From Lachnospiraceae bacterium (GTDB lineage Bacteria > Bacillota > Clostridia > Lachnospirales > Lachnospiraceae), in NCBI GenBank assembly GCA_017469935.1, contig JAFUFL010000022.1, forward strand, positions 40,197-104,196: a stretch of 64,000 nucleotides of DNA, given 5' to 3'. This document shows, piece after piece, positions 1 through 64,000 of the stretch. The notes under the pieces are model-generated. The model worked only from the letters and a program-made list of their open reading frames with translations, had not been told where the DNA came from and did no database searches. Numbering within the stretch: the stretch's first letter is position 1; every line of letters begins with the position of its first letter. A program made the translations under genes and the position numbers.

Positions 1-2334
1 ACGGGCTCGGTCTGTAACAAGGGACCCTATGTGGAGATCTTTGCACAGGGAAGCGAGGAGCAGACGCAGAATTTTGTGAATCTGCTGGAGAAGAAGCCGC
101 CGAGAAGAGCGGCGGTCCTCAAGACGGATGTCCGAAATGCGGACGATTCGGGGCGCTCTTTTGACTCCTTCGAGATCATCGAGAGTGCCAAAACCAAGGG
201 AGAAATCTTCATCTCGCCGGATATCGCGATCTGCGAGGAGTGCAAGGCGGAGCTCTATGATCCGTCGGACAGACGGTATCTGCACCCGTTCATTAACTGC
301 ACCTGCTGCGGGCCGCGCCTGACGATTCTGGATGCGCTTCCTTATGACAGAGAGCGGACCAGTATGAAGATGTTTCCCATGTGTCCGCAGTGCGCGCAGG
401 AGTATCACTCTCCCTCGAGCAGGCGCTATGACGCGCAGCCCGTGTGCTGCAATGAATGCGGGCCGCAGGTCTATCTGGCCGGCGAAGAATCGGTGCGGGG
501 GAGAGAGGCAATCACAAGGACGCGCAGGATCATCGCCGAGGGCGGAATCGCGGCGATCAAAGGAATCGGAGGCTTTCACCTCTGCTGCGACGCGACCAAC
601 GAAGAAGCGGTGGCAAAGCTGCGGGCAAGAAAGACCAGGCCGGTCAAGCCCTTTGCCGTCATGATGCGGGATGAGGCGGTCGCGGAGCGGGAGTGCGTGA
701 TCAGTGAGCGGCAGAAGGAGATCCTCACCGGGCACCAGAAGCCGATTCTCCTGCTGGAGAAAAGGCCGCAAGGAAGGCTGTGTCCCTCTATTGCGCCGGG
801 AAATCCGACAGTCGGCGTCATGCTCCCGTATGCGCCGGTACAGCTATTACTGTTTGATTACACAGATGAGATCAAAATGCCGGACTGCCTTGTCATGACG
901 AGCGGCAATGTGTCGGGCGCCCCTATCTGCAGGGATGACAGCGAGGCACTGCAGGAGCTCGGGAATCTGTGCGACTGTATTTTGTCCCACGACCGGAAGA
1001 TCCGGATCCGGGCGGACGACTCGGTCATGGATTTCTATGACGACGAGCCCTATATGATCCGCCGATCCAGGGGCTACGCGCCGCTCCCTTACATGCTGTC
1101 CGCATGGGGCGAGAGCGTGGGAGAAGGAAGCGGCACAGGAATTCTGGCTATCGGCGGAGAACTGAAGAATACATTCTGCATCGGAACAGGGGGACTTTTC
1201 TATCCGTCTTCCTATATCGGAGACCTGGCGGACCTTCGCAGCGTTAAGGCGCTGGAGGAGACGACAGAGAGATATGCGCGGCTCCTGGAAGTGACGCCGC
1301 AGGTCATCGCCTGCGACATGCATCCCCGATACAACTCAGTAACAACGGCCCTGGAGCTGGCGGAGAAGATCGGCAGGGAACAGGGAGGCGGACTGCTTCC
1401 CGTCGTGCGGGTGCAGCACCACTACGCACATATCCTGAGCTGTATGGCGGAAAACGACTTTTCGGAACGCGTGATCGGCGTGTCCATGGACGGAACCGGA
1501 TACGGAACGGACGGGACAATCTGGGGCGGAGAGATTCTGACTGCGGACTATCGATCTTTTGACAGGGCAGCCAGTATAAGGCCCTTTGTACAGGTGGGCG
1601 GCGATCTGTCCTCCCGGGACGGATGGAGGATCGCGGTTTCCATGCTGCACAGCATCGGTAAGGCAGAAGAGGCGGACTCGCCGCTGGCTGATGCCGGCAG
1701 GGTCATAAAAGAGCTCGAACTGTGCACTGAGCAGGAGGCGGCCGTCCTGAGAAAAATGGCGGACCGAGGACTCAACGCGGTGACATCCACAAGTGCGGGA
1801 CGGCTGTTTGACGCCGTGAGCGCGATCTGCGGGATCTGCAGGCATTCCACCTTCGAAGGGGAGGCCTCCATGGCACTGGAATTTGCCGCCGAGCGGTATG
1901 AGAAAGCGGTCGGGAAATCCGAACCCGGCGATGGGCAATCGGCAGTTTCTTCTGCGTGGAATGAAAACGCGGAGACTGTGAGCAAAAGCGAAGACGGAAG
2001 GCTGATCCTTCCCACGGAAGCAATCGTCAGAGAGATCACGCTGGGAAGACTGCGGGGAGAAGAACCGGACAAGCTGGCCTTTCTCTTCCACAAAAGGCTT
2101 GCGGATCAGATCATCGAGGCATGCTGTGAGATCCGCAAGGAAAACGGAGTCGGAACGGCGGCCCTGAGCGGCGGGTGCTTCCAGAACAGGCTTCTGCTGG
2201 ATCTGGTCAAAAAAGGGCTGGAGAGGCGGGGCTTCCGGGTGCTGATTCATCATCTGGTGCCGCCTAATGACGGAGGAATTGCGCTGGGGCAGGCGGTGGC
2301 CGCCCAGCAGAGAGTATTAGATAGAGCACTGTAA
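1..2334 (+). CDS. hypF: Carbamoyltransferase HypF ([NiFe] hydrogenase maturation), 5' end outside window
   Basis: HypF makes the thiocarbamate precursor of the cyanide ligands of [NiFe] hydrogenase from carbamoyl phosphate and ATP and loads it onto HypE. The reading frame is open from base 1 (codons TGSVCNKGPYVEIFAQG), which is the end of the N-terminal acylphosphatase domain, so the true start lies upstream; the GTG at 31 is internal. Next come two zinc-finger CxxC pairs (CEEC, CTCC, CPQC, CNEC), a YrdC-like domain (GIAAIKGIGGFHLCCDA) and a Kae1-like carbamoyltransferase domain with the metal-site motif HHYAH and the ending ALSGGCFQNRLL. The gene stops 10 bases before hypC. The family assignment is firm. 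Confidence 0.96.
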   Translation, partial: TGSVCNKGPYVEIFAQGSEEQTQNFVNLLEKKPPRRAAVLKTDVRNADDSGRSFDSFEIIESAKTKGEIFISPDIAICEECKAELYDPSDRRYLHPFINCTCCGPRLTILDALPYDRERTSMKMFPMCPQCAQEYHSPSSRRYDAQPVCCNECGPQVYLAGEESVRGREAITRTRRIIAEGGIAAIKGIGGFHLCCDATNEEAVAKLRARKTRPVKPFAVMMRDEAVAERECVISERQKEILTGHQKPILLLEKRPQGRLCPSIAPGNPTVGVMLPYAPVQLLLFDYTDEIKMPDCLVMTSGNVSGAPICRDDSEALQELGNLCDCILSHDRKIRIRADDSVMDFYDDEPYMIRRSRGYAPLPYMLSAWGESVGEGSGTGILAIGGELKNTFCIGTGGLFYPSSYIGDLADLRSVKALEETTERYARLLEVTPQVIACDMHPRYNSVTTALELAEKIGREQGGGLLPVVRVQHHYAHILSCMAENDFSERVIGVSMDGTGYGTDGTIWGGEILTADYRSFDRAASIRPFVQVGGDLSSRDGWRIAVSMLHSIGKAEEADSPLADAGRVIKELELCTEQEAAVLRKMADRGLNAVTSTSAGRLFDAVSAICGICRHSTFEGEASMALEFAAERYEKAVGKSEPGDGQSAVSSAWNENAETVSKSEDGRLILPTEAIVREITLGRLRGEEPDKLAFLFHKRLADQIIEACCEIRKENGVGTAALSGGCFQNRLLLDLVKKGLERRGFRVLIHHLVPPNDGGIALGQAVAAQQRVLDRAL

Positions 2335-2344
2335 GGAGGAAAAT

Positions 2345-2557
2345 ATGTGTGTAGGACTTTCTGCGAGAGTAGTCAAGATCAATGAGAACGGTACGGCGCT
2401 TGTAGACGCCAGCGGAGCAAAGAGGCAGGTCTCCGCGCAGCTCCTTGAAGATCTGGAGCCGGGCGATTACGTCATGGTTCACGCGGGAGCCGCTATTTCC
2501 AAGATCACCGGTGATGACCAGTCGGAGACGCAGGATCTTCTGGAGGCGTATTTATGA
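2345..2557 (+). CDS. hypC: Hydrogenase assembly chaperone HypC/HupF
   Basis: This 70-residue protein starts with MCVGLSARV; the Cys after the initiator Met is the residue HypC uses to hold the Fe(CN)2CO unit with HypD and to contact the hydrogenase large-subunit precursor. The rest has the small beta-barrel pattern, with LEPGDYVMVHAGAAISKI typical of the family. A ribosome site (AAGGAGGA) lies just upstream of the ATG. The stop codon overlaps the hypD start as ATGA, so translation is probably coupled. Confidence 0.95.
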   Translation: MCVGLSARVVKINENGTALVDASGAKRQVSAQLLEDLEPGDYVMVHAGAAISKITGDDQSETQDLLEAYL

Positions 2558-3624
2558 GTCAGAACAGCACAAATACGGCCGGCGACAAGAAAAAGAGCGC
2601 GCTGGACATTCTCAAGAATTACAGCGGACCCGAAGTGCGGATCATGGAGGTGTGCGGCACGCACACCCACGAGATCTTCCGCCTGGGCATCCGCAAAATA
2701 TTGCCGAAGAACATTCGCCTGATCTCCGGGCCGGGATGTCCGGTCTGCGTGACGCCGGTCATTTTTATCGACGAGGCGCTGCTTCTGGCCCTCGAACACG
2801 GCTGCACGATCTGCACGTTCGGCGATCTGGTGCGGGTGCCTGGCACGTCATCGAGCCTTCAGAAGGCGCGCGGCGAAGGGGCCAAAGTACAGGTCGTCTA
2901 TTCCCCGGCGGACGCGGTGGATTACGCGGCCGCTCATCCGCAGGAGCAGGTGGTCTTTCTGTCAGTAGGCTTTGAGACCACGACACCTTCCGTGTGCCTG
3001 GCGGTACAGTCGGCGCAGGAGAAGGGAGTGGAGAATTTCTCTGTTTTGACCGCCAATAAGACCATGCCCGGAGCCTATGAGGCCATGAAGGACAGCACGG
3101 ACCTGTACCTGTATCCCGGTCATGTGCACGCGATCGTCGGAACGGGGATTTGCGAGGAGCTGGCGGCGCGCGGCGTGAGCGGCGTCTGCGCAGGGTTTAC
3201 GGCGGCGGAGCTCGTGACGGCACTGGCCGTGGCAGTGACCAAATTCGAGAAGGGGGAGCCTTTCTTCGTCAACTGTTACCCCAGAGTGGTCAGGCCCCAG
3301 GGGCAGCCGGCGGCGGTCCGCCTTGTGGACTCTATGATGGAGCCCTGCGACAGCGAGTGGAGAGGAATCGGCGAGATTCCGCTCTCCGGCATGAAACTGA
3401 GAGATTCCTACGCGCAGTTTGACGCGAGGATCAAATTCAATCTGCCCAAAGTGGAGGGAAAGAGCAATCCCGCCTGCCGATGCGGGGAGGTCCTGCAGGG
3501 CAAATGCCTGCCCTCCGACTGCAAGGTTTTCGGCAAAGTCTGCACGCCCGAGCACCCCATCGGAGCCTGTATGGTATCCGGAGAGGGCGCCTGTTCGGCT
3601 TTCTATCTGTATGGAGGAGAATGA
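2554..3624 (+). CDS. hypD: Hydrogenase formation protein HypD
   Basis: HypD (356 residues) is the iron-sulfur scaffold on which the Fe(CN)2CO cofactor of [NiFe] hydrogenase is assembled together with HypC and HypE. Visible family motifs are MEVCGTHTHEI, GPGCPVCVTP, and a cysteine-rich C-terminus (CRCGEVLQGKCLPSDC) that binds the [4Fe-4S] cluster. Length matches the usual 350-370. It overlaps hypC by four bases and is followed by hypE after one base, so hypC-D-E behave as one translational unit. Confidence 0.97.
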   Translation: MSQNSTNTAGDKKKSALDILKNYSGPEVRIMEVCGTHTHEIFRLGIRKILPKNIRLISGPGCPVCVTPVIFIDEALLLALEHGCTICTFGDLVRVPGTSSSLQKARGEGAKVQVVYSPADAVDYAAAHPQEQVVFLSVGFETTTPSVCLAVQSAQEKGVENFSVLTANKTMPGAYEAMKDSTDLYLYPGHVHAIVGTGICEELAARGVSGVCAGFTAAELVTALAVAVTKFEKGEPFFVNCYPRVVRPQGQPAAVRLVDSMMEPCDSEWRGIGEIPLSGMKLRDSYAQFDARIKFNLPKVEGKSNPACRCGEVLQGKCLPSDCKVFGKVCTPEHPIGACMVSGEGACSAFYLYGGE

Positions 3625-3625
3625 G

Positions 3626-4636
3626 ATGAGTAAGAGCGATACAGTAACACTGGCGCACGGCGCCGGAGGCAAGCAGACCTCCGAGCTGATCGACCGCGTC
3701 TTCAAGGCACATTTTCAGAACCCGCTCTTTACGGCGGACGACGCGGCCGTGATCGATGTCGAGAAGGGAAAGATCGCCATGTCCACGGACGGCTTCATCG
3801 TATCTCCGGCCTTCTTTGCGGGCGGCAATATCGGCAAGCTCTCGATCTGCGGCACGGTCAACGACCTGGCCTGCATGGGCGCCGTGCCCAAATATCTCAC
3901 CTGCGGATTTGTCATCGAAGAGGGCTTTCCCATGGATCAGCTCGAGGAGATCGCCGCCGCCATGGAGAAGACGGCCGCGGAAGCGGGCGTGAAGATCGTA
4001 GCAGGTGACACCAAGGTCGCCGGAAAGGGACAGGTGGACGGCGTATTCATCAACACGACGGGTGTCGGCATCATTCCCGAGGGCATTCGCACCTCCGGTG
4101 CGCTGGCAAAGCCCGGCGACGCCGTCATTGTGACCGGCGACATCGGAAGACACGGCTGCACGATTCTTCTCGAGAGAGAGGACTACGGGATTGAGGCGGA
4201 CGTCACCAGCGACTGCGCGCCCCTTTCGGGAGCGGTACAGGCTGCCCTGACCGCTGTCCCCGAGATCCACGTCATCCGAGACGCCACAAGAGGCGGCGTA
4301 GGCACCGTTCTCTACGAGATCGCGGCGCAGAGCGGCGTCGGCGTGAACCTGGAAGCGGCGGCCATCCCGGTCGATCCGGCCGTAAAGGGCGTCTGCGGAC
4401 TGCTGGGCCTGGAGCCGCTGTATCTGGCCTGCGAAGGCCGGCTCGTAATGATCTGTCCCGAGGAGAGCGCGGAGCTTCTGCTGGAGACACTCCGGGCCTG
4501 CAAATATACCGAGGGCGCGGCTATGATCGGCCGGATCACGGATCAGATGCCCGGAAGAGTGACCATGACCACAGAGATCGGGGCGCAAACGCTCCTTCCC
4601 CAGCCCGGAAATGAGCTGCTTCCCAGAATCTGCTGA
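3626..4636 (+). CDS. hypE: Hydrogenase expression/formation protein HypE
   Basis: HypE dehydrates the thiocarbamate on its C-terminal cysteine to a thiocyanate and passes the cyanide to iron on HypC-HypD. The protein is 336 residues when started at the ATG one base after hypD; the preceding GGAGGA lies inside the hypD end. The PurM-like fold is seen from the start (LAHGAGGKQTSELI, then DDAAV). The protein ends exactly with the diagnostic PRIC, so Cys336 is intact. The frame is open further upstream, but that stretch is hypD coding sequence read out of frame. Confidence 0.97.
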   Translation: MSKSDTVTLAHGAGGKQTSELIDRVFKAHFQNPLFTADDAAVIDVEKGKIAMSTDGFIVSPAFFAGGNIGKLSICGTVNDLACMGAVPKYLTCGFVIEEGFPMDQLEEIAAAMEKTAAEAGVKIVAGDTKVAGKGQVDGVFINTTGVGIIPEGIRTSGALAKPGDAVIVTGDIGRHGCTILLEREDYGIEADVTSDCAPLSGAVQAALTAVPEIHVIRDATRGGVGTVLYEIAAQSGVGVNLEAAAIPVDPAVKGVCGLLGLEPLYLACEGRLVMICPEESAELLLETLRACKYTEGAAMIGRITDQMPGRVTMTTEIGAQTLLPQPGNELLPRIC

Positions 4637-4658
4637 AGTGACTTTCGGAGGGACCGGT

Positions 4659-4928
4659 ATGAGCATAGAGACGAGAGTGGCGGTGATCTCGATCATCGTG
4701 GAGAACGAGGACGCCGCGCAGAAGATCAATGAGATCCTTCACGAATACCGCGGGTACGTGATCGGCAGAATGGGCATCCCCTACAGGAGCAAGGGCATCA
4801 ATATCATCAGTGTCGCCGTGGACGCGCCGCAGGAGAAGATCAGCGCCCTGTCGGGCCGGATCGGAAGGCTTCCGGGCACCAGTGCCAAGACGGCCTATTC
4901 CAATGTGATCACCAAAACGGAGATCTGA
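4659..4928 (+). CDS. TM1266-type iron-only hydrogenase system regulator
   Basis: This 89-residue protein starts at an ATG preceded by GGAGGG. It begins with MSIETRVAVISIIVEN and carries an ACT-like beta-alpha-beta pattern; NEILHEYRGYVIGRMGIPYRSKGINIISVAVDAP, split over two halves, is the hallmark of the TM1266 family, which travels with [FeFe]-hydrogenase maturation genes. There is no DNA-binding domain, so the regulator name comes from family annotation and from resemblance to the NikR ligand domain. It sits between hypE and the nitrogenase-like genes and links the [NiFe] and [FeFe] parts of the island. Confidence 0.85.
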   Translation: MSIETRVAVISIIVENEDAAQKINEILHEYRGYVIGRMGIPYRSKGINIISVAVDAPQEKISALSGRIGRLPGTSAKTAYSNVITKTEI

Positions 4929-4955
4929 TAACGCAAATTTAGTAACGGAGACAGA

Positions 4956-7142
4956 ATGATCAGAATAGCTTTTTACGGCAAAGGCGGCATCGGGAAATCG
5001 ACGACCGTTTCAAACTTATCCCGCTACTGGGCGGAGCGCGGCATGTGCGTGCTGCAGATCGGCTGCGATCCCAAGGCGGACTCCACGCTGAGCCTTCGCG
5101 GCGGAGCAGAGCTTCCGACTGTCATGGAGATGGTACGAAGGAGGGAGCCGTTTGCTCTCGAGGACGTGATCTGCGTACGCGAGACCGAAGGCGGAGGCAG
5201 GATTATCTGCGCGGAGGCCGGCGGGCCTACGCCCGGGCAGGGCTGCGCGGGCCGCGGAATCATCACGGCGCTGGAGACCTTGCGGGACAAGGATATTTTG
5301 GCAAAATACAGGCCGGATATCATTCTCTATGACGTCCTGGGCGATGTGGTCTGCGGCGGATTCGCCATGCCCATGCGGGAGGGATTCGCCAACAGAGTCT
5401 ACGTCCTGACATCCGGGGAGAACATGGCCATCTACGCGGCCGCCAATATCGGCCTGGCCGTGCAGGGGTTCAAAGAAAGAGGGTACGCGCAGCTGGGCGG
5501 ACTGATCCTCAACCGCCGGAATGTAAAGCGAGAAGAGGAGAAGGTGCAGGAGCTGGCAGAGGACCTGCACACGGAGGTGATCGGCCGGCTGGAGCGGTCC
5601 GAGACGGTGCAGGAGGCGGAAGAGCAGGGCACCACTGTCATGGAAGCCTTTCCGGACTCCGACATGGCGGCCGCCTACAGGGATCTCGCGGACAGGATCG
5701 CGCGGGACTGCCAAATTCAGTATCCGGCCGCTGAACGATCTTTTGGCGGGGCAAAAGAGTGCTCCCTCTCGGATCTGTCCGGAAATCCTGCCAGGATTCC
5801 CATCGGAGAGGCCTCCTTTCCGGCTCCGTTTACGGCGGGACTGGAGTTCAACGCGCCCGTCCACGAGACCTGGAACATCGTCCACATCGGCATGCTGATG
5901 CCGCAGGCCCACCAGATCTACATCTGTTCGGACAACTGCATGCGGGGCGTCGTGATGACGGCGGCGGAGATGAACGCGATCGAGCGCTTTTCCTGCGTCG
6001 TTCTCGAGGAGAAGGACATGCAGGGCGGGAACCTGGAAGAGATCACGCTGGAAGGGATCACGGACGTGCTGGGCAAGATTCGTCAGAAGCGAGGCGAGGA
6101 AGGGCTTCCCAAGGCAGTCCTGGTCTTCCCGGTGTGCCTGCACCACTTTATGGGGTGCGACATGGGCTATGTCTACAGGGAACTGGAAAAGAGATTTCCG
6201 AGCATTGTCTTCGTGAAATGCTGGATGGATCCCATCATGCAGAAGACCGGCCCTACGCCCGACCAGAAGCTGCGAAAAGCCATGATGGACGTGCTGCCGC
6301 TCTGTGAAGGCAGAACCGGGCATACGGCCCTTCTCGGGGATATCTATGCGCTGGATCCGGAGAGCGATCTCATGAAGCTGATCCGGAGAGCAGACGAGAA
6401 GAGGGGGACGGTCTCGGAGCCGCTGCAGATCCAGGACTGCGGGACACTGGAAGAGTACTGCAAGCTGTCTGGCAGGGAAGTGATGATCACTCGAAGCCCT
6501 CTTTCGGAAGTTTCCATAAGGCAGACGGCAAGGAGACTGGGCGCCGCGCCGCTCTATCTCCCGGCGGCCATAGGGTACGGTCAGATCAGAGAGCTTACGG
6601 AGAAGGCGGCGCAGGTCCTCGGAGTTACTTTGGAAGAAGCCGGGATCAATCCCGCGGCGGAAGAGAAGGCCTGCGACGACGCGATCCTTCATCTGAAGGG
6701 CCTGATCGGGGATACTCCCATCGCGATCGACTATATCTGCGTGCAGCGGCCTCTGGGGCTTGCGAAGCTCCTTCTTGAGCGGGGCCTGAATGTCAGGGAA
6801 GTCTACCTGGACGCGGTGAGCCCCGAGGAGCAGGAGGACTTCGACTGGCTGCGGGACAATCACGGCCAAGTGCTCCTGTGCAGCACGATCCATGTCAAGG
6901 GACGCCTTCTCCACGCGCAGGGAATCGACAGGCAGCACAGCGATTATCTGGCGGTAGGGCCCAAGGCGGCCTGGTTCTGCGGGACGCGGCATTTCGTCAA
7001 CCTGGTGGATTACGGCGGCATGTGGGGGTACAGCGGGATCCGCAAGCTCGCGGCGCTCATGGAAGACGCCTTTGTAAACGCCAAGGACACCAAGGACCTG
7101 GTGCCCAGAAAAGGACTGGGGTGCGAGAGCATTGTCATGTGA
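4956..7142 (+). CDS. NifH-like reductase fused to a nitrogenase component 1-like domain
   Basis: The 728-residue protein joins two nitrogenase-type modules. Residues 1-260 are NifH-like: P-loop GKGGIGKS at 8-15, CDPKADST near 37-44, cluster ligand Cys97 with Arg100 in GQGCAGRG, and second ligand Cys133 in LGDVVCGGFAMP. Residues about 300-728 resemble NifD/K-type proteins, with candidate cysteines at CSDNC (324, 328), VCLHHFMGC (394, 401) and KCW (422). The domains are separate polypeptides in nitrogenase, DPOR and CfbCD systems. The family indicates an ATP-driven low-potential reductase; the substrate is unknown. No nifENB genes are seen. It lies 27 bases after the TM1266-like gene and before a second component 1-like gene and hydF, hydE, which suggests a link to hydrogenase or H-cluster metabolism (inference). 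Confidence 0.85.
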   Translation: MIRIAFYGKGGIGKSTTVSNLSRYWAERGMCVLQIGCDPKADSTLSLRGGAELPTVMEMVRRREPFALEDVICVRETEGGGRIICAEAGGPTPGQGCAGRGIITALETLRDKDILAKYRPDIILYDVLGDVVCGGFAMPMREGFANRVYVLTSGENMAIYAAANIGLAVQGFKERGYAQLGGLILNRRNVKREEEKVQELAEDLHTEVIGRLERSETVQEAEEQGTTVMEAFPDSDMAAAYRDLADRIARDCQIQYPAAERSFGGAKECSLSDLSGNPARIPIGEASFPAPFTAGLEFNAPVHETWNIVHIGMLMPQAHQIYICSDNCMRGVVMTAAEMNAIERFSCVVLEEKDMQGGNLEEITLEGITDVLGKIRQKRGEEGLPKAVLVFPVCLHHFMGCDMGYVYRELEKRFPSIVFVKCWMDPIMQKTGPTPDQKLRKAMMDVLPLCEGRTGHTALLGDIYALDPESDLMKLIRRADEKRGTVSEPLQIQDCGTLEEYCKLSGREVMITRSPLSEVSIRQTARRLGAAPLYLPAAIGYGQIRELTEKAAQVLGVTLEEAGINPAAEEKACDDAILHLKGLIGDTPIAIDYICVQRPLGLAKLLLERGLNVREVYLDAVSPEEQEDFDWLRDNHGQVLLCSTIHVKGRLLHAQGIDRQHSDYLAVGPKAAWFCGTRHFVNLVDYGGMWGYSGIRKLAALMEDAFVNAKDTKDLVPRKGLGCESIVM

Positions 7143-7150
7143 GGGCGGCC

Positions 7151-7185
7151 CGCATGCGGCGCAGCGTCTCGAGCTGCGAACCTTG
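7151..7185 (+). repeat. Dispersed intergenic hairpin element, copy A (diverged)
   Basis: The stretch shares GCGGCGCAGCG and the ending CCTTG with copies at 50839, 33225 and 36327. In this copy the stem (CTCGAGCTGCGAA) has decayed. It lies between the two nitrogenase-like genes. Confidence 0.55.
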
Positions 7186-7198
7186 TAAGCGTGATGAA

Positions 7199-7286
7199 AA
7201 GCATTTGAACAGTTTCTGAGAAGCATTTGAACAGTTTCTGAGAAGCATTTGAACGGTATCAGAAAAGCATTTGAACAGGAGGAATC
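7199..7286 (+). repeat. 22-bp tandem repeat, four units, running into the ribosome site
   Basis: Units lie at 7199-7220, 7221-7242, 7243-7264 and 7265-7286. The first two are identical, the third has about four changes, and the fourth keeps the first 14 bases. All begin AAGCATTTGAAC. The fourth unit ends in AGGAGG (7277-7282), the ribosome site of the next gene, so the array forms its translation leader. Confidence 0.9.
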
Positions 7287-7287
7287 T

Positions 7288-8538
7288 ATGCGACAGGCAT
7301 ACCGAATTCTGCCGGTCTATACGGGAGACGTATCCGGCGTGTGCAGCGCCCTGTACGAGCTGGGCGGCATGGTGGTCATGCACGACCCGTCGGGCTGTAA
7401 TTCCACCTATAACACACATGACGAGATCCGATGGTATGACCGGGACAGCCTGATCTTTCTGTCGGGACTGTGCGAGCCGGACGCGATTATGGGAAATGAC
7501 GCCAAATTCATCGAGGACGTGGTCAGGGCCGCGCAGGAGTTTTCTCCCGCCTTTATAGCGCTGTGCAACTCGCCGATCCCGTATCTGACGGGGACGGATT
7601 TTGCAGGGATCTGCCGGATCATCGAACACCGGACCGGGATTCCCTCCTTCTACATTCCGACCAACGGGATGCACGACTATATCAGCGGAGCCGGGCTCGC
7701 CTTCGAGAAGCTGGCGGAAAAGCTTTTCGGGGAGGGAAATCCGGAAAGCGCACAGGTCGACAGGAAGGAGTCCGGGAAGCAGGAATCCGGGCGCAGGGAG
7801 TCTGATCATCAGGAGTCCGGGCGTGAGAACAGAGAGATCCGTGTCAATATTTTGGGTATGACGCCTCTGGACTATGCGGCGGATACCTGCTGCGGTTCTC
7901 TGAGAGAGATTCTGGAGGCCGAGGGCTTCCGCGTGGTGTCTGTATGGGCCATGGGAGATACCCTGGAGCAGCTCCGGAAGGCTGGCGATGCCGACGTCAA
8001 CCTTGTCGTCTCCGCCAGCGGTCTCAGGGCCGCGCGCTATCTGCAGAAGTGCTTCGGTACGCCCTGGGTGGCGGGCGCCCCCGTGGGAATCGCGGCGAAA
8101 GAGCTGCTTGAGAGACTCCGGCAGGCGGCTGCCGGGGGAGAGAGCGGACCCTTCTACGGGCGCGGCCGGGAAGAGACGCGGGATCTCCCGCAATGCATCG
8201 TGATCGGAGAGCCGGTCCTGTCCTGCAGCATCGCGGAGGACTGCGAGGCGAAGGACATGCGCACTAAAGTGATCGCGGCGACCGAGGAGAGCGAATCCCT
8301 GCTTCGGCCAGGTGACCTCATCTGCCGTGGCGAAGAGGAAATCGAGAATACCCTGAAGGTGCTGTGCAAGCCCGGGACCTTGGTCATTGCGGACCCCATG
8401 TACGGTTATGTGCTTCCGGAGGGAGCCGAGCTGGAGGAGGCGCCGCACCTGGCCTTCTCAGGAAGGATCTACCGAAAGAGATTCCGGGATCCGTTCCAAG
8501 GAGGATTCATTACGAAAGGAGAGAGCGATGGGACTTAA
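7288..8538 (+). CDS. Nitrogenase component 1-like protein (NifD/NifK family)
   Basis: The 416-residue protein starts at an ATG five bases after AGGAGG; an in-frame TTG at 7249 inside the repeat array is less likely. The N-terminus follows the component 1 plan with candidate P-cluster-type cysteines: Cys19 (SGVCSALYEL), Cys37 (MHDPSGCNSTY) and Cys93 (ALCNSPIPYLTGTDF). The partner is presumably the component 1-like half of the preceding fusion, giving a heteromeric catalytic unit. Residues about 153-185 form a hydrophilic insert of repeated ESG-type units not expected in this fold. The 3' end overlaps hydF by 11 bases, so the gene is tied to hydrogenase maturation. Substrate unknown. Confidence 0.85.
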   Translation: MRQAYRILPVYTGDVSGVCSALYELGGMVVMHDPSGCNSTYNTHDEIRWYDRDSLIFLSGLCEPDAIMGNDAKFIEDVVRAAQEFSPAFIALCNSPIPYLTGTDFAGICRIIEHRTGIPSFYIPTNGMHDYISGAGLAFEKLAEKLFGEGNPESAQVDRKESGKQESGRRESDHQESGRENREIRVNILGMTPLDYAADTCCGSLREILEAEGFRVVSVWAMGDTLEQLRKAGDADVNLVVSASGLRAARYLQKCFGTPWVAGAPVGIAAKELLERLRQAAAGGESGPFYGRGREETRDLPQCIVIGEPVLSCSIAEDCEAKDMRTKVIAATEESESLLRPGDLICRGEEEIENTLKVLCKPGTLVIADPMYGYVLPEGAELEEAPHLAFSGRIYRKRFRDPFQGGFITKGESDGT

Positions 8539-9727
8539 CGCTGTGCCTTCGGGCGAGAGAGTGCATATCGGCTTTTTCGGCAGAAGAAATGCCGGAAAAT
8601 CCAGCCTCGTCAACGCGGTGACCGGCCAGGAGATCTCCGTGGTCTCCGACGTAAGGGGCACGACCACGGATCCTGTGACCAAGTCCATGGAGCTGCTTCC
8701 TCTGGGACCGGTGGTCATCATCGACACGCCCGGATTTGACGACGAAGGAGCCCTGGGCGAAAAGCGCGTGGCGCGGGCCAAAAGAGTGATGAACCGGACC
8801 GATCTGGCCGTCCTTGTGCTGGACGCGCAGACCGGCATGTCGCAGGCGGACATCGAGCTCCTGGCGCTGTTTAAAGAGAAACAGATTCCTTATCTTATCG
8901 TCTGCAACAAGGCGGATCTTCTCACACCGGACGCGCAGTCAGGACCTGATATCCTCTATGTGAGCGCGAAGAGTGGACAGGGGATTCATGATCTCAAGGA
9001 GAAAATTGCCGCTCTGGGAACGGCCGGCGCCGTCAAGAAGTACCTGATCGAGGACCTGATCGAGCCCTCCGAGGTTGTGCTTTTGGTGATTCCCATCGAC
9101 AAGGCGGCTCCCAAGGGACGTCTCATCCTGCCTCAGCAGATGATGATCCGGGGGATCCTCGACGCGGACGGCATACCGGTCTGTGTCAAGCAGGACCGTC
9201 TGCCGGAAGTCCTGGAAAAGCTGGGCGAAAATGCAAAGCCCGGTCTGGTCATCACGGACAGCCAGGTCTTCTCGGAGGTGGCGAAGGCGGTTCCGGAGGG
9301 GATCCCGCTCACATCCTTCTCTATTTTGATGGCAAGGTACAAGGGATTTCTGGCCTGTGCACTGGAGGGCGTTAAAAAGATCGACGACCTCAGGGACGGA
9401 GATACAGTCCTGATTTCCGAGGGCTGCACGCACCACAGGCAGTGCGGCGACATCGGCACGGAGAAGATCCCGAACTGGATCCGGCAAAAGACCGGGGCGG
9501 ATATACGCTTCGAGACCTCCTCGGGAACGGGCTTTCCGGAGGACCTGAGTAAATACGCCTTGGTCATCCACTGCGGGGCCTGCATGCTGGGCGACCGCGA
9601 AGTGCGCTACCGCATGAAGTGCGCGCAGGACCAGGGGATCCCCTTTACAAATTACGGAACGGCGATCGCCCACATGAAGGGCATTCTTGAGAGAAGTACG
9701 GAAATAGTGCGAGATGAACAGAATTGA
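8528..9727 (+). CDS. hydF: [FeFe] hydrogenase H-cluster maturation GTPase HydF
   Basis: HydF is the scaffold that receives the di-iron subcluster made by HydE and HydG and delivers it to the [FeFe] hydrogenase. The 399-residue protein has an Era-like GTPase domain with P-loop GRRNAGKS at 18-25, DTPGFDD and NKAD. The C-terminal cluster domain carries CTHHRQCGDIG near residue 300 and HCGACMLG near 348, the family's cluster ligands. The ATG at 8528 follows AAAGGAGAG and overlaps the previous gene; the frame is open further upstream, but that part is the coding region of the nitrogenase-like gene. No hydG occurs in the window. Confidence 0.96.
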   Translation: MGLNAVPSGERVHIGFFGRRNAGKSSLVNAVTGQEISVVSDVRGTTTDPVTKSMELLPLGPVVIIDTPGFDDEGALGEKRVARAKRVMNRTDLAVLVLDAQTGMSQADIELLALFKEKQIPYLIVCNKADLLTPDAQSGPDILYVSAKSGQGIHDLKEKIAALGTAGAVKKYLIEDLIEPSEVVLLVIPIDKAAPKGRLILPQQMMIRGILDADGIPVCVKQDRLPEVLEKLGENAKPGLVITDSQVFSEVAKAVPEGIPLTSFSILMARYKGFLACALEGVKKIDDLRDGDTVLISEGCTHHRQCGDIGTEKIPNWIRQKTGADIRFETSSGTGFPEDLSKYALVIHCGACMLGDREVRYRMKCAQDQGIPFTNYGTAIAHMKGILERSTEIVRDEQN

Positions 9728-10844
9728 GAGAACCCAGGAACTGGTCGGAATCCTGGAAAGGGAACATGCGCTTTCGGACGAGGCGCTGAGCGACCTCCTT
9801 GACATTCTGGAGGAGACGGGCGCGGAGCGCACCGTGCAGATCCGCGATGCCATACCGGCCGCCGTGTGCACGCCCGAGGAGGCGGTCCTGTATGCCGCCG
9901 CGCGAAAGGTAAGGGAGCAGTATTACGGAAAAGACGTCTATCTGCGAGGACTCATAGAGTTCACCAACTACTGCAGGAACGACTGCCGGTACTGCGGCAT
10001 CCGCAGGAGCAACACCAAGGCGGAGCGCTACAGGCTCAGCGACGAGCAGATTCTGCGCTGCTGCGGGCAGGGATATGCGCTGGGTTTTCGGACCTTTGTC
10101 CTGCAGGGCGGCGAAGACATGTACTATACAGATGAGAGAATCTGCGGGATTGTGAGAGCAATCCGGGAGAGATATCCGGACTGCGCCATAACGCTTTCCA
10201 TCGGGGAAAAGAGCAGGGAGTCCTATCTGGCGTACAGGGAAGCAGGGGCGGACCGCTATCTTTTGCGGCAGGAGACTTCGAACCCGGAACATTACCGGTA
10301 CCTTCATCCCGCACAGCTCTCCATCGAGAACCGGAAGCGGTGCCTCAGCGACCTCAAGGAGATCGGCTACCAGGTCGGCTGCGGGATCATGGTGGGGTCC
10401 CCCGGGCAGACGAGGGAGCACATTATAGAGGACCTGCGCTATATGCAGGATTTCGGGCCGCATATGATCGGGATCGGGCCTTTTATCCCGCACAAGGACA
10501 CTCCCTTTGCGGACGAGAAGGCGGGGAGCCTCTATGACACGCTGCATCTTCTGGCCATCATCCGGCTTATGCTCCCGGGCGTGCTCCTTCCGGCCACCAC
10601 GGCGCTGGGCACGATCCACCCGGCGGGCAGGGAACTGGGGCTGCTCGCAGGCGCCAATGTCATCATGCCCAACATCTCGCCGGGGGATGTCAGGGGCAAA
10701 TACCTGTTATACGACGGCAAAATATGCACCGACGACGAGGCGGCCGCCTGCGGAAGGTGCATCGACCTGCGGATCCGCAAAGCGGGGTATATAACCGCGA
10801 TGAGCCGGGGAGACTGCGCCGGATTTGATACTGCACACAAGTGA
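9714..10844 (+). CDS. hydE: [FeFe] hydrogenase H-cluster radical SAM maturase HydE
   Basis: HydE is a radical SAM enzyme acting on the di-iron precursor of the H-cluster. The 376-residue protein carries the SAM-cluster motif CRNDCRYC (Cys87, Cys91, Cys94) after LRGLIEFTNY. Other family stretches are RYRLSDEQIL, FVLQGGED, LRQETSNPEHYRYLHP and GIGPFIPHKDTPF. It overlaps hydF by 14 bases, which points to coupled translation. A cysteine pair (CGRC) near the C-terminus fits the optional second cluster of the family. Confidence 0.96.
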   Translation: MNRIERTQELVGILEREHALSDEALSDLLDILEETGAERTVQIRDAIPAAVCTPEEAVLYAAARKVREQYYGKDVYLRGLIEFTNYCRNDCRYCGIRRSNTKAERYRLSDEQILRCCGQGYALGFRTFVLQGGEDMYYTDERICGIVRAIRERYPDCAITLSIGEKSRESYLAYREAGADRYLLRQETSNPEHYRYLHPAQLSIENRKRCLSDLKEIGYQVGCGIMVGSPGQTREHIIEDLRYMQDFGPHMIGIGPFIPHKDTPFADEKAGSLYDTLHLLAIIRLMLPGVLLPATTALGTIHPAGRELGLLAGANVIMPNISPGDVRGKYLLYDGKICTDDEAAACGRCIDLRIRKAGYITAMSRGDCAGFDTAHK

Positions 10845-10862
10845 GGAAAGGAAGGACGAAAG

Positions 10863-12227
10863 ATGGAATACAGGATCGAACACGACTCCATGGGAGAGAT
10901 GAGAGTGCCCGCGGACAGCTACTGGGGCGCGCAGACACAGAGAAGTTATCAGAACTTTCCGATCGGGACGGAGAAAATGCCCGCGGAGATCATCCGGGCT
11001 TTTGCCGTCTTAAAGAAAGCGGCGGCCCTTGCCAATCACAGACTGGGAAAACTTGACGAGAAGCGCTGCGCCCTGATCGGACAGGTCTGCGAGGAGATCA
11101 GGCGCGGGGAGCTGGACGGGCAGTTTCCGCTGGCGGTCTGGCAGACCGGGAGCGGCACCCAGTCCAATATGAACGTCAACGAGGTGATCGCGAACCGCGG
11201 CAATGAGATCGCCGGAGAAAAGCTCCTGCATCCCAACGACACCGTGAATATGTCCCAGAGTTCCAACGACACTTTCCCCACGGCTATGCACATCGCGGCC
11301 GTGACCGCCATCCGGCAGCAGCTGATCCCCGCACTGGACGCCATGATCGCAGAGATGAGCAGGCTGGAGAAAGAAAACGAGGGCGTCGTAAAGAGCGGAC
11401 GGACCCATCTGCAGGACGCGGTTCCGATCGCCTTCTCCCAGGAGATCAGCGGCTGGCGGTCCATGCTTGAAAAGTGTAAAGGAATGATCCTGGACTCCGA
11501 GAAGGGGCTCACCGAGCTTGCGCTCGGCGGAACGGCCGTCGGAACCGGCCTCAACGCGCCGGCAGGGTTTGCGGAGGAAGCCGCGAAGGCGGTCTCGGAG
11601 CTGACCGGATATCAGTTCCGGACGGAAGAGAACAAGTTCCACGCGCTCTCCGCCAAGGACGCCGTCGTCTACTCCCACGGGGCGCTCAAGGCGCTGGCCG
11701 CGGACATGATGAAGATCGCCAATGATATAAGGTGGCTCTCGAGCGGTCCCCGGTGCGGTCTCGGCGAGATCTTTATACCGGAGAACGAGCCGGGAAGCTC
11801 CATCATGCCGGGCAAGGTCAACCCCACCCAGTGCGAGGCGGTGACCATGGTCGCCGTGCAGGTCATGGGCAATGACACCGCAGTCGGAATCGCCGCCTCC
11901 CAGGGCAATTTCCAGCTCAACGTCTTCATGCCCGTGATCATCTATAATTATCTGCAGTCTGTAAGGCTCCTCGCGGATGCCCTGAACTCTTTCAGGATCA
12001 ACTGTGTGTGCGGCATCAAGGCAAACCGAGAGAAGATGAACCACAACCTGCACAACTCGCTCATGCTGGTCACGGCGCTCAATCCTTACATCGGCTATGA
12101 GAACGCGGCCAAGACGGCGAAACTTGCCCACAAGGAGAACATCTCCCTCAAAGAGGCCTGTGTGAAACTGGGCTTCCTGACGCCGGAGAGATTCGACGAA
12201 GTGTTCCATCCCGAGCAGATGGTCTGA
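10863..12227 (+). CDS. fumC: Class II fumarate hydratase FumC
   Basis: The enzyme interconverts fumarate and malate without an iron-sulfur cluster. The 454-residue protein has the three superfamily signatures: [25 protein letters not shown] (catalytic His) and [15 protein letters not shown] (catalytic Ser loop). [10 protein letters not shown] separates fumarase from aspartase, which has PAKVNP followed by a different tail. It starts at an ATG preceded by GAAAGGAAGG, 18 bases after hydE, and may be read from the same transcript. An intrinsic terminator follows. Confidence 0.95.
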
Positions 12228-12282
12228 GCTCAGATGAATTGCGTTCAATACTCCGGGACCCGGGCACTATAGCAAAATATAC

Positions 12283-12320
12283 CCCTGCCGCAGGAAAATC
12301 TTGCGGCAGGGCGTTTTTTC
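12283..12320 (+). terminator. Intrinsic terminator after fumC
   Basis: A 10-bp stem (CCCTGCCGCA paired with TGCGGCAGGG) is followed by GCGTTTTTT. It ends the long hyp/hyd/fumC run. Confidence 0.9.
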
Positions 12321-12324
12321 GTTG

Positions 12325-12353
12325 TTGTCATGGAATCAGAAGTAGGGTAAAAT
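12325..12353 (+). promoter_or_regulatory. Promoter for hisC
   Basis: TTGTCA at 12325-12330 and TAAAAT at 12348-12353 are 17 bases apart, just after the fumC terminator and 35 bases before the hisC start. Confidence 0.7.
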
Positions 12354-12388
12354 ACGCTGGGGTATTTCTTAAGACAAGGAGGAAGATT

Positions 12389-13468
12389 GTGTCCTGGGAG
12401 AGTAAAGTTAAAAAAACAGTTCCTTATACGGCAGGAGAACAGCCGAAGGACAAGAACATCATCAAACTCAATACCAACGAATGCCCTTATCCGCCGGCAC
12501 CCGGCGTGACGAAAGCGATCAGGGAACTCGCGGAGAGATCCGACGATCTGCGCCTGTATCCGGATATGAACGCTTCGGCCCTTGTGGATGCACTGGCTGA
12601 TTTTTATGGAATCAGCAGCGATCAGATCTTCGTCGGTGTGGGATCCGACGATGTTCTCGCACTCTGCTTTCTGACCTTTTTCACAAACGGAGACCCGATC
12701 CTGTTTCCGGCCGTGACTTACAGCTTTTACCCCGTCTGGGCGGATCTTTACGGCATCAAGTACAAGCAGATCCCGCTCACGAGCAATATGGGCATCGATG
12801 AATATGAGTACATGCCCGGCCTCACAAGGTTTAAAAACGGCGGGATCATCTTCCCGAATCCCAACGCGCCCACCGGCGTGGAGGAGCCGCTGAGCAAGAT
12901 CGAGAAGATCGTGAAGTCCAATCCGGACAGTGTCGTCATCGTGGACGAGGCTTATATCGATTTCGGAGGGACCAGCGCGCTGCCTATGATCGACAAATAC
13001 GACAATCTTCTTGTCGTGCAGACTTTCTCCAAGTCCCGCTCCATGGCGGGAATGCGAATAGGCTTTGCGATGGGAAGCGAGAAACTCATAGGTTACCTGA
13101 AGGACGTCAAGTTCTCCTTCAATTCCTATACGATGAACCTTCCTTCCATTATGATCGGAAAGGCTGCTGTCGAGGACAGGGACTATTTTGAATCGACCAC
13201 GGGCAAAATAGTGGCGACCAGAGAAAGGTTCAAGGCACAGCTGCGGGAGATGGGCTTTAAATTCCCGGATTCCAAGGCAAATTTCGTGTTTGCCATGCAT
13301 CCCGGCTTTTCGGGCGACTATCTCTTTGCGGAACTGAGAAAGAGAAATATCGTGGTGCGCCACTGGAACGCTCCGGCAATCAGCGCGTTCCTTCGGATCA
13401 CCATCGGAACTGACGAGCAGATGGATGCCGTCGCGGCAGCGCTCAGAGAGATCACGACAGCAAAGTAA
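12389..13468 (+). CDS. hisC: Histidinol-phosphate aminotransferase HisC
   Basis: HisC transfers an amino group between glutamate and imidazole-acetol phosphate in histidine synthesis; relatives act on aromatic amino acids. The 359-residue class I/II aminotransferase shows LNTNECPYPP, GVGSDDVL, NPNAPTG, IVDEAYIDF and TFSKSRSMAGMRIG, where Lys215 binds PLP. The GTG start at 12389 is chosen for the AAGGAGG seven bases upstream; a start further upstream would read through the promoter. It stands alone from other his genes except hisA at the far end of the window. Confidence 0.9.
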   Translation: MSWESKVKKTVPYTAGEQPKDKNIIKLNTNECPYPPAPGVTKAIRELAERSDDLRLYPDMNASALVDALADFYGISSDQIFVGVGSDDVLALCFLTFFTNGDPILFPAVTYSFYPVWADLYGIKYKQIPLTSNMGIDEYEYMPGLTRFKNGGIIFPNPNAPTGVEEPLSKIEKIVKSNPDSVVIVDEAYIDFGGTSALPMIDKYDNLLVVQTFSKSRSMAGMRIGFAMGSEKLIGYLKDVKFSFNSYTMNLPSIMIGKAAVEDRDYFESTTGKIVATRERFKAQLREMGFKFPDSKANFVFAMHPGFSGDYLFAELRKRNIVVRHWNAPAISAFLRITIGTDEQMDAVAAALREITTAK

Positions 13469-13491
13469 TACATTATTAAGTAAGGAGTTAT

Positions 13492-13989
13492 ATGGACAGT
13501 TTAGCGGCCTGGTTTGCAACAAACCTCGGCAAGTATATTTCGGCAAAAGCAGTTGTATTTATCGTTTCACTCATGCCGATCCTGGAGTGCAGAGGCGGAC
13601 TTGTCGTCGCTTCCCTTCTCGAGGTCGATATTGTGGAGGCGATCCCGATCTGCATCATCGGAAATTTCCTCCCGATTCCCTTCATTCTTCTTTTTATCAA
13701 GAAGATCTTTAATTGGCTGGGGAAATTCGAACCCACGGAAAAGATCGTGACCAAGCTTGAAAACAGGGCTCTGAACAAGAGCGACGCTCTCAAGAACGGA
13801 GAATTTATCGGACTGATGCTCTTCGTGGGCATTCCGCTTCCTGGCACCGGCGCCTGGACGGGGTCTCTTCTCGCGGCCCTTCTGGACATCGATTTCAAAA
13901 AAGCGCTGGTGGCGGAGTTCCTCGGAATCCTGATCGCGACGGTGATCATGTCCATTCTCTCTTACGGACTCCTGGCGAGGCTGGTCTGA
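13492..13989 (+). CDS. Small multidrug export family membrane protein (COG2426)
   Basis: The 165-residue protein is mostly hydrophobic, with about four membrane segments. Family features are LMPILECRGGLVVAS near the N-terminus and LMLFVGIPLPGTGAWTGSLLAALL in the second half, two related re-entrant-like stretches. The name comes from family annotation; the transported compound is not established. TAAGGAG precedes the ATG. It follows hisC by 23 bases and is probably co-transcribed. Confidence 0.8.
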   Translation: MDSLAAWFATNLGKYISAKAVVFIVSLMPILECRGGLVVASLLEVDIVEAIPICIIGNFLPIPFILLFIKKIFNWLGKFEPTEKIVTKLENRALNKSDALKNGEFIGLMLFVGIPLPGTGAWTGSLLAALLDIDFKKALVAEFLGILIATVIMSILSYGLLARLV

Positions 13990-14067
13990 GCGATGGAGAG
14001 ATGATCCCTGCTAATATGACAGAAGTATATCCTTGTGATATTTTGACAGAAAGATTTTAGTAAGAAA

Positions 14068-14919
14068 ATGTACGAGAGCTATAGAAGTTTTGCTTCCGTT
14101 TATGACGAGTTTATGGACGGCACGGATTATCAGCAGGTGGCTGACAACATCCAGGACATGATCACGCGCTACGGCGTGTCCAAGCCGACGCAGAAGAGAA
14201 CCGGTGCCTCCGAGGCCAGAGACGTGCTCCTGGCGGCGGAAAAGAACCTGGTGGTGGACCTGGCCTGCGGGACGGGCAAGCTGACGGAGATCCTGGCGGA
14301 CAGGGGGTACGACGTCATGGGGATCGATCTGTCCGAAGAGATGCTGGGCATGGCTCTGGAGCGGAGAGACAAACTCAGGCACAGAACGCTCTACCTGTGC
14401 CAGGATATGAGAGAATTCGAGCTCTACGGAACGGCTGGGACCTTTATCAGTGTGGGGGACAGCATCAACTACCTCCTCACGGACGAGGACATGGTGAAGC
14501 TGTTCACGAGGGTAAATACCTTTCTCTTCCCGCGCGGGATCTTCGTGTTTGATTTCAAGACCCTTCACCTCTACAGGGATGTGATCGGGGACAGGACGAT
14601 CGCGGAGGACCGGGATGACTGCTCCTTTATCTGGGACAACTGGTTTGATGAGGACACCCGCATCAACGAGTACGATCTCTCCCTGTTCATCAAAGAGAAC
14701 CGGGAAGATGAGGACGACAATCAGTTCCGCAAGTATCAGGAGATCCATCGCCAGCGCGGTTACACGCTGGAGGAGATCAGGGGCTTTGCGGAGAGCGCCG
14801 GCCTCACCTGGATGGCGGAAATGGACAGCGAGACGATGGGACCCGTTCGCGAGGACAGCGAGAAAATTCTGTGCGTCGTGAGAGAGAGCGGCAAGAAGCT
14901 GCCGAGAGGAATCGGATGA
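14068..14919 (+). CDS. Class I SAM-dependent methyltransferase
   Basis: The 283-residue protein has methyltransferase motif I VVDLACGTGKL (about 62-72), followed by GYDVMGIDLSEEML, the acidic residue that holds the SAM ribose. The motif IV region GTAGTFISVGDSINYLL and a C-terminal RGYTLEEI complete the fold. The substrate cannot be told; similar proteins are common next to housekeeping genes in Clostridia. The ribosome site is weak (TAAG). dapF follows after 37 bases. Confidence 0.85.
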   Translation: MYESYRSFASVYDEFMDGTDYQQVADNIQDMITRYGVSKPTQKRTGASEARDVLLAAEKNLVVDLACGTGKLTEILADRGYDVMGIDLSEEMLGMALERRDKLRHRTLYLCQDMREFELYGTAGTFISVGDSINYLLTDEDMVKLFTRVNTFLFPRGIFVFDFKTLHLYRDVIGDRTIAEDRDDCSFIWDNWFDEDTRINEYDLSLFIKENREDEDDNQFRKYQEIHRQRGYTLEEIRGFAESAGLTWMAEMDSETMGPVREDSEKILCVVRESGKKLPRGIG

Positions 14920-14956
14920 ATGGTGGTGAGCCACCCCACACAGAAAGAGAGAGCAT

Positions 14957-15853
14957 ATGATCATCAAATTTTCAAAAATGGAAGGATGCGGCAACGACTA
15001 CGTCTACGTAAACGGCATCTCCCAGAGCATCCCGTCCGAGTCCAAGCCGGAGCTTGTCAGAAAGCTCAGCGACAGGCATTTCGGAATCGGCGGCGACGGC
15101 GTGATCTTCATAAATGACTCCGAGATTGCGGACTTCGAGATGGAAATGTACAACGCCGACGGAAGCCGCGGCGAGATGTGCGGAAACGGGATCCGCTGCG
15201 TGGGAAAATTTGTGTATGACAAAGGCCTGACGGACCGGACGCAGATCACCGTGGAGAGCTTTGGCAAGATCAAGTACCTCACGCTGTACCCGGAAGACGG
15301 CGCCGTAAAGCGCGTCAGAGTCAACATGGGGCCGGCCATCCTGGAAGCGAAGCAGATTCCCGTCCTCTATGACGAACAGGAGACGAGAACGCTGGAGCTC
15401 GAGGACGGAAGCACCGTTAAGTGCGCGGTCGTGGACGCGCCCCTGGAGATCGACGGCGAGGTCAAAAGAGTGACCTGCGTCTCCATGGGAAACCCCCACG
15501 CAGTCCTCTTCGTGGATGAGACGGCGGATCTTCCGCTCGAGAAGATCGGACCTGCCTATGAGAACCACAGGCGGTTCCCCAACAGGATCAACACGGAGTT
15601 TGTCCAGGTCATCGACCGGGGACATGTGCGCATGAGAGTCTGGGAGAGAGGCTCGGGCGAGACCCTGGCCTGCGGCACCGGATGCTGCGCCACCGGCGTC
15701 GCCTGTGTCCTGACCGGAAAGACGGATGACAGGATCCTGGTGGACGTCCTCGGCGGACAGCTCGAGATCGAGTGGGACAAACAGCACAACAGCGTATGGA
15801 TGACAGGCCCTGCGAGAACTGTGTTTGAAGGCACGGTTGACACAGAGCTCTGA
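14957..15853 (+). CDS. dapF: Diaminopimelate epimerase DapF
   Basis: DapF converts LL- to meso-diaminopimelate for lysine and peptidoglycan. The 298-residue protein has the two-domain family plan. The catalytic thiols are Cys75 (MCGNGIRC) and Cys239 (LACGTGCCA). The N-terminus KFSKMEGCGNDYVYV is typical, as is the glycine-rich GIGGDGVIF. GAAAGAGAGAG precedes the ATG. dapA and dapB are found 45 kb away, so the pathway is split. Confidence 0.96.
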   Translation: MIIKFSKMEGCGNDYVYVNGISQSIPSESKPELVRKLSDRHFGIGGDGVIFINDSEIADFEMEMYNADGSRGEMCGNGIRCVGKFVYDKGLTDRTQITVESFGKIKYLTLYPEDGAVKRVRVNMGPAILEAKQIPVLYDEQETRTLELEDGSTVKCAVVDAPLEIDGEVKRVTCVSMGNPHAVLFVDETADLPLEKIGPAYENHRRFPNRINTEFVQVIDRGHVRMRVWERGSGETLACGTGCCATGVACVLTGKTDDRILVDVLGGQLEIEWDKQHNSVWMTGPARTVFEGTVDTEL

Positions 15854-15885
15854 TATATCACAGATCACAGAAAGGCGGTATTACA

Positions 15886-16392
15886 ATGGGAATTTTACAG
15901 CAGTGGAGAGATAAAGCATATGATGAGAGAGCCAATAAGGGCGATCTTCAGAGACTTTGGGCGGACTATTTTGCCAAGGAGAAAGACATCTATGCACAGC
16001 TTCTCAAAAATCCGGATGAAGTCGTGACCGGAACAGTGAGCGAACTTGCCGAGAAATATGGCGTGGACCTCATAACCATGGTCGGTTTCCTGGACGGAAT
16101 CAACGATTCCCTCAAGGAGCAGAACCCCATCGAGGAGATGGACGAGAACACGGTCGTAAATCTCGGCTTTGACAAGGAACTGCTCTACAAGAACATGGTA
16201 GCGGCGGGTGCCGACTGGCTGTACGGGCTGGAGGAGTGGGACGCCATCTTCGATGAGGAGAAGAGAAAAGAACTCTACAAGGAGCAGAAGGAGAGCGGCA
16301 CCGTAAGAAAGCCCGCCAAGATCTATCCCAATGATCCCTGCCCTTGCGGATCCGGCAAAAAATACAAGAAGTGCCACGGCAAAAACCGCTGA
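15886..16392 (+). CDS. SEC-C motif protein
   Basis: The 168-residue protein ends with a SEC-C zinc-binding motif, DPCPCGSGKKYKKCHG, as in the tail of SecA. The first 140 residues are helical and acidic (DEKRKELYKEQKES) with no known catalytic motif. Family members occur in many Clostridia without assigned function; a role in binding ribosomes or secretion partners through the zinc tail is possible. The gene is 32 bases after dapF and is followed by a two-way terminator. Confidence 0.8.
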   Translation: MGILQQWRDKAYDERANKGDLQRLWADYFAKEKDIYAQLLKNPDEVVTGTVSELAEKYGVDLITMVGFLDGINDSLKEQNPIEEMDENTVVNLGFDKELLYKNMVAAGADWLYGLEEWDAIFDEEKRKELYKEQKESGTVRKPAKIYPNDPCPCGSGKKYKKCHGKNR

Positions 16393-16424
16393 GAGAAGCG
16401 AAGCGGCAAATAATTACAAAATAG

Positions 16425-16459
16425 AACGAGCGAGAGGAATGAATCCTCTCGCTCGTTTT
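16425..16459. terminator. Bidirectional terminator between SEC-C gene and dnaJ-like gene
   Basis: A perfect 14-bp stem (AACGAGCGAGAGGA and its complement) with a five-base loop lies between convergent genes. T-rich tails are present on both strands. Confidence 0.85.
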
Positions 16460-16492
16460 ACTATTAATGCAATGAACTTTGCCGGCAGGCAC

Positions 16493-17236
16493 TCAGCAGC
16501 AGAAAAACCTTCCGCCGCAGAAGAGATTGAGAAACGCGTTGAGCAGGCAGAGCCGGAGGCACCAGCCGCCGGAGTCGTAAGGCTCCACGTATCCCGTCTG
16601 CCTCTGCTGATACCGGCCACTGCCGCGGCTCAGCTGTGTGACGAGGTTCTGGTAGGAGTAGTTGTTGGGCTCCATGCTGGCCGCCGTCTGGGCGTGTTCA
16701 AGGGCCTGCGCATGATTTCCGAGACCGGCGTTTGCGATCGCGCTGTAGTAGTACCAGAGGGCACTGTGATCCTGAACGTTGCTCAGCACGTTGAGAGCTT
16801 CACTGTAGCGCCTGTTGTTGATATAGCTCGCGGCCGCGTTCATATACCGCACGTAGTCGCTGCTCATATTCTGGTTGTAATTCTGATGGTACTGTCCGCC
16901 GTAAGCGCCCGCGAAGAAATCGTTGAAGAAATCTTCCCAGTTCGTGTAGAACTGGCCGCCCTGGCCGGAATAGCCGCCGCCGGAGTAAGCGCCCGAGGAA
17001 GATCCCGATCCCGATCCGCCGCTGCTTCCGGAAGTGGAATAAGGATGCTGCCGCTCGTAAATGATCTGCTGATAGGCTTCCTGCACCAGCTTGAACATCT
17101 CCTCGGCTTTCTCTTTGTTGGGATTGTTGATATTGGCATCCGGATGGTACTTCTTGCTCAGAGTGCGGTATGCCTTCTTGATCTCTTCCTCTGTAGCATT
17201 TCTCTCAATGCCGAGTACTTTGTACGGATCACTCAT
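16493..17236 (-). CDS. DnaJ-domain protein with TPR-like region and cysteine-rich tail
   Basis: Residues 1-65 form a J domain ([22 protein letters not shown]) with the HPD signature in YHPDAN, so it should stimulate an Hsp70. A Gly/Ser-rich linker follows (about 70-100), then helical TPR-like repeats ([35 protein letters not shown]). The last 25 residues are hydrophobic with five cysteines ([15 protein letters not shown], then FFCC) and could be a membrane anchor or metal site. It is not full DnaJ: the CxxCxGxG zinc repeats are absent. It starts eight bases inside the end of the DUF5685 gene, so the two are translated together. Confidence 0.85.
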
Positions 17237-18110
17237 TGTGCGATGTCCTTTCCGCGGAAGCTCCCGCTTCCGTTCGTTTTCTGTGCTTTTCTTCGAACTT
17301 ACACCATATTCCAGAATACAGTATATTTCTCAGGATATCAACATTTTCTACGATCGGCAGCGTCTCAAAAGCGGCCGTGCAGTCGGAGAGCGCCATTGTG
17401 AGAATGCCGCGCACATACTCGTCGAACCCGGGTCTGTCCTTCATGGGAAGGAGCGGGTTGAAGCTCCCTGCGCGCTCATCCTTCTCCAGGTCGTCGTAGG
17501 CGTCCAAAATATAGATAAAGCGCCCCATTTCGAAGCCGACTCTGCGAAGAGCAGGGCCCCAGGTGTCCTTCTTGCAGTCAAAGACCTCTGCCAGCAGTTC
17601 CCCGAAGGTATCGGCCGCCTTGTCCAGGACGGCGGCAGGCGTCAGGTCTGTGTCCCCGGCCTTCTTTTCGAGTTTGTGCAGGGCATCCAGCCTGCTGCGG
17701 ATCACGGCCGCCTTCTCGGGATAGAGGGCCTGTGCCTTTTCACATCCGCTTTTTAAAGCTGCGGCAAACAATCTTTTGCTCTTCGATTTTTCGTCATTCC
17801 AGTCGTCCATACAGGAATAATAGGAGAGGATGATGCCCATGTCGGCGGCGTAGCGGGTGAACTCGTTCTGGCACGCCGCGTGCTTTTCAAAAGGGTGTAC
17901 TATACACCGAATAGTGCGCTTTACTTCCTGCGGCTCATAGAGGCCGGTCAGAAGAAGGGAGAGAAAGACCGTGTCATAACTGAGAGTGAGCCTCCCCGTC
18001 TGTCCGTAGTGGTCCTTCAGGTCCATGCACATCCCGCAGTAATAGGAGCGGTAAAGGGTAAACTCGCGAATTTTAAGATCCTGCTGGTTGACGACGACAT
18101 AACCGAACAT
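17229..18110 (-). CDS. DUF5685 family protein
   Basis: The 293-residue, mostly helical protein begins [17 protein letters not shown] and then has YYCGMCMDL, a CxxC pair. Two aspartate-rich helices, [11 protein letters not shown] (near 98-108) and [12 protein letters not shown] (near 210), resemble the metal-diphosphate motifs of helical prenyl synthases, but no substrate is known and the resemblance is by eye only. Further conserved-looking cysteines are [12 protein letters not shown]. Function unassigned. The 3' end overlaps the DnaJ-like gene, implying a client-chaperone or assembly relation. Confidence 0.8.
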
Positions 18111-18159
18111 AATATATAAGCTCCTTTTCGGACGAAATACAATAGTAGTATAACATAAG

Positions 18160-18185
18160 AAAGCGGCCGGATGACCGGCCGCTTT
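18160..18185 (-). terminator. Hairpin after zinc-ribbon membrane gene
   Basis: A perfect 11-bp stem (AAAGCGGCCGG with CCGGCCGCTTT, four-base loop) lies directly after the stop of the minus-strand gene. The T tract is short, so termination may be partial. Confidence 0.65.
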
Positions 18186-18187
18186 GA

Positions 18188-18607
18188 TCAGCTTTTTTTG
18201 TGAAATTCATATCCGCACCTGGGACACCGCACCATGATATGGCCTTTGCCGCGAGGAATGCGGATCTTCTGGTTGCAGCGGGGGCACTTGTAAATGTGAT
18301 AGTCCTTGAGCTGGGACATGTTGCTTCCCAGGCTTGAGAAGCGGCCCGTCAGCTTGTCGCGGATCTGCAGGAATTTCTGATTCTCTTCATATCTCTTGGG
18401 AATGTCTCTGGAGAACATTCTCCAGTAAAGGATTACAAGGATTATAAGCGTAATCAGTCCGGAAAATGGGATCCGTATAAACATTCCGACTATTATGAAG
18501 GCAAGAAGAAAAATGGAGAGAAAGCGCGAAAGACTGTCCACTCCGTACCTGCCTTGCATGAATCTGGAAAAACGACTCTTTAAATCTTCAATCATAGGCG
18601 TAGTCAC
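18188..18607 (-). CDS. Membrane protein with C-terminal zinc ribbon
   Basis: The 139-residue protein has two adjacent hydrophobic stretches (residues about 27-62, FLSIFLLAFIIVGMFI and LITLIILVILYW) and a C-terminal zinc ribbon with CPRC and CPRCGYEF, in all four ligand cysteines. The tail should face the cytoplasm. A GTG start is used here, with AAAGGA very close upstream; the internal ATG at 18595 is the alternative. No function is known. Confidence 0.7.
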   Translation of the reverse strand: MTTPMIEDLKSRFSRFMQGRYGVDSLSRFLSIFLLAFIIVGMFIRIPFSGLITLIILVILYWRMFSRDIPKRYEENQKFLQIRDKLTGRFSSLGSNMSQLKDYHIYKCPRCNQKIRIPRGKGHIMVRCPRCGYEFHKKS

Positions 18608-18751
18608 ATTCCTTTGTCATCAATATCTGCCATAATTGTCCCATTCGTAATTAATTGTAGAGTATAGAATGGTGATTTCAAGTAATAAAAGGGAAAAAGA
18701 GTATAAAAAAACAATAAACGAACCTTCCGCCTCAGATTCTCATTTCCCGGA

Positions 18752-19060
18752 TCAGAAGATCAGTCCGGTTAGGAACACCGTTGCACAGCAGGAGACGGCG
18801 ACAAAAAACAGATCTCCTTTAAACCAGGCGGCCAGAAGGCCTACGACCAGCGCCGCAAGTCCCGACCATACATTGTCGGTGGCGGTGACGATCGCCGGAA
18901 ATGTCATGACGGCGAGGGTCACATAAGGGACATAGTACAGGAAAGAGCGGACAAACGTGTTGGTGATCTCTTTTCTGAATACCAGAAACGGGAGCATTCT
19001 GATGCAGTATACGGTGAGACACATGACCAGAAGCGAGAAATAGATGTAATTGCTGTTCAT
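18752..19060 (-). CDS. azlD: AzlD-type branched-chain amino acid export subunit
   Basis: The 102-residue protein is nearly all membrane segments, about three (SLLVMCLTVYCIRMLPFLVF, FLYYVPYVTLAVMTFPAIV, AALVVGLLAAWF). This length and the RMLPF motif match the AzlD small subunit that works with AzlC. The start overlaps the end of azlC by four bases. The substrate is taken from the family (branched-chain amino acids and analogues). Confidence 0.87.
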   Translation of the reverse strand: MNSNYIYFSLLVMCLTVYCIRMLPFLVFRKEITNTFVRSFLYYVPYVTLAVMTFPAIVTATDNVWSGLAALVVGLLAAWFKGDLFFVAVSCCATVFLTGLIF

Positions 19061-19809
19061 GCTTCCTTCCTTTCTTCCACGGGATGGATCACTGCGGCCG
19101 CGCCCGCGATCGCAAGCGTGAGAATGATCACCTTAAATCCGACGGAGATCTCCTTGAGCACCGGGAGCACGGAGAAAAGGCCGCTGGCGGTCATGGAGAT
19201 CACGACAAGGCCGAGGATGAAGCGGTTCTCCCTTGCGGGGGGAATGATGATTGCCAGGAACATGCCGTAAAGAGATACACTCAGCGCATTTACCGCCCAC
19301 GCCGGCATGATATTGCCCAGCAGAACGCCCAGCACCGTGCCGGTGGTCCAGCCGGCGACGGAGACGATCGTCATGCCATAGGTATATTTTGGCTCCAGAT
19401 AGCCCTTGACTGCCGAAGAGAGGCCGAAGATCTCATCCGTGATGCAGTAGGGAAGCAGGAACCTGTGGTAAAAAGGAAGGCTCGGGCTGAGCTTCTGCGA
19501 CAGGGAGCAGCTCATCAGAAAATAGCGCATATTGACGACGATACAGGTGGTGATCATCTCAAATACGCCGGCGTGGGAGGCGATCAGATTGATCGCGGCG
19601 AACTCGCCCGCCGATGCGACCATTCCCGCAGACATAAGACCTGCCTGCAGCGCGTTCATGCCGATCCCTCTGGCCGTGATGCCAAGCGCGAAAGAAACGG
19701 CAAAATATCCCATGCAGATCGGTATTCCGTCGCGAAGACCGCGCACAAACCAGGGGAGCTGACGCGTTCCGGGATCAATTTCTTGTGTTTTTTTAGAGGT
19801 TTGAGTCAT
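19057..19809 (-). CDS. azlC: AzlC-type branched-chain amino acid exporter
   Basis: The 250-residue protein has the AzlC core: FVRGLRDGIPICMGYFAVSFALG at the N-terminus, then GLMSAGMVASAGEFAAINLI and a run of hydrophobic helices. It is started at the ATG at 19809 after TTGGAAATT; a longer frame to 19884 adds 25 residues without family character and overlaps the probable promoter (TATAAT on the minus strand near 19863). It pairs with azlD and lies divergent to the DUF4250 gene. Confidence 0.87.
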   Translation of the reverse strand: MTQTSKKTQEIDPGTRQLPWFVRGLRDGIPICMGYFAVSFALGITARGIGMNALQAGLMSAGMVASAGEFAAINLIASHAGVFEMITTCIVVNMRYFLMSCSLSQKLSPSLPFYHRFLLPYCITDEIFGLSSAVKGYLEPKYTYGMTIVSVAGWTTGTVLGVLLGNIMPAWAVNALSVSLYGMFLAIIIPPARENRFILGLVVISMTASGLFSVLPVLKEISVGFKVIILTLAIAGAAAVIHPVEERKEA

Positions 19810-19952
19810 AATTTCCAATACTTTTATGGTACAATGGTTTACGTTGCAAATATGAATTATACCATCATAATATGGAATGTGCACCGCAGAATGGACAGAA
19901 TCTATACTGAATTATTTTCAGCTGACCGCCGTGCAAAGTAAAGGAGGAGATC

Positions 19953-20126
19953 ATGCTGCCTTCAGATCCCGATATGCTCGCAAGTTTTCTTAATATGAAG
20001 CTGAGAGACCACTACGCGTCTCTGGACGCCCTCTGCGAGGACCTCGAACTTGACAAAGAGGAGATCATCGCCAAACTCAAAGAGGCCGATTACGACTATA
20101 TACCGGCCCGCAATCAGTTCCTCTGA
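19953..20126 (+). CDS. DUF4250 small protein
   Basis: This 57-residue protein starts at an ATG after AAAGGAGGAG. It reads MLPSDPDMLASFLNMKLRD, followed by SLDALCEDLELDKEEI and an ending of NQFL, which is the DUF4250 pattern found in many Clostridia. It looks like a small helical, possibly DNA-binding-like fold, but no function is known. It stands alone between azlC (divergent) and the valS promoter. Confidence 0.85.
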   Translation: MLPSDPDMLASFLNMKLRDHYASLDALCEDLELDKEEIIAKLKEADYDYIPARNQFL

Positions 20127-20134
20127 AGCCGGAA

Positions 20135-20163
20135 TTGACAAAAGACGGACACCTATATATATT
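20135..20163 (+). promoter_or_regulatory. Promoter for valS
   Basis: TTGACA at 20135-20140 and TATATT at 20158-20163 are 17 bases apart. The short leader shows no T-box specifier or antiterminator. Confidence 0.8.
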
Positions 20164-20235
20164 TGTTCATAATATGTAATTATTCAGCGCCTTTCCTTAA
20201 GGGATAGGCTCTGTCAAAAAAGGAGACTATAAAAA

Positions 20236-22935
20236 ATGCGAAAGATGCTCGCCAAGACTTATGATCCTCAGGGAATTGAGGACCGGATCTATAAAAACTG
20301 GGAGGAAAAGAAGTACTTCCACGCCGAGGTGGACCACAGTAAGACACCTTTCACGATCGTGATTCCCCCGCCGAATATCACCGGACAGCTCCACATGGGA
20401 CACGCCCTGGACAACACCATGCAGGATATCCTGATCCGCTGGAAGCGCATGCAGGGCTACAATGCCCTCTGGCAGCCCGGAACGGACCACGCCTCCATCG
20501 CGACGGAAGTCAAGATCATTAATAACCTCAAGGAGCAGGGCATCAGCAAGCAGGACCTGGGCCGCGAGAAATTCCTCGAGTACTGCTGGGACTGGCGCAA
20601 GGAGTACGGCGGCAGGATCGTCAACCAGCTCAAGAAGCTCGGTTCTTCCTGCGACTGGGACCGCGAGCGCTTCACAATGGATGAGGGCTGCAACAAAGCC
20701 GTCACGGAAGTCTTCGTCAAGATGCATGAGAAAGGGTGGATCTACAAGGGAAGCCGGATCATCAACTGGTGCCCTGTGTGCAACACCTCTATTTCCGATG
20801 CGGAAGTGCAGTACGAGGAGCAGGCCGGCCACTTCTGGCATATCAAGTATCCCCTGATCGAGGAGGACGGACAGATCTCCAAGACCACTTTCCTTGAGTT
20901 TGCCACCACCCGTCCCGAGACCATGCTCGGTGATACGGCCGTCGCCGTTCATCCCGAAGATGACCGCTATAAAGACCTGATCGGCCGCTATGTGTGGCTT
21001 CCCTTCGTGGACAGAAAGATCCCGATCGTCGCCGACGAGTACGTTGACAGAGAATTCGGTACCGGCGTCGTCAAGATCACGCCCGCTCACGACCCCAACG
21101 ACTTCGAGGTCGGAAAGCGCCATAACCTGCCCGAGATCAACATCATGAACGACAACGCCACCATCAACGAGAACGGCGGCAAGTTCTGCGGCATGGACCG
21201 CTATGAGGCGAGAGCGCAGATCGTCAAAGAGCTTGACGAGATGGGGCTTCTTGTCCGCATTGAAGATTACAGCCACAATGTCGGCACGCATGACAGATGC
21301 GGCACGACCGTCGAGCCTTTGATCAAGCAGCAGTGGTTCGTCAAGATGGACGAGCTCATTAGGCCCGCTGTCAAGGGCGTCAAAGAGGGCGATATCCAGC
21401 TGATCCCCAAGCGCATGGAGAAGACCTACTTCAACTGGACGGACAACATCCGCGACTGGTGCATCAGCCGTCAGCTCTGGTGGGGCCACAGAATCCCCGC
21501 CTATTACTGCGATCAGTGCGGAGAGATCGTCGTCGCCAAAGAAGCGCCCACCGTCTGCCCTAAGTGCGGCGGAACGCATTTTACCCAGGATCCCGACACA
21601 CTGGACACCTGGTTCTCCAGCGCCCTGTGGCCTTTCAGCACACTGGGCTGGCCCGAGCAGACAGAGGACCTCAAATATTTCTATCCCACCGACGTCCTGG
21701 TCACCGGCTATGACATCATTTTCTTCTGGGTCATCCGAATGATCTTCTCGGGTTACGAGCAGATGGGAGAGAGACCTTTTAAGAGCGTCCTATTCCACGG
21801 CCTTGTCAGGGACTCCCAGGGACGCAAGATGTCCAAGTCCCTCGGAAACGGCATTGATCCTCTGCGGATCATCGCGGATTACGGCGCAGACGCGCTGCGC
21901 ATGACGCTGATCACCGGCAACGCGCCCGGAAACGACATGCGCTTCTACGACGAGAGAGTCATTGCCAACAGAAACTTCGCCAACAAGATCTGGAATGCAT
22001 CCAGATTTATCATGATGAATCTTCCCGAGGAAGGTTCTCCCGAGGAAGCGGCTCTTGCGGCTCTCATCGACGCGGACAAGGTGCCCGCGGGAATCTGTGC
22101 GGAGGACAAATGGATCCTGTCCCGCATGGACGAGACCGTCGCCGCCGTCACGGACAACATGAACAAATTCGAGCTGGGCATCGCGGTCCAGAAGGTCTAC
22201 GACTTTATGTGGGACGAGTTCTGCGACTGGTACATCGAGATGGTCAAGCCCAGGCTCTACAAGACGGATGATACGCAGAGCAAGCTCGCAGCGCTGTGGA
22301 CCCTGCAGAAGGTCCTGATCACCGGCCTCAAGCTCCTGCATCCTTACATGCCCTTCATCACGGAGGAGATCTTCACCACCGTGCAGAGCAAGGAAGAATC
22401 CATCATGATCTCTTCCTGGCCGCTGCCGCGCGAAGATTTCCGGTTCCCCCGCGAAGAAGAGGCGATCGAGAATATCAAGAACGCCGTCCGCGCGGTCCGC
22501 GCCGTCCGTAACGAGAGACAGGTCGCCCCTTCGAGAAAGGCCAAGATCTATGTCGTCTCCGACAAGGACGAAGTGCTCTCCATGTTCTCGGACAACAAGA
22601 TGTTCTTCGAGACGCTGGCCAGCGCGTCCGACACCGTCCTGTGCAGGGACAAGGCGGAAGTTCCGGACGGAGCGCTCAGCATGATCCTTCCTTTCGCGGC
22701 CCTCTACCTTCCTCTTGCGGATCTCATGGACGTAGCTGCCGAGATCGCGAGACTTGAAAAGGAAGAGAAGAGACTGCAGGGCGAGCTCAAGAGGAGCGCT
22801 GGAATGCTCAGCAATGAGAAATTCCTGGCCAAGGCCCCCGCAGCCAAGATCGAAGCGGAAAAAGAGAAACAGAGAGCTTACGAAGAGCAGATGAAGCGCG
22901 TCAGAGAGGAACTTGAGAATCTTAAAAAGCTCTGA
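20236..22935 (+). CDS. valS: Valyl-tRNA synthetase
   Basis: The enzyme charges tRNA-Val with valine. The 899-residue class I synthetase has the HIGH motif as HMGH at 53-56 (PPPNITGQLHMGH) and KMSKS at 531-535 (RKMSKSLGNGIDP). The editing domain shows TTRPETMLGDTAVAVHP. The anticodon-binding part and the ValS-specific C-terminal coiled coil (EIARLEKEEKRLQGELKR) are present. Two CxxC pairs (CDQCG, CPKCG) suggest a zinc site. Started at the ATG after AAGGAG. Confidence 0.97.
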   Translation: MRKMLAKTYDPQGIEDRIYKNWEEKKYFHAEVDHSKTPFTIVIPPPNITGQLHMGHALDNTMQDILIRWKRMQGYNALWQPGTDHASIATEVKIINNLKEQGISKQDLGREKFLEYCWDWRKEYGGRIVNQLKKLGSSCDWDRERFTMDEGCNKAVTEVFVKMHEKGWIYKGSRIINWCPVCNTSISDAEVQYEEQAGHFWHIKYPLIEEDGQISKTTFLEFATTRPETMLGDTAVAVHPEDDRYKDLIGRYVWLPFVDRKIPIVADEYVDREFGTGVVKITPAHDPNDFEVGKRHNLPEINIMNDNATINENGGKFCGMDRYEARAQIVKELDEMGLLVRIEDYSHNVGTHDRCGTTVEPLIKQQWFVKMDELIRPAVKGVKEGDIQLIPKRMEKTYFNWTDNIRDWCISRQLWWGHRIPAYYCDQCGEIVVAKEAPTVCPKCGGTHFTQDPDTLDTWFSSALWPFSTLGWPEQTEDLKYFYPTDVLVTGYDIIFFWVIRMIFSGYEQMGERPFKSVLFHGLVRDSQGRKMSKSLGNGIDPLRIIADYGADALRMTLITGNAPGNDMRFYDERVIANRNFANKIWNASRFIMMNLPEEGSPEEAALAALIDADKVPAGICAEDKWILSRMDETVAAVTDNMNKFELGIAVQKVYDFMWDEFCDWYIEMVKPRLYKTDDTQSKLAALWTLQKVLITGLKLLHPYMPFITEEIFTTVQSKEESIMISSWPLPREDFRFPREEEAIENIKNAVRAVRAVRNERQVAPSRKAKIYVVSDKDEVLSMFSDNKMFFETLASASDTVLCRDKAEVPDGALSMILPFAALYLPLADLMDVAAEIARLEKEEKRLQGELKRSAGMLSNEKFLAKAPAAKIEAEKEKQRAYEEQMKRVREELENLKKL

Positions 22936-23003
22936 TACGGACTTTGCCGGAATTTTCATGATTTCCCGACCGGACGAATATCAGTTAACGGTCTGAATAC
23001 AGA

Positions 23004-23035
23004 GGGGCGCGGTTTGAAAGACCGCGCCCCTGTCA
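23004..23035 (+). terminator. Hairpin after valS
   Basis: A perfect 10-bp stem (GGGGCGCGGT with ACCGCGCCCC) is followed by TGTCATTT, a weak T tract. Confidence 0.65.
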
Positions 23036-23144
23036 TTTATACAGATCCGGCGCCCGCAGTCCCGGATACGGAGAATATGGGACGGGGAGCGCCGCCGATC
23101 ACCTTGCTCTATTGACTATTTTGAAGGAAAGGAAAAGGACCGCC

Positions 23145-24542
23145 ATGAACGGGATGAGCACGGGGGAGCGCAGGCAGAAGATGGAGGAAGCCGTCGAGTA
23201 TCTGGATTCGACCCCTCTTTTTGCAAAAAAGAGCAGCCTGGAGAATGTCAGAAAGTATCTGGAGCTGTTCGGACATCCCGAGCGCGGGATGAAGATCATT
23301 CATGTCGCCGGCACGAACGGGAAAGGGAGCGTCTGCGCGCGGATCGCATCCTGCCTTCGGGAGGCGGGATTCAGCGTCGGTCTCTTTATCTCTCCTCACC
23401 TTGCCGTGATCCGGGAGAGAATGTCGATTAATGGAGAAATGATCTCCGAAGAAGAATTTCTTTATTACTTCGAAATTGTAAAAAAAGAGTGCATAAAGGG
23501 CGGCCCTGATGCGCTGCCGCACCTTCTCTATTTTGAAATGCTCTTTATGATGGCCATGCTGTGGTTCAGAGATAAAAAGCCGGATTACCTGGTCCTGGAG
23601 ACGGGGCTGGGAGGGCGGCTGGACGCCACGAATTCGATTGAAGACAAAGCCGTCACGGTAATCACGCGGATCGGAATCGATCACACGGCTTACCTCGGAG
23701 ATACGATTGCCGAGATTGCGGCGGAAAAGGCGGGAATCCTGAGAAAAGGCTGTCCCGCGGTATTTCTGACAGAACCGGAAGAAGCCTGGGAAGTGATCAG
23801 AGAGAAGGCCGGGCAGGCGGGCGCTCCCGTTTTCGAGCTGTCGCCGAAAATGTGGAAGGTGAACAAGGCGGACGAGAACGGCATTGATTTTTCACTGGAC
23901 AATCGGTATGATAAAAATCTGCGGATTACTATCGCGGACAGGGCGCCTTATCAGTGCGAGAACACGGCGCTGGCCGTGACTGCCTGCGGAATTCTGCTCA
24001 GAGAGGCCGGGAAGTACGACCCCGATCTCATAGTGAGAGGAATCGAAAAGACCTCCTGGCCCGGACGGATGGAAGAGATCCTTCCGAGAGTCTGGATCGA
24101 CGGCGCCCATAATCCGGACGGCATCAGAGCCTTTCTGGAGAGTGCCGGGATGATCATCAGGACCGAGCGGGAAAGAGCGGAGACGGGACGCGTGTTTTTA
24201 CTGTTTTCCTGTGTCAAGGATAAGAGCTATCGGGAAGAGCTGAAAATGATAAGCCTTTCCGGTCTCTTTACCGACATCGCGGCCGTGCCCATGGGAGGGA
24301 GCCGCGCCTTGGACGCGGAGACGCTCCGCGCCTGCGTAGAAGAAAACATGAACCGGGATTCCGAACGTGTGACGATCCATGAGACGGCTTCCGTCAAGGA
24401 GGCGGCCGAAACATTTATTATGCGCAGAGACAGCAAAGACCTTGTCTTTGCCGCGGGCTCCCTGTACCTGATCGGGGAGCTGAGAAGCCTGCTTGCGGGA
24501 CTGCGGAGCGAGGCTGCGGCGGAGCCTAATGCTGAAGGGTAA
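23145..24542 (+). CDS. folC: Folylpolyglutamate synthase / dihydrofolate synthase
   Basis: FolC adds glutamates to folates (and may join dihydropteroate with glutamate). The 465-residue Mur-ligase-type protein has the ATP loop GTNGKGSVCARI, then SPHLAVIRERMSING, LETGLGGRLDATN and TRIGIDHTAYLG. The later WIDGAHNPDGIRAF is the C-terminal ligand motif. It is started at ATG 23145 after AAGGAAAAGG; a TTG 33 bases earlier is possible but would include the ribosome site. Confidence 0.93.
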   Translation: MNGMSTGERRQKMEEAVEYLDSTPLFAKKSSLENVRKYLELFGHPERGMKIIHVAGTNGKGSVCARIASCLREAGFSVGLFISPHLAVIRERMSINGEMISEEEFLYYFEIVKKECIKGGPDALPHLLYFEMLFMMAMLWFRDKKPDYLVLETGLGGRLDATNSIEDKAVTVITRIGIDHTAYLGDTIAEIAAEKAGILRKGCPAVFLTEPEEAWEVIREKAGQAGAPVFELSPKMWKVNKADENGIDFSLDNRYDKNLRITIADRAPYQCENTALAVTACGILLREAGKYDPDLIVRGIEKTSWPGRMEEILPRVWIDGAHNPDGIRAFLESAGMIIRTERERAETGRVFLLFSCVKDKSYREELKMISLSGLFTDIAAVPMGGSRALDAETLRACVEENMNRDSERVTIHETASVKEAAETFIMRRDSKDLVFAAGSLYLIGELRSLLAGLRSEAAAEPNAEG

Positions 24543-24546
24543 CTAA

Positions 24547-25908
24547 ATGGTATTATTTAACAGCCTGACTTTTCTATTCAGGTTTTTTCCTATATTTTTA
24601 TTCGTTTATTTTATTACGCCCGCGAGGTTCAGAGAAGTAATCCTGTTTTTCGGGAGCATTGTTTTCTATGCCATGGGAGCCGGACGCATGGCGGTCCTGC
24701 TCACGGCCCTCACGATTTTCAATTACGTACTGGGACAAATGGTGTTCTCTGCGGACAAGGGAGGCGTAAAAGCGAGAAACAAAAGAGCCTTTTATCTGGC
24801 GATCTTTATCGACGCCGGCTCTCTCATACTTTTTAAAGTGCTGTCGGGGATGACCCGCAGTGTTGTGCTCCCTCTGGGATTCAGCTTTTATCTCTTCAAG
24901 ATGATTTCCTATCAGGCGGACCTGTTTCGGGGAGAGATCACGAGACGACCGGATATTATGGACACGGTGGTCTATTTTACCATGTTCCCGCAGGTGACCC
25001 AGGGCCCCATTGTGCGTTGGAACAATGTCGGATTTGAGAAGCGGGAGAGAACGGTCTCGTCCAAGTCCTTCAGTGACGGCCTCTTTTTCTTCGTCCTGGG
25101 ACTGGGAATGAAGGTCCTTCTGGCAGATCCTCTGAGCATCCTGTGGAACGAGATTGAGAAAATCGGTTTTGAGAGCATCTCGACGCCTCTGGCGTGGATG
25201 GGCGCCGTGGGCTATTCCCTGCGGCTGTATATGGATTTCTGGGGATATTCTCTCATGGCAGCCGGGATCGGGCTGATGCTGGGCTTCCATTTTGTCGTAA
25301 ACTTCCTGCATCCTTACTGGGCCTGCGGCATCGCGGATTTCTACCGAAGATGGCATGCGACGCTGGGCGCCTGGTTCCGGGACTACGTATATATTCCGCT
25401 GGGAGGAAGCAGAAAGGGGAACCTCAGGACCATCTTCAATCTTCTTATTGTCTGGCTCCTCACCGGGCTCTGGCACGGCATCACTCCCAATTTTGTTCTC
25501 TGGGGACTGATTCTGTGGCTTTTGATCGTATGGGAGAAGTTTGTCGTAGACGGACTGATTCGTTCATTTCCTCTGATCGGTCATCTTCACGTCTGGTTTT
25601 TCATACCGCTGACCTGGGTGATCTTCGCGATTCCGGACCTGAAGGACCTGAGGATCTATTTTGAGAGGCTGTTTCCGTTTTTCTCAAGCGGGATCAATGT
25701 CAACACGGGAGACTTTATGAAGCAGATCACGATCTACTGGCCGCTTCTTCTTGTGAGTCTCCTCCTGTGCACGCCTCACTGGTACCGACTGCTCGTCAAG
25801 AACAGGACGCGGCTTCCGGTAATCCTCGCACTGACGGCTGTCTTCTGGATCAGCGTCTACCGGATCGTGATCTCGGCCAGCAATCCTTTTATGTATTTCA
25901 GTTTTTGA
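24547..25908 (+). CDS. MBOAT family O-acyltransferase (AlgI/DltB-like)
   Basis: The 453-residue integral membrane protein has about ten hydrophobic segments and the MBOAT core: MDFWGYSLMAAGIGLMLGF, DFYRRWHATLGAWFRDYVYIPLGGSR split over its two parts, and LLTGLWHGITPNF with the catalytic histidine in WHG. Family members move acyl groups onto exported polysaccharide or teichoic acid. The target here is unknown. An SGNH protein follows at once, the classical AlgI-AlgJ/X type partnership. It starts four bases after folC. Confidence 0.92.
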   Translation: MVLFNSLTFLFRFFPIFLFVYFITPARFREVILFFGSIVFYAMGAGRMAVLLTALTIFNYVLGQMVFSADKGGVKARNKRAFYLAIFIDAGSLILFKVLSGMTRSVVLPLGFSFYLFKMISYQADLFRGEITRRPDIMDTVVYFTMFPQVTQGPIVRWNNVGFEKRERTVSSKSFSDGLFFFVLGLGMKVLLADPLSILWNEIEKIGFESISTPLAWMGAVGYSLRLYMDFWGYSLMAAGIGLMLGFHFVVNFLHPYWACGIADFYRRWHATLGAWFRDYVYIPLGGSRKGNLRTIFNLLIVWLLTGLWHGITPNFVLWGLILWLLIVWEKFVVDGLIRSFPLIGHLHVWFFIPLTWVIFAIPDLKDLRIYFERLFPFFSSGINVNTGDFMKQITIYWPLLLVSLLLCTPHWYRLLVKNRTRLPVILALTAVFWISVYRIVISASNPFMYFSF

Positions 25909-25979
25909 TCCGGCAGGGACGACCGCCGCATCCGGCGCGGGACTCCCTATGAGAGCCGGTACCTTTTGGAGGAAATTCT

Positions 25980-27232
25980 TTGAGATTTCTGCACTTGTTA
26001 TGGAAAAAATATACGCTGCTGTGTATTTTGGTACTCACGGGGCTTCCCCTCACCATTCTCGGATGGACGGGCAGAAACGGCCTCTACAGCGGCTTTAAAC
26101 TGTCACCGCTGACCGAGCCGGGGCTGAAACTGGTCATGGAGGGCATCCATGAAGGCGTTTACCCTTGGGGCGATCTGTTTAAGCACAAGGAAGAGGAGGC
26201 GCAGGAGGGCGCTTCCGAAGCGGATTCGGCGATGGTCGCGCAGGCGGGCGCGACGGAAGAGACAGGGGCCGGCACTACAGCTTCGACAGCTGTCTCCGGT
26301 ACGGCGTCAAGCGGGGCGGCATCCGCGGCCGCCGGCACTACTTCGGCGGCATCCACCGGGGCTTCCGGCGCATCGGCCGCAGGTTCCTCTGCGGGAAGCA
26401 CCATACAGTATACGGAGGCGGAGGACTCCGAGGTGAGGAAGTGGAGACCATCCCGGAAGGCGCAATCACCGGCAGTCCGGACGCGATCCCGGAAGGCGTC
26501 TGCAATCCGGTCATGCAGGCGGAGGACTACGATGTGGTCAACGTGGCCTTCCTGTCTCCGGATGATACGGAGTACAATACGGATACGGAAGGGATATTTG
26601 CCAAAAACGGGATCTATTACAAGCTTCAGGAAGTGGATCCGACTTACTTCTCCGATGCGCTCTTCATCGGCGATTCAAGGACGGTCGGACTGTGCGAATA
26701 CGGAAGCTTTAAGGAAAACGCGGCCTTCCTGGCCAAAGAGTCCATCAATGTCTACAATGTTCTCGACAAGGACTTGTGGTTTACCGACCACGACGGAGAA
26801 GCATGGGACTATACGGTCGAGGATGCCCTGGAATACGAACAGTACGGCAAAATATATGTGGCCCTGGGCGTAAACGAACTGGGCATCGGCACCACTTATA
26901 TGTACTATGAGAAATACAGGGAGCTCCTGGAGCTGATCCGCGAGCATCAGCCGAATGCGCTGATCTATATCCAGGCCATTATGCACGTATCCGAGGAAAA
27001 GAGCAGTTCGGACAGCTGCCGGAACAATACCGTCATCTGCCAGAGAAACTACGCGATCAGTACGCTTGCAAACGGCAGGGATATCTTTTATATCGACATG
27101 AACCCGTATGTCTGCAACGCAAACGGAGACCTGATCGAGGACCTCTCGGGAGACGGGATCCATCTCAAGGCCTCGGCCTACGAGAGATGGGACAGGTCGC
27201 TTCTGGAAAACGCCGCCGTCGTCGGAAAGTGA
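25980..27232 (+). pseudogene. SGNH/GDSL-type extracellular esterase, single-base frameshift
   Basis: Two frames together make one gene of about 417 codons. The first (from a TTG at 25980 after TTGGAGGA) gives an N-terminal membrane anchor (LLCILVLTGLPLTILG) and a long Ala/Ser/Gly/Thr-rich linker. The second, from about 26438, gives the SGNH domain: IGDSRTVGL (catalytic Ser), ALGVNELG, and DGIHL with the His. Restoring one base near 26433-26437 joins EDSEV to EEVETIPE smoothly. Partner of the MBOAT protein in surface polysaccharide acetylation by family analogy. The shift may be a real lesion or a sequence error. Confidence 0.8.
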
Positions 27233-27273
27233 CTTGCACAAAATACTTCTCTTAAATAAGGGGACAAGGTAAA

Positions 27274-27504
27274 ATGAGAGAGATGGAATTCAAAATGGAG
27301 AGGGAAGGCCTTCTCAAGGCCGGAGACCGGGTGAAGATCGTCGAGGGCGTGCTGCCCAGCAATTACTATTACACGATCCATCCTTCACTCGCCATGAGCG
27401 GCAATTTTCCCTTTAACAAGCGCCTTCTTTCCAGGGAAGGAAGGGTGGAAGCCGTCGAAGAAAACGAGAGGGGCTTCTACGTGAAGGTCGTATTCGACGA
27501 ATGA
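27274..27504 (+). CDS. Small conserved-looking protein of unknown function
   Basis: The 76-residue protein is charged and has no membrane segment. It holds LKAGDRVKIVEGVLPSNYYY and ends in GRVEAVEENERGFYVKVVFDE. The alternating pattern suggests a small beta-barrel of the SH3/KOW kind, but this is a guess. It has a ribosome site of medium strength (ACAAGG) and sits 41 bases after the SGNH gene and 19 before the lipoprotein gene, so it is probably in the same operon. Confidence 0.65.
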   Translation: MREMEFKMEREGLLKAGDRVKIVEGVLPSNYYYTIHPSLAMSGNFPFNKRLLSREGRVEAVEENERGFYVKVVFDE

Positions 27505-27523
27505 CTAATGCGGGAGGGCTGAT

Positions 27524-28576
27524 TTGAAAAAGAAAATTGTTCTTTTACTTGCAATATGTCTGACAGTATCCGTCCTTGGAGGATGCAGTCCCAAGAATAC
27601 CGAGACTATGGAGAAAGCGCGGCAGGCTCTCGACGAGGGAGACTATGAGAACGCGGCGGCCTTTTACGGCGCGGCGGTCGAAGAGGGATCGCAGCTCCAG
27701 GCCTGCTACCGCGGCCTTGGAATTGCCCTGATGGGTAAGATGGAATACGAGAGCGCGGAGGAGGCTTTCAACAAGGCCCTTGAGTCCGCCACTTTTATCG
27801 AGCGCAACCTCTATCATGACGGGATGGAGGACGATATCCGGAGATATCTGGCAAGCTGTTACATAAAAAAAGGGGAACCGGAGAAAGCAATCCTGATCTA
27901 CAATGCCCTGATCGACAAAGATGATGAGGACAAATACCTCTTTGTCGCAAGGGGAACCGCCAAAGCCGCCGCCGGAGACACCGAAGGCGCCAAGGCAGAT
28001 TTTGACAAAGCGATCAACATGGACCGGGGCAACTATGAACTCATCCTCGAGATCGCGCAGATCATGTCGCAGTACGGCGCCAGGAGCGTCGGGGAGGGAT
28101 ATCTGGCCGGTGCCGGAAACATCGAGGGAATGGACCCGATCCTGAAGGGAAAGATCCTGTATTTCCTGGGAGATTACAAGGGAGCGGTAAATCTTCTCAC
28201 GCAGGCTTCCGGGAGTGACGAGGCGGCGGCGCTGATCGTGTGCAAGTGTTATATCGCGCTGGATGACACGGAAGCGGCCAAGGGAGTGATCGACAGTTTC
28301 GGCTCAAAAGCGGATTCTTCCGCGGTTCTACTCGGTCTTCTGGGATCCATCCTGATGAAGCAGAATAAGTACGGCGAGGCCGCCGAGGTGTACGAGAGGG
28401 CCGCCGCAGCCGCCAAGGGAACCCCGGATCTGCAGAATACGCTCTACAACCGGATCATCGCCTATGAATACGCGGGCGAATTCGAGAAAGCCCGGGATCT
28501 TCTGACGGAATACCTCAAACAGTACTCCGGAGACGAGGAGGCGAAGAGGGAAATGAGATTTTTGAAAACAAGATAA
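27524..28576 (+). CDS. TPR-repeat lipoprotein
   Basis: The 350-residue protein starts at a TTG after GGGAGGG and has a lipoprotein signal: KKK, a hydrophobic core, and lipobox VLGGC with Cys21 as lipid anchor. The mature part is a row of TPR units (ARQALDEGDYENAAAFYGAAV, GKMEYESAEEAFNKALE, KKGEPEKAILIYNALI, GEFEKARDLLTEYL). It should act outside the membrane as a binding scaffold. The position behind the MBOAT-SGNH genes suggests a cell-surface assembly role (inference). Confidence 0.85.
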   Translation: MKKKIVLLLAICLTVSVLGGCSPKNTETMEKARQALDEGDYENAAAFYGAAVEEGSQLQACYRGLGIALMGKMEYESAEEAFNKALESATFIERNLYHDGMEDDIRRYLASCYIKKGEPEKAILIYNALIDKDDEDKYLFVARGTAKAAAGDTEGAKADFDKAINMDRGNYELILEIAQIMSQYGARSVGEGYLAGAGNIEGMDPILKGKILYFLGDYKGAVNLLTQASGSDEAAALIVCKCYIALDDTEAAKGVIDSFGSKADSSAVLLGLLGSILMKQNKYGEAAEVYERAAAAAKGTPDLQNTLYNRIIAYEYAGEFEKARDLLTEYLKQYSGDEEAKREMRFLKTR

Positions 28577-28695
28577 GAAATAATGCACGCGGGCACATCC
28601 TTATGCTATACTTTGTCTGCAAGTCGCGGCCCGCAGTATAAGTCTTATCTTTTTCATGCGCGCAGCTTCATGAAATTCAGAAAGGTGATTGCCAA

Positions 28696-29643
28696 ATGAT
28701 TCAGAAACTAATAGAGAGTATTGTCCGCAAGGAAGCGCCGGTCGTCGTCGGACTCGACCCCAACCTGTCCTTTATTCCTGCCTTTATCCTGGATAAGGCA
28801 CAGGAGGCGGCGCAGGGAGATATCCCCGCCTACTGCGAGAAGGAAAACGTGATCGCGGCAGAGGCCGTATGGCAGTTCAACAAAGCGATAACCGATGCGG
28901 TATGCGATATTGTGCCGGCGGTAAAGCCCCAGGTGGCAATGTATGAACAGTTCGGAATTCCCGGAATGATCGCATACAGGAAAACCGTGGATTATTGCAA
29001 GTCGAAGGGGCTGATCGTCATCGGCGATGTCAAGAGAGGGGATATCGGTTCCACCTCCGAGGCATATGCAAGAGGGCATCTGGCCGGCAAGGCCTTCGAC
29101 GTCGACTTCGCGACAGTCAATCCCTATCTCGGAACAGACGGCGTCATGCCTTTTGTAAAGGTCTGCAAGGAGTTTGACAAGGGAATCTTCGTACTGGTCA
29201 AGACTTCCAATCCTTCCAGCGGAGAATTCCAGGACGTGCTGATCGGAGACGGACGGGCCGTCTACGAGCTGGTGGGCACAAAGGTCAGGGAATGGGGCTC
29301 CGAATGCATGGAAGGAGCCTACAGCAATGTCGGCGCCGTCGTAGGCGCGACTTATCCCGAACAGGCCGCGATCCTTCGAAAGCTGATGCCGCACACCTTC
29401 ATCCTTGCACCCGGATACGGCGCACAGGGCGCCACGGCGGCAGATCTGAGCGGGTTCTTTGATTCCGACGGACTGGGCGCGATCGTCAATTCTTCGAGAG
29501 GCATCATCGCCGCTTATAAGAAGGACGCGTACAGCAAATACGGAGAAGAGGGATTTGCGGATGCGGCGAGAGCTGCCGCAATTGATATGATCGATGATCT
29601 CAGGGGAGCAATCCGCGGCAGAGCGGTATGGAATATCGGCTGA
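28696..29643 (+). CDS. pyrF: Orotidine 5'-phosphate decarboxylase (long type)
   Basis: PyrF makes UMP from OMP. The 315-residue protein is of the longer subfamily. It has VVVGLDPNLSFIP at the start and the catalytic DVKRGD at 111-116 (the Asp-Lys-Asp array), followed by NPYLGTDGVMPF and ILAPGYGAQGA, the phosphate-binding end. AAAGGTG precedes the ATG, and a TATACT-like -10 box lies about 90 bases upstream. pyrE follows in the usual order. Confidence 0.95.
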   Translation: MIQKLIESIVRKEAPVVVGLDPNLSFIPAFILDKAQEAAQGDIPAYCEKENVIAAEAVWQFNKAITDAVCDIVPAVKPQVAMYEQFGIPGMIAYRKTVDYCKSKGLIVIGDVKRGDIGSTSEAYARGHLAGKAFDVDFATVNPYLGTDGVMPFVKVCKEFDKGIFVLVKTSNPSSGEFQDVLIGDGRAVYELVGTKVREWGSECMEGAYSNVGAVVGATYPEQAAILRKLMPHTFILAPGYGAQGATAADLSGFFDSDGLGAIVNSSRGIIAAYKKDAYSKYGEEGFADAARAAAIDMIDDLRGAIRGRAVWNIG

Positions 29644-29689
29644 TGGGCACTGCCGCAGTCAGTTTGCAATAAACAGGGGGGAACCAGTT

Positions 29690-30373
29690 ATGGAAGAGTA
29701 CAAGAAGAATTTTATTAACTTTATGGTGGATTCACACGTCCTTAAATTCGGTGAGTTCACACTCAAGAGCGGAAGAAAATCTCCGTTCTTCATGAACGCC
29801 GGCGCCTACAAGACCGGTTCGCAGCTCATTAAGCTGGGCGAATACTACGCCAGGGCGATCAATGACAAATACGGACTCGACTTTGACGTCCTGTTCGGAC
29901 CTTCCTACAAGGGAATCCCGCTGGCGGTAGCGACGGTTATGGCGATCAGCAAGCTCTACGGGCGCGACATCAAATACTGTGCAAACCGCAAGGAAATTAA
30001 GGACCACGGGGACAAGGGAGCGCTTCTGGGAACCCGGCTTCGCGACGAGGACAGGGTCATGATCATTGAGGATGTGACAACTTCCGGCGCTTCCATCGCG
30101 GAGACCGTTCCGATCATCAGGGCGCAGGCGGACGTCGACATCGTAGGTCTCATCGTCTCTCTCGACAGAAGAGAAGTGGGTCCCAAGGGCACCGTGAGCG
30201 CGCTCGAGGAGATCAGGGAAGATTACGGGTTCCCGGCCAGCGCCATCGTCACCATGGATGAGGTGGTGGAATATCTGTACAACAGACCCATCGACGGCAA
30301 GGTGCTGATCGACAAGAAGATCAAGAATGAGCTCGACAAGTATTATGCCGAGTACGGAGTAAAAAAAGCATAA
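29690..30373 (+). CDS. pyrE: Orotate phosphoribosyltransferase
   Basis: PyrE joins orotate and PRPP to OMP, the substrate of PyrF. The 227-residue protein shows FTLKSGRKSPFFMNAG, the flexible-loop basic region YCANRKEIKDHGDKG, and the PRPP loop VMIIEDVTTSGAS. It is started at the ATG after GGGGGGAACC; the frame is open upstream into the pyrF end. The pyrF-pyrE pair forms a small pyrimidine unit. Confidence 0.95.
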   Translation: MEEYKKNFINFMVDSHVLKFGEFTLKSGRKSPFFMNAGAYKTGSQLIKLGEYYARAINDKYGLDFDVLFGPSYKGIPLAVATVMAISKLYGRDIKYCANRKEIKDHGDKGALLGTRLRDEDRVMIIEDVTTSGASIAETVPIIRAQADVDIVGLIVSLDRREVGPKGTVSALEEIREDYGFPASAIVTMDEVVEYLYNRPIDGKVLIDKKIKNELDKYYAEYGVKKA

Positions 30374-30485
30374 GGTGACAACCGACGGCTCCGCTGTCCC
30401 TGCAGGGGCGGCAGAGCCTGCTTTTTCTCTGAGGGAGAGCAGTGAGCCTCCGAAAAAAAATGCAGTAACGGAAAGTGATGAAAAT

Positions 30486-32561
30486 ATGATCGATCTCAGA
30501 TACGAATTGGCCATAGAACGTATTCGCGGCATAGCCGGTGAAAATATAGTGGAGCCGTCCTTCGTCCCCTATTTCGAGGAGGGAGCGAAGTGGTTTGACC
30601 TGATCGCACAGGAAGAGGCTTTTCTGCAGTCCGACGCGCCGGGCATGGCGGACATCTCTGTCCTTGCGAAGAGGAATGAGAGGCTCTACGAAGAGATCCT
30701 GCCGGACCGCTATGAGACAAGCTGGGCCAATCCCGCCTATGCGGTAAAAATGCTCGGAAGCGAAATGGGACCTCTTCTGGCCGCGCTGCGCTATGAGATG
30801 CGGTGTGTAATCCCCTTTGTCTACAGGCTCATGAGGGAGCGCGTGCTGATCCGCATGGAGCTCTTTCTGGAAGTATACTCGACCTTTGCGACCGCTTTTC
30901 GCGAGAGCGGGACGATTCCCCCCTGTGATCATATCCGAGGCATCCTGTACCAGTACCTCGCCGATTACGCGGAAGATGAGATGTACTGGTATCTGAGGGA
31001 CAAACTTGTGGAAGGAAGCCCTATGATCATCGAGCGCGCGCAGCGAAAAAAGGGCGATCTCAGGGATCTTTATCTCACAGGCGAATATGTCACGCGCGAC
31101 GAGGTCATAAGCGCGAAGCACATCGACGCGCTGCCGGAAGAGACCGTCGCCCTGATCGCCGGAACGATCACGGAAGGGTACCGAAGAGGCTTTATAAACG
31201 GCGGCAAGAATCTTGCCTCCAAGAAGAACGCAGCAGTGATCTTCCACCTCGGCTTTGAGAGGATCTACAGGGCCTGTGTGGAGGGATTTGCCTCCTTTGG
31301 CCTCAGGCCCATACTGTCCGCCGAGGTTCCGACCCTGTTTCACTCTTTCCGGCAGGGAGAGATGGGATACAGCGGCGCCAATCCGAATCCGCAGTACTAT
31401 TTTGACCACCGCGAGGACGAAGCGCTCTTTCTTGACGAGGCGCTGCGCGCCAGAAAGCTTGAAGGCCTCACAAACGCTTACAGAAGACTCCGGGAAGAGA
31501 CCGTTGTCTACGCAGGTCCCGCAGTGATCGAGACGTTCGGGAGCAGGCCTTTTGCTCCTGTGTACAAGGCGGCTGCGCCGCGCCTGAATGAGGCGCAGCA
31601 GAAGCTCAGCGCGGAGTATTCGATCAAAGCGGCAGATCTGTACAGTGAGGCCGTAGTCGCCAAGGACAGAAGCTTTACGATCATCGATTTCCCGCTTCCT
31701 TCGATCGCAGGCAGTGAAGAAGAGTACCGCGAGATCTTCGACGCCGTGATCCGGATCAACACTCTGGACAACGCGCTCTATGAACAGGTGCAGGCCAGGA
31801 TGATCGATGTCCTGGGGACAGCCTGCCGCGTGGAAGTGCGCGGCCGCGGCGCAAACCGGACGCAGCTCACCGTAAAGCTCCTCGAGCCCGAAGATCCTTC
31901 TTCACAGGCCAACTTCGAGAACTGCACGGCAGATGTCAATATTCCGGTCGGCGAGGTATTCACGACGCCCGTCCTTGAGGGAACAAACGGCCTTCTTCAC
32001 GTCAGCGGCGTCTATTTAAACGGCCTTTTCTTCAGGGATCTGGAGATTCGCTTCGAAGAGGGGCGGGTCGCCGGTTACGGCTGCCGCAATTTCGACAGCG
32101 AAGAGGAGAACAAGGCGTATATCCGGAACAATATCCTGCACAATCAGGAGCGCCTTCCCATGGGCGAGTGCGCCATAGGAACCAATACGACCGCCTACGC
32201 GGCTGCGGCAAAATACGGAATCGCCGACCGTCTTCCCATCCTGATCGCGGAGAAGACGGGACCGCATTTCGCAGTCGGCGACACCTGCTACTCGTGGGAC
32301 GAAGAAAACCGCGTCTTCAACCCGGACGGAAAAGAGATCATCGCCAAGGACAATTCCGTCTCGATCCTGAGGAAAAGTGACCCCGGCAAGGCCTATTTCG
32401 GCTGCCACACGGACATCACGATCCCCTACGAGGAGCTGGGAGAACTGACGGCTGTCAGAGCAGACGGAGAGAGAATTGAAATTCTCAGGGACGGCAGATT
32501 CGTGCTGGAAGGCACGCAGATCCTGAACGGACCCCTCGACGGGATCCGCGCAAAAGTATGA
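30486..32561 (+). CDS. M29-family aminopeptidase with long N-terminal region
   Basis: The C-terminal part (about residues 300-691) follows the thermophilic M29 aminopeptidase plan: NIPVGEVFTTP, RFEEGRVAGYG (metal-binding Glu), ECAIGTNTT, GPHFAVGDT (His) and the H-x-D pair in CHTDITIP. The first 300 residues are helical and have no counterpart in the roughly 410-residue AmpS/PepS enzymes, so the protein is much longer than the classical family. The ATG at 30486 is used; a GTG at 30375 in frame would add 37 low-complexity residues without a ribosome site. It follows pyrE and probably acts in peptide recycling. Confidence 0.82.
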   Translation: MIDLRYELAIERIRGIAGENIVEPSFVPYFEEGAKWFDLIAQEEAFLQSDAPGMADISVLAKRNERLYEEILPDRYETSWANPAYAVKMLGSEMGPLLAALRYEMRCVIPFVYRLMRERVLIRMELFLEVYSTFATAFRESGTIPPCDHIRGILYQYLADYAEDEMYWYLRDKLVEGSPMIIERAQRKKGDLRDLYLTGEYVTRDEVISAKHIDALPEETVALIAGTITEGYRRGFINGGKNLASKKNAAVIFHLGFERIYRACVEGFASFGLRPILSAEVPTLFHSFRQGEMGYSGANPNPQYYFDHREDEALFLDEALRARKLEGLTNAYRRLREETVVYAGPAVIETFGSRPFAPVYKAAAPRLNEAQQKLSAEYSIKAADLYSEAVVAKDRSFTIIDFPLPSIAGSEEEYREIFDAVIRINTLDNALYEQVQARMIDVLGTACRVEVRGRGANRTQLTVKLLEPEDPSSQANFENCTADVNIPVGEVFTTPVLEGTNGLLHVSGVYLNGLFFRDLEIRFEEGRVAGYGCRNFDSEEENKAYIRNNILHNQERLPMGECAIGTNTTAYAAAAKYGIADRLPILIAEKTGPHFAVGDTCYSWDEENRVFNPDGKEIIAKDNSVSILRKSDPGKAYFGCHTDITIPYEELGELTAVRADGERIEILRDGRFVLEGTQILNGPLDGIRAKV

Positions 32562-32580
32562 CCGGCGGCCTTTTTACATG

Positions 32581-32609
32581 TTGCACATGGGAACCGTTTT
32601 CGTTAAACT
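32581..32609 (+). promoter_or_regulatory. Promoter for purE operon
   Basis: TTGCAC at 32581-32586 and TAAACT at 32604-32609 are 17 bases apart. Transcription would begin near 32616, which rules out the in-frame ATG at 32615 as the purE start. Confidence 0.6.
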
Positions 32610-32622
32610 AAAGCATGAAAGA

Positions 32623-32647
32623 ATGCCTGATGACAGGCATCTGTTTT
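32623..32647 (+). promoter_or_regulatory. Leader hairpin before purE, possible attenuator
   Basis: A perfect 7-bp stem (ATGCCTG, loop ATGA, CAGGCAT) followed by CTGTTTT lies between the promoter and purE. The short stem makes termination uncertain. Confidence 0.4.
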
Positions 32648-32686
32648 GATGTCCTGACAGCGGGGCATATCGATCAAGGAGGAATT

Positions 32687-33196
32687 ATGGCACAAGTAGG
32701 AATAGTAATGGGAAGTGATTCGGATCTGTCCGTAATGAGCAAGGCGGCCGAGGTCCTGGACGAGTTCGGCATCAGTTATGAGATGCATATTATATCCGCG
32801 CACAGAGAGCCGGATCTGTTCTTTCAGTGGGCAAAGGGAGCAGAAGAGCGCGGAATCAAGGTCATTATAGCGGGAGCCGGAATGGCAGCCCACCTGCCCG
32901 GCATGTGCGCGGCTCTTTTCCCCATGCCCGTGATCGGTATCCCCATGCACACCACTTCGCTGGGAGGCAGAGATTCCCTCTATTCCATCGTGCAGATGCC
33001 CTCGGGAATCCCGGTGGCGACAGTGGCGATCGGCGGCGCGAAGAACGCCGGAATACTGGCGGCCAAGATCCTGGCAGTTTCCGATCCGGACCTGCTCGCG
33101 CGCCTGAAAGAGTACAGCGCGAAAATGGCCTCGGAAGTGGAAGCGAAGGACGCCCGCCTTCAGGAAAAGGGTTTTAAGAATTACAAGAAAGACTGA
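32687..33196 (+). CDS. purE: N5-carboxyaminoimidazole ribonucleotide mutase PurE
   Basis: PurE moves the carboxyl group in purine ring synthesis (N5-CAIR to CAIR, or direct carboxylation of AIR in some types). The 169-residue protein has the class signatures MGSDSDLSVMSKA, SAHREPDLF (catalytic His), IAGAGMAAHLPG and MPSGIPVATVAIGGAKNAG. Started at the ATG after AAGGAGGAA. No purK was seen in the window, so which PurE class it is remains open. purM, purN and purD follow. Confidence 0.95.
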   Translation: MAQVGIVMGSDSDLSVMSKAAEVLDEFGISYEMHIISAHREPDLFFQWAKGAEERGIKVIIAGAGMAAHLPGMCAALFPMPVIGIPMHTTSLGGRDSLYSIVQMPSGIPVATVAIGGAKNAGILAAKILAVSDPDLLARLKEYSAKMASEVEAKDARLQEKGFKNYKKD

Positions 33197-33224
33197 AAAA
33201 GTAATAAGCGCGGTACAGTAAACC

Positions 33225-33266
33225 CGCGAAACCGCAAAGCGGCTCGCTCTGCGAGCCTTGAATAAG
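33225..33266 (+). repeat. Dispersed intergenic hairpin element, copy B
   Basis: The core GCGGCTCGCTCTGCGAGCC forms a 7-bp hairpin and is followed by TTGAATAAG. It sits between purE and purM, just before the purM ribosome site. Confidence 0.75.
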
Positions 33267-33290
33267 AATTTTTATAAGGAGAAACAGCAG

Positions 33291-34325
33291 ATGGGATTGG
33301 ATTATAAGAGCTCAGGAGTCGATATCGAAGCAGGCTACCGCAGTGTGGAACTTATGAAGGAACATGTCAAACGCACCATGCGCCCTGAAGTGATCGGTGG
33401 ACTCGGCGGCTTTTCGGGAGCCTTCTCTCTCGAGAAGATCAAGGAGATGGAGAAACCGATCCTTCTCTCCGGAACGGACGGAGTCGGAACAAAGCTCAAG
33501 ATTGCTTTTCTCACGGGAAAACACGATACGGTGGGAATCGACTGTGTCGCCATGTGCGTCAACGACGTCGCCTGCGCGGGCGGCGAGCCTCTCTATTTCC
33601 TCGACTATATCGCATGCGGCAAGAATGAGCCGGACAAGATCGCGAGCATCGTCAGCGGTGTCTGCGAGGGATGCCTCCAGGCGGGAGCGGCCCTGATCGG
33701 CGGCGAGACGGCGGAGATGCCCGGTTTCTATCCGGTGGACGAATATGACCTGGCCGGTTTTGCGGTCGGCGTGGCGGACGAGAAGGACCTGATCACGGGC
33801 GAGAGCATAAAGCCCGGCGATACGCTGGTCGGCATCGCTTCTTCCGGCGTTCACAGCAACGGCTTCTCGCTGGTAAGAAAAGTATTTGACGTCAATGAGA
33901 CCAACCTCAAGAGATTCTATCCCGAACTGGGCGCGACTCTCGGGGAGACGCTTCTGACTCCCACAAAGATCTATGTAAAAGCTCTTCGCGCGGTGAAGGA
34001 CGCGGGGATCACGATCAAGGGCTGCAGCCACATCACCGGCGGCGGTTTCTATGAGAACATCCCCAGAATGCTGCCCGAAGGAATCGTCGCGAGAGTGCGT
34101 AAGGACAGCTATCCGGTCCTTCCGATCTTTACCCTGATGCAGAAAAAGGGCGAGATCGACGAGAAGATCATGTACAATACCTTCAATATGGGAATCGGTA
34201 TGGTGCTCGCTCTGGACAGCGCCGACGCCGAAAAAGCTCTCGCCGCTCTCAAGGCCGCGGGAGAAGAGGCTTATGTGATCGGCGAGACCGTTTCCGGCGC
34301 GCAGAAGGGAGTCGAATTATGCTGA
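33291..34325 (+). CDS. purM: Phosphoribosylformylglycinamidine cyclo-ligase PurM
   Basis: PurM closes the imidazole ring to AIR with ATP. The 344-residue protein shows [20 protein letters not shown] at the N-terminus, then [42 protein letters not shown] and [14 protein letters not shown], all typical of the family. It starts at the ATG after AAGGAG. The end overlaps purN by seven bases. Confidence 0.97.
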
Positions 34326-34951
34326 GAGTTGCCGTTTGCGTGTCGGGCGGAGGGACCAATCTCCAGGCGATCATCGACGCTATAAAAAGCGGAAAGATTG
34401 AAAACGCGCAGATTGTCCGCGTGGTCAGCAACAACAAAAATGCCTATGCCCTGACAAGGGCCGGGAAGGCGGGCATCGAAGGGATCTGCGTATCTCCCAG
34501 AGACTATGAAAGCAGGGAGCTGTTCAACCGGGCTCTGCTCGCCAGGCTTCAGGAAGCGGAGCCGGACCTGATCGTCCTGGCCGGATTTATGGTGGCCGTT
34601 CCGGCCTGCGTGATCGACGCTTTCAGGGGCCGGATCATCAATATTCATCCCGCTCTCATCCCTTCTTTCTGCGGAAAAGGGTATTACGGGCTCCATGTCC
34701 ACGAAAAAGTCCTCGAAAGGGGTGCCAAGGTCACGGGAGCGACCGTCCACTTCGTGGATGAAGATCTCGACCACGGCCCGATCCTTCTGCAGAAGGCCGT
34801 AGAAGTAAAGGAAGGCGATACGCCCGAGGTCCTGCAGAGACGCGTCATGGAAGAGGCGGAGTGGATCCTTCTTCCCCGCGCCATCTCCCTCATCGCGCAG
34901 GGCAGGGTCACGATCGACGAAAGCGGCATAACGCATATCAGCGGCAAGTAA
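34319..34951 (+). CDS. purN: Phosphoribosylglycinamide formyltransferase PurN
   Basis: PurN formylates GAR with 10-formyl-tetrahydrofolate. The 210-residue protein has [17 protein letters not shown] for phosphate binding, then [10 protein letters not shown] and [10 protein letters not shown], which holds the catalytic Asn and His. [17 protein letters not shown] carries the catalytic Asp. It is coupled to purM by overlap. Confidence 0.96.
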
Positions 34952-35016
34952 ACCGTGTCATTTACAGACAGTTTTCAGAATATGTTTCAGGATGGATTCC
35001 AGAAAGGGGTGTGCCT

Positions 35017-36294
35017 ATGAAAGTTTTACTGGTTGGAGGAGGCGGAAGGGAGCACGCGATCGCGGAAGCTCTCAGAAGAAGCCCGCAGGTGGATCAGCTC
35101 TACTGTGCGCCCGGCAACGCGGGGATCGCGAGGATCGCGCAGTGCGTGCCGATCTCAACGATGGATTTTGATGCCCTCACGGCCTTTGCCGCCCGTGAAA
35201 ATATTGACCTGACCGTATGCAGCATGGACGACCCGCTCTGCGCAGGAATCGTCGATGCCTTCGAAGCCAAGGGCCTTCGGATCTTCGGAACGCCGGCGAA
35301 CGCGGCCATCATCGAAGGAAGCAAAGCTTTTTCCAAGGACCTCATGAAGAAATACGGGATCCCTACGGCCGCTTACGAGATCTTCGATGATCCCGAGAAG
35401 GCACTCGCCTACCTGGAGACGGCGAAGATGCCCATCGTCCTGAAGGCCTCCGGCCTGGCGCTGGGAAAAGGCGTCCTGATCTGCCAGACGCTTGAAGAGG
35501 CCAAAGCAGGCGTCGCGGAGCTCATGACAGATAAAAAGTTCGGCGATGCGGGCAGCAAGATCGTCATTGAGGAGTTTATGACCGGCCGCGAGGTATCGGT
35601 ACTGGCCTTTGCCGACGGCGCCCATTACAAGCTGATGAGCAGTTCCCAGGACCACAAGAGGGCAGGGGACGGCGACACAGGCCTCAATACGGGCGGCATG
35701 GGAACGTTCTCTCCCAGTCCTTTCTATACGGACGAAGTGGACGCCTACTGCAAAGAGCACATCTATCAGAAGACCCTGGACGCCATGGCGGCGGAGGGAA
35801 GACCCTTCCGGGGCGTTCTCTATTTTGGCCTCATGCTCACGGCGGATGGCCCCAGAGTCCTGGAATACAACACCCGTTTCGGCGACCCTGAGACCCAGGT
35901 GGTCCTGCCCCGCATGAAAACGGATATCATTGATGTCTTTCAGGCCTGCATTGACGGGACCCTTGATCAGATCGACCTGCAGTTCGAGGACAACGCGGCT
36001 GTCTGCGTCGTCATTGCGTCGGGCGGCTATCCCGGAAGCTATGAAAAAGGGAAAGTCATCACCGGTCTGGACAATTTCGACGGAAAAGAAGGCTATTACT
36101 GCTTCCACGCAGGGACGAAGTTCAATGAAGCCGGCGAGACCGTCACCAGCGGCGGACGCGTGCTGGGAGTCACGGCACTGGGCAAGACGCTGCTCGAGGC
36201 GAGAGCCAACGCATACAAGGCGGTGGAATGGGTCCACTTTGACGGCGAATATATGAGACATGACATAGGAAAGGCAATCGATGCGGCTCAGTGA
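35017..36294 (+). CDS. purD: Phosphoribosylamine-glycine ligase PurD
   Basis: PurD makes GAR from phosphoribosylamine, glycine and ATP. The 425-residue ATP-grasp protein begins MKVLLVGGGGREHAIAEAL. It shows FGTPANAAIIEGSKAFSKD, VLKASGLALGKGV, SQDHKRAGDGDTGLNTGGMG and LEYNTRFGDPETQ, the metal-binding end. The ATG at 35017 follows GAAAGGGG; the open frame upstream has no family character. It is the last gene of the pur run. Confidence 0.97.
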   Translation: MKVLLVGGGGREHAIAEALRRSPQVDQLYCAPGNAGIARIAQCVPISTMDFDALTAFAARENIDLTVCSMDDPLCAGIVDAFEAKGLRIFGTPANAAIIEGSKAFSKDLMKKYGIPTAAYEIFDDPEKALAYLETAKMPIVLKASGLALGKGVLICQTLEEAKAGVAELMTDKKFGDAGSKIVIEEFMTGREVSVLAFADGAHYKLMSSSQDHKRAGDGDTGLNTGGMGTFSPSPFYTDEVDAYCKEHIYQKTLDAMAAEGRPFRGVLYFGLMLTADGPRVLEYNTRFGDPETQVVLPRMKTDIIDVFQACIDGTLDQIDLQFEDNAAVCVVIASGGYPGSYEKGKVITGLDNFDGKEGYYCFHAGTKFNEAGETVTSGGRVLGVTALGKTLLEARANAYKAVEWVHFDGEYMRHDIGKAIDAAQ

Positions 36295-36326
36295 CGGGCG
36301 GTATCGGAAAATGAACTGAAGGGAAA

Positions 36327-36364
36327 CAGCGCGGCGCAGGGGCTCGCTTGTGCGAGGCATGAAT
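36327..36364 (+). repeat. Dispersed intergenic hairpin element, copy C (diverged)
   Basis: GCGCGGCGCAGGGGCTCGCT followed by TGTGCGAGGCATGAAT matches the other copies; the GCTCGC/GCGAGG stem is nearly kept. It lies between purD and the SH3 membrane protein. Confidence 0.6.
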
Positions 36365-36432
36365 CTGTCATCGGGACAGGCGCGCGGCGTAAAAGCACTC
36401 AATTTGAGGTAAAAACTCAGAATGGAGATATC

Positions 36433-38358
36433 ATGAGCAAATGGAGTAAAAAGTTCGGCAGAATACTGACAGCGGCAGGAATCAGCGCATTTCTCGCGGT
36501 CGGTTCGCTGGCTGTACCGATCGCGGCATCAGCGGCGACAACGAATACGGACAACGTCATGATCCGAAACGACGCCTCCACGGAAGCCGGAGCGATCGGA
36601 AAAGTCGAGGAGAAGGGTACTGAGGTCACAATCCTTGAGTCCGTTAAAAACGATGAAGGGGAGACCTGGTACTATATTCAGCTCGAAAACGGAAATACAG
36701 GGTATATTCGCAGTGATCTGATCGAAGCCAGCGAAGAAGAAATCGCAGCCGCAGGCGGCGCCGGAGAGGAGCAGGCACAGGAGGAGCAGGCACAGGAAGA
36801 GCAGGCACAGGAAGAGCCGAAAGAGGAACCGGCGCAGGAGCCTGCCCAGGAGCAGAATACCGAGGAACAGCCCGCCGCCGAGGACCAGAAGCCCCAGGAA
36901 GCGGGTGCTGCCGCAACAGAAGCTCCGGCGGCCCAGGGCGGCGATTATGACGCCACCAAGGACCCCAACGCCGCTTTCCGCGTAAGCTTCGACACCGATG
37001 ACAGCGGCAACGGCGAGTGGTATGTCCACAACGACGACAACGGAAGCAAATGGAAAGTCTCGGACCTTCAGGGACAGGGCGGATCTGCTTCCGCCGCTTC
37101 CGCGCAGGGCGTGCCGAAGATCTGGAGAACGCTGGCGATCCTGTTCGGCCTTCTGGTCGCAGCGCTTGCGGCCTTTGTCCTTTTCCTGCTCAAATCCATT
37201 CGTGACGGCAGATCCAAGACCACCAGAGGGAGAGCTCTCGAAGCGGCCGCCGCGGCAGAAAACGACGACGACGGGTATGACGACGACGAGTATGATGACG
37301 ACGAGTACTATTTTGAGGACGATGACGATGAAGTTTCCGATGAGGACAATACTCCGGATGAGGAGAACTCCGAATCGGACGAGACCGTAAAATCTCCCGA
37401 AGCCCCGGAGTCTGCTATTCCTTCGAAAAGCGTTGAATCCTCGGAATCCGGCGCACCTTCCGAATCCGTTGAGTCTCCCGCAGCCGCTGCGCCCTCGAAG
37501 GCCGATGCGGAAGTAGAAAAAAGCGCGGTCAAGGCGAATGAAAAACCTGTAGTCAATACCGACTCCACCATAACAATGGATGTGAGCTCCGAGACGGAAG
37601 TCACGCAGATCCCCACGGAAGAGATCGAAGCGGCGATCGCTGCCACCACGGCAAAGATCGAAAAGAATATCGCCGAAGATAAGCAGCAGGCCGCCCCCGC
37701 ACCGGCGCCCGTGCAGGAAAAAGGCACTGAGGACGAGAACTCCGACAGAGACTATGCCGAAGAAGAGTACGAGGATTCCCCGGAAGACAATTCCGATGAA
37801 GAGAACCCGGACGAAGATTCCTACGAGAACACGGACGAAGACTATGAGGACGAGGACTACGAGGACGAAGATTACGAAGACGAGGACTATGACGACGACG
37901 AGTATGAAGAAGAGGATGACGAGGAAAACGATTCTCCCCGCCGTTCACGTTCTTCCTCCAAAGGCGGGTTTTTCGGCTTCCTGAAGAAAATGTTCGGCTC
38001 CGATTCCAAGGAGGATACGGAAGATGAGGGCGAAGACTTTGATGATTATGAGGATGAGCCCGAAGAACACGAGTTTGACGAGTATAAGGAATATCCCGAG
38101 GACGTAGATCTTCTCCCCAAAGAAGAGCCGGCGGCGGACGAGGATCCGGATGACGGCGAAGAGGACTTCTCCGACCGGGGAACAGAGACAGCCGGAGGCG
38201 AGAGAGGAAGGCTCAGCATGCAGAGAGTCATGAAGAATGTCTCTTACAAGGAAGAAGAAGCTGATTTTTCCGACGACGATGACATCTCCGATTCTCTCTT
38301 CGACGATGACGATGACATGGAATACTCCTTCATCAGCAATACAAGAAACAAGAAATAA
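36433..38358 (+). CDS. SH3-domain membrane protein with very acidic cytoplasmic tail
   Basis: The 641-residue protein has a signal sequence (1-35, ending ASAATT), an SH3b-like domain (about 40-97: VMIRNDASTEAGAIGK, ETWYYIQLENGNTGYIRSDLI), a Gln/Glu repeat region (QEEQA units), a second small region, and one membrane span near 229-255 (LAILFGLLVAALAAFVLFLLK). The remaining 380 residues are strongly acidic, with runs of Asp and repeated DYEDE units and a short basic patch (PRRSRSSSKGGFFGFLKKMFG). The SH3 part may bind cell wall; the tail has no enzyme motif. Function unknown. Confidence 0.75.
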   Translation: MSKWSKKFGRILTAAGISAFLAVGSLAVPIAASAATTNTDNVMIRNDASTEAGAIGKVEEKGTEVTILESVKNDEGETWYYIQLENGNTGYIRSDLIEASEEEIAAAGGAGEEQAQEEQAQEEQAQEEPKEEPAQEPAQEQNTEEQPAAEDQKPQEAGAAATEAPAAQGGDYDATKDPNAAFRVSFDTDDSGNGEWYVHNDDNGSKWKVSDLQGQGGSASAASAQGVPKIWRTLAILFGLLVAALAAFVLFLLKSIRDGRSKTTRGRALEAAAAAENDDDGYDDDEYDDDEYYFEDDDDEVSDEDNTPDEENSESDETVKSPEAPESAIPSKSVESSESGAPSESVESPAAAAPSKADAEVEKSAVKANEKPVVNTDSTITMDVSSETEVTQIPTEEIEAAIAATTAKIEKNIAEDKQQAAPAPAPVQEKGTEDENSDRDYAEEEYEDSPEDNSDEENPDEDSYENTDEDYEDEDYEDEDYEDEDYDDDEYEEEDDEENDSPRRSRSSSKGGFFGFLKKMFGSDSKEDTEDEGEDFDDYEDEPEEHEFDEYKEYPEDVDLLPKEEPAADEDPDDGEEDFSDRGTETAGGERGRLSMQRVMKNVSYKEEEADFSDDDDISDSLFDDDDDMEYSFISNTRNKK

Positions 38359-38400
38359 GCTGAGCGGCAATCTTTCAGCACATCACAAAAGCAGCGGAAC

Positions 38401-38429
38401 TTGACATATAAATCCACCTGTTATAACAT
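38401..38429 (+). promoter_or_regulatory. Promoter for gntR-clpC-radA
   Basis: TTGACA at 38401-38406 and TAACAT at 38424-38429 are 17 bases apart; a palindrome covers the spacer and the -10 box. Confidence 0.7.
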
Positions 38430-38448
38430 AAATATAACAGGTGGATTT
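38410..38448 (+). promoter_or_regulatory. Perfect 15-bp inverted repeat, likely operator
   Basis: AAATCCACCTGTTAT at 38410-38424 is exactly mirrored by ATAACAGGTGGATTT at 38434-38448, with nine bases between. It overlaps the promoter of the GntR-type gene, so autoregulation is likely. Confidence 0.8.
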
Positions 38449-38480
38449 TAACGACTTGTCATGCAAAGGAAGGTGATATT

Positions 38481-38861
38481 ATGCTGATCGAAATTGATTT
38501 CAGCAGTGACGAGGCTATTTATCAGCAGCTGTGCAACCAGATCATATTGGGAATCGCAACGTCCAGGTTATCCGACGGGGAAGTACTTCCGTCGGTGAGA
38601 CAGATGGCCGATGAGATCGGGATCAATATGCATACAGTCAATAAGGCCTATTCGATCCTGAGACAGGAAGGGTTTGTCAAGGTGGACAGACGGCGCGGCG
38701 CTTTCATCTCGGTAACCGAGAGAAACAGGGAAAGAGCACTGCATATCGTGGAGAAGGATATGAGGATCCTTCTGGCCCAGGCCAGGTGCCGGGGACTCAG
38801 CAAACAGGACATCCTGCTGCTTGTAGATCGAATTTATGACGAATATGACGGCGCAAATTAA
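38481..38861 (+). CDS. GntR-family regulator (YtrA type)
   Basis: The 126-residue protein has an N-terminal winged helix (EIDFSSDEAIYQQLCNQIILGI, LPSVRQMADEIGINMHTVNKAYSILRQEGFV) and only a short C-terminal helical part, as in the YtrA subfamily. Such regulators usually sit before ABC transporter genes; here clpC follows 13 bases after. Started at the ATG after GGAAGGTGAT. The perfect palindrome over its promoter is the probable binding site. No CtsR-like gene is seen. Confidence 0.88.
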   Translation: MLIEIDFSSDEAIYQQLCNQIILGIATSRLSDGEVLPSVRQMADEIGINMHTVNKAYSILRQEGFVKVDRRRGAFISVTERNRERALHIVEKDMRILLAQARCRGLSKQDILLLVDRIYDEYDGAN

Positions 38862-38874
38862 GGATTAACAATAA

Positions 38875-41325
38875 ATGAGAGAAAACTACACGAAAAATGC
38901 GCAGGAGGCGATCCGCCTGGCAAAGAGCGCATCCAGACACAACAAACAGAATTATACCGGGACGGAGCACCTGCTCCTGGGCCTGATCGCCGAGCCTGAC
39001 GGCGTCGCCTCCAAGGTGTTGCGCGACAACAACTGCACTTTGGAGCGGCTTAACGACATGATCGCCCAGCTCAACATCAAGTCGGCCAATCTGGCGCTTC
39101 TCGATCACGAGGGCTTCTCGCCGAGGTGCCAGAAGATCATGCGAATAGCCGGAAATCTGGCCGAGCGCTTTCATTCCGACACCGTGGGAACGGAGCACCT
39201 GCTCCTTGCGATCATCACGGAAAAGGAAAATATCGCGCTCAAACTGATCGAGACGCTGGGAATCAATCCGGCCAAGCTCTATTTTGAAACGCTGGCGGCG
39301 ATCGGTGAGGACCCCGCGGCACACAAGGATGACCTCTCGGGAGAGAGCTCGGATGACGCCCAGAGCCAGAAGATCCTCCCGCAGTTCAGCAGAGACCTGA
39401 CGCGGCTCGCCGGAGAAGGAAAGCTCGATCCCGTCATCGGCAGAGAGACGGAGATCAGCCGGGTGATCCAGATCCTGAGCCGCAGGACCAAGAACAATCC
39501 CTGCCTGGTGGGCGAGCCCGGCGTCGGAAAGACGGCGATCGTGGAGGGACTCGCGCAGAGAATCGTGGACGGCAATGTGCCCGCCACGGTCAAAAACAAG
39601 AGACTTCTCACCATGGATCTCTCGGGTATGGTAGCAGGTTCCAAATACAGGGGCGAGTTTGAGGAGCGGATCAAGAGAGTCATCGCGGAAGTCATCGAGG
39701 CCGGCAACATCATCCTTTTTGTGGATGAGATGCATACCCTGATCGGAGCCGGCGGAGCGGAAGGCGCCATCGACGCCTCCAATATTCTAAAGCCCTCTCT
39801 GGCCAGAGGCGAGATTCAGCTGATCGGCGCCACTACGCTGAATGAGTACCACAAATATGTGGAAAAAGATGCGGCTCTCGAGAGAAGGTTCCAGCCCGTA
39901 CAGGTCGAGGAACCCACCCGGGAAGAGGCGGAGAAAATCCTGCACGGCGTGATCGCCGCCTATGAAAAGCATCACAATGTCATCGTGACGGAGGAGGCGA
40001 TCAAGGCGGCCGTGGACCTCTCGGAGAGATACATTAACGACCGCAATCTTCCCGACAAAGCCATCGATGTCATCGACGAAGCATGTGCTGCCGTCCGTCT
40101 GCGCGGCCTTGGAACTGCCCATGAGAACTCTTTTAAAATGATCCGGGATGAGATCGCAGCCGCCGACAAGCTCATAGCTTCCGCCCTGTCAGAAGGCCGG
40201 ATCGACGATGCGAAGCAGATCCGGGGGCGTCAGGAAGAACTGGTCAAAAAATTGCAGGCCGCCCAGAAGCGCCTTGAAAAGAAGCAGTCCGAAAAGCTGC
40301 CGGAAGTCAGGGAATCGGATGTGGCCGAAGTAGTTTCCATGTGGTCCAAGGTACCTGTCAGCAGGCTGACCGAGAAGGAGAGTGCAAGGCTCCTCCGGCT
40401 GGAAAACGAACTGCACAAGAGAGTGATCGGACAGGAGGACGCGGTCCGCGCCGTGGCGAAAGCCATACGCAGAGGCAGAGTGGGCCTGCAGGATCCGAAC
40501 CGGCCGATCGGCTCCTTCCTCTTCCTCGGTCCCACCGGCGTAGGAAAGACGGAGCTCTCCAAAGCGCTGGCAGAAGTGATGTTCGGCTCGGACCAGGATA
40601 TGATCCGCGTCGACATGTCCGAGTACATGGAGCAGTACGCCGTGTCCAAGATCATCGGCTCGGCGCCCGGCTATGTCGGCTATGAGGAGGGCGGCCAGCT
40701 CTCCGAAAAGGTGAGACGCCATCCTTACAGCGTCATCCTTTTCGATGAGATCGAAAAAGCGCACAGGGATGTGTTCAATGTGCTCCTTCAGATCCTGGAC
40801 GAAGGCCACATAACGGATTCCAAGGGTCATAAGGTCAACTTTAAGAACACCGTGATCATCATGACGTCCAATGTGGGCGCCCAGAAGATCATAGAGCCCA
40901 AGACGCTCGGATTTGCCGACAAACCGACTGCAGAGCAGTCCTACGAGAAGATGCGCTCCGGCGTCATGGAAGAAGTAAAGAAGATGTTCCGGCCGGAATT
41001 CATCAACCGTATCGATGAGATCCTCGTATTCCATTCTCTGAATGACGATGAGATGAACAGGATCTGCTCGCTTCTGTGTGAGGACCTGATCCGCCGCGCG
41101 GACGCGCAGCTGGGCATTAAGCTCAAGGTCACACCCGCTCTCAGAAAGTATATCGTAAAGGAATACGCGGATCCCAAGATGGGCGCGCGCCCTCTCAAGC
41201 GGGCGATCCAGAAGGTCATCGAAGACGCCCTTTCCGAGAAGCTTCTGGCGGAGGAGATCCTGCCCGGACAGATCGTAACGGCGGGTTACCGAGGAGGAAA
41301 TGTAGTATTCGATGGCAGGGAATAA
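38875..41325 (+). CDS. clpC: ATP-dependent Clp protease ATP-binding subunit ClpC
   Basis: ClpC unfolds proteins and feeds them to ClpP. The 816-residue protein has the double Clp N-domain (YTGTEHLLLGLIAEPDG, VGTEHLLLAIITEKEN), a first AAA module with GEPGVGKT near 213, a middle helical insert (KQIRGRQEELVKKLQAAQKR) and a second AAA module with GPTGVGKT near 553. FMFGSD-type features and YEEGGQLSEKVRR are typical. The mcsA and mcsB genes that often accompany clpC are absent; the regulator upstream is GntR-like. It overlaps radA by 14 bases. Confidence 0.95.
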   Translation: MRENYTKNAQEAIRLAKSASRHNKQNYTGTEHLLLGLIAEPDGVASKVLRDNNCTLERLNDMIAQLNIKSANLALLDHEGFSPRCQKIMRIAGNLAERFHSDTVGTEHLLLAIITEKENIALKLIETLGINPAKLYFETLAAIGEDPAAHKDDLSGESSDDAQSQKILPQFSRDLTRLAGEGKLDPVIGRETEISRVIQILSRRTKNNPCLVGEPGVGKTAIVEGLAQRIVDGNVPATVKNKRLLTMDLSGMVAGSKYRGEFEERIKRVIAEVIEAGNIILFVDEMHTLIGAGGAEGAIDASNILKPSLARGEIQLIGATTLNEYHKYVEKDAALERRFQPVQVEEPTREEAEKILHGVIAAYEKHHNVIVTEEAIKAAVDLSERYINDRNLPDKAIDVIDEACAAVRLRGLGTAHENSFKMIRDEIAAADKLIASALSEGRIDDAKQIRGRQEELVKKLQAAQKRLEKKQSEKLPEVRESDVAEVVSMWSKVPVSRLTEKESARLLRLENELHKRVIGQEDAVRAVAKAIRRGRVGLQDPNRPIGSFLFLGPTGVGKTELSKALAEVMFGSDQDMIRVDMSEYMEQYAVSKIIGSAPGYVGYEEGGQLSEKVRRHPYSVILFDEIEKAHRDVFNVLLQILDEGHITDSKGHKVNFKNTVIIMTSNVGAQKIIEPKTLGFADKPTAEQSYEKMRSGVMEEVKKMFRPEFINRIDEILVFHSLNDDEMNRICSLLCEDLIRRADAQLGIKLKVTPALRKYIVKEYADPKMGARPLKRAIQKVIEDALSEKLLAEEILPGQIVTAGYRGGNVVFDGRE

Positions 41326-42730
41326 GAAAAAGACGGCATTCTTTTGCCAGGAATGCGGCTATGAATCAGCCAAGTGGGCGGGGCAGTGTCCCGCCTGCAA
41401 GGCCTGGAATACAATGGTGGAGGAGCCCGTCAGGATCAGCCCCGCGTCGGCATCCGCGGGCGCGAAGAGGGGACTTTCCGCCGCATCGTCGGGATTTGCT
41501 CTCGGCGGCAGCAACCACAGCATAAAACCGGTCTCGCTCTCGTCCATCGAGGAGTCGGAAGAGACCCGTTTCTCCACCGGTTTCGGGGAACTGGACCGCG
41601 TCCTGGGCGGCGGCGCCGTGGCGGGATCGCTCGTCCTGGTCGGCGGAGATCCCGGGATCGGCAAATCCACGATCCTTCTGCAGGTCTCCTGTTTTATGGC
41701 CCGCAGCGGGATCAAAATCCTGTATATATCGGGAGAGGAATCGCTCCGGCAGATCAAGCTCCGGGCTTCCCGGATCGGCGGCGCGCCGGATGACCTGAAG
41801 TTTCTGTGCGAGACCAATCTGGAGATCATCACGGATATCGTGGCAAGAGATAAGCCGCAGGCGGTGGTGATCGATTCCATACAGACCATGTACAGCGATG
41901 AGGTCGCCTCAGCCCCCGGCAGCGTCTCGCAGGTGCGGGAGACCACAGCGGTGCTCCTAAGGCTGGCCAAGGAGATGGGGATCACTTTCTTCATCGTCGG
42001 CCATGTGACGAAGGAAGGCACCGTGGCAGGCCCTCGTGTCCTCGAGCATATGGTGGATACGGTTCTCTATTTTGAAGGTGACCGATATGCTTCTTACAGG
42101 ATCCTGCGAGGGGTCAAGAACCGATTCGGTTCCACCAATGAGATCGGGATCTTCGAGATGCGAAAAGAGGGACTGGTCGAGGTGCTCAATCCTTCCGAAT
42201 ACATGCTGAGCGGAAGGCCTCTGGGCGCCAGCGGGTCCGTCGTGACCTGCTCCATGGAAGGGACGAGGCCGGTTCTCACAGAGGTACAGGCCCTGATCGT
42301 GCCCACGAGCTTCGGGCATCCCAGAAGGCAGTCCACGGGAACCGACGCGAACCGGGTGAGCGTCCTGATGGCGGTCCTGGAAAAGCGGCTGAACATCCCT
42401 CTGTCCCAGTACGATGCCTATATCAACCTGGCAGGCGGCATCCGCCAGACGGAGCCGGCCCTGGACCTGGGGATCGTCCTCGCGATCCTGTCGGGGTTTC
42501 GAAACACGGCGGTGCCGGACGATCTGATCATTTTCGGGGAGGTCGGCCTCTCCGGAGAAGTGCGGTCGGTGTCCATGGCGGAGAACAGGGTGCAGGAGGC
42601 GGCCAAGCTCGGCTTCCACAGCTGTATCCTGCCGGCTTCCGGCACGAAAGGGATCAAAGTGCCGGACGGCATGAAGCTGATCCCGATCCGGGGGATCGGA
42701 CAGCTGTCCGAGTATCTGGCGCAGTGCTGA
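41312..42730 (+). CDS. radA: DNA repair protein RadA
   Basis: RadA is a DnaB-like branch-migration motor in recombination. The 472-residue protein has an N-terminal zinc finger (Cys12, 15, 26, 29 in FCQECGYES and QCPACKAW), the Walker A loop GGDPGIGKST at about 110-119, and the RadA motif KNRFGSTNEIG. The C-terminal Lon-like domain is seen as YDAYINLAGGIRQTEPALDLGI. It follows clpC with overlap, as in many Bacillota. Confidence 0.96.
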   Translation: MAGNKKKTAFFCQECGYESAKWAGQCPACKAWNTMVEEPVRISPASASAGAKRGLSAASSGFALGGSNHSIKPVSLSSIEESEETRFSTGFGELDRVLGGGAVAGSLVLVGGDPGIGKSTILLQVSCFMARSGIKILYISGEESLRQIKLRASRIGGAPDDLKFLCETNLEIITDIVARDKPQAVVIDSIQTMYSDEVASAPGSVSQVRETTAVLLRLAKEMGITFFIVGHVTKEGTVAGPRVLEHMVDTVLYFEGDRYASYRILRGVKNRFGSTNEIGIFEMRKEGLVEVLNPSEYMLSGRPLGASGSVVTCSMEGTRPVLTEVQALIVPTSFGHPRRQSTGTDANRVSVLMAVLEKRLNIPLSQYDAYINLAGGIRQTEPALDLGIVLAILSGFRNTAVPDDLIIFGEVGLSGEVRSVSMAENRVQEAAKLGFHSCILPASGTKGIKVPDGMKLIPIRGIGQLSEYLAQC

Positions 42731-42766
42731 ATATCAATTTAAAATTACGGTAACGATCCGAAAAAG

Positions 42767-42800
42767 CGGGTGCCGCACAGTGTGCAGCACCCGTTTTTTT
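42767..42800. terminator. Bidirectional terminator between radA and TPM gene
   Basis: CGGGTGCCGC pairs with GCAGCACCCG (one mismatch). Seven Ts follow on the plus strand, and five As before the stem serve as a T tract for the convergent minus-strand gene. Confidence 0.88.
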
Positions 42801-42820
42801 CTTCCCATATTCGAAACTGT

Positions 42821-43615
42821 TCAGAACCGGTGTCCGCCGCCGCTTCCGCCGCCTCCGGAGAAGCCGCCTCCGCCGCCGCGGCTGCCGCCTCCTCCGCCGC
42901 CCGAAGTGCGGACCGGGCTGTAGACCCGCGATGTGTGATCAAGATTGGCAGTAGGATGCTTGATAAAGAAGTCGATCTTGGCAGCGTCGATAATCTCGGC
43001 CTGACTCGCCTTTTTAGGGGTCGTAAGGCCTCTGACAAGAAGATAGTTGATCGTGAGGCTTAGGATCAGCGCAAGGAGCGCGGCGCTGATAAAGCGCATG
43101 GGCTGGGCGATCTTTCCTCCCGCCAGGAGCATATAGATCTCGCTGAAGCACATCGACGCGCAGTTGTAGAATTCGCCGCGGGCCGCGTATCGGTATATGT
43201 TGTCGGAGATCGTGTTGGAGTAGGCATTGGTGACGATCCTGCTGACGGCTCCGTCGTTCTTGATATAAAACTCGCGCATTCCCATGTCGATGACGAGAAG
43301 GGAGCCGCTCTCCGAGCCGAAGACCGCCGCGTATTTCTGCGCCGAGTAGGAAGACGTCGACAGGTCATAGTTCTCGCAGGAGACAAACCCGGCATTTCCG
43401 TATTCGGTGACCGGCTTCATGTCTTCGATGAGGGCCGTCTCTTCCTCGTCGGTGAGAAGGTCATACCCGTCTTCGATATAGACGGAAAAGCCGGTCTGCG
43501 GATTGGTGTAGACGAACAGGGAGCCGTCGGCGCGGGCAGGGAGCGGGAGCAGGGCGATCATCAGTACCAGAAGCATCAGTCCCGACAGAATCATACTCAT
43601 TTTTTTATTTCGCAC
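42821..43615 (-). CDS. TPM-domain membrane protein with Gly-rich tail
   Basis: The 264-residue protein starts at a GTG eight bases after AAGGAGG, overlapping the upstream gene by 11 bases. A signal/anchor (MSMILSGLMLLVLMIALLPLPARA) is followed by a TPM-type domain (YIEDGYDLLTDEEETALIEDM, LLVIDMGMREFYI), a second membrane span (FISAALLALILSLTINYLLV) and a tail rich in glycine ending GGGHRF, as in YgcG-like proteins. Its role is unknown; TPM domains act outside the membrane. Confidence 0.78.
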   Translation of the reverse strand: MRNKKMSMILSGLMLLVLMIALLPLPARADGSLFVYTNPQTGFSVYIEDGYDLLTDEEETALIEDMKPVTEYGNAGFVSCENYDLSTSSYSAQKYAAVFGSESGSLLVIDMGMREFYIKNDGAVSRIVTNAYSNTISDNIYRYAARGEFYNCASMCFSEIYMLLAGGKIAQPMRFISAALLALILSLTINYLLVRGLTTPKKASQAEIIDAAKIDFFIKHPTANLDHTSRVYSPVRTSGGGGGGSRGGGGGFSGGGGSGGGHRF

Positions 43616-45242
43616 GATCGTTTCCTCCTTTCCTGTCATAGAATGTGGGGAGCGGCCTTGTCGCCAAAACATTGTATTTGCCGATGATCCCCATAAAGGT
43701 AAGGCATACGCCGACGGCCGCGAGGATCGATCCGCCGTAGAACCACAGGTCGCTGACCGGATTCCAGATCAGGACCGCCGCGGACGCGATGACGGCCAGG
43801 ATGGATCCCAGGGCCTGCAGGAGCAGGTTCTTTTTCGCCATCTCTGTTTTGGCAAGGGCGAAGGCGCAGATCACAACGACCAGAAGAACGATGAGCGAGA
43901 TTCCGCCGTAGATCTTAAAAACGGTCAGATGTAAACGATCCGAAACAAGGCTGCCCAGAAATTCGAAAAATCTGGGGATCACAATAAAGATCACGGCGGC
44001 GCCCCAGATCAGGGTTCCCCCTATCTTTGAAATCCAGGAGGCTATTTTCTTTCCACCGGAATTGTCTTCCTTTTCGGGCGCCGGGCTGTCGTCGGAATCG
44101 GACCGGAAGCCTTTGTCGCCGGAGCGGGAGTCTTTTTTGGAGATCGCGGAGATCTCGGCGGCGTAGAGAATAAGGCTGACCAGGGCCAGCACGGAGGAAG
44201 CCGTCAGTACCATCTGGCCCGTCATGGTAAAGAAAAAGGCCAGGACCGCAAAAAGCGGAATCGAAAGGAGAAGGCTCCCGAGCAGGTATTTGACGGGGTC
44301 TACGGGCAGGTCGGCGGTGATCTTGCCGGTACTTCCGTTCATGACCGCGTACGCGACGCGGTCATTCTTTCTGTAGGTCAGAAACCAGACGGGAAGGTAG
44401 GCGCAGACGGGTTTTTCTTCCCGGACATTTAAGGAGGAGCCGCGCAGCTTCCCTTTAAAATCACCGATTGACGGCATCTTGACGCCCGCGTCCCTGTAGA
44501 CGCCCACTCCGGAGAGCCGGCTGAGCGAATCCTCGGAAATGGTGTCCAGGATATCGTCCTCATAGACCGAACTGTCCACATCGGGGGCGTCGGCGTAAAA
44601 GCCGCAGAGAATAGACGGCGTAAAAGGCTGAAGCTTTGCCTCTTCGAAAGGCGCGATCCCGGCGGCGACATTGTCGTCGAAAGAGGAGGAGGCGTCATGG
44701 GTAAGACCCTTGTAATCCGCGTTCACCTCTCCCGAGAGACTGTAGTGCTCGGTGATCTTGTAATCGCCGCGCCGAAAAGATTTGACGCCTGTCATGTCCA
44801 GATGTCCGTTAAAGGAATAGTTGTAGACCCAGTAGGGGATATAGATCCCGCGGAACCGGTCCAGAAACTCCGGGTCCCTCAGCTCGCGCGGCGCAAACAG
44901 GGCCTTGCCGACAAGGGAAGAATAGGCCTTCCGGCAGTCCTCCTTGGTGCGCGTAAAGGGAATGATGTGGGTAGGGCGCTTCTCGCTCTTCATCCTGCTG
45001 TCCAGGATCGTCGAGGCGCCGCAGTAAGTGCAGAAGCCGGCCGCCGTGACGTTTGTCGTCATGATCTCGCCGCCGCACTGCGGGCAGGTGAAGACGGTGA
45101 CGCCGAACATATCGTTTTCCTCGGCGTCCTGCGTCTTCTCGTATTCATAGGGGTCCAGCTGCGTCTTACAGTAGTCGCACATCAGCTTCTGCGAGGCGAT
45201 GTCGAAACTCAGATTTCCGCTGCAATTAGGGCAATTATACAT
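43605..45242 (-). CDS. Zinc-ribbon membrane protein of unknown function
   Basis: The 545-residue protein has two zinc ribbons at the N-terminus (CPNC with CDYC, and CPQCGGEI with CTYCGAS). A middle soluble region follows (RPTHIIPFTRTKEDCRKAY, GIYIPYWVYNYSFNG, CAYLPVWFLTYRKNDR), which is the pattern of TFIIB-type zinc-ribbon proteins found in Clostridia. There are about seven membrane spans from 320 onward. It is translationally coupled to the TPM protein, suggesting one membrane complex. No enzyme motif was found. Confidence 0.8.
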   Translation of the reverse strand: MYNCPNCSGNLSFDIASQKLMCDYCKTQLDPYEYEKTQDAEENDMFGVTVFTCPQCGGEIMTTNVTAAGFCTYCGASTILDSRMKSEKRPTHIIPFTRTKEDCRKAYSSLVGKALFAPRELRDPEFLDRFRGIYIPYWVYNYSFNGHLDMTGVKSFRRGDYKITEHYSLSGEVNADYKGLTHDASSSFDDNVAAGIAPFEEAKLQPFTPSILCGFYADAPDVDSSVYEDDILDTISEDSLSRLSGVGVYRDAGVKMPSIGDFKGKLRGSSLNVREEKPVCAYLPVWFLTYRKNDRVAYAVMNGSTGKITADLPVDPVKYLLGSLLLSIPLFAVLAFFFTMTGQMVLTASSVLALVSLILYAAEISAISKKDSRSGDKGFRSDSDDSPAPEKEDNSGGKKIASWISKIGGTLIWGAAVIFIVIPRFFEFLGSLVSDRLHLTVFKIYGGISLIVLLVVVICAFALAKTEMAKKNLLLQALGSILAVIASAAVLIWNPVSDLWFYGGSILAAVGVCLTFMGIIGKYNVLATRPLPTFYDRKGGNDRAK

Positions 45243-45355
45243 GTTTCACGCTTTCTGATCCGATAATCCGATCCGATGTCTGTTTGCCGTTCTTTCATAT
45301 ATTAGTTATAATAGCATATCATTTGGTTTCAGGCACCAGTAAGGAGGTTGATTAG

Positions 45356-45865
45356 ATGGGATATATAGATGAATCGGTATTTATCGCGGAGGGAGCGAGG
45401 GTGGTCGGCGACGTCACTCTGGAAAAAAACAGCAGTGTGTGGTTTAACGCCGTCCTTCGCGGCGACGCGGACCGGATCGTAGTGGGAGAGAATTCCAACA
45501 TACAGGACAACTGTGTGATCCACACTCACGAAGGACTTCCGACGATCGTTGGGAAAAACGTCTCCGTGGGGCATCTGGCTCTTCTTCACGGATGCACGGT
45601 GGGGGACAACTCCCTGATCGGCATGCATGCGACCGTCATGAACGGCGCGGTGATCGGCAAAAACTGTGTGATCGGCGCAGGAGCCCTTGTCACGGGCGGA
45701 ACCGTGATCCCCGACGGGAGCGTTGCGGTGGGAAGTCCGGCCAGAGTGGTCCGAAAAGTGACCGAGAAGGACCTGGAGGGACGCAGAGAGAATACGGAGT
45801 TTTATCTCAGGCAGTCCGCCGCTTACCTGGAAGAGGCAAAAAAGAGGGAAGAAACCGGGAAATAA
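45356..45865 (+). CDS. Gamma carbonic anhydrase family protein
   Basis: The 169-residue left-handed beta-helix protein has hexapeptide repeats and the three histidines of the gamma carbonic anhydrase site (VIHTHEG, VGHLALLHG, GMHATVM). RGDADRIVVGENSNIQDNC is a typical family stretch. The family includes true carbonic anhydrases and inactive relatives such as PaaY/YrdA, so the activity is not certain. AAGGAGG precedes the ATG. It is followed by the liv promoter. Confidence 0.9.
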   Translation: MGYIDESVFIAEGARVVGDVTLEKNSSVWFNAVLRGDADRIVVGENSNIQDNCVIHTHEGLPTIVGKNVSVGHLALLHGCTVGDNSLIGMHATVMNGAVIGKNCVIGAGALVTGGTVIPDGSVAVGSPARVVRKVTEKDLEGRRENTEFYLRQSAAYLEEAKKREETGK

Positions 45866-45927
45866 CAGAAAAAAACGTGAAAAACCGGGAAATGCGGAAA
45901 ATCTTGTTGTAATGCTTTGAAACGCTA

Positions 45928-45956
45928 TTGCAATGAAGTTATGAAAATTTTATAAT
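45928..45956 (+). promoter_or_regulatory. Promoter for liv operon
   Basis: TTGCAA at 45928-45933 and a perfect TATAAT at 45951-45956 are 17 bases apart. livJ starts 54 bases later. Confidence 0.85.
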
Positions 45957-46009
45957 TACTTCATTGGCGATTCAAAGAGCCAAATTTTCATAAGGGAGGA
46001 TAGTGAATT

Positions 46010-47251
46010 ATGAAAAAAATCATCAAGTCAAGTCTTGCAGTAGCTCTGTCCGTTTGTATGGCAGCAGCAATGACGGCATGCGGCGGATCAAGCGGCGCGA
46101 GCAGCTCCGAGAGCGCACCCGCTGAGAGCGGCGCGGCGACTGAGAGCGCAGGTGCAGGCGCGACCATCAAGATCGGCGGATCCGGCCCTCTGACAGGTCC
46201 CGCAGCCGTTTACGGCCAGGCAGTCAAGAATGCGGCTGAAATCGCGGTAGAAGAGGTCAATGCCAGGGGCGGACTTCAGTTCGAGCTCAACATGCAGGAT
46301 GACGCACACGATCCCGAGAAGGCGGTCACCGCTTACGGCGTACTCAAGGACTGGGGCATGCAGGCTTCCCTTGCAACCGTAACTTCCGCTCCCGGCGCGG
46401 CAGTTTCCCCTTCCTATGCGGAGGATAAGATCTTTGCGATCACTCCTTCCGGATCTTCCACATCCGTTATCTACGCGGATCCCGACAACCTTTCCGGCGC
46501 TTTCGGAAACGTTTTCCAGATGTGCTTCACGGACCCCAACCAGGGAACTGCAAGTGCGGACTACATCGCCGCGCATCCGGAACTGGGAAGCAAGATCGGC
46601 ATCATCTACAAGAATGATGACAACTATTCCAAGGGAATTTTCGACACATTCATGGCGGAAGCAGCTGCCAAGGGACTCAACGTTGTCTACAGCGAAGGCA
46701 CATTTGACGATTCCAACGCACAGGACTTCACCGTACAGCTCGGAAAGGCACAGGAAGCCGGCGCTGACATCCTGTTCCTGCCCATCTACTATGATCCCGC
46801 GTCCCTGATCCTCACACAGGCGAACGGAATGGGTTACAAGCCCACTTTCTTCGGCGTTGACGGTATGGACGGAATCCTCGGCCTCGAAGGCTTCGATACT
46901 TCCCTGGCAGATGGCGTTTACCTGCTGACTCCTTTCTCGGCAGACGCTACCGATGAGCTCACCGTGAGCTTTGTCAGCAAGTACAAACAGAAATTCGGTG
47001 AGGTTCCCAACCAGTTCGCGGCAGATGCTTATGACTGCGTCTATGCGATCGCACAGGCTTGCGAGGCGGCAGGCGTCACAGCAGATATGAGCTCTGAAGA
47101 GATCTGCACTAAGCTCGTAGAGCAGTTCACCACTATGACCTTCAGCGGCCTTACGGGCTCCGAGATGAAGTGGAATGAAAGCGGCGAAGTCACAAAGTCC
47201 CCCAAGGCTGTCGTGATCAAGGACGGCGTCTACGTAGGTGTTGAAGACTGA
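46010..47251 (+). CDS. livJ: Branched-chain amino acid ABC transporter, substrate-binding lipoprotein
   Basis: The 413-residue protein has a lipoprotein signal with Cys24 (MTACGG) and a Ser/Ala-rich spacer. The mature part is a type I periplasmic-binding fold (IKIGGSGPLTGPAAVYGQAVKNA in two parts, IGIIYKNDDNYSKGIFDTF, ADAYDCVYAIAQA). The substrate is probably leucine, isoleucine or valine by family and by its neighbours livH-M-G-F, but related systems take other amino acids. A hairpin follows before livH. Confidence 0.92.
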   Translation: MKKIIKSSLAVALSVCMAAAMTACGGSSGASSSESAPAESGAATESAGAGATIKIGGSGPLTGPAAVYGQAVKNAAEIAVEEVNARGGLQFELNMQDDAHDPEKAVTAYGVLKDWGMQASLATVTSAPGAAVSPSYAEDKIFAITPSGSSTSVIYADPDNLSGAFGNVFQMCFTDPNQGTASADYIAAHPELGSKIGIIYKNDDNYSKGIFDTFMAEAAAKGLNVVYSEGTFDDSNAQDFTVQLGKAQEAGADILFLPIYYDPASLILTQANGMGYKPTFFGVDGMDGILGLEGFDTSLADGVYLLTPFSADATDELTVSFVSKYKQKFGEVPNQFAADAYDCVYAIAQACEAAGVTADMSSEEICTKLVEQFTTMTFSGLTGSEMKWNESGEVTKSPKAVVIKDGVYVGVED

Positions 47252-47303
47252 TCAGTAACAAGATCTGAGTTTTGTGAATGTATTTCAGAATGTAAACAGG
47301 CTA

Positions 47304-47328
47304 AAGCCCGCCTCCGTGCGGGCTTCCT
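47304..47328 (+). terminator. Hairpin between livJ and livH
   Basis: AAGCCCGC pairs with GCGGGCTT and is followed by CCTGTATTATTT, a poor T tract. It probably lowers expression of the membrane and ATPase genes relative to livJ or protects the livJ mRNA end. Confidence 0.6.
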
Positions 47329-47379
47329 GTATTATTTACCCTCAGATTAATATCTCAAATTAAAGAGAGGAAGACAGAC

Positions 47380-48255
47380 ATGCAGTTTCTATCCTATTTG
47401 ATCAACGGATTAGGGCTGGGCAGTGTGTACGCCATCATTGCGCTCGGATACACGATGGTGTACGGCATTGCCAAGATGCTCAATTTCGCACATGGTGACA
47501 TCATTATGGTCGGAGCCTATATAGCATTCTTCGCCATCACTAAATTTTCTTTACCGCTTCCTCTGGCCGTTCTTGCTGCTATGGCGGTATGTACGGTTCT
47601 GGGCGTTGTGATCGAGAGACTTGCCTACAAGCCTCTGCGGCAGGCCCCCAGCCTGGCTGTTCTGATCACGGCGATCGGCGTGAGCTATTTCCTCCAGAAC
47701 GGTGCGCAGCTTTTATGGTCGTCCTCGAGCAAGGTGTTCCCGTCCGTGATCAGCACGGGAGGCATTTCACTCGGCTCCGCGACCGTGTCCTACCTCACAC
47801 TGATCACGATCGTGACCTGTATCATTGTCATGGTCTGCCTCACACTCTTTATTAACAAAACAAAGACGGGCAGCGCGATGCGCGCGTGCTCGGAAGATAA
47901 GGGCGCGTCCATGCTGATGGGAATTAATGTGAACATGATCATTTCCATCACTTTTGCCATCGGTTCCGGCCTTGCCGCCATCGCCTCCGTGCTTCTGGCC
48001 TCGACCTATCCGTCCGTGTATCCGACCATGGGGTCCATGCCCGGTATCAAGGCGTTTACGGCGGCCGTATTCGGCGGCATCGGATCGATTCCGGGCGCTT
48101 TTGTAGGCGGACTTCTTCTCGGTATCATTGAGATCTTCGCAAAGGCCTATATTTCCACACAGCTGTCTGACGCCATCGTTTTCGGCGTCCTCATCCTGAT
48201 CCTCATGTTCAAGCCGACCGGCCTTCTGGGCAAGAAGATCAACGTCAAGGTCTAA
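47380..48255 (+). CDS. livH: Branched-chain amino acid ABC transporter permease LivH
   Basis: The 291-residue protein has about eight membrane helices. The family start is clear (FLSYLINGLGLGSVYAIIAL, GYTMVYGIAKMLNFAHGDI), and the ATPase-contact loop is TKTGSAMRACSEDKGASMLMGI. PGIKAFTAAVFGGIGSIPGAFVGG is typical of the C-terminal half. It follows livJ and precedes livM. Confidence 0.95.
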   Translation: MQFLSYLINGLGLGSVYAIIALGYTMVYGIAKMLNFAHGDIIMVGAYIAFFAITKFSLPLPLAVLAAMAVCTVLGVVIERLAYKPLRQAPSLAVLITAIGVSYFLQNGAQLLWSSSSKVFPSVISTGGISLGSATVSYLTLITIVTCIIVMVCLTLFINKTKTGSAMRACSEDKGASMLMGINVNMIISITFAIGSGLAAIASVLLASTYPSVYPTMGSMPGIKAFTAAVFGGIGSIPGAFVGGLLLGIIEIFAKAYISTQLSDAIVFGVLILILMFKPTGLLGKKINVKV

Positions 48256-48270
48256 AGGGGGGGAGATAAG

Positions 48271-49344
48271 ATGAAAGAAAAGAAAAGCATACTCTCCTTT
48301 GGCGGAGACAAAAAACAGAGAGGCCGCTTTCTCTCTTTTGCCATCGTGATCATCGCCTACATAGCGGTGGAAATCCTGATGAAGACCGGAAGCCTGAACA
48401 GCCTCTTTACCAGCCTTCTGGTTCCGATCACCTGCTATGTGGTGGCGGCCATCGGCCTCAACCTCAACGTAGGCGTGTCGGGCGAGCTCAACCTCGGTCA
48501 GGCGGGATTTATGAGCGTCGGCGCGTTCTGCGGCGTATGCGTGTCCGGAATGCTGGCAGCTTCCATTCCTGCGGGGATTCCCAGGCTGATCATCGCGATC
48601 ATCTGCGGAGCCATTCTCGCGGGCCTGTTCGGATTCGTGATCGGTATCCCGGTCCTCACACTGCAAGGCGACTATCTGGCCATCGTCACACTGGCTTTCG
48701 GACAGATCATCAAGAGTATCTTCATGAATGCTTACATCGGAATGGATTCGGAGGGCCTGCACGTCAGCTTCGTCCAGAGCAACTTCAAGCTCCAGCCGGG
48801 CGGCAAGATGCTCCTGAACGGACCCATGGGCGCCACCGGAACGCAGAAGATCGCCAACTTCACCGTCGGCGCCGTTCTGATCATCATCGCGCTCCTGATC
48901 GTCTATAACCTGATGTTCTCCAGAAGCGGAAGAGCCATCATGGCGGCAAGAGACAACCGCATCGCCGCGGAGTCGGTCGGTATTCCGATCTCCAAGACCA
49001 AGATGCTCGCTTTTGTCACATCGGCAGCGCTTGCGGGCGCGGCGGGTGCCCTCTACGGACTGAATTATTCCACCCTGGTACCCAACAAATTTGATTTCAA
49101 TACTTCGATCCTGATCCTCGTTTACGTCGTTCTGGGCGGACTTGGCAATATGACCGGCACGATCATCTCCACCGTCATCCTGATCCTGCTTCCGGAGCTT
49201 CTCCGCTCGCTGCAGGACTACAGAATGCTCATCTACGCGGTCGTCCTGATCGTGATCATGCTGGTGACCAACAACGAATGGCTCATGACCAAGTGGAAGA
49301 GCCTGTTTGCGGGCAAGGCGAAAGGAGGTGCGTCAAATGGCTGA
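48271..49344 (+). CDS. livM: Branched-chain amino acid ABC transporter permease LivM
   Basis: The 357-residue permease shows LNLNVGVSGELNLGQAGFMS, the ATPase-contact loop FSRSGRAIMAARDNRIAAESVGI, and FNTSILILVYVVLGGLGNMTG. It has about nine membrane helices. GGGGGGAG precedes the ATG, and the 3' end overlaps livG by eight bases. Confidence 0.95.
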   Translation: MKEKKSILSFGGDKKQRGRFLSFAIVIIAYIAVEILMKTGSLNSLFTSLLVPITCYVVAAIGLNLNVGVSGELNLGQAGFMSVGAFCGVCVSGMLAASIPAGIPRLIIAIICGAILAGLFGFVIGIPVLTLQGDYLAIVTLAFGQIIKSIFMNAYIGMDSEGLHVSFVQSNFKLQPGGKMLLNGPMGATGTQKIANFTVGAVLIIIALLIVYNLMFSRSGRAIMAARDNRIAAESVGIPISKTKMLAFVTSAALAGAAGALYGLNYSTLVPNKFDFNTSILILVYVVLGGLGNMTGTIISTVILILLPELLRSLQDYRMLIYAVVLIVIMLVTNNEWLMTKWKSLFAGKAKGGASNG

Positions 49345-50125
49345 GAAAATGGCTGAAAACGGAAAGACTCCTATCCTTGATGTGCAGGAACTGGGCATTG
49401 ACTTCGGCGGTCTGACCGCGGTAAATGATCTGAACCTCCAAGTCTTTGACGGCGAGATCGCCGGCCTGATCGGCCCCAACGGAGCCGGCAAGACAACGGT
49501 CTTCAATCTTCTGACCAAGGTCTATAAGCCTACGAGGGGCAAAATATTCTTTGACGGCAAGGACACGGCCGGAAAGAGCGTTGTGGACATCAACAAGGCG
49601 GGCATTGCCAGAACCTTCCAGAACATCCGCCTGTTCGGCAATCTGTCTGTACTGGACAACGTCAAGACGGGATTCCACAACGTCACTCCTTACTCGCCGA
49701 TCACGGCCATCCTGCGGCTTCCCAAATTCTTCGCGAGCGAGAGGGAGATCGATGAAAAAGCCAGGGATCTTCTGAAAATCATGGAACTGGACGGCTATGC
49801 GGATTATCTCGCCAGCAATCTCCCTTACGGCGCCCAGAGACGCCTCGAGATCGCCAGAGCGCTCGCCACCAATCCCAAGCTCCTTCTTCTGGACGAGCCG
49901 GCGGCCGGCATGAACCCGCAGGAGACGGAAGAGCTGATGGATATGATCCGTTTTGTCCGCGACCACTTCGGGATCGCGATCCTTCTGATCGAGCACGACA
50001 TGAAGCTGGTCATGGGAATCTGCGAGAGGATCACCGTACTCAACTACGGCATGATGCTGGCGCAGGGAACACCGGAAGAGATCCAGTCCAATCCGGAAGT
50101 CATCAAAGCGTATTTAGGAGATTGA
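49337..50125 (+). CDS. livG: Branched-chain amino acid ABC transporter ATPase LivG
   Basis: The 262-residue ATPase has Walker A GPNGAGKTT, the LivG signature stretch GIARTFQNIRLFG, the ABC signature as YGAQRRLEIARAL, Walker B LLLLDEPAAGMNP and the switch His in IEHDM. It is started at the ATG 12 bases after AAAGGAGG, within the livM end. Confidence 0.95.
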   Translation: MAEKMAENGKTPILDVQELGIDFGGLTAVNDLNLQVFDGEIAGLIGPNGAGKTTVFNLLTKVYKPTRGKIFFDGKDTAGKSVVDINKAGIARTFQNIRLFGNLSVLDNVKTGFHNVTPYSPITAILRLPKFFASEREIDEKARDLLKIMELDGYADYLASNLPYGAQRRLEIARALATNPKLLLLDEPAAGMNPQETEELMDMIRFVRDHFGIAILLIEHDMKLVMGICERITVLNYGMMLAQGTPEEIQSNPEVIKAYLGD

Positions 50126-50128
50126 TAA

Positions 50129-50833
50129 ATGCTAAAAGTAACAGACCTTAAGGTAAAATACGGCATGATCGAAGCCATCAAGGGCATCTCCTTTGAGGTA
50201 CGCGACGGCGAGATCGTGACAATGATCGGCGCGAACGGCGCCGGTAAAACGACAACAATGCACGCCATCTCCGGCCTTGTCAAGGCGGCCGAGGGCAGTA
50301 TCAAGCTCGACGATACGGAGCTGACCAAGACGCCCGCGAACAAGATCGTCGGCCTTGGGCTGGCCCAGGTCCCCGAGGGAAGAAGAGTATTCGCGGACCA
50401 GACGGTAGAGGAGAACCTCAGGCTGGGCGCTTATCTGAGAAAAGATAAAGGCGCGATGGCCGAGGACATGGAGGAAGTCTACCGGCTCTTTCCAAGGCTC
50501 AAAGAGCGCAGGATCCAGCCGGCGGGAACTCTTTCGGGCGGTGAGCAGCAGATGCTGGCCATGGGCAGGGCTCTTATGGCAAAGCCTTCCATTCTGCTTC
50601 TCGACGAGCCTTCCATGGGCCTGTCTCCGCTGCTGGTCTCCGAGATCTTCCACATCATTCAGGAGATCAACGACAGAGGAACCACCATTCTTTTGGTAGA
50701 GCAGAACGCCAGGAGAGCGCTGGCCATCGCCGACAGGGCTTATGTCCTTGAGACGGGAAAGATCACATTGGAGGGTACGGGGGAAGAACTTGCCAATGAT
50801 GAGAGAGTGCAGAAAGCGTATCTCGGAGGGTGA
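50129..50833 (+). CDS. livF: Branched-chain amino acid ABC transporter ATPase LivF
   Basis: The 234-residue ATPase shows Walker A GANGAGKTT, the Q-loop region VPEGRRVFADQTVEENL, the signature LSGGEQQMLAMGRAL and Walker B ILLLDEPSMGLSP. It is the second nucleotide-binding subunit of the liv transporter and begins three bases after livG. Confidence 0.95.
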   Translation: MLKVTDLKVKYGMIEAIKGISFEVRDGEIVTMIGANGAGKTTTMHAISGLVKAAEGSIKLDDTELTKTPANKIVGLGLAQVPEGRRVFADQTVEENLRLGAYLRKDKGAMAEDMEEVYRLFPRLKERRIQPAGTLSGGEQQMLAMGRALMAKPSILLLDEPSMGLSPLLVSEIFHIIQEINDRGTTILLVEQNARRALAIADRAYVLETGKITLEGTGEELANDERVQKAYLGG

Positions 50834-50838
50834 CCTTC

Positions 50839-50890
50839 GGGCGGGCAGCCCGCACGCGGCGCAGCGGCTCGCTCCGCGAGCCTTGCATAA
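50839..50890 (+). repeat. Dispersed intergenic hairpin element, copy D (best preserved)
   Basis: GGCTCGCTCCGCGAGCC forms a perfect 7-bp stem with a three-base loop, preceded by GCACGCGGCGCAGC and followed by TTGCATAAG. A second small inverted repeat (GCGGGCAGCCCGC) lies just before it. It sits between livF and the CBS-ACT gene. Confidence 0.8.
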
Positions 50891-50928
50891 GGGTATAGAC
50901 ATCGACTTATAATCAGGAGGGAAACAAT

Positions 50929-51624
50929 ATGTACGTGAAAGATCATATGACAAAAGACCCCTACACCATTACCAAAGATGTAGTGATCTCCAAGGCTGTC
51001 GAGATCATGAGAAAGAATCATTTCCACCGCCTTCCGGTGGTGGACGACCAGGGAAAGCTGATCGGGCTTGTCACCGGCGGACTGGTAGAGGAGAAGAGCG
51101 GCGCCAACACAACAGCGCTTTCCATCTATGAACTCAACTACCTGCTCAGCAAGACCAAGGTTTCCGACATTATGATCAAAGATGTCAAGACTATCTCCCA
51201 GGACGTCTTTGTGGAAGTGGCCGCGCAGACCATGCTGGACAACGAGATCTCCGTCCTTCCGGTCGTCGATGAGAAGAACAAAGTCATCGGCATCATCACG
51301 GACAAGGACATCTTCCAGGCTTTCGTAGAGCTCTTGGGCTACAAGAGCCAGGGAACACGCTTCATCTTCTCTGCCACGGATACGCCCGGCGAGTTCGCTC
51401 CCATGGCCAAGTGCTTTGGCGACAACAACGCGAACCTCGATTCTCTGGCTGTCTATCACACGAAGGAGAGAGGCGCCGAGATCGTAGTCAAGGCTTCCGG
51501 CGCGATCTCCGTCGAGGAGATGGCCCAGATTCTTGTGGACGCCGGCTTCGGGCTCAAGGGAATCGTGCAGACGACCAAATTCGGGACGACCAAAGTATTT
51601 GAAGTTCCCGAAAAGAGCAAATAA
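50929..51624 (+). CDS. CBS-domain pair with ACT-like domain (AcuB-like)
   Basis: The 231-residue protein has two CBS domains (MYVKDHMTKDPYTITKD, LPVVDDQGKLIGLVT; then VSDIMIKDVKTISQDV, LPVVDEKNKVIGIITDKDI) and a C-terminal ACT-like part (FSATDTPGEFAPMAKCFGDN, LVDAGFGLKGIVQT). CBS pairs bind adenine nucleotides and ACT domains bind amino acids. This fits a sensor placed after an amino acid transporter, but the target is unknown. GGAGGGAAAC precedes the ATG. Confidence 0.85.
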   Translation: MYVKDHMTKDPYTITKDVVISKAVEIMRKNHFHRLPVVDDQGKLIGLVTGGLVEEKSGANTTALSIYELNYLLSKTKVSDIMIKDVKTISQDVFVEVAAQTMLDNEISVLPVVDEKNKVIGIITDKDIFQAFVELLGYKSQGTRFIFSATDTPGEFAPMAKCFGDNNANLDSLAVYHTKERGAEIVVKASGAISVEEMAQILVDAGFGLKGIVQTTKFGTTKVFEVPEKSK

Positions 51625-51664
51625 CAAAAACTGATCTGAATCCATAGATGGAAGGAGGACATGC

Positions 51665-52744
51665 ATGAATTTCTACATGCCCGCTAAAGTATATTCCGAA
51701 GAGAACTGCGTGATGAATCACGCGGCCGAGCTGGCCGCGCTGGGCACCCGCGCCCTGATCGTCACGGGAAAGAGCAGCGCCAGAAGATGCGGGGCTTTTG
51801 CGGATGTAACCGGGGCCCTGGAAAAATACGGAGTGTCCTGGGTGGAATTCGCGGAAGTGGAAGAGAATCCTTCCGTAGAAACGATCATGAGAGCCAGAAA
51901 GGTCGGCTGCAAAGTGGAGGCGGATTTCGTCATCGGAATCGGCGGCGGCTCGCCCATGGACGCCGCGAAGGCGGTCGCCCTCATGATGCGCCACCCGGAA
52001 GAAGATTGGGAGTACCTGTATGACAAGACGGCGGAGACGAGCACTGTGCCGATCGCAGAGATTCCCACTACGGCCGGCACGGGCTCCGAGGTCACGGCGG
52101 TCTCTGTTTTGACCAGGCACGACAAGCATGTAAAAGGGTCGATCCCTCACAAGATTTTCGCGAACCTGGCGCTGATCGACGGAAAATACGTAGCTGCCGC
52201 ACCGACGCGGATCCTGGCCAATACGACCATGGACGCGCTCTGCCATCTCTATGAGAGCTACATCCACTCCAAGGCGACGGATTACAGCCGCATGTGCGCG
52301 GAATACGGCATCAAGGTGTGGGCGCGCAGTAAAGACGTAATCCTGGGACGCAGGGAAGCGACCGCGGAGGATTATCAGAACATGATGAACGCCTCCTGCA
52401 TGGCCGGTATGGCCATCGCGCACACGGCCACCTCCATTCCCCACGCGCTCAGCTACCGGCTCACCTACAGCGCGCACATGGCGCACGGAAAGGCCTGCGG
52501 ATATTTCCTTGCGGGGTATCTGAGAGAGGCGGATCCGATTGACGTGGGCCGAATTCTTGTGCTCGCGGGCTTTACCAGCATAGACGCTCTTGAAGACTAC
52601 TATGTGACCACCTGCGGCAGAGATGAGGTTCCGATGGAGATCCTTGAGCAGACCGTGGAAGAGGTGCTGGGCAACGAAGGCAAGCGCAAGATGCCGCCTT
52701 TCCCGGTGGATGAGGCGGTTCTGAGGAGGATTGCGGGGATCTGA
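51665..52744 (+). CDS. Iron-containing alcohol dehydrogenase
   Basis: The 359-residue group III alcohol dehydrogenase has the NAD loop GIGGGSPMDAAKAVAL (near 92-107), PTTAGTGSEVT, and the metal-binding residues in TTMDALCHLYES and AIAHTATSIPHALSYRL with HMAHGKACG. The substrate cannot be told; relatives reduce butyraldehyde, glycerol or propanediol intermediates. It follows the CBS-ACT gene by 40 bases, with GGAAGGAGG before the ATG, and is closed by a terminator. Confidence 0.9.
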   Translation: MNFYMPAKVYSEENCVMNHAAELAALGTRALIVTGKSSARRCGAFADVTGALEKYGVSWVEFAEVEENPSVETIMRARKVGCKVEADFVIGIGGGSPMDAAKAVALMMRHPEEDWEYLYDKTAETSTVPIAEIPTTAGTGSEVTAVSVLTRHDKHVKGSIPHKIFANLALIDGKYVAAAPTRILANTTMDALCHLYESYIHSKATDYSRMCAEYGIKVWARSKDVILGRREATAEDYQNMMNASCMAGMAIAHTATSIPHALSYRLTYSAHMAHGKACGYFLAGYLREADPIDVGRILVLAGFTSIDALEDYYVTTCGRDEVPMEILEQTVEEVLGNEGKRKMPPFPVDEAVLRRIAGI

Positions 52745-52773
52745 GGGCAAAATATTCACATTGTAAAAGCAAC

Positions 52774-52808
52774 AAAGGAAGTCTGTCGATGGCAGGCTTC
52801 CTTTTTTA
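52774..52808 (+). terminator. Intrinsic terminator after iron alcohol dehydrogenase
   Basis: AAAGGAAGTCTGTC pairs with GGCAGGCTTCCTTT (two G-U pairs) and is followed by a T run. Confidence 0.85.
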
Positions 52809-52868
52809 AGCAATTCGGGCAATGAAAAAGGCTCTCGACAACTCATGTCGAAAGCCTGCGAAATGGAG

Positions 52869-52939
52869 CAGGGGAAGAGGGATTCGAACCCCCATGAACG
52901 GTTTTGGAGACCGTGATACTGCCATTGTATGATTCCCCT
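52869..52939 (-). tRNA. tRNA-Trp (anticodon CCA)
   Basis: On the minus strand a cloverleaf can be folded: acceptor AGGGGAA with TTCCCCT, D arm ATAC/GTAT, anticodon stem ACGGT/ACCGT with loop CTCCAAA (anticodon CCA), and T arm with loop TTCGAAT. The discriminator is G; CCA is not encoded. It is 71 bases long. Confidence 0.95.
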
Positions 52940-52979
52940 TTACGGGTGCCGGCGGCTTTTTGTTCCGTCAACATTTGGA

Positions 52980-53008
52980 AGTATAACACATCGTATTGGG
53001 ATGTTCAA
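52980..53008 (-). promoter_or_regulatory. Promoter for tRNA-Trp
   Basis: On the minus strand TTGAAC and TATACT are 17 bases apart, about 40 bases upstream of the tRNA. Confidence 0.75.
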
Positions 53009-53053
53009 CTAAAATTTTTCGGGAAGTTATAAAATCATTGGATAACCGATATA

Positions 53054-53081
53054 TGTACATTTGGAAATCGTATGTTATAAT
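53054..53081 (+). promoter_or_regulatory. Possible promoter for purL
   Basis: A perfect TATAAT at 53076-53081 has a weak -35 box TGTACA at 53054-53059 (16-base spacing). No purine riboswitch core was recognised in the leader. Confidence 0.45.
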
Positions 53082-53136
53082 GCGTTGAGACAAAGTTCAA
53101 TTATCATACCCCATACAGGAGGAGAGAGCGCGATCT

Positions 53137-56100
53137 ATGAGTAAAGTCAGACGGATCTATGTGGAGAAGAAGGAGCCCTACGCAGTAGCAGCAAGGCAGC
53201 TTAAAGATGACATCATCGGCTTTTTGGCGGTTAAGGGGCTGACCGGAGTTCGGAAACTGATCCGATACGATGTGGAGAATATCTCCGATGAAGTTTTTGA
53301 AACCGCGTGCAGGACTGTTTTTTCCGAGCCGCCCGTGGATATTCTCTACCATGAGACGATTGAGATCCCGGAGAACGGCCGCGTGTTCAGCGTTGAGGCA
53401 CTTCCCGGCCAGTTCGACCAGAGAGCGGACAGCGCCGTGCAGTGCGTCCAGTTTCTCAATGAAAATGAGAATCCCGTGATCCGCACGGCAGAGACCTACA
53501 TTCTGCTCGGCGATATCACGGAGGAAGAACTCGAAAGGATCAAGAAGTACTGCATCAACCCCGTCGACTCCCGCGAGACCGGGATGGAAAAGCCCCGGAC
53601 GCTGCAGATGGACTATCCCGAGCCGGATGACGTCAAGGTACTCACCGGTTTGACCGCCATGAAGGAAGACGAGCTCTCGAACCTTTACAGTTCGCTCGGC
53701 CTTGCCATGACTTTTAACGACTTCCTGTTCATTCAGGAATATTTTGCCGGAACAGAGCACAGAGACCCTACGATCACCGAGATCCGTGTTCTCGACACCT
53801 ACTGGTCGGATCACTGCCGTCACACCACTTTCTCCACCGAGCTTCGCGACGTGGAATTCGAGGACGGCTATTACAGAGATATCATCGAGCCCACCTACCT
53901 CAGCTATCTCGACACGAGAGAGGAATTCTACAAGGGAAGAGATGACAAATATGTGTGCCTGATGGATCTGGCGATCATGGGCATGAAGAAGCTCAAGGCC
54001 GACGGCAGGCTCACGGACCAGGAAGAGTCCGACGAGAACAACGCCTGCTCCGTCGTGGTCCCCATCGAAGTGGATTACGGAAACGGCCCGCAGACCGAGG
54101 AGTGGCTGGTCTTCTTCAAGAATGAGACCCACAACCATCCCACCGAGATCGAGCCTTTCGGCGGCGCGGCGACATGCCTGGGCGGCGCCATCAGAGATCC
54201 GCTCTCCGGAAGAGGCTATGTCTATCAGGCTATGCGCGTGACAGGGGCATCCGATCCCACGGTCCCCGTATCACAGACCCTTGAGAACAAGCTTCCCCAG
54301 AAGAAGCTGGTCCTCGGAGCGGCCAAGGGCTATTCCAGCTACGGCAACCAGATCGGTCTGGCCACCGGCCACGTCAAGGAGATCTATCATCCCGGCTATG
54401 TGGCAAAGCGCATGGAGATCGGCGCGGTCATGGGCGCTGCGGCGAGAAAGAACGTAAAGCGCGAGAACAGCGATCCCGGCGATATCATCATCCTTCTGGG
54501 CGGACGCACGGGACGCGACGGCATGGGCGGCGCGACCGGCTCCTCCAAGGCCCACAACGATCAGTCCCTGACGGAATGCGGCGCGGAAGTGCAGAAGGGT
54601 AACGCCCCCACAGAGAGAAAGCTGCAGAGGCTGTTCCGCAGGCCCGAAGTTTCCAGTCTCATTAAGAAGTGCAACGATTTCGGCGCGGGCGGCGTCTCTG
54701 TCGCCATCGGCGAACTGGCAGACGGCCTCAAGGTCAATCTGGACCTGGTTCCCAAGAAGTACGAGGGACTGGACGGCACGGAACTCGCTATTTCCGAGTC
54801 CCAGGAGAGAATGGCCGTCGTAGTCGCGCCCGAAGATAAAGAGCAGTTCCTGGCCTACGCGGCTGAGGAAAACCTCGAGGCGACCCCTGTGGCTGTCGTC
54901 ACCGAGGAGCCCAGGCTGGTTCTCAACTGGAGAGGAAAGCCCGTCGTGGACATCTCCAGAGCCTTCCTTGATACAAACGGCGCCCATCAGGAGACGGACG
55001 TCAAGGTCCTCATGCCTTCCAAGGAAGACAACTATCTTAATAAATTCGCCTGCGAGAAGATCGGCAAGGATTTTGCGGGCCGCAGAAACCGCGACATGAC
55101 CGGCGAGGACTTCCAAAAGGCGATGAAGCATTCCCTGGCGGATCTCAACACCTGCTCCCAGAAGGGACTGGTCGAGATGTTCGACGCCTCCATCGGCGCG
55201 GGCACAGTGGACATGCCTTATGGCGGCAAGTACCAGCTGACGGAGACCCAGACCATGGTGGCCAAGCTCCCCGTACTGGGCGGCAAGACCGATACCGTCA
55301 CCATGATGAGCTACGGCTTTGACCCTTACCTCAGCTCCTGGAGCCCTTACCACGGCGCTGTCTATGCAGTGACCGAATCCGTCGCCAAGGCAGTAGCGGC
55401 CGGCGGCGACCTTAAGAAGCTCCATCTCACCTTCCAGGAATATTTTGGCAGAATGTCCAAGGATCCTTCCCGCTGGAGCCAGCCTTTCTCCGCACTGCTG
55501 GGCGCCTATGACGCGCAGCTGGGCTTTGGCATCGGCAGTATCGGCGGCAAGGACAGCATGTCCGGAACCTTTAACGATATCGACGTACCTCCGACCCTCG
55601 TTTCCTTTGCGGTAGATGTTGCGAAGATTTCCGACGTCATCACGCCGGAGCTCAAGAAAGCCGGCGACAAGCTGGTCCAGATCGACATCGAGAGAGATGA
55701 GTACGATATTCCCGTTTACACGGATGTCTGCTCGATCTATGAGCGCGTCACGCAGCTCATGAGAGAGGGCAAGGTAAAGGCGGCTTACGCGGTAGACTGC
55801 TACGGCGCGGCTCCCGCGGCGGCCAAGATGGCGTTCGGCAACGGCTTCGGCATCGCGTTCAGCGATGAAGTCCCGCTCAAGCACCTGTTCAGGAACAGGA
55901 TCGGCGACCTCCTTCTGGAGATGGAGCCCGGCTGCGAGAAGATCCTCGAGGAGCGCATCCCGGACAATTACACCGTCATCGGTACTGTCACAGAGGCAGG
56001 AGAAGGCGCGGCATTTACATGGCACGGCGCTTCCGTATCGGAAGCGGAGGCCGTAGAGACCTGGAAAGCTCCTCTGGAGAAGGTATTCCCTTCCAAGGCT

Positions 56101-56973
56101 TCCAAGGAGACGACACCGGTGGATACTCCGATCTACGACAAGGGCGACGTCTATGTCTGCAGTCACAAGATCGCGCAGCCGACTGTGTTTATTCCCGTGT
56201 TCCCCGGAACCAACTGCGAGTACGACACTGCGGCGGCCTTTGAGGCGGCCGGTGCCAAGACGATCACGAAAGTTTTCACAAACCTCTCTGCCGCGGATAT
56301 CCGGGAGAGCGTGAACGCTTACGCAAAGGCGATCGAGCAGGCGCAGATCATCATGTTCCCCGGCGGCTTCTCCGCAGGCGATGAGCCCGACGGAAGCGCC
56401 AAGTTCTTCGCGACGGCTTTCCGGAACGCAGTCATTGAAGATGCCGTGGGCGACCTCCTGAATAAGAGGGACGGCCTGATCCTCGGAATCTGCAACGGCT
56501 TCCAGGCGCTGATCAAACTGGGCCTTGTTCCGAACGGAGCGATGACGGGGCAGAACGAGAATTCGCCGACTCTGACCTACAACACGATCGGCAGGCACAT
56601 CTCCAAGATGGCCTATACCAAAGTAGTCACCAACAAGTCCCCCTGGCTTGCCGGCGCGCAGCTGGGCGGCGTTTACACCAATCCCGCTTCCCACGGGGAG
56701 GGCCGCTTCGTAGCTCCCAGGGAGTGGATCGACAAGCTGTTCGCAAACGGACAGGTGGCGACCCAGTACTGCGATCCCGACGGCAATATCTCCATGGATG
56801 AGGAGTGGAACATCAACGGTTCCTATGCGGCGATCGAAGGCATCACTTCCCCCGACGGAAGGATCCTGGGCAAGATGGCCCACTGCGAGCGGAAGGGCAG
56901 AGGCGTCAACCTCAACATCTACGGCGAGCAGGATCTCAGGCTCTTCGAGAGCGGCGTACGCTATTTCAGTTAA
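53137..56973 (+). CDS. purL: Phosphoribosylformylglycinamidine synthase, single-chain PurL
   Basis: The enzyme turns FGAR, glutamine and ATP into FGAM. At 1278 residues it is the large form that unites the PurS-like, PurL and PurQ parts in one chain. The N-terminus is PurS-like. The first synthase half shows LDTYWSDHCRHTTF and ETHNHPTEIEPFGGAATCLGG (two parts), and the second half shows FGIGSIGGKDSMSG. The glutaminase has IPVFPGTNCEYDTA, FPGGFSAGDE and the nucleophile Cys1119 in LGICNGFQAL. It stands 17 kb from purEMND. A MITE-like element begins 21 bases after its stop. Confidence 0.96.
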   Translation: MSKVRRIYVEKKEPYAVAARQLKDDIIGFLAVKGLTGVRKLIRYDVENISDEVFETACRTVFSEPPVDILYHETIEIPENGRVFSVEALPGQFDQRADSAVQCVQFLNENENPVIRTAETYILLGDITEEELERIKKYCINPVDSRETGMEKPRTLQMDYPEPDDVKVLTGLTAMKEDELSNLYSSLGLAMTFNDFLFIQEYFAGTEHRDPTITEIRVLDTYWSDHCRHTTFSTELRDVEFEDGYYRDIIEPTYLSYLDTREEFYKGRDDKYVCLMDLAIMGMKKLKADGRLTDQEESDENNACSVVVPIEVDYGNGPQTEEWLVFFKNETHNHPTEIEPFGGAATCLGGAIRDPLSGRGYVYQAMRVTGASDPTVPVSQTLENKLPQKKLVLGAAKGYSSYGNQIGLATGHVKEIYHPGYVAKRMEIGAVMGAAARKNVKRENSDPGDIIILLGGRTGRDGMGGATGSSKAHNDQSLTECGAEVQKGNAPTERKLQRLFRRPEVSSLIKKCNDFGAGGVSVAIGELADGLKVNLDLVPKKYEGLDGTELAISESQERMAVVVAPEDKEQFLAYAAEENLEATPVAVVTEEPRLVLNWRGKPVVDISRAFLDTNGAHQETDVKVLMPSKEDNYLNKFACEKIGKDFAGRRNRDMTGEDFQKAMKHSLADLNTCSQKGLVEMFDASIGAGTVDMPYGGKYQLTETQTMVAKLPVLGGKTDTVTMMSYGFDPYLSSWSPYHGAVYAVTESVAKAVAAGGDLKKLHLTFQEYFGRMSKDPSRWSQPFSALLGAYDAQLGFGIGSIGGKDSMSGTFNDIDVPPTLVSFAVDVAKISDVITPELKKAGDKLVQIDIERDEYDIPVYTDVCSIYERVTQLMREGKVKAAYAVDCYGAAPAAAKMAFGNGFGIAFSDEVPLKHLFRNRIGDLLLEMEPGCEKILEERIPDNYTVIGTVTEAGEGAAFTWHGASVSEAEAVETWKAPLEKVFPSKASKETTPVDTPIYDKGDVYVCSHKIAQPTVFIPVFPGTNCEYDTAAAFEAAGAKTITKVFTNLSAADIRESVNAYAKAIEQAQIIMFPGGFSAGDEPDGSAKFFATAFRNAVIEDAVGDLLNKRDGLILGICNGFQALIKLGLVPNGAMTGQNENSPTLTYNTIGRHISKMAYTKVVTNKSPWLAGAQLGGVYTNPASHGEGRFVAPREWIDKLFANGQVATQYCDPDGNISMDEEWNINGSYAAIEGITSPDGRILGKMAHCERKGRGVNLNIYGEQDLRLFESGVRYFS

Positions 56974-56993
56974 CAGACGATTTTGCAAAATAA

Positions 56994-57159
56994 GGTAACT
57001 ATTCAGCACCCCAAGTCCCAAATGCTTCGCATTCGGGACTGTGGGCGTCCAGAGACGCTCCGCGCCTTGTCCGCCCCGGAAAAAAGATCAAAAAAGTTCC
57101 GGTGAGCAAGCTCCCCGTATCTTATTTTGATCTTTTTTCCGGGGTGCTGAATAATTACC
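56994..57159 (+). mobile_element. MITE-like element, copy 1
   Basis: A 166-bp element with terminal inverted repeats GGTAACTATTCAGCACCCC and GGGGTGCTGAATAATTACC (one mismatch). It is flanked by a possible 6-bp target duplication AAATAA (56988-56993 and 57160-57165). It has no open frame for a transposase. The inside holds a hairpin of AGTCCC/GGGACT type and a second inverted repeat around GATCAAAA. It matches copy 2 in inverted orientation. Confidence 0.85.
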
Positions 57160-57262
57160 AAATAAGGAGTATGTGCGGCCCGTTCCGCGCATACTCCGAA
57201 TTTTCCGTTTTAAGAAATGTCAAAAAAGAGCATGTAACAAGAGCATGTCATAAGAGAGATCA

Positions 57263-57937
57263 ATGTCAAACACCCCCAACTACAGCAAAATACTGGAAAA
57301 GGAAATTCAGGGGCTGGAGGAGAGCGGCACCGTGCCACGGCTCCTTCTGCACAGCTGCTGCGCACCCTGTTCCAGCTATGTGCTCGAGTATCTCAGAGAA
57401 TATTTCAATATCACTGTCTTTTACTACAATCCCAACATCACGGCGGGCGAAGAGTACGCATACAGGCTGGCGGAGGAAAAGCGGCTGATCGAGGCCTACA
57501 ACCGGCAGGTGGAGACGCAGGATTTCGAGGGAATGAATTCCACTCAGAGAGCGAGAAAGATCGAGATCCTGGAAGCCCCTTACGACCCGGAAAACTATCT
57601 GGAGGCCGTAAAAGGGTACGAAGACTGTCCGGAGGGCGGCGACCGCTGCGGGATCTGTTTTGAGATGCGTCTGAGAAAAACCGCGCAGGCCGCGCTGGAA
57701 GGCGGCTACGACTGCTTCACCACGACGCTCACCATCAGTCCGCTCAAGAACGCCGCAAGGCTCAATGAGATCGGCGAGAGAGTCGGCGCGGAGTACGGCA
57801 TTCCATTTCTCCCCTCTGATTTTAAGAAGAAAAACGGCTACAAGAGATCCATTGAACTGTCAAGGGAATTTGATCTCTACAGACAGAATTTCTGCGGCTG
57901 CGCCTTCTCTAAAAGAGATGCGCAGAGCAGGCAATAA
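57263..57937 (+). CDS. queH: Epoxyqueuosine reductase QueH
   Basis: QueH reduces epoxyqueuosine to queuosine in tRNA as the alternative to QueG. The 224-residue protein has the diagnostic LLLHSCCAPCSSYV with Cys32, Cys33 and Cys36, then FYYNPNI, CPEGGDRCGICFEMRL with further ligands, and FTTTLTISPLKNA. A [4Fe-4S] cluster and an adjacent iron are known in the family. It starts at the ATG 103 bases after the repeat element. No other queuosine gene is in the window. Confidence 0.95.
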   Translation: MSNTPNYSKILEKEIQGLEESGTVPRLLLHSCCAPCSSYVLEYLREYFNITVFYYNPNITAGEEYAYRLAEEKRLIEAYNRQVETQDFEGMNSTQRARKIEILEAPYDPENYLEAVKGYEDCPEGGDRCGICFEMRLRKTAQAALEGGYDCFTTTLTISPLKNAARLNEIGERVGAEYGIPFLPSDFKKKNGYKRSIELSREFDLYRQNFCGCAFSKRDAQSRQ

Positions 57938-57981
57938 AACAATATACAGGCAATTTATTCAGTACATACAAGGAGTAAGCA

Positions 57982-59751
57982 GTGGAAAAGTTTTTGAATC
58001 TTATTTCCGGCGAGATGGCGGACGCCTTCGAAAAGGCCGGATATGACCGCGAACTGGGCAAGGTCACTGTCTCAAACCGCCCTGACCTCTGTGAATACCA
58101 GTGCAACGGCGCCATGGCGGGAGCCAAGAGATACCACAAGGCCCCGATCATGATCGCAAACGACGTGGCAGCCGGGCTCGGAGATTCCAAGGTCTTCTCG
58201 AGCGTGGAGGCCGTAAAGCCCGGATTTCTCAACCTTCGAATCCGCGAGGAGTTCCTCTCGGAGTATCTCACTTCCATGAGAGGAGAAGAAAAATTCGGCC
58301 TTGAGGCCCCCGAAAAGCCCGCCTCCATCATTCTCGACTACGGCGGACCCAATGTGGCAAAGCCCCTCCATGTCGGACATCTGCGCAGCGCCGTGATCGG
58401 AGAAGCGGTCAAGAGGATCGCCAGATACCACGGCGAGAAGGTCATCGGGGACATTCACCTGGGAGACTGGGGACTGCAGATGGGCCTTGTCATCACGGAA
58501 GTTTCCAAGAGACAGCCGGACCTTTGCTATTTTGACCCCTCCTATGAAGGCGAGTATCCCGAAGAGGCGCCGTTCACGGTAGCCGAGCTCGAGGAGATCT
58601 ATCCCACGGCCAGCAAGAAGTCCAAGGAAGATCCCGAATACTACGCGGAGGCCATGGCCAACACGCACCGCCTGCAGGAGGGCGAGCGCGGACTTCGCGC
58701 CCTGTGGAACAAGATCATCGAGGTCTCTGTGGCCGACATGAAGAAGAACTACGCCAACCTGGATGTGGATTTCGACCTCTGGTGGGGCGAGTCCACGGTG
58801 CACGAGGCGATTCCCGCCATGGTGGCGGATATGAAGGAAAAAGGATTCGCTTACGAGTCCAAGGGCGCTCTTGTGGTGGACGTCGCGCAGGAGTCCGACG
58901 CCAAGGAGATCCCTCCCTGCATTATCTTAAAGTCCGACGGGGCGGCGCTCTACACGACGACGGACCTTGCGACCATCAGCGAGAGGGAGAGACTGTATCA
59001 CCCCGACCAGATCGTCTATATCACGGACAAGCGCCAGGAGCTGCACTTCCAGCAGGTCTTCCGCACGGCGAGAAAGTGCGGCCTGGTTCCCGAGAGCACG
59101 CAGCTGCGCCACATCGGCTTCGGCACGATGAACGGCAGGGACGGCAAGCCCTTCAAGACCAGGGACGGCGGCGTCATGAAGCTCTCCGACCTGATCCGCG
59201 ATATCAACGAAGAGATGCGGGGCAAAATAGCGTCCAACCCCGAGATCGGCCCCGAAGAGGCGGAGAAGACTGCCCGACAGGTAGCTCTGGCCGCCCTCAA
59301 GTACGGCGATCTGTCCAACCAGGCTTCCAAGGACTATATCTTCGACATTGAGAGGTTTACCTCCTTCGAAGGCGATACCGGCCCTTACATCCTCTACACG
59401 ATCGTCCGGATCAAATCGATCCTGGCCAAGTACGCCGCGGCGGGCGGCAAGAACGTGAAAGACTGCGTGATCGGCCTTGCGCAGAGCAAAGCCGAGAAGG
59501 ACCTGATGACGGATCTGGCCGGCTTTAACGCCATGATGGACAGCGCCTACCAGGAGATCGCTCCGCACAGGATCTGCGCTTACATCTATCAGCTCTCCAA
59601 CGACTTCAACAGCTTCTATCACTCCACGAAGATCCTCTCGGAAGAGGACGCGGAGAAGAAAGAGAGCTGGATCGCGCTGCTGTCTCTGACTCTGGGAGTG
59701 CTCGAAGCGTGTATCGATGTGCTGGGATTCTCGGCTCCGGAGAGAATGTAG
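57982..59751 (+). CDS. argS: Arginyl-tRNA synthetase
   Basis: ArgS charges tRNA-Arg. The 589-residue class I enzyme has the N-terminal Add1 domain, the HIGH motif as HVGH at 130-133 (VAKPLHVGHLRSAVIGE), and a degenerate KMSKS region (KPFKTRDGGVMKLSDLI) as usual for this enzyme. The DALR anticodon-binding domain ends it. A GTG start is used, with AAGGAG upstream. A second MITE-like copy lies 94 bases after the stop. Confidence 0.96.
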   Translation: MEKFLNLISGEMADAFEKAGYDRELGKVTVSNRPDLCEYQCNGAMAGAKRYHKAPIMIANDVAAGLGDSKVFSSVEAVKPGFLNLRIREEFLSEYLTSMRGEEKFGLEAPEKPASIILDYGGPNVAKPLHVGHLRSAVIGEAVKRIARYHGEKVIGDIHLGDWGLQMGLVITEVSKRQPDLCYFDPSYEGEYPEEAPFTVAELEEIYPTASKKSKEDPEYYAEAMANTHRLQEGERGLRALWNKIIEVSVADMKKNYANLDVDFDLWWGESTVHEAIPAMVADMKEKGFAYESKGALVVDVAQESDAKEIPPCIILKSDGAALYTTTDLATISERERLYHPDQIVYITDKRQELHFQQVFRTARKCGLVPESTQLRHIGFGTMNGRDGKPFKTRDGGVMKLSDLIRDINEEMRGKIASNPEIGPEEAEKTARQVALAALKYGDLSNQASKDYIFDIERFTSFEGDTGPYILYTIVRIKSILAKYAAAGGKNVKDCVIGLAQSKAEKDLMTDLAGFNAMMDSAYQEIAPHRICAYIYQLSNDFNSFYHSTKILSEEDAEKKESWIALLSLTLGVLEACIDVLGFSAPERM

Positions 59752-59845
59752 TACTTTACTACAGTAATGAATTTGCGTGAAAAAGTATTCCTCGATTTAC
59801 ATAGACAGCAAAAAGTGCTATGTTGAAAGGGATATCTTTGTTTTT

Positions 59846-60010
59846 GTAATTATTCAGCACCCTGGGGAAAAGGTCAAAATAAGGTCCGGGGAGCTCGCTC
59901 ACCGGAACGTTTTTGATCTTTTCCCCGGGGCGGACAAGGCGCGCAGCGCCTCTGGACGCCCACAGTCCCGAATGCGAAGCATTTGGGACTGTGGGGTGCG
60001 GAATAGTTAC
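59846..60010 (-). mobile_element. MITE-like element, copy 2 (inverted)
   Basis: A 165-bp element, the reverse complement of copy 1 over its whole length with scattered changes and small indels. Its ends are GTAATTATTCAGCACCC and GGGGTGCGGAATAGTTAC. No clear target duplication is seen. It reaches to within 32 bases of the next gene's start and supplies its upstream region. Confidence 0.85.
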
Positions 60011-60041
60011 ACTTTCGTGTGGAAACGAATGGGGTTTCGTA

Positions 60042-60536
60042 ATGGCTTCTGGAAAAGTTATGATATTTATGGGGGACGGATACGGGAAATCCGCCGCGGC
60101 GCTCGGGATTGCCATGAAGCGCGCGTCGGAAGATGACCGCGTCGTCATTATTCAGTTCCTGAAAGGCAAGGGAATCACGGACAGTCAGTTCACCAAAAGG
60201 CTGGAGCCGGAGATCAAGATCTTCCGCTTTGAAAAATCGGAGATCGACTATAATGAACGGACTCCGGAGGAGCAGGAGGAAGCAGCCGTAAACATCAGGA
60301 ACGGCCTCAATTTCGCAAGAAAAGTACTCACGACCGGGGAGTGCAATCTTCTGATCCTGGACGAGGTGCTCGAAGTAGTAAATAAAGGCATCATCTCGGT
60401 AGATGATCTCAAGGAACTGGTGGAATCGAGTGTCGATACGGACATAATCATCACAGGAAGCGAGATGAACGTGGAAGTCTGCAAATTTGCCGACAGGATC
60501 TCCGAGATTGGCAACATGCAGTTCAAGAATTTCTGA
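60042..60536 (+). CDS. Cob(I)yrinic acid a,c-diamide adenosyltransferase-like protein (CobO/BtuR family)
   Basis: The 164-residue protein has the family P-loop MGDGYGKSAAALGIAMKR, then VVIIQFLKGK, and LLILDEVLEVVNKGII, the Walker B-like part. It should transfer adenosyl from ATP to the corrinoid cobalt. It is slightly shorter than CobO of other phyla. The ATG at 60042 is chosen because the open frame upstream is repeat-element sequence. The ribosome site is weak. dapA follows after 35 bases, as in many Lachnospiraceae. Confidence 0.8.
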   Translation: MASGKVMIFMGDGYGKSAAALGIAMKRASEDDRVVIIQFLKGKGITDSQFTKRLEPEIKIFRFEKSEIDYNERTPEEQEEAAVNIRNGLNFARKVLTTGECNLLILDEVLEVVNKGIISVDDLKELVESSVDTDIIITGSEMNVEVCKFADRISEIGNMQFKNF

Positions 60537-60571
60537 TCGGCCTGAACACAAAAAGCAGTATGGAGGTAAAA

Positions 60572-61462
60572 ATGGCAGTTTTTAAAGGATCTGCGGTGGC
60601 AATTGTTACGCCCTTCAAAGCGGCGGATGAATCGGTCAATTATGAGGCTTTTGCCGATATCATCGACTATCAGATCGACAACGGAACGGATGCGATCGTA
60701 GTCTGCGGCTCCACGGGAGAAGCGGCGACGATGACCGAGCAGGAACATCTCGACGTCTGCAAGTTCTGCATCGAGCACGTAAAGGGAAGAGTGCCGGTCA
60801 TAGCCGGAACAGGTTCCAACAGGACCCAGACGGCGATCGATCTCTCCAGGGAAGTGGCAGGTTACGGCGCGGACGGACTGCTCCTGATCTCTCCCTACTA
60901 CAACAAGGGAACCCAGGAAGGCATCTACAGGCACTTCAAGATGGTCGCGGACGCGGTAGACGGAACTCCCGTCATCCTCTATAACGTTCCCAGCCGCACC
61001 GGCGGAAACGTTCTCCCCCAGACGGTCGCAAGACTTGTCAAGGATGTCCCCAATATCGTGGGCATCAAAGAGGCCAGCGGCGATATCAGCCAGATTGTCA
61101 AGCTGATGTCTCTGTGCGACGGCAATATCGAGCTCTATTCCGGAAACGACGACCAGGTCGTTCCGCTCCTTTCCATGGGCGGAATCGGCGTGATCTCCGT
61201 AGTTGCCAACGTCGCTCCCAAGGCGATGCACGATCTTTGCCGGAAGTTCTTTGACGGCGATGTCAAGGGCGCCGCAAGAATCCAGATGGATCTCGAGGAA
61301 CTGTTCGAAGCGCTTTTCTGCGAGGTCAACCCGATTCCCGTCAAAAAAGCGGTGGACCTTCTCGGACAGAACGCAGGTCCTCTGCGCATGCCTCTGACGG
61401 AACTGACTCCCGCTAATACCGAGAGACTTCGCAAGGCTATGCAGAATTACGGCCTCATCTGA
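60572..61462 (+). CDS. dapA: 4-hydroxy-tetrahydrodipicolinate synthase DapA
   Basis: DapA condenses pyruvate with aspartate semialdehyde. The 296-residue TIM-barrel protein has CGSTGEAATMTEQEH, AGTGSNRTQTAI, ISPYYNKGTQEGIYRHF and YNVPSRTGGNV. The Schiff-base lysine is Lys166 in VGIKEASGD. It is started at the second ATG, after GGAGG. It forms a pair with dapB. Confidence 0.96.
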   Translation: MAVFKGSAVAIVTPFKAADESVNYEAFADIIDYQIDNGTDAIVVCGSTGEAATMTEQEHLDVCKFCIEHVKGRVPVIAGTGSNRTQTAIDLSREVAGYGADGLLLISPYYNKGTQEGIYRHFKMVADAVDGTPVILYNVPSRTGGNVLPQTVARLVKDVPNIVGIKEASGDISQIVKLMSLCDGNIELYSGNDDQVVPLLSMGGIGVISVVANVAPKAMHDLCRKFFDGDVKGAARIQMDLEELFEALFCEVNPIPVKKAVDLLGQNAGPLRMPLTELTPANTERLRKAMQNYGLI

Positions 61463-61481
61463 AGAAAGGGGACTACAGGAT

Positions 61482-62234
61482 ATGATCAAAACAATTCTTC
61501 ACGGCTGCAGCGGCCGCATGGGGCATATCATCACGGAGATCTGTGAGAAAGACGAAAATATTGAGATCGTCGCCGGCGTGGACGCCTTCGGAAGCGCCTA
61601 CGCGGGCTATCCGGTATTCCGCACGCTTGACGAGTGCCCGGAAGCCGATGTCATCATCGATTTCTCGAATTCGTCCGCCATCGACGGACTTCTCGAGTAC
61701 AGCGTCCGCAAAAATGTCCCTGCTGTAGTCTGCACCACGGGACTTTCCGAGGAGCAGCTGAGCGCCCTCGATAAAGCCTCCGAAAAGACGGCTATTCTCA
61801 AGTCCGCCAACATGTCCGTCGGCATCAACCTCCTCGAGGCCCTGATCGCCGAGGCGGCGCCCAAGCTGGCGGCGGCCGGATTTGACATCGAGATCGTCGA
61901 GAAGCACCACAACCAGAAGGTCGATGCCCCCAGCGGAACGGCTCTGGCGCTGGCAGACGCGGCAAATGCGGCGCTGGGCGGCGAGTACGAATATGTCTAT
62001 GACCGCACCGTCCGCAGGATGAAGAGACCCGAAAAAGAGATCGGGATCAGCGCTGTGCGCGGAGGCTCCATCGTGGGCGACCACGACGTGATCTTCGCCG
62101 GGCAGGACGAAGTGATCACCTTCTCCCACAGGGCATACAGCCGCGCCGTATTCGGAAAAGGCGCCGTCGAGGCCGCCAAGTTCCTCGCCGGCAAAGAATC
62201 CGGTTTCTACACTATGAGCGACGTGCTCAAATAA
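61482..62234 (+). CDS. dapB: 4-hydroxy-tetrahydrodipicolinate reductase DapB
   Basis: DapB reduces the DapA product with NAD(P)H. The 250-residue protein has the nucleotide loop GCSGRMG at 8-14, VCTTGLSEEQL, and the catalytic/substrate motif EKHHNQKVDAPSGTAL. GDHDVIFAGQDEVITFSHRA, a family stretch, follows. It is 19 bases after dapA, with GAAAGGGG upstream. Confidence 0.96.
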   Translation: MIKTILHGCSGRMGHIITEICEKDENIEIVAGVDAFGSAYAGYPVFRTLDECPEADVIIDFSNSSAIDGLLEYSVRKNVPAVVCTTGLSEEQLSALDKASEKTAILKSANMSVGINLLEALIAEAAPKLAAAGFDIEIVEKHHNQKVDAPSGTALALADAANAALGGEYEYVYDRTVRRMKRPEKEIGISAVRGGSIVGDHDVIFAGQDEVITFSHRAYSRAVFGKGAVEAAKFLAGKESGFYTMSDVLK

Positions 62235-62244
62235 AAGAGCAGTT

Positions 62245-63048
62245 ATGCAGATCAGACCGTGCATCGATATCCATAACGGACGGGTCAAACAGATCGTGGG
62301 ATCCTCGCTCCGGGACCGCGGGAACCGCCGGGAGGGGACCGCGCAGGAAAACTTTGTCTCCGACGCGGATGCGTCTTATTATGCGGAAATCTACAGGGAG
62401 ATGGGGCTTAAAGGAGGACATATCATCCTTCTCAATTCCATAAAGGAAGAGGCCTATCAGGAGGACCTCGCGCAGGCCAAGGGAGCTTTACGTGCTTTTC
62501 CCGGCGGCATGCAGATCGGCGGAGGAATTACGCCGGATACGGCGGGCTCCTTTATTGAGGCGGGCGCTTCTCATGTGATCGTGACCTCTTACGTGTTCCG
62601 GGACGGAAAGCTCGACCCGGATGCCCTGGAGGCCATGACCCGGTGCGTCGGCAGAGAGAGGCTTGTTCTGGACCTTAGCTGCCGCAGGACCGCCGATGGC
62701 AGGTACATGGTCGTCACCGACCGCTGGCAGAAATTTACGGACCTGGAGATCGGAGAGGAGTGCCTCGACCGGCTCTCCCGGCGCTGCGACGAATTCCTGA
62801 TCCATGCGGCGGATGTGGAAGGAAAGCGCTCGGGGATCGAAGAGGATCTTGTGGATCTTCTCGGGAGCTGGCAGAAAAAGTCTGGTTTTCCTGTAACGTA
62901 TGCGGGAGGCGTTCACTCGCTTTCCGATCTGCACAGGATCGGGAAACTGTCCGGAGGCGCGATGGATGTCACGGTAGGAAGCGCACTGTCGCTGTTTGGC
63001 GGGAACCTGGAGCTTGCGGATCTTGTCCGGGAAGTTCAAAAGCTCTGA
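62245..63048 (+). CDS. hisA: HisA isomerase, eukaryote (HIS6)-like type
   Basis: The enzyme isomerises ProFAR to PRFAR in histidine synthesis. The 267-residue protein begins MQIRPCIDIHNGRVKQIVG and has GGHIILLN, MQIGGGITPDTA, VLDLSCRR and PVTYAGGVHSLSDL. This wording and length fit the fungal/plant HIS6-type branch, found also in some Clostridia, rather than the usual bacterial HisA (ACDLYDGK-type start). It lies 10 bases after dapB, away from other his genes. Confidence 0.85.
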   Translation: MQIRPCIDIHNGRVKQIVGSSLRDRGNRREGTAQENFVSDADASYYAEIYREMGLKGGHIILLNSIKEEAYQEDLAQAKGALRAFPGGMQIGGGITPDTAGSFIEAGASHVIVTSYVFRDGKLDPDALEAMTRCVGRERLVLDLSCRRTADGRYMVVTDRWQKFTDLEIGEECLDRLSRRCDEFLIHAADVEGKRSGIEEDLVDLLGSWQKKSGFPVTYAGGVHSLSDLHRIGKLSGGAMDVTVGSALSLFGGNLELADLVREVQKL

Positions 63049-63055
63049 AATAAAA

Positions 63056-63108
63056 AAAATCTGCATGCGAGGGGAGACTTCTGTCACTCGTTCGCATGCA
63101 GATTTTCT
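63056..63108. terminator. Bidirectional terminator after hisA
   Basis: AAAATCTGCATGCGA pairs perfectly with TCGCATGCAGATTTT over 15 bp, with a 21-base loop. A/T-rich flanks give T tracts on both strands between convergent hisA and cspA. Confidence 0.85.
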
Positions 63109-63110
63109 TG

Positions 63111-63175
63111 TATATGCTTTCTTTACATATATGCTTTCTTTAATATATGTTTTCTTAAATATAAGCTTTCTTCAG
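63111..63175. repeat. 16-bp A/T-rich tandem repeat, four units
   Basis: Units at 63111-63127, 63128-63143, 63144-63159 and 63160-63175 follow TATATGCTTTCTTTA with increasing changes. The array lies between the hisA terminator and the cspA end. Confidence 0.8.
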
Positions 63176-63219
63176 ATCCGGGCTCGCGCCGCGGGCCCTG
63201 TGTCACAGGAATGACCGGA

Positions 63220-63420
63220 TCAGAGCTTTGTCACATTGACGGCCTGGGGACCCTTCTCGCCCTGGATAATATCAAACTCGACTTCCTGACCCTCTTCAAG
63301 AGACTTGAAGCCTTCGCCGTTGATTCCTGTATAATGTACGAATACATCGTTTCCCTCAGAATCACTGATGAATCCAAAACCGCGCTGGTTGTTGAATCTT
63401 CTGACTATACCCTTGTTCAT
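63220..63420 (-). CDS. cspA: Cold-shock protein
   Basis: The 66-residue single cold-shock domain carries RNP1 (GFGFI) and RNP2 (VFVHYTGI) and binds single-stranded RNA or DNA. It begins MNKGIVRRFNNQRGF; the usual family wording is KGTVKWFN, so the RRFNNQ version is a divergent subtype. GGAGG lies nine bases before the ATG. A leader of roughly 75 bases with a hairpin (GTTTGT with ACAAAC) lies upstream. Confidence 0.92.
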   Translation of the reverse strand: MNKGIVRRFNNQRGFGFISDSEGNDVFVHYTGINGEGFKSLEEGQEVEFDIIQGEKGPQAVNVTKL

Positions 63421-63494
63421 GATGTTACCTCCAAATAAATGTATGTAATTGAATAAGCACTAATGTTTGTGAAAAAACAAACAATTTGTGCAAC

Positions 63495-63522
63495 ATTATC
63501 AAAATATCACAGTAATTCCCAA
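63495..63522 (-). promoter_or_regulatory. Possible promoter for cspA
   Basis: On the minus strand TTGGGA and GATAAT are 16 bases apart, giving an mRNA leader of roughly 65-70 bases. Confidence 0.4.
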
Positions 63523-63596
63523 AAGTAAAGGGTAAAAATTTATAAACGAAATCCTGCTAACAGATGTTACAGACCTTCAATTACGAACTCAAAGTC

Positions 63597-63625
63597 TTTA
63601 CTTCAGAACTTTACAATGCTAAAAT
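63597..63625 (+). promoter_or_regulatory. Promoter for the TrpR-like gene
   Basis: TTTACT at 63597-63602 and TAAAAT at 63620-63625 are 17 bases apart, 48 bases before the start codon. Confidence 0.6.
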
Positions 63626-63672
63626 ATTGATACAGGTCATTATTACTTGAAAAATTGGAATGGGGTATGGGA

Positions 63673-64000
63673 ATGAACAAAAAATTAAGAACAGAAGCTG
63701 TCGACATGCTGTTTGAGGCAATACTGACACTTGAGAATAAAGAGGAGTGTTATAGTTTTTTTGAAGATCTGTGCACGGTCAACGAGCTTCTTTCGCTCTC
63801 ACAGCGATTCGAGGTAGCGACGATGCTCCGCAAACACGACACGTATCTCAAGATCGCCGAGAAAACCGGTGCCTCCACCGCAACGATCAGCCGGGTAAAC
63901 CGTTCCCTGAATTACGGGGATGACGGATATGCGCTTGTTTTCGCGCGCATGAACAGCATGAAGGATTTTATTGAGGCGGAGAAAGCGGGCGGCAGCGAGG
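63673..64000 (+). CDS. TrpR-like protein of YerC/YecD family, 3' end outside window
   Basis: The frame is open from the ATG at 63673 to the end of the window (109 codons). It shows LCTVNELLSLSQRFEVATML and the helix-turn-helix stretch YLKIAEKTGASTATISRVNRSL, the YerC/YecD pattern. The protein resembles the Trp repressor fold, but family members need not bind tryptophan. GGGGTATGGGA serves as ribosome site. Similar genes often stand before pcrA in Bacillota, but the next gene is outside the window. Confidence 0.88.
   Translation, partial: MNKKLRTEAVDMLFEAILTLENKEECYSFFEDLCTVNELLSLSQRFEVATMLRKHDTYLKIAEKTGASTATISRVNRSLNYGDDGYALVFARMNSMKDFIEAEKAGGSE

Follow-up and report, generated by a model that had tools for sequence, protein, structure and literature searches.

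A nitrogenase-like gene set, H1-D1-K1, that probably takes the place of HydG in the assembly of the [FeFe]-hydrogenase H-cluster

The stretch of DNA analysed in this work (hereafter the window) spans 64,000 nucleotides, i.e., positions 40,197 to 104,196 of contig JAFUFL010000022.1 (assembly GCA_017469935.1). Its source, a Lachnospiraceae bacterium, is a relative of gut Lachnospiraceae. The window harbors a gene encoding a fusion protein, H1-D1, and a second gene, K1, both embedded among hypF-C-D-E, TM1266, hydF and hydE (Table 1). The hypC and hypD reading frames overlap by 4 bases, and those of K1 and hydF by 11 bases. About 100 bases upstream of the window lies the end of a second NifH together with a fused double component-1 protein of 865 aa (D2-K2). 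The original prediction, made on the letters of the window, had described a two-gene nitrogenase-like system (NifH fused to a component-1 domain, plus a second component-1 protein), and the reading frames, the PF00142 and PF00148 matches and the profile comparisons bear this out. It had also stated that no nifE, nifN or nifB lies nearby, which holds for nifB, not found in the genome, but overlooks the upstream NifH and double component-1 protein; moreover, it did not recognise the neighbours as hydrogenase maturases.

Table 1. Genes and domains around the H1-D1 and K1 pair (window coordinates).
Feature	Position	Strand	Evidence and remarks
hypF, carbamoyltransferase for cyanide precursor	1..2334	+	start just upstream of window; TIGR00143 704 bits vs cut-off 466; match C24:40122-42500
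hypC, 70 aa, N-terminus MCVGLSAR, Cys2 kept	2345..2557	+	assigned from position and motif, without family-model score
hypD	2554..3624	+	TIGR00075 362 bits; CGTH and GPGCPVC motifs
hypE, C-terminus PRIC	3626..4636	+	TIGR02124 410 bits; start ATG 3626 after GGAGGAG
TM1266-family putative iron-only hydrogenase system regulator	4611..4928	+	TIGR03959 112 bits, PF21699 E 4e-31; precise start uncertain
H1-D1 fusion, 728 aa, NifH-like ATPase and divergent component-1 domain	4956..7142	+	single frame; domain and profile matches
H1 domain, residues 1-262, P-loop, C97, C133	4956..5741	+	PF00142 E 3.5e-79; invariant cysteines
D1 domain, candidate cluster ligands C324, C328, C394 (fusion numbering)	5742..7142	+	conserved in 46/48, 48/48, 48/48 relatives
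K1, 416 aa, component-1 protein, conserved Cys37 (C50 in longer TTG frame)	7288..8538	+	PF00148 E 1.8e-28
hydF, H-cluster scaffold GTPase	8528..9727	+	TIGR03918 540 bits; start site examined
hydE, radical-SAM H-cluster maturase	9714..10844	+	TIGR03956 539 bits

Residues 3-254 of the fusion match Fer4_NifH (PF00142), and K1 matches Oxidored_nitro (PF00148). The match of residues 383-631 to the latter family reaches 21.6 bits, under the cut-off of 28.6; nevertheless, a PDB search with a D1 profile built on 16 relatives finds NifE (E 1.1e-6 for the whole sequence and 0.011 for its best single stretch), and this profile aligns with one of NifD/NifE across 317 columns (E 4.3e-10), so that this weak component-1 domain can be regarded as real. 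In the PDB profile searches, NifE was the best match of both D1 and D2-K2, while K1 matched NifD and NifE about equally. The two cluster cysteines of NifH that had been pointed out originally (Cys97 and Cys133) are kept in 27/27 module-A, 20/20 module-B and 28/28 type 0 or other NifH rows, and a strict P-loop pattern occurs in 87 of 90 rows. A component-1 fold, together with the P-loop and the two cysteines of NifH, places these proteins in the nitrogenase superfamily.

The most likely start of K1 is the ATG at 7288, preceded by AGGAGG, rather than the TTG at 7249; its cysteines 19, 37 and 93 correspond to 32, 50 and 106 in the longer frame. All three had been proposed as P-cluster-like ligands, but among 44 relatives they are conserved in 35, 43 and 22 sequences, respectively, leaving Cys37, which aligns with HGPVGC of NifD, as the only strong ligand candidate in K1. 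As for D1, C394 aligns with the third cluster cysteine of NifD/NifE, and other common cysteines (C422 in 41/48, C495 in 43/48 and C723 in 45/48 relatives) are also possible ligands. The cysteine binding FeMo-co (NifD Cys275 type) was not found in the profile alignments of the window's D1 or K1, where a serine occupies that position. Conservation fits a single site to which three D1 cysteines and one K1 ligand would contribute, and the proposed D1-K1 cluster would be held mainly by the D1 cysteines and K1 Cys37.

Two proteins were folded, neither model containing the D1-K1 pair. For the window's H1-D1 model (mean pLDDT 85.0, pTM 0.60), each of the 50 Foldseek matches listed is a chain or complex of the iron protein. 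The alignments cover about 250 residues, with a TM to target of 0.78-0.87 for H1 against solved NifH; therefore, they are uninformative on D1. Nitrogenase proteins can convert CO2, cyanate or thiocyanate to CO or HCN, and two PDB titles among these listed matches concern the capture or activation of CO2 by this protein. For the D2-K2 model, from locus L005, the best PDB match is 9i0g, a NifEN assembly protein (E 1.7e-25), although the model is middling (pLDDT 78.3, pTM 0.60; TM 0.34 and rmsd 25.8 against 9i0g).

In the phylogenetic tree of H proteins, the window-type NifH falls outside the Nif, MAR-like, CfbC and BchL/X clades (branch support 99), and in the D/K tree both D0-D1-D2 and K0-K1-K2 form groups with support 100, outside the characterised clades. 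These trees are quick searches with SH-aLRT support only, and the MAR-like and CfbC/D reference labels were assigned by the analyst from gene neighbours. On this phylogenetic basis, D1/K1 and D2/K2 represent new clades within the superfamily. The identification as MAR, CfbCD or DPOR was rejected on the same trees, in agreement with the original remark that the neighbours differ from those of chlorophyll, F430 and methylthio-alkane reductase systems. NifB (TIGR01290) exceeded its cut-off in none of the 42 D1 carrier genomes, with three matches below it (G149, G150 and G114) and none in the window's genome; this and the missing FeMo-co cysteine led to the rejection of a nitrogenase or alternative nitrogenase, in agreement with the view that the system is not a standard nitrogenase.

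The closest parallel is NifEN with NifH: both systems have an ATPase Fe protein and two component-1 subunits, the profile and model matches lead to NifE and NifEN, and a cofactor-assembly role may also be shared. However, D1-K1 belongs to separate clades, lies in a hydrogenase operon setting, and lacks both NifB over cut-off and, in the window, the FeMo-co cysteine. DPOR binds its cluster through three cysteines of D and one residue of K, and D1-K1 possibly holds a single [4Fe-4S]-type bridging cluster in the same manner; unlike DPOR/CfbCD, the clades are separate and no tetrapyrrole genes occur among the cluster genes scored here. Methylthio-alkane reductase, a nitrogen-fixation-like enzyme with separate H, D and K proteins, contains an NifB-made [Fe8S9C], whereas no nifB over cut-off is present here and the MAR-like reference loci fall outside the new clades. 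According to the available part of PMC12552129, methylthio-alkane reductase holds a P-cluster and [Fe8S9C], DPOR/CfbCD-type enzymes hold an [Fe4S4] cluster, and the substrates of other superfamily members include tetrapyrroles and sulfur compounds.

D1 was found in 57 fetched loci from Bacillota, Lentisphaerota and Desulfovibrionaceae, including those of Pseudoramibacter porci (L041) and Porcincola intestinalis (L028). Many carriers come from rumen or gut samples according to their sequence records, and are anaerobes with ordinary [FeFe]-hydrogenases and one or two nitrogenase-like complexes, to which Hyp proteins are often added. In 54 of the 57 loci, D1 is located beside hyd, hyp or TM1266 genes. 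The H1-D1 fusion occurs in only nine loci, all from close relatives, so it was rejected as a functional hallmark; the idea that it fixes stoichiometry may apply to this small clade but not to the widespread D1. The sister clade, type 0, is accompanied by a substrate protein or permease in 25 of 34 loci (L165, being a D1 locus, was left out) and in one case by a siderophore receptor and an esterase. Within D1 loci, a FecBCD-type importer and module B are mutually exclusive; the switch between them requires just two changes on the D1 tree and thus does not represent many independent events. The fusion of an ABC ATPase to a TM1266 domain ties the importer to hydrogenase maturation.

D1 (at least 200 bits) and HydG nearly exclude each other. 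In the phylum sample (318 genomes), D1 is present in 9/13 genomes having HydF but not HydG, vs 0/175 having both; in the family sample (120 genomes) the figures are 10/13 and 0/57 (Fisher p 1e-12 and 7e-10, respectively, ignoring relatedness). Pooled, they become 18/25 HydG-less vs 0/232 HydG-containing genomes with HydF (p 2e-22, relatedness likewise ignored). At most four HydG and five HydF candidates were scored per genome in the phylum searches, and in the family sample the 18 HydG-containing genomes with any component-1 match were inspected individually; genomes with type 0 genes only (G038, G058, G003 and G048) were not counted as D1 carriers. HydG matches below the cut-off (about 170-205 bits) were counted as absent: the two tested, from L092 and L093, reach 531 and 521 bits with ThiH, and the others were assumed to be ThiH-like as well. 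A fragmentary HydG (G037) and a split one (G070) were counted as present. Seven HydF-containing genomes possess neither HydG nor D1 (G038, G097 and G105 in the family sample; G228, G251, G328 and G416 in the phylum sample), indicating that HydG may be missing for other reasons, among them assembly gaps.

All 42 D1 genomes checked encode an [FeFe]-hydrogenase (HydA), while HydG over cut-off was not found in 41 of them, among which the window's genome (G000); the exception, G140, has HydG and two D1-K1 sets. The window's genome combines HydE, HydF and HydA, the latter with intact ligand motifs. Four family groups (f1, f30, f35 and f55) contain both HydG-bearing members and members with D1 and no HydG. 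In HydG-containing regions the order TM1266-hydE-hydG-hydF occurs in 9/20 cases; in loci L029 and L162, H1-D1-K1 lies between hydE and hydF, that is, in the hydG slot. The comparison of 27 HydE proteins from HydG-less genomes with 14 from HydG-containing ones revealed 72 positions conserved in both sets and no position with one residue in at least 75% of the former and another in the latter, suggesting that HydE probably still takes HydG's product. H1-D1-K1 has in common with HydG the slot in these two loci, the partners HydE, HydF and TM1266, and a near-exclusive occurrence, but it belongs to an unrelated family and would use ATP-driven reduction instead of the radical cleavage of tyrosine.

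In the carriers, HypF exceeds its cut-off and HypC, HypD and HypE retain catalytic motifs (HypE C-terminal PRIC in 36/36, HypD CGTH and GPGCPVC in 32/33 copies, HypC Cys2 in 28/33). HypC, D, E and F are all present as in the pathway of [NiFe]-hydrogenases (for its chemistry, see the available part of PMC4506123); unlike in that pathway, they are mixed with hyd genes and nitrogenase-like complexes, mostly with no [NiFe] match. Service to a [NiFe] enzyme alone was rejected, since a large subunit was not found (E 1e-5) in 26 of 38 HypF-bearing D1 genomes and since in G000 a separate hypD/hypE belongs to the Ech-type [NiFe] hydrogenase. HydG and HypF are both missing from three D1 genomes (G100, G114 and G136), so that cyanide from Hyp proteins cannot supply all carriers.

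The gene context, the strict replacement of HydG and the little-changed HydE point to a role in H-cluster assembly. We propose, with a probability of about 0.8, that H1-D1-K1 forms the catalytic core of a route without HydG that gives HydE an Fe-CO-CN unit. H1 would hydrolyse ATP and send electrons to the iron-sulfur cluster of D1-K1. Instead of being a nitrogenase, D1-K1 would be an assembly enzyme of the NifEN kind, finishing or loading a mononuclear iron unit that bears CO and CN. HydE would take this unit, presumably equal to HydG's product, and together with HydF would finish the [2Fe] subcluster destined for HydA. The "ATP-dependent reductase of unknown substrate" predicted originally would keep its probable ATP-driven chemistry, but no longer its orphan role. 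In the window's lineage, as probably in most, HypF and HypE would make cyanide from carbamoyl phosphate and HypC/HypD would hold the iron. H2-D2-K2 would work with the Hyp proteins; its most likely task is to supply or reduce the carbon that ends up in CO. The FecBCD-type importer would replace Hyp and H2-D2-K2 in a minority lineage, probably importing iron or an iron-ligand precursor. A more speculative combination, which we consider rather doubtful, joins Hyp cyanide, nitrogenase-like CO and a second complex passing Fe(CO)2(CN) to HydE, with uptake of ready-made iron-CO/CN in the importer lineages; were this true, members of gut communities would share an organometallic precursor as a common resource.

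Other explanations fit parts of these data. H1-D1-K1 might be an iron-supply reductase that takes iron out of a complex, either imported or stored, for H-cluster assembly, replacing the dangler iron of HydG and not its ligand chemistry, with CO and CN coming from an unrecognised enzyme. The transporter-linked type 0 clade, with a siderophore receptor and an esterase in one case, and the D1 genomes devoid of Hyp agree with this; however, as HydG is absent from nearly all D1 genomes, something must also stand in for it as the source of the ligands. Beyond close relatives, no other unlabelled gene family occurs in at least six of the 56 D1 loci, counted within the loci themselves. This explanation is unlikely.

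It is still less probable that the complexes serve an unrelated reduction (of tetrapyrroles or CO2), sharing the operon for regulation or hydrogen coupling, and that HydG is missing by lineage accident. Superfamily relatives do reduce tetrapyrroles and sulfur compounds (PMC12552129, available part), but both HydG states coexist within four families, D1 spans phyla, H1-D1-K1 sits in the hydG slot, and nearly all loci adjoin hyd, hyp or TM1266 genes. Finally, HydE and HydF might manage by themselves on traces of CO and CN in the cell, the nitrogenase-like complexes only boosting or protecting the process; an activation of HydA of about 1% by HydE and HydF without HydG is cited in the available part of PMC9431212, and the seven genomes with neither HydG nor D1 would agree. 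A large multi-gene set kept by 18/25 HydG-less and by 0/232 HydG-containing genomes with HydF resembles a replacement instead, and this last possibility seems hardly credible.

In a recent account of the pathway, the CO and CN of the [FeFe]-hydrogenase active site come from HydG (PMC12752695, available part). The absence of HydG was noted earlier in acetogens: motifs of HydG were not detected in 5/8 Clostridium acetogens with HydE and HydF, for which an atypical HydG was one explanation and ligand mechanisms yet to be discovered another (PMC9431212, available part). In the open-licence PMC literature no paper was found that links nitrogenase-like proteins to H-cluster assembly or names them as the replacement. 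If confirmed, H1-D1-K1 would show that nature has a second way to reach the H-cluster and would connect [NiFe] with [FeFe] maturation. It would also give the nitrogenase superfamily a new function, in which a metal cofactor is built for a different enzyme. It could explain why HydG is sometimes missing beside HydE and HydF, and would be relevant to hydrogen production in rumen and gut, to the prediction of hydrogenases from genomes and to hydrogenase engineering.

The genes surrounding H1-D1 (a NifH domain fused to a component-1 domain) and K1 (the next component-1 protein) are hydrogenase maturases: the gene order in the window is hypF, a hypC-like ORF, hypD, hypE, the gene of a TM1266-family hydrogenase regulator, H1-D1, K1, hydF, and hydE, and the starts of these maturase and nitrogenase-like genes overlap or stand close together. 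With H2 (a separate NifH) and D2-K2 lying just before the window, the hyp genes are flanked by two nitrogenase-like complexes, H2-D2-K2 and H1-D1-K1; H1-D1-K1 with hydE/F is referred to as module A, and H2-D2-K2 with hypFCDE as module B. The original prediction of a NifH/component-1 fusion accompanied by a second component-1 protein is borne out by the PF00142, PF00148, and profile matches. The D1 profile matched NifE in the PDB (whole-sequence E 1.1e-6, best stretch 0.011) and the NifD/NifE profile with E 4.3e-10 across 317 columns; judged by these profile comparisons, which secure the assignment, D1 is a member of the nitrogenase component-1 family. K1 matched the NifD/NifE profile with E 9.4e-22. 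The fumarase-like gene found after hydE is seen again in L005, L006, L008-L011, and L019, and the aminotransferase-like one in L005, L006, L008, L010, and L019.

Coordinates of the nitrogenase-like genes and of other features of the compared loci
Feature	Location	Strand	Details
H1-D1 fusion, 728 aa	window 4956-7142	+	N-terminal PF00142, E 3.5e-79; C-terminal PF00148 (nitrogenase component 1), 21.6 bits, under the Pfam cut-off
K1, component-1 protein	window, best start ATG 7288		start behind AGGAGG; PF00148, E 1.8e-28
H2 + D2-K2	G000 (window's genome) C24:36731-40095		D2-K2 865 aa, two fused component-1 domains; end about 100 bases before the window
Class II fumarase-like, then aminotransferase-like gene	window 10863-13468		both named by eye
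H1-D1-K1 of L165 (G442)	L165 8274-11596		no hyd, hyp, importer, or module B nearby
Independent NifH-component-1 fusion (G047)	L120 5167-7389		740 aa
Further NifH-like gene (G047)	L171 8549-13798		neighbours: importer genes, weak K1-like protein
Two D1-K1 sets, importer genes, hydE, hydF	L033 7959-17500		bin labelled Lactobacillus; HydG elsewhere
Type 0 NifH-D-K	L132 9001-12273		Sporomusa termitida plasmid pSPTER
[NiFe] hydrogenase with own hypD + hypE	L094 5435-9683 (C47 of G000)		apart from the window's hyp genes

The occurrence of D1 (>200 bits versus the window's D1) is closely related to the absence of HydG, a canonical H-cluster maturase. Among 120 genomes of the window's family, HydF is present in 70, of which 13 lack HydG; D1 is harbored by 10 of these 13 and by 0 of the 57 having HydG (Fisher p 7e-10; this test and the following ones ignore relatedness). 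Four genomes with the sister type only (G038, G058, G003, G048) were not counted as D1, the 18 HydG-positive genomes with any component-1 match were inspected region by region, and matches of about 170-205 bits, under the HydG cut-off, were left uncounted, the two tested being ThiH. In the phylum sample (318 genomes), HydF was found in 188 genomes and HydG in 175, every one HydF-positive; D1 is present in 9/13 HydF-positive genomes without HydG versus 0/175 with it (p 1e-12), three weaker matches (G467, G365, G166; 91-138 bits) belonging to the sister type. When the two samples are pooled and G000 is counted once, D1 occurs in 18/25 genomes without HydG versus 0/232 with it (p 2e-22). The family groups f1, f30, f35, and f55 each include both HydG-positive members and members with D1 and no HydG. 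A set of 42 D1 genomes (G000, the genomes of 32 loci, and nine of the family sample) all harbor an [FeFe]-hydrogenase (PF02906), and HydG was found in one of them (G140, a bin labelled Lactobacillus). One HydA of G000 has TSCCPGW, PCTAKK, and MACPGGC, presumably its H-cluster motifs, all intact.

The relatives of the fusion protein were searched in one genome per species (84,980 species), the best 80 of 411 being kept (L005-L084). Including loci fetched later, D1 is embedded in 57 distinct loci (58 before the removal of L158, a copy of L017), L008 and L009 among them being 98% alike. The records, mostly metagenome bins, are named as Lachnospiraceae, Oscillospiraceae, Ruminococcaceae, Eubacteriaceae, Erysipelotrichaceae, Peptococcaceae, Lentisphaerota, one Lactobacillus, and one Desulfovibrionaceae. 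Nine loci, all near the window's sequence, have H1 and D1 as one fused gene; the others have two separate genes. Within the stretch compared, hyd, hyp, or TM1266 genes accompany D1 in 54/57 loci. Module B or hyp genes are found in 45/57 and a FecCD permease or PeripBP_2 substrate protein in 8/57, the importer and module B/hyp occurring together in 0/57; this exclusivity represents few independent events, since the state changes at least twice on the D1 tree. Four loci have neither: L042, whose sequence is cut short, L104 and L112, whose genomes bear module B elsewhere (L124, L111), and L165. The latter groups with L104 and L112 on the D1 tree, and a small ORF, flavodoxin-like by eye, precedes its H1-D1-K1. 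No further unlabelled gene family was disclosed in at least 6 of the 56 compared loci, save one near the window and in its close kin. The different NifH-component-1 fusion of L120 lies on a long branch.

The order TM1266-hydE-hydG-hydF was found in 9 of the 20 HydG-positive regions fetched. L162 reads TM1266-permease-ATPase-hydE-H1-D1-K1-substrate protein-hydF, and L029 matches it from the permease onward, the TM1266 domain being fused there to the importer ATPase (PF00005 + PF21699). The importer's substrate protein in L029 is encoded at 7537-8655. In both loci H1-D1-K1 occupies the position of hydG. The comparison of HydE from 27 HydG-less and 14 HydG-positive loci revealed 72 highly conserved positions in common; at no position does one residue reach at least 75% in one set and a different residue do so in the second. 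His occupies position 186 in 13/14 HydG-positive versus 16/27 HydG-less sequences, and it is only among the HydG-less sequences that C157 and G299 are invariant. HydF, compared likewise (20 versus 12), exhibits two weak differences. According to PMC12752695, the canonical HydG product, [Fe(cys)(CN)(CO)2]-, passes directly to HydE; since HydE is little changed, HydE of the HydG-less carriers probably still receives the same unit.

It is quite probable (about 0.8) that H1-D1-K1 substitutes for HydG. Against this reading count seven HydF-positive genomes lacking both HydG and D1 (G038, G097, G105, G228, G251, G328, G416), as does G140 with both systems. Four of the seven are fragmented assemblies, 93-94% complete, and G097, G105, and G251 are 96-99% complete. 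In G038 (L130) hydE adjoins hydF; G097 and G105 correspond to L100 and L101. L033 may come from a mixed bin or represent a transitional state. PMC9431212 already notes the missing HydG as such: HydG was not found by motifs in 5/8 Clostridium acetogens, an atypical HydG being offered as one reason. The same paper cites an activation of about 1% when HydE and HydF act without HydG.

Phylogenetic trees, constructed by quick searches with SH-aLRT supports, placed H1 in one group (92) and H2 in another (97), both within a larger clade; a branch with support 99 splits this clade from the reference sequences of NifH, MAR-like, CfbC-like, and BchL/X type. D1, D2, K1, and K2 form one clade each (97-100), and D1/D2 and K1/K2, plus their type 0 relatives, form a D clade and a K clade, both supported at 100, that exclude the reference proteins of the Nif, MAR-like, Bch, and CfbD types; hence, the expected placement outside the characterised Nif, MAR-like, Bch, and Cfb clades held. 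Type 0 NifH-D-K systems (such as L132, L056, L058, L099) are a transporter-linked sister clade, the Sporomusa D and K lying just outside the D/K clades on long branches. A FecBCD-type substrate protein or permease is present in 25/34 type 0 loci, and once a TonB siderophore receptor and an esterase are alongside; perhaps type 0 reduces an imported metal complex at the expense of ATP.

Numbering the cut pieces rather than the full proteins, D1 cysteines 62, 66, and 132 are kept in 46/48, 48/48, and 48/48 sequences, and 160, 233, and 461 in 41, 43, and 45 of 48. Of the three P-cluster-like cysteines predicted in K1, Cys37 (counted from the better start; 50 in the cut piece) stood, being kept in 43/44, whereas the other two (32 and 106) are found in 35/44 and 22/44. 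D2 cysteines 69, 70, 127, and 130 and K2 cysteines 48 and 53 are present in 33/33 each. In profile alignments with NifD/NifE, D1 C132 falls on the third cluster cysteine and K1 C50 on the second; where the FeMo-co cysteine would stand, both D1 and K1 of the window have a serine. NifB above the cut-off was found in 0/42 D1 genomes, with weaker NifB-like matches in three. This pattern fits a D1-K1 holding one small bridging iron-sulfur cluster, and D2-K2 possibly holds a larger one. The H1-D1 model (mean pLDDT 85.0, pTM 0.60) aligned about 250 residues with solved NifH proteins, D1 lying beyond the matches listed. For the L005 D2-K2 fusion, the model (mean pLDDT 78.3, pTM 0.60) matches the fused NifEN assembly protein of 9i0g best among PDB entries (E 1.7e-25), with TM to target up to about 0.6 for single chains; its half-to-half arrangement is unconfirmed because the whole-length TM is 0.34 and the rmsd 25.8.

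As to the Hyp proteins, PMC4506123 describes how HypF/HypE convert carbamoyl phosphate into a cyanide precursor bound to the cysteine of PR(I/V)C, while Fe(CN)2CO is carried by HypC/D. The C-terminal PRIC of HypE is present in 36/36 sequences, the HypD motifs are kept in 32/33, and an MCVG-type HypC lies beside 28/33 hypD genes. HypF occurs in 38/42 D1 genomes; in two of importer type, G129 and G137, it stands apart from the cluster. A [NiFe] large-subunit match at E 1e-5 is absent from 26 of the 38; one (G149) has a full-length large subunit, and 11 match the first 70 positions only. In G000 this short match is an enzyme that, from its motifs, is presumably Ech-type; only one HypF match exists in this genome, despite the second hypD/hypE set. 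HydG and HypF are both missing from G100, G114, and G136, G140 lacks HypF, and all four bear the importer.

The open literature yielded no description of a part played by nitrogenase-like proteins in maturing hydrogenases, subscription papers and bioRxiv being mostly outside this scope; the folds and the cofactor are known, and the route to the H-cluster is rated as undescribed. Nitrogenase proteins are able to convert CO2, cyanate, or thiocyanate to CO or HCN. Any one chemistry for H1-D1-K1 is doubtful; the complex is probably an ATP-driven, NifEN-like assembly enzyme that would complete or load the Fe(CO)(CN) unit for HydE. In module-B organisms the cyanide would come from the Hyp proteins and the CO-bearing carbon would most likely be made or reduced by H2-D2-K2, and importer organisms may instead take up iron or an iron-ligand compound.
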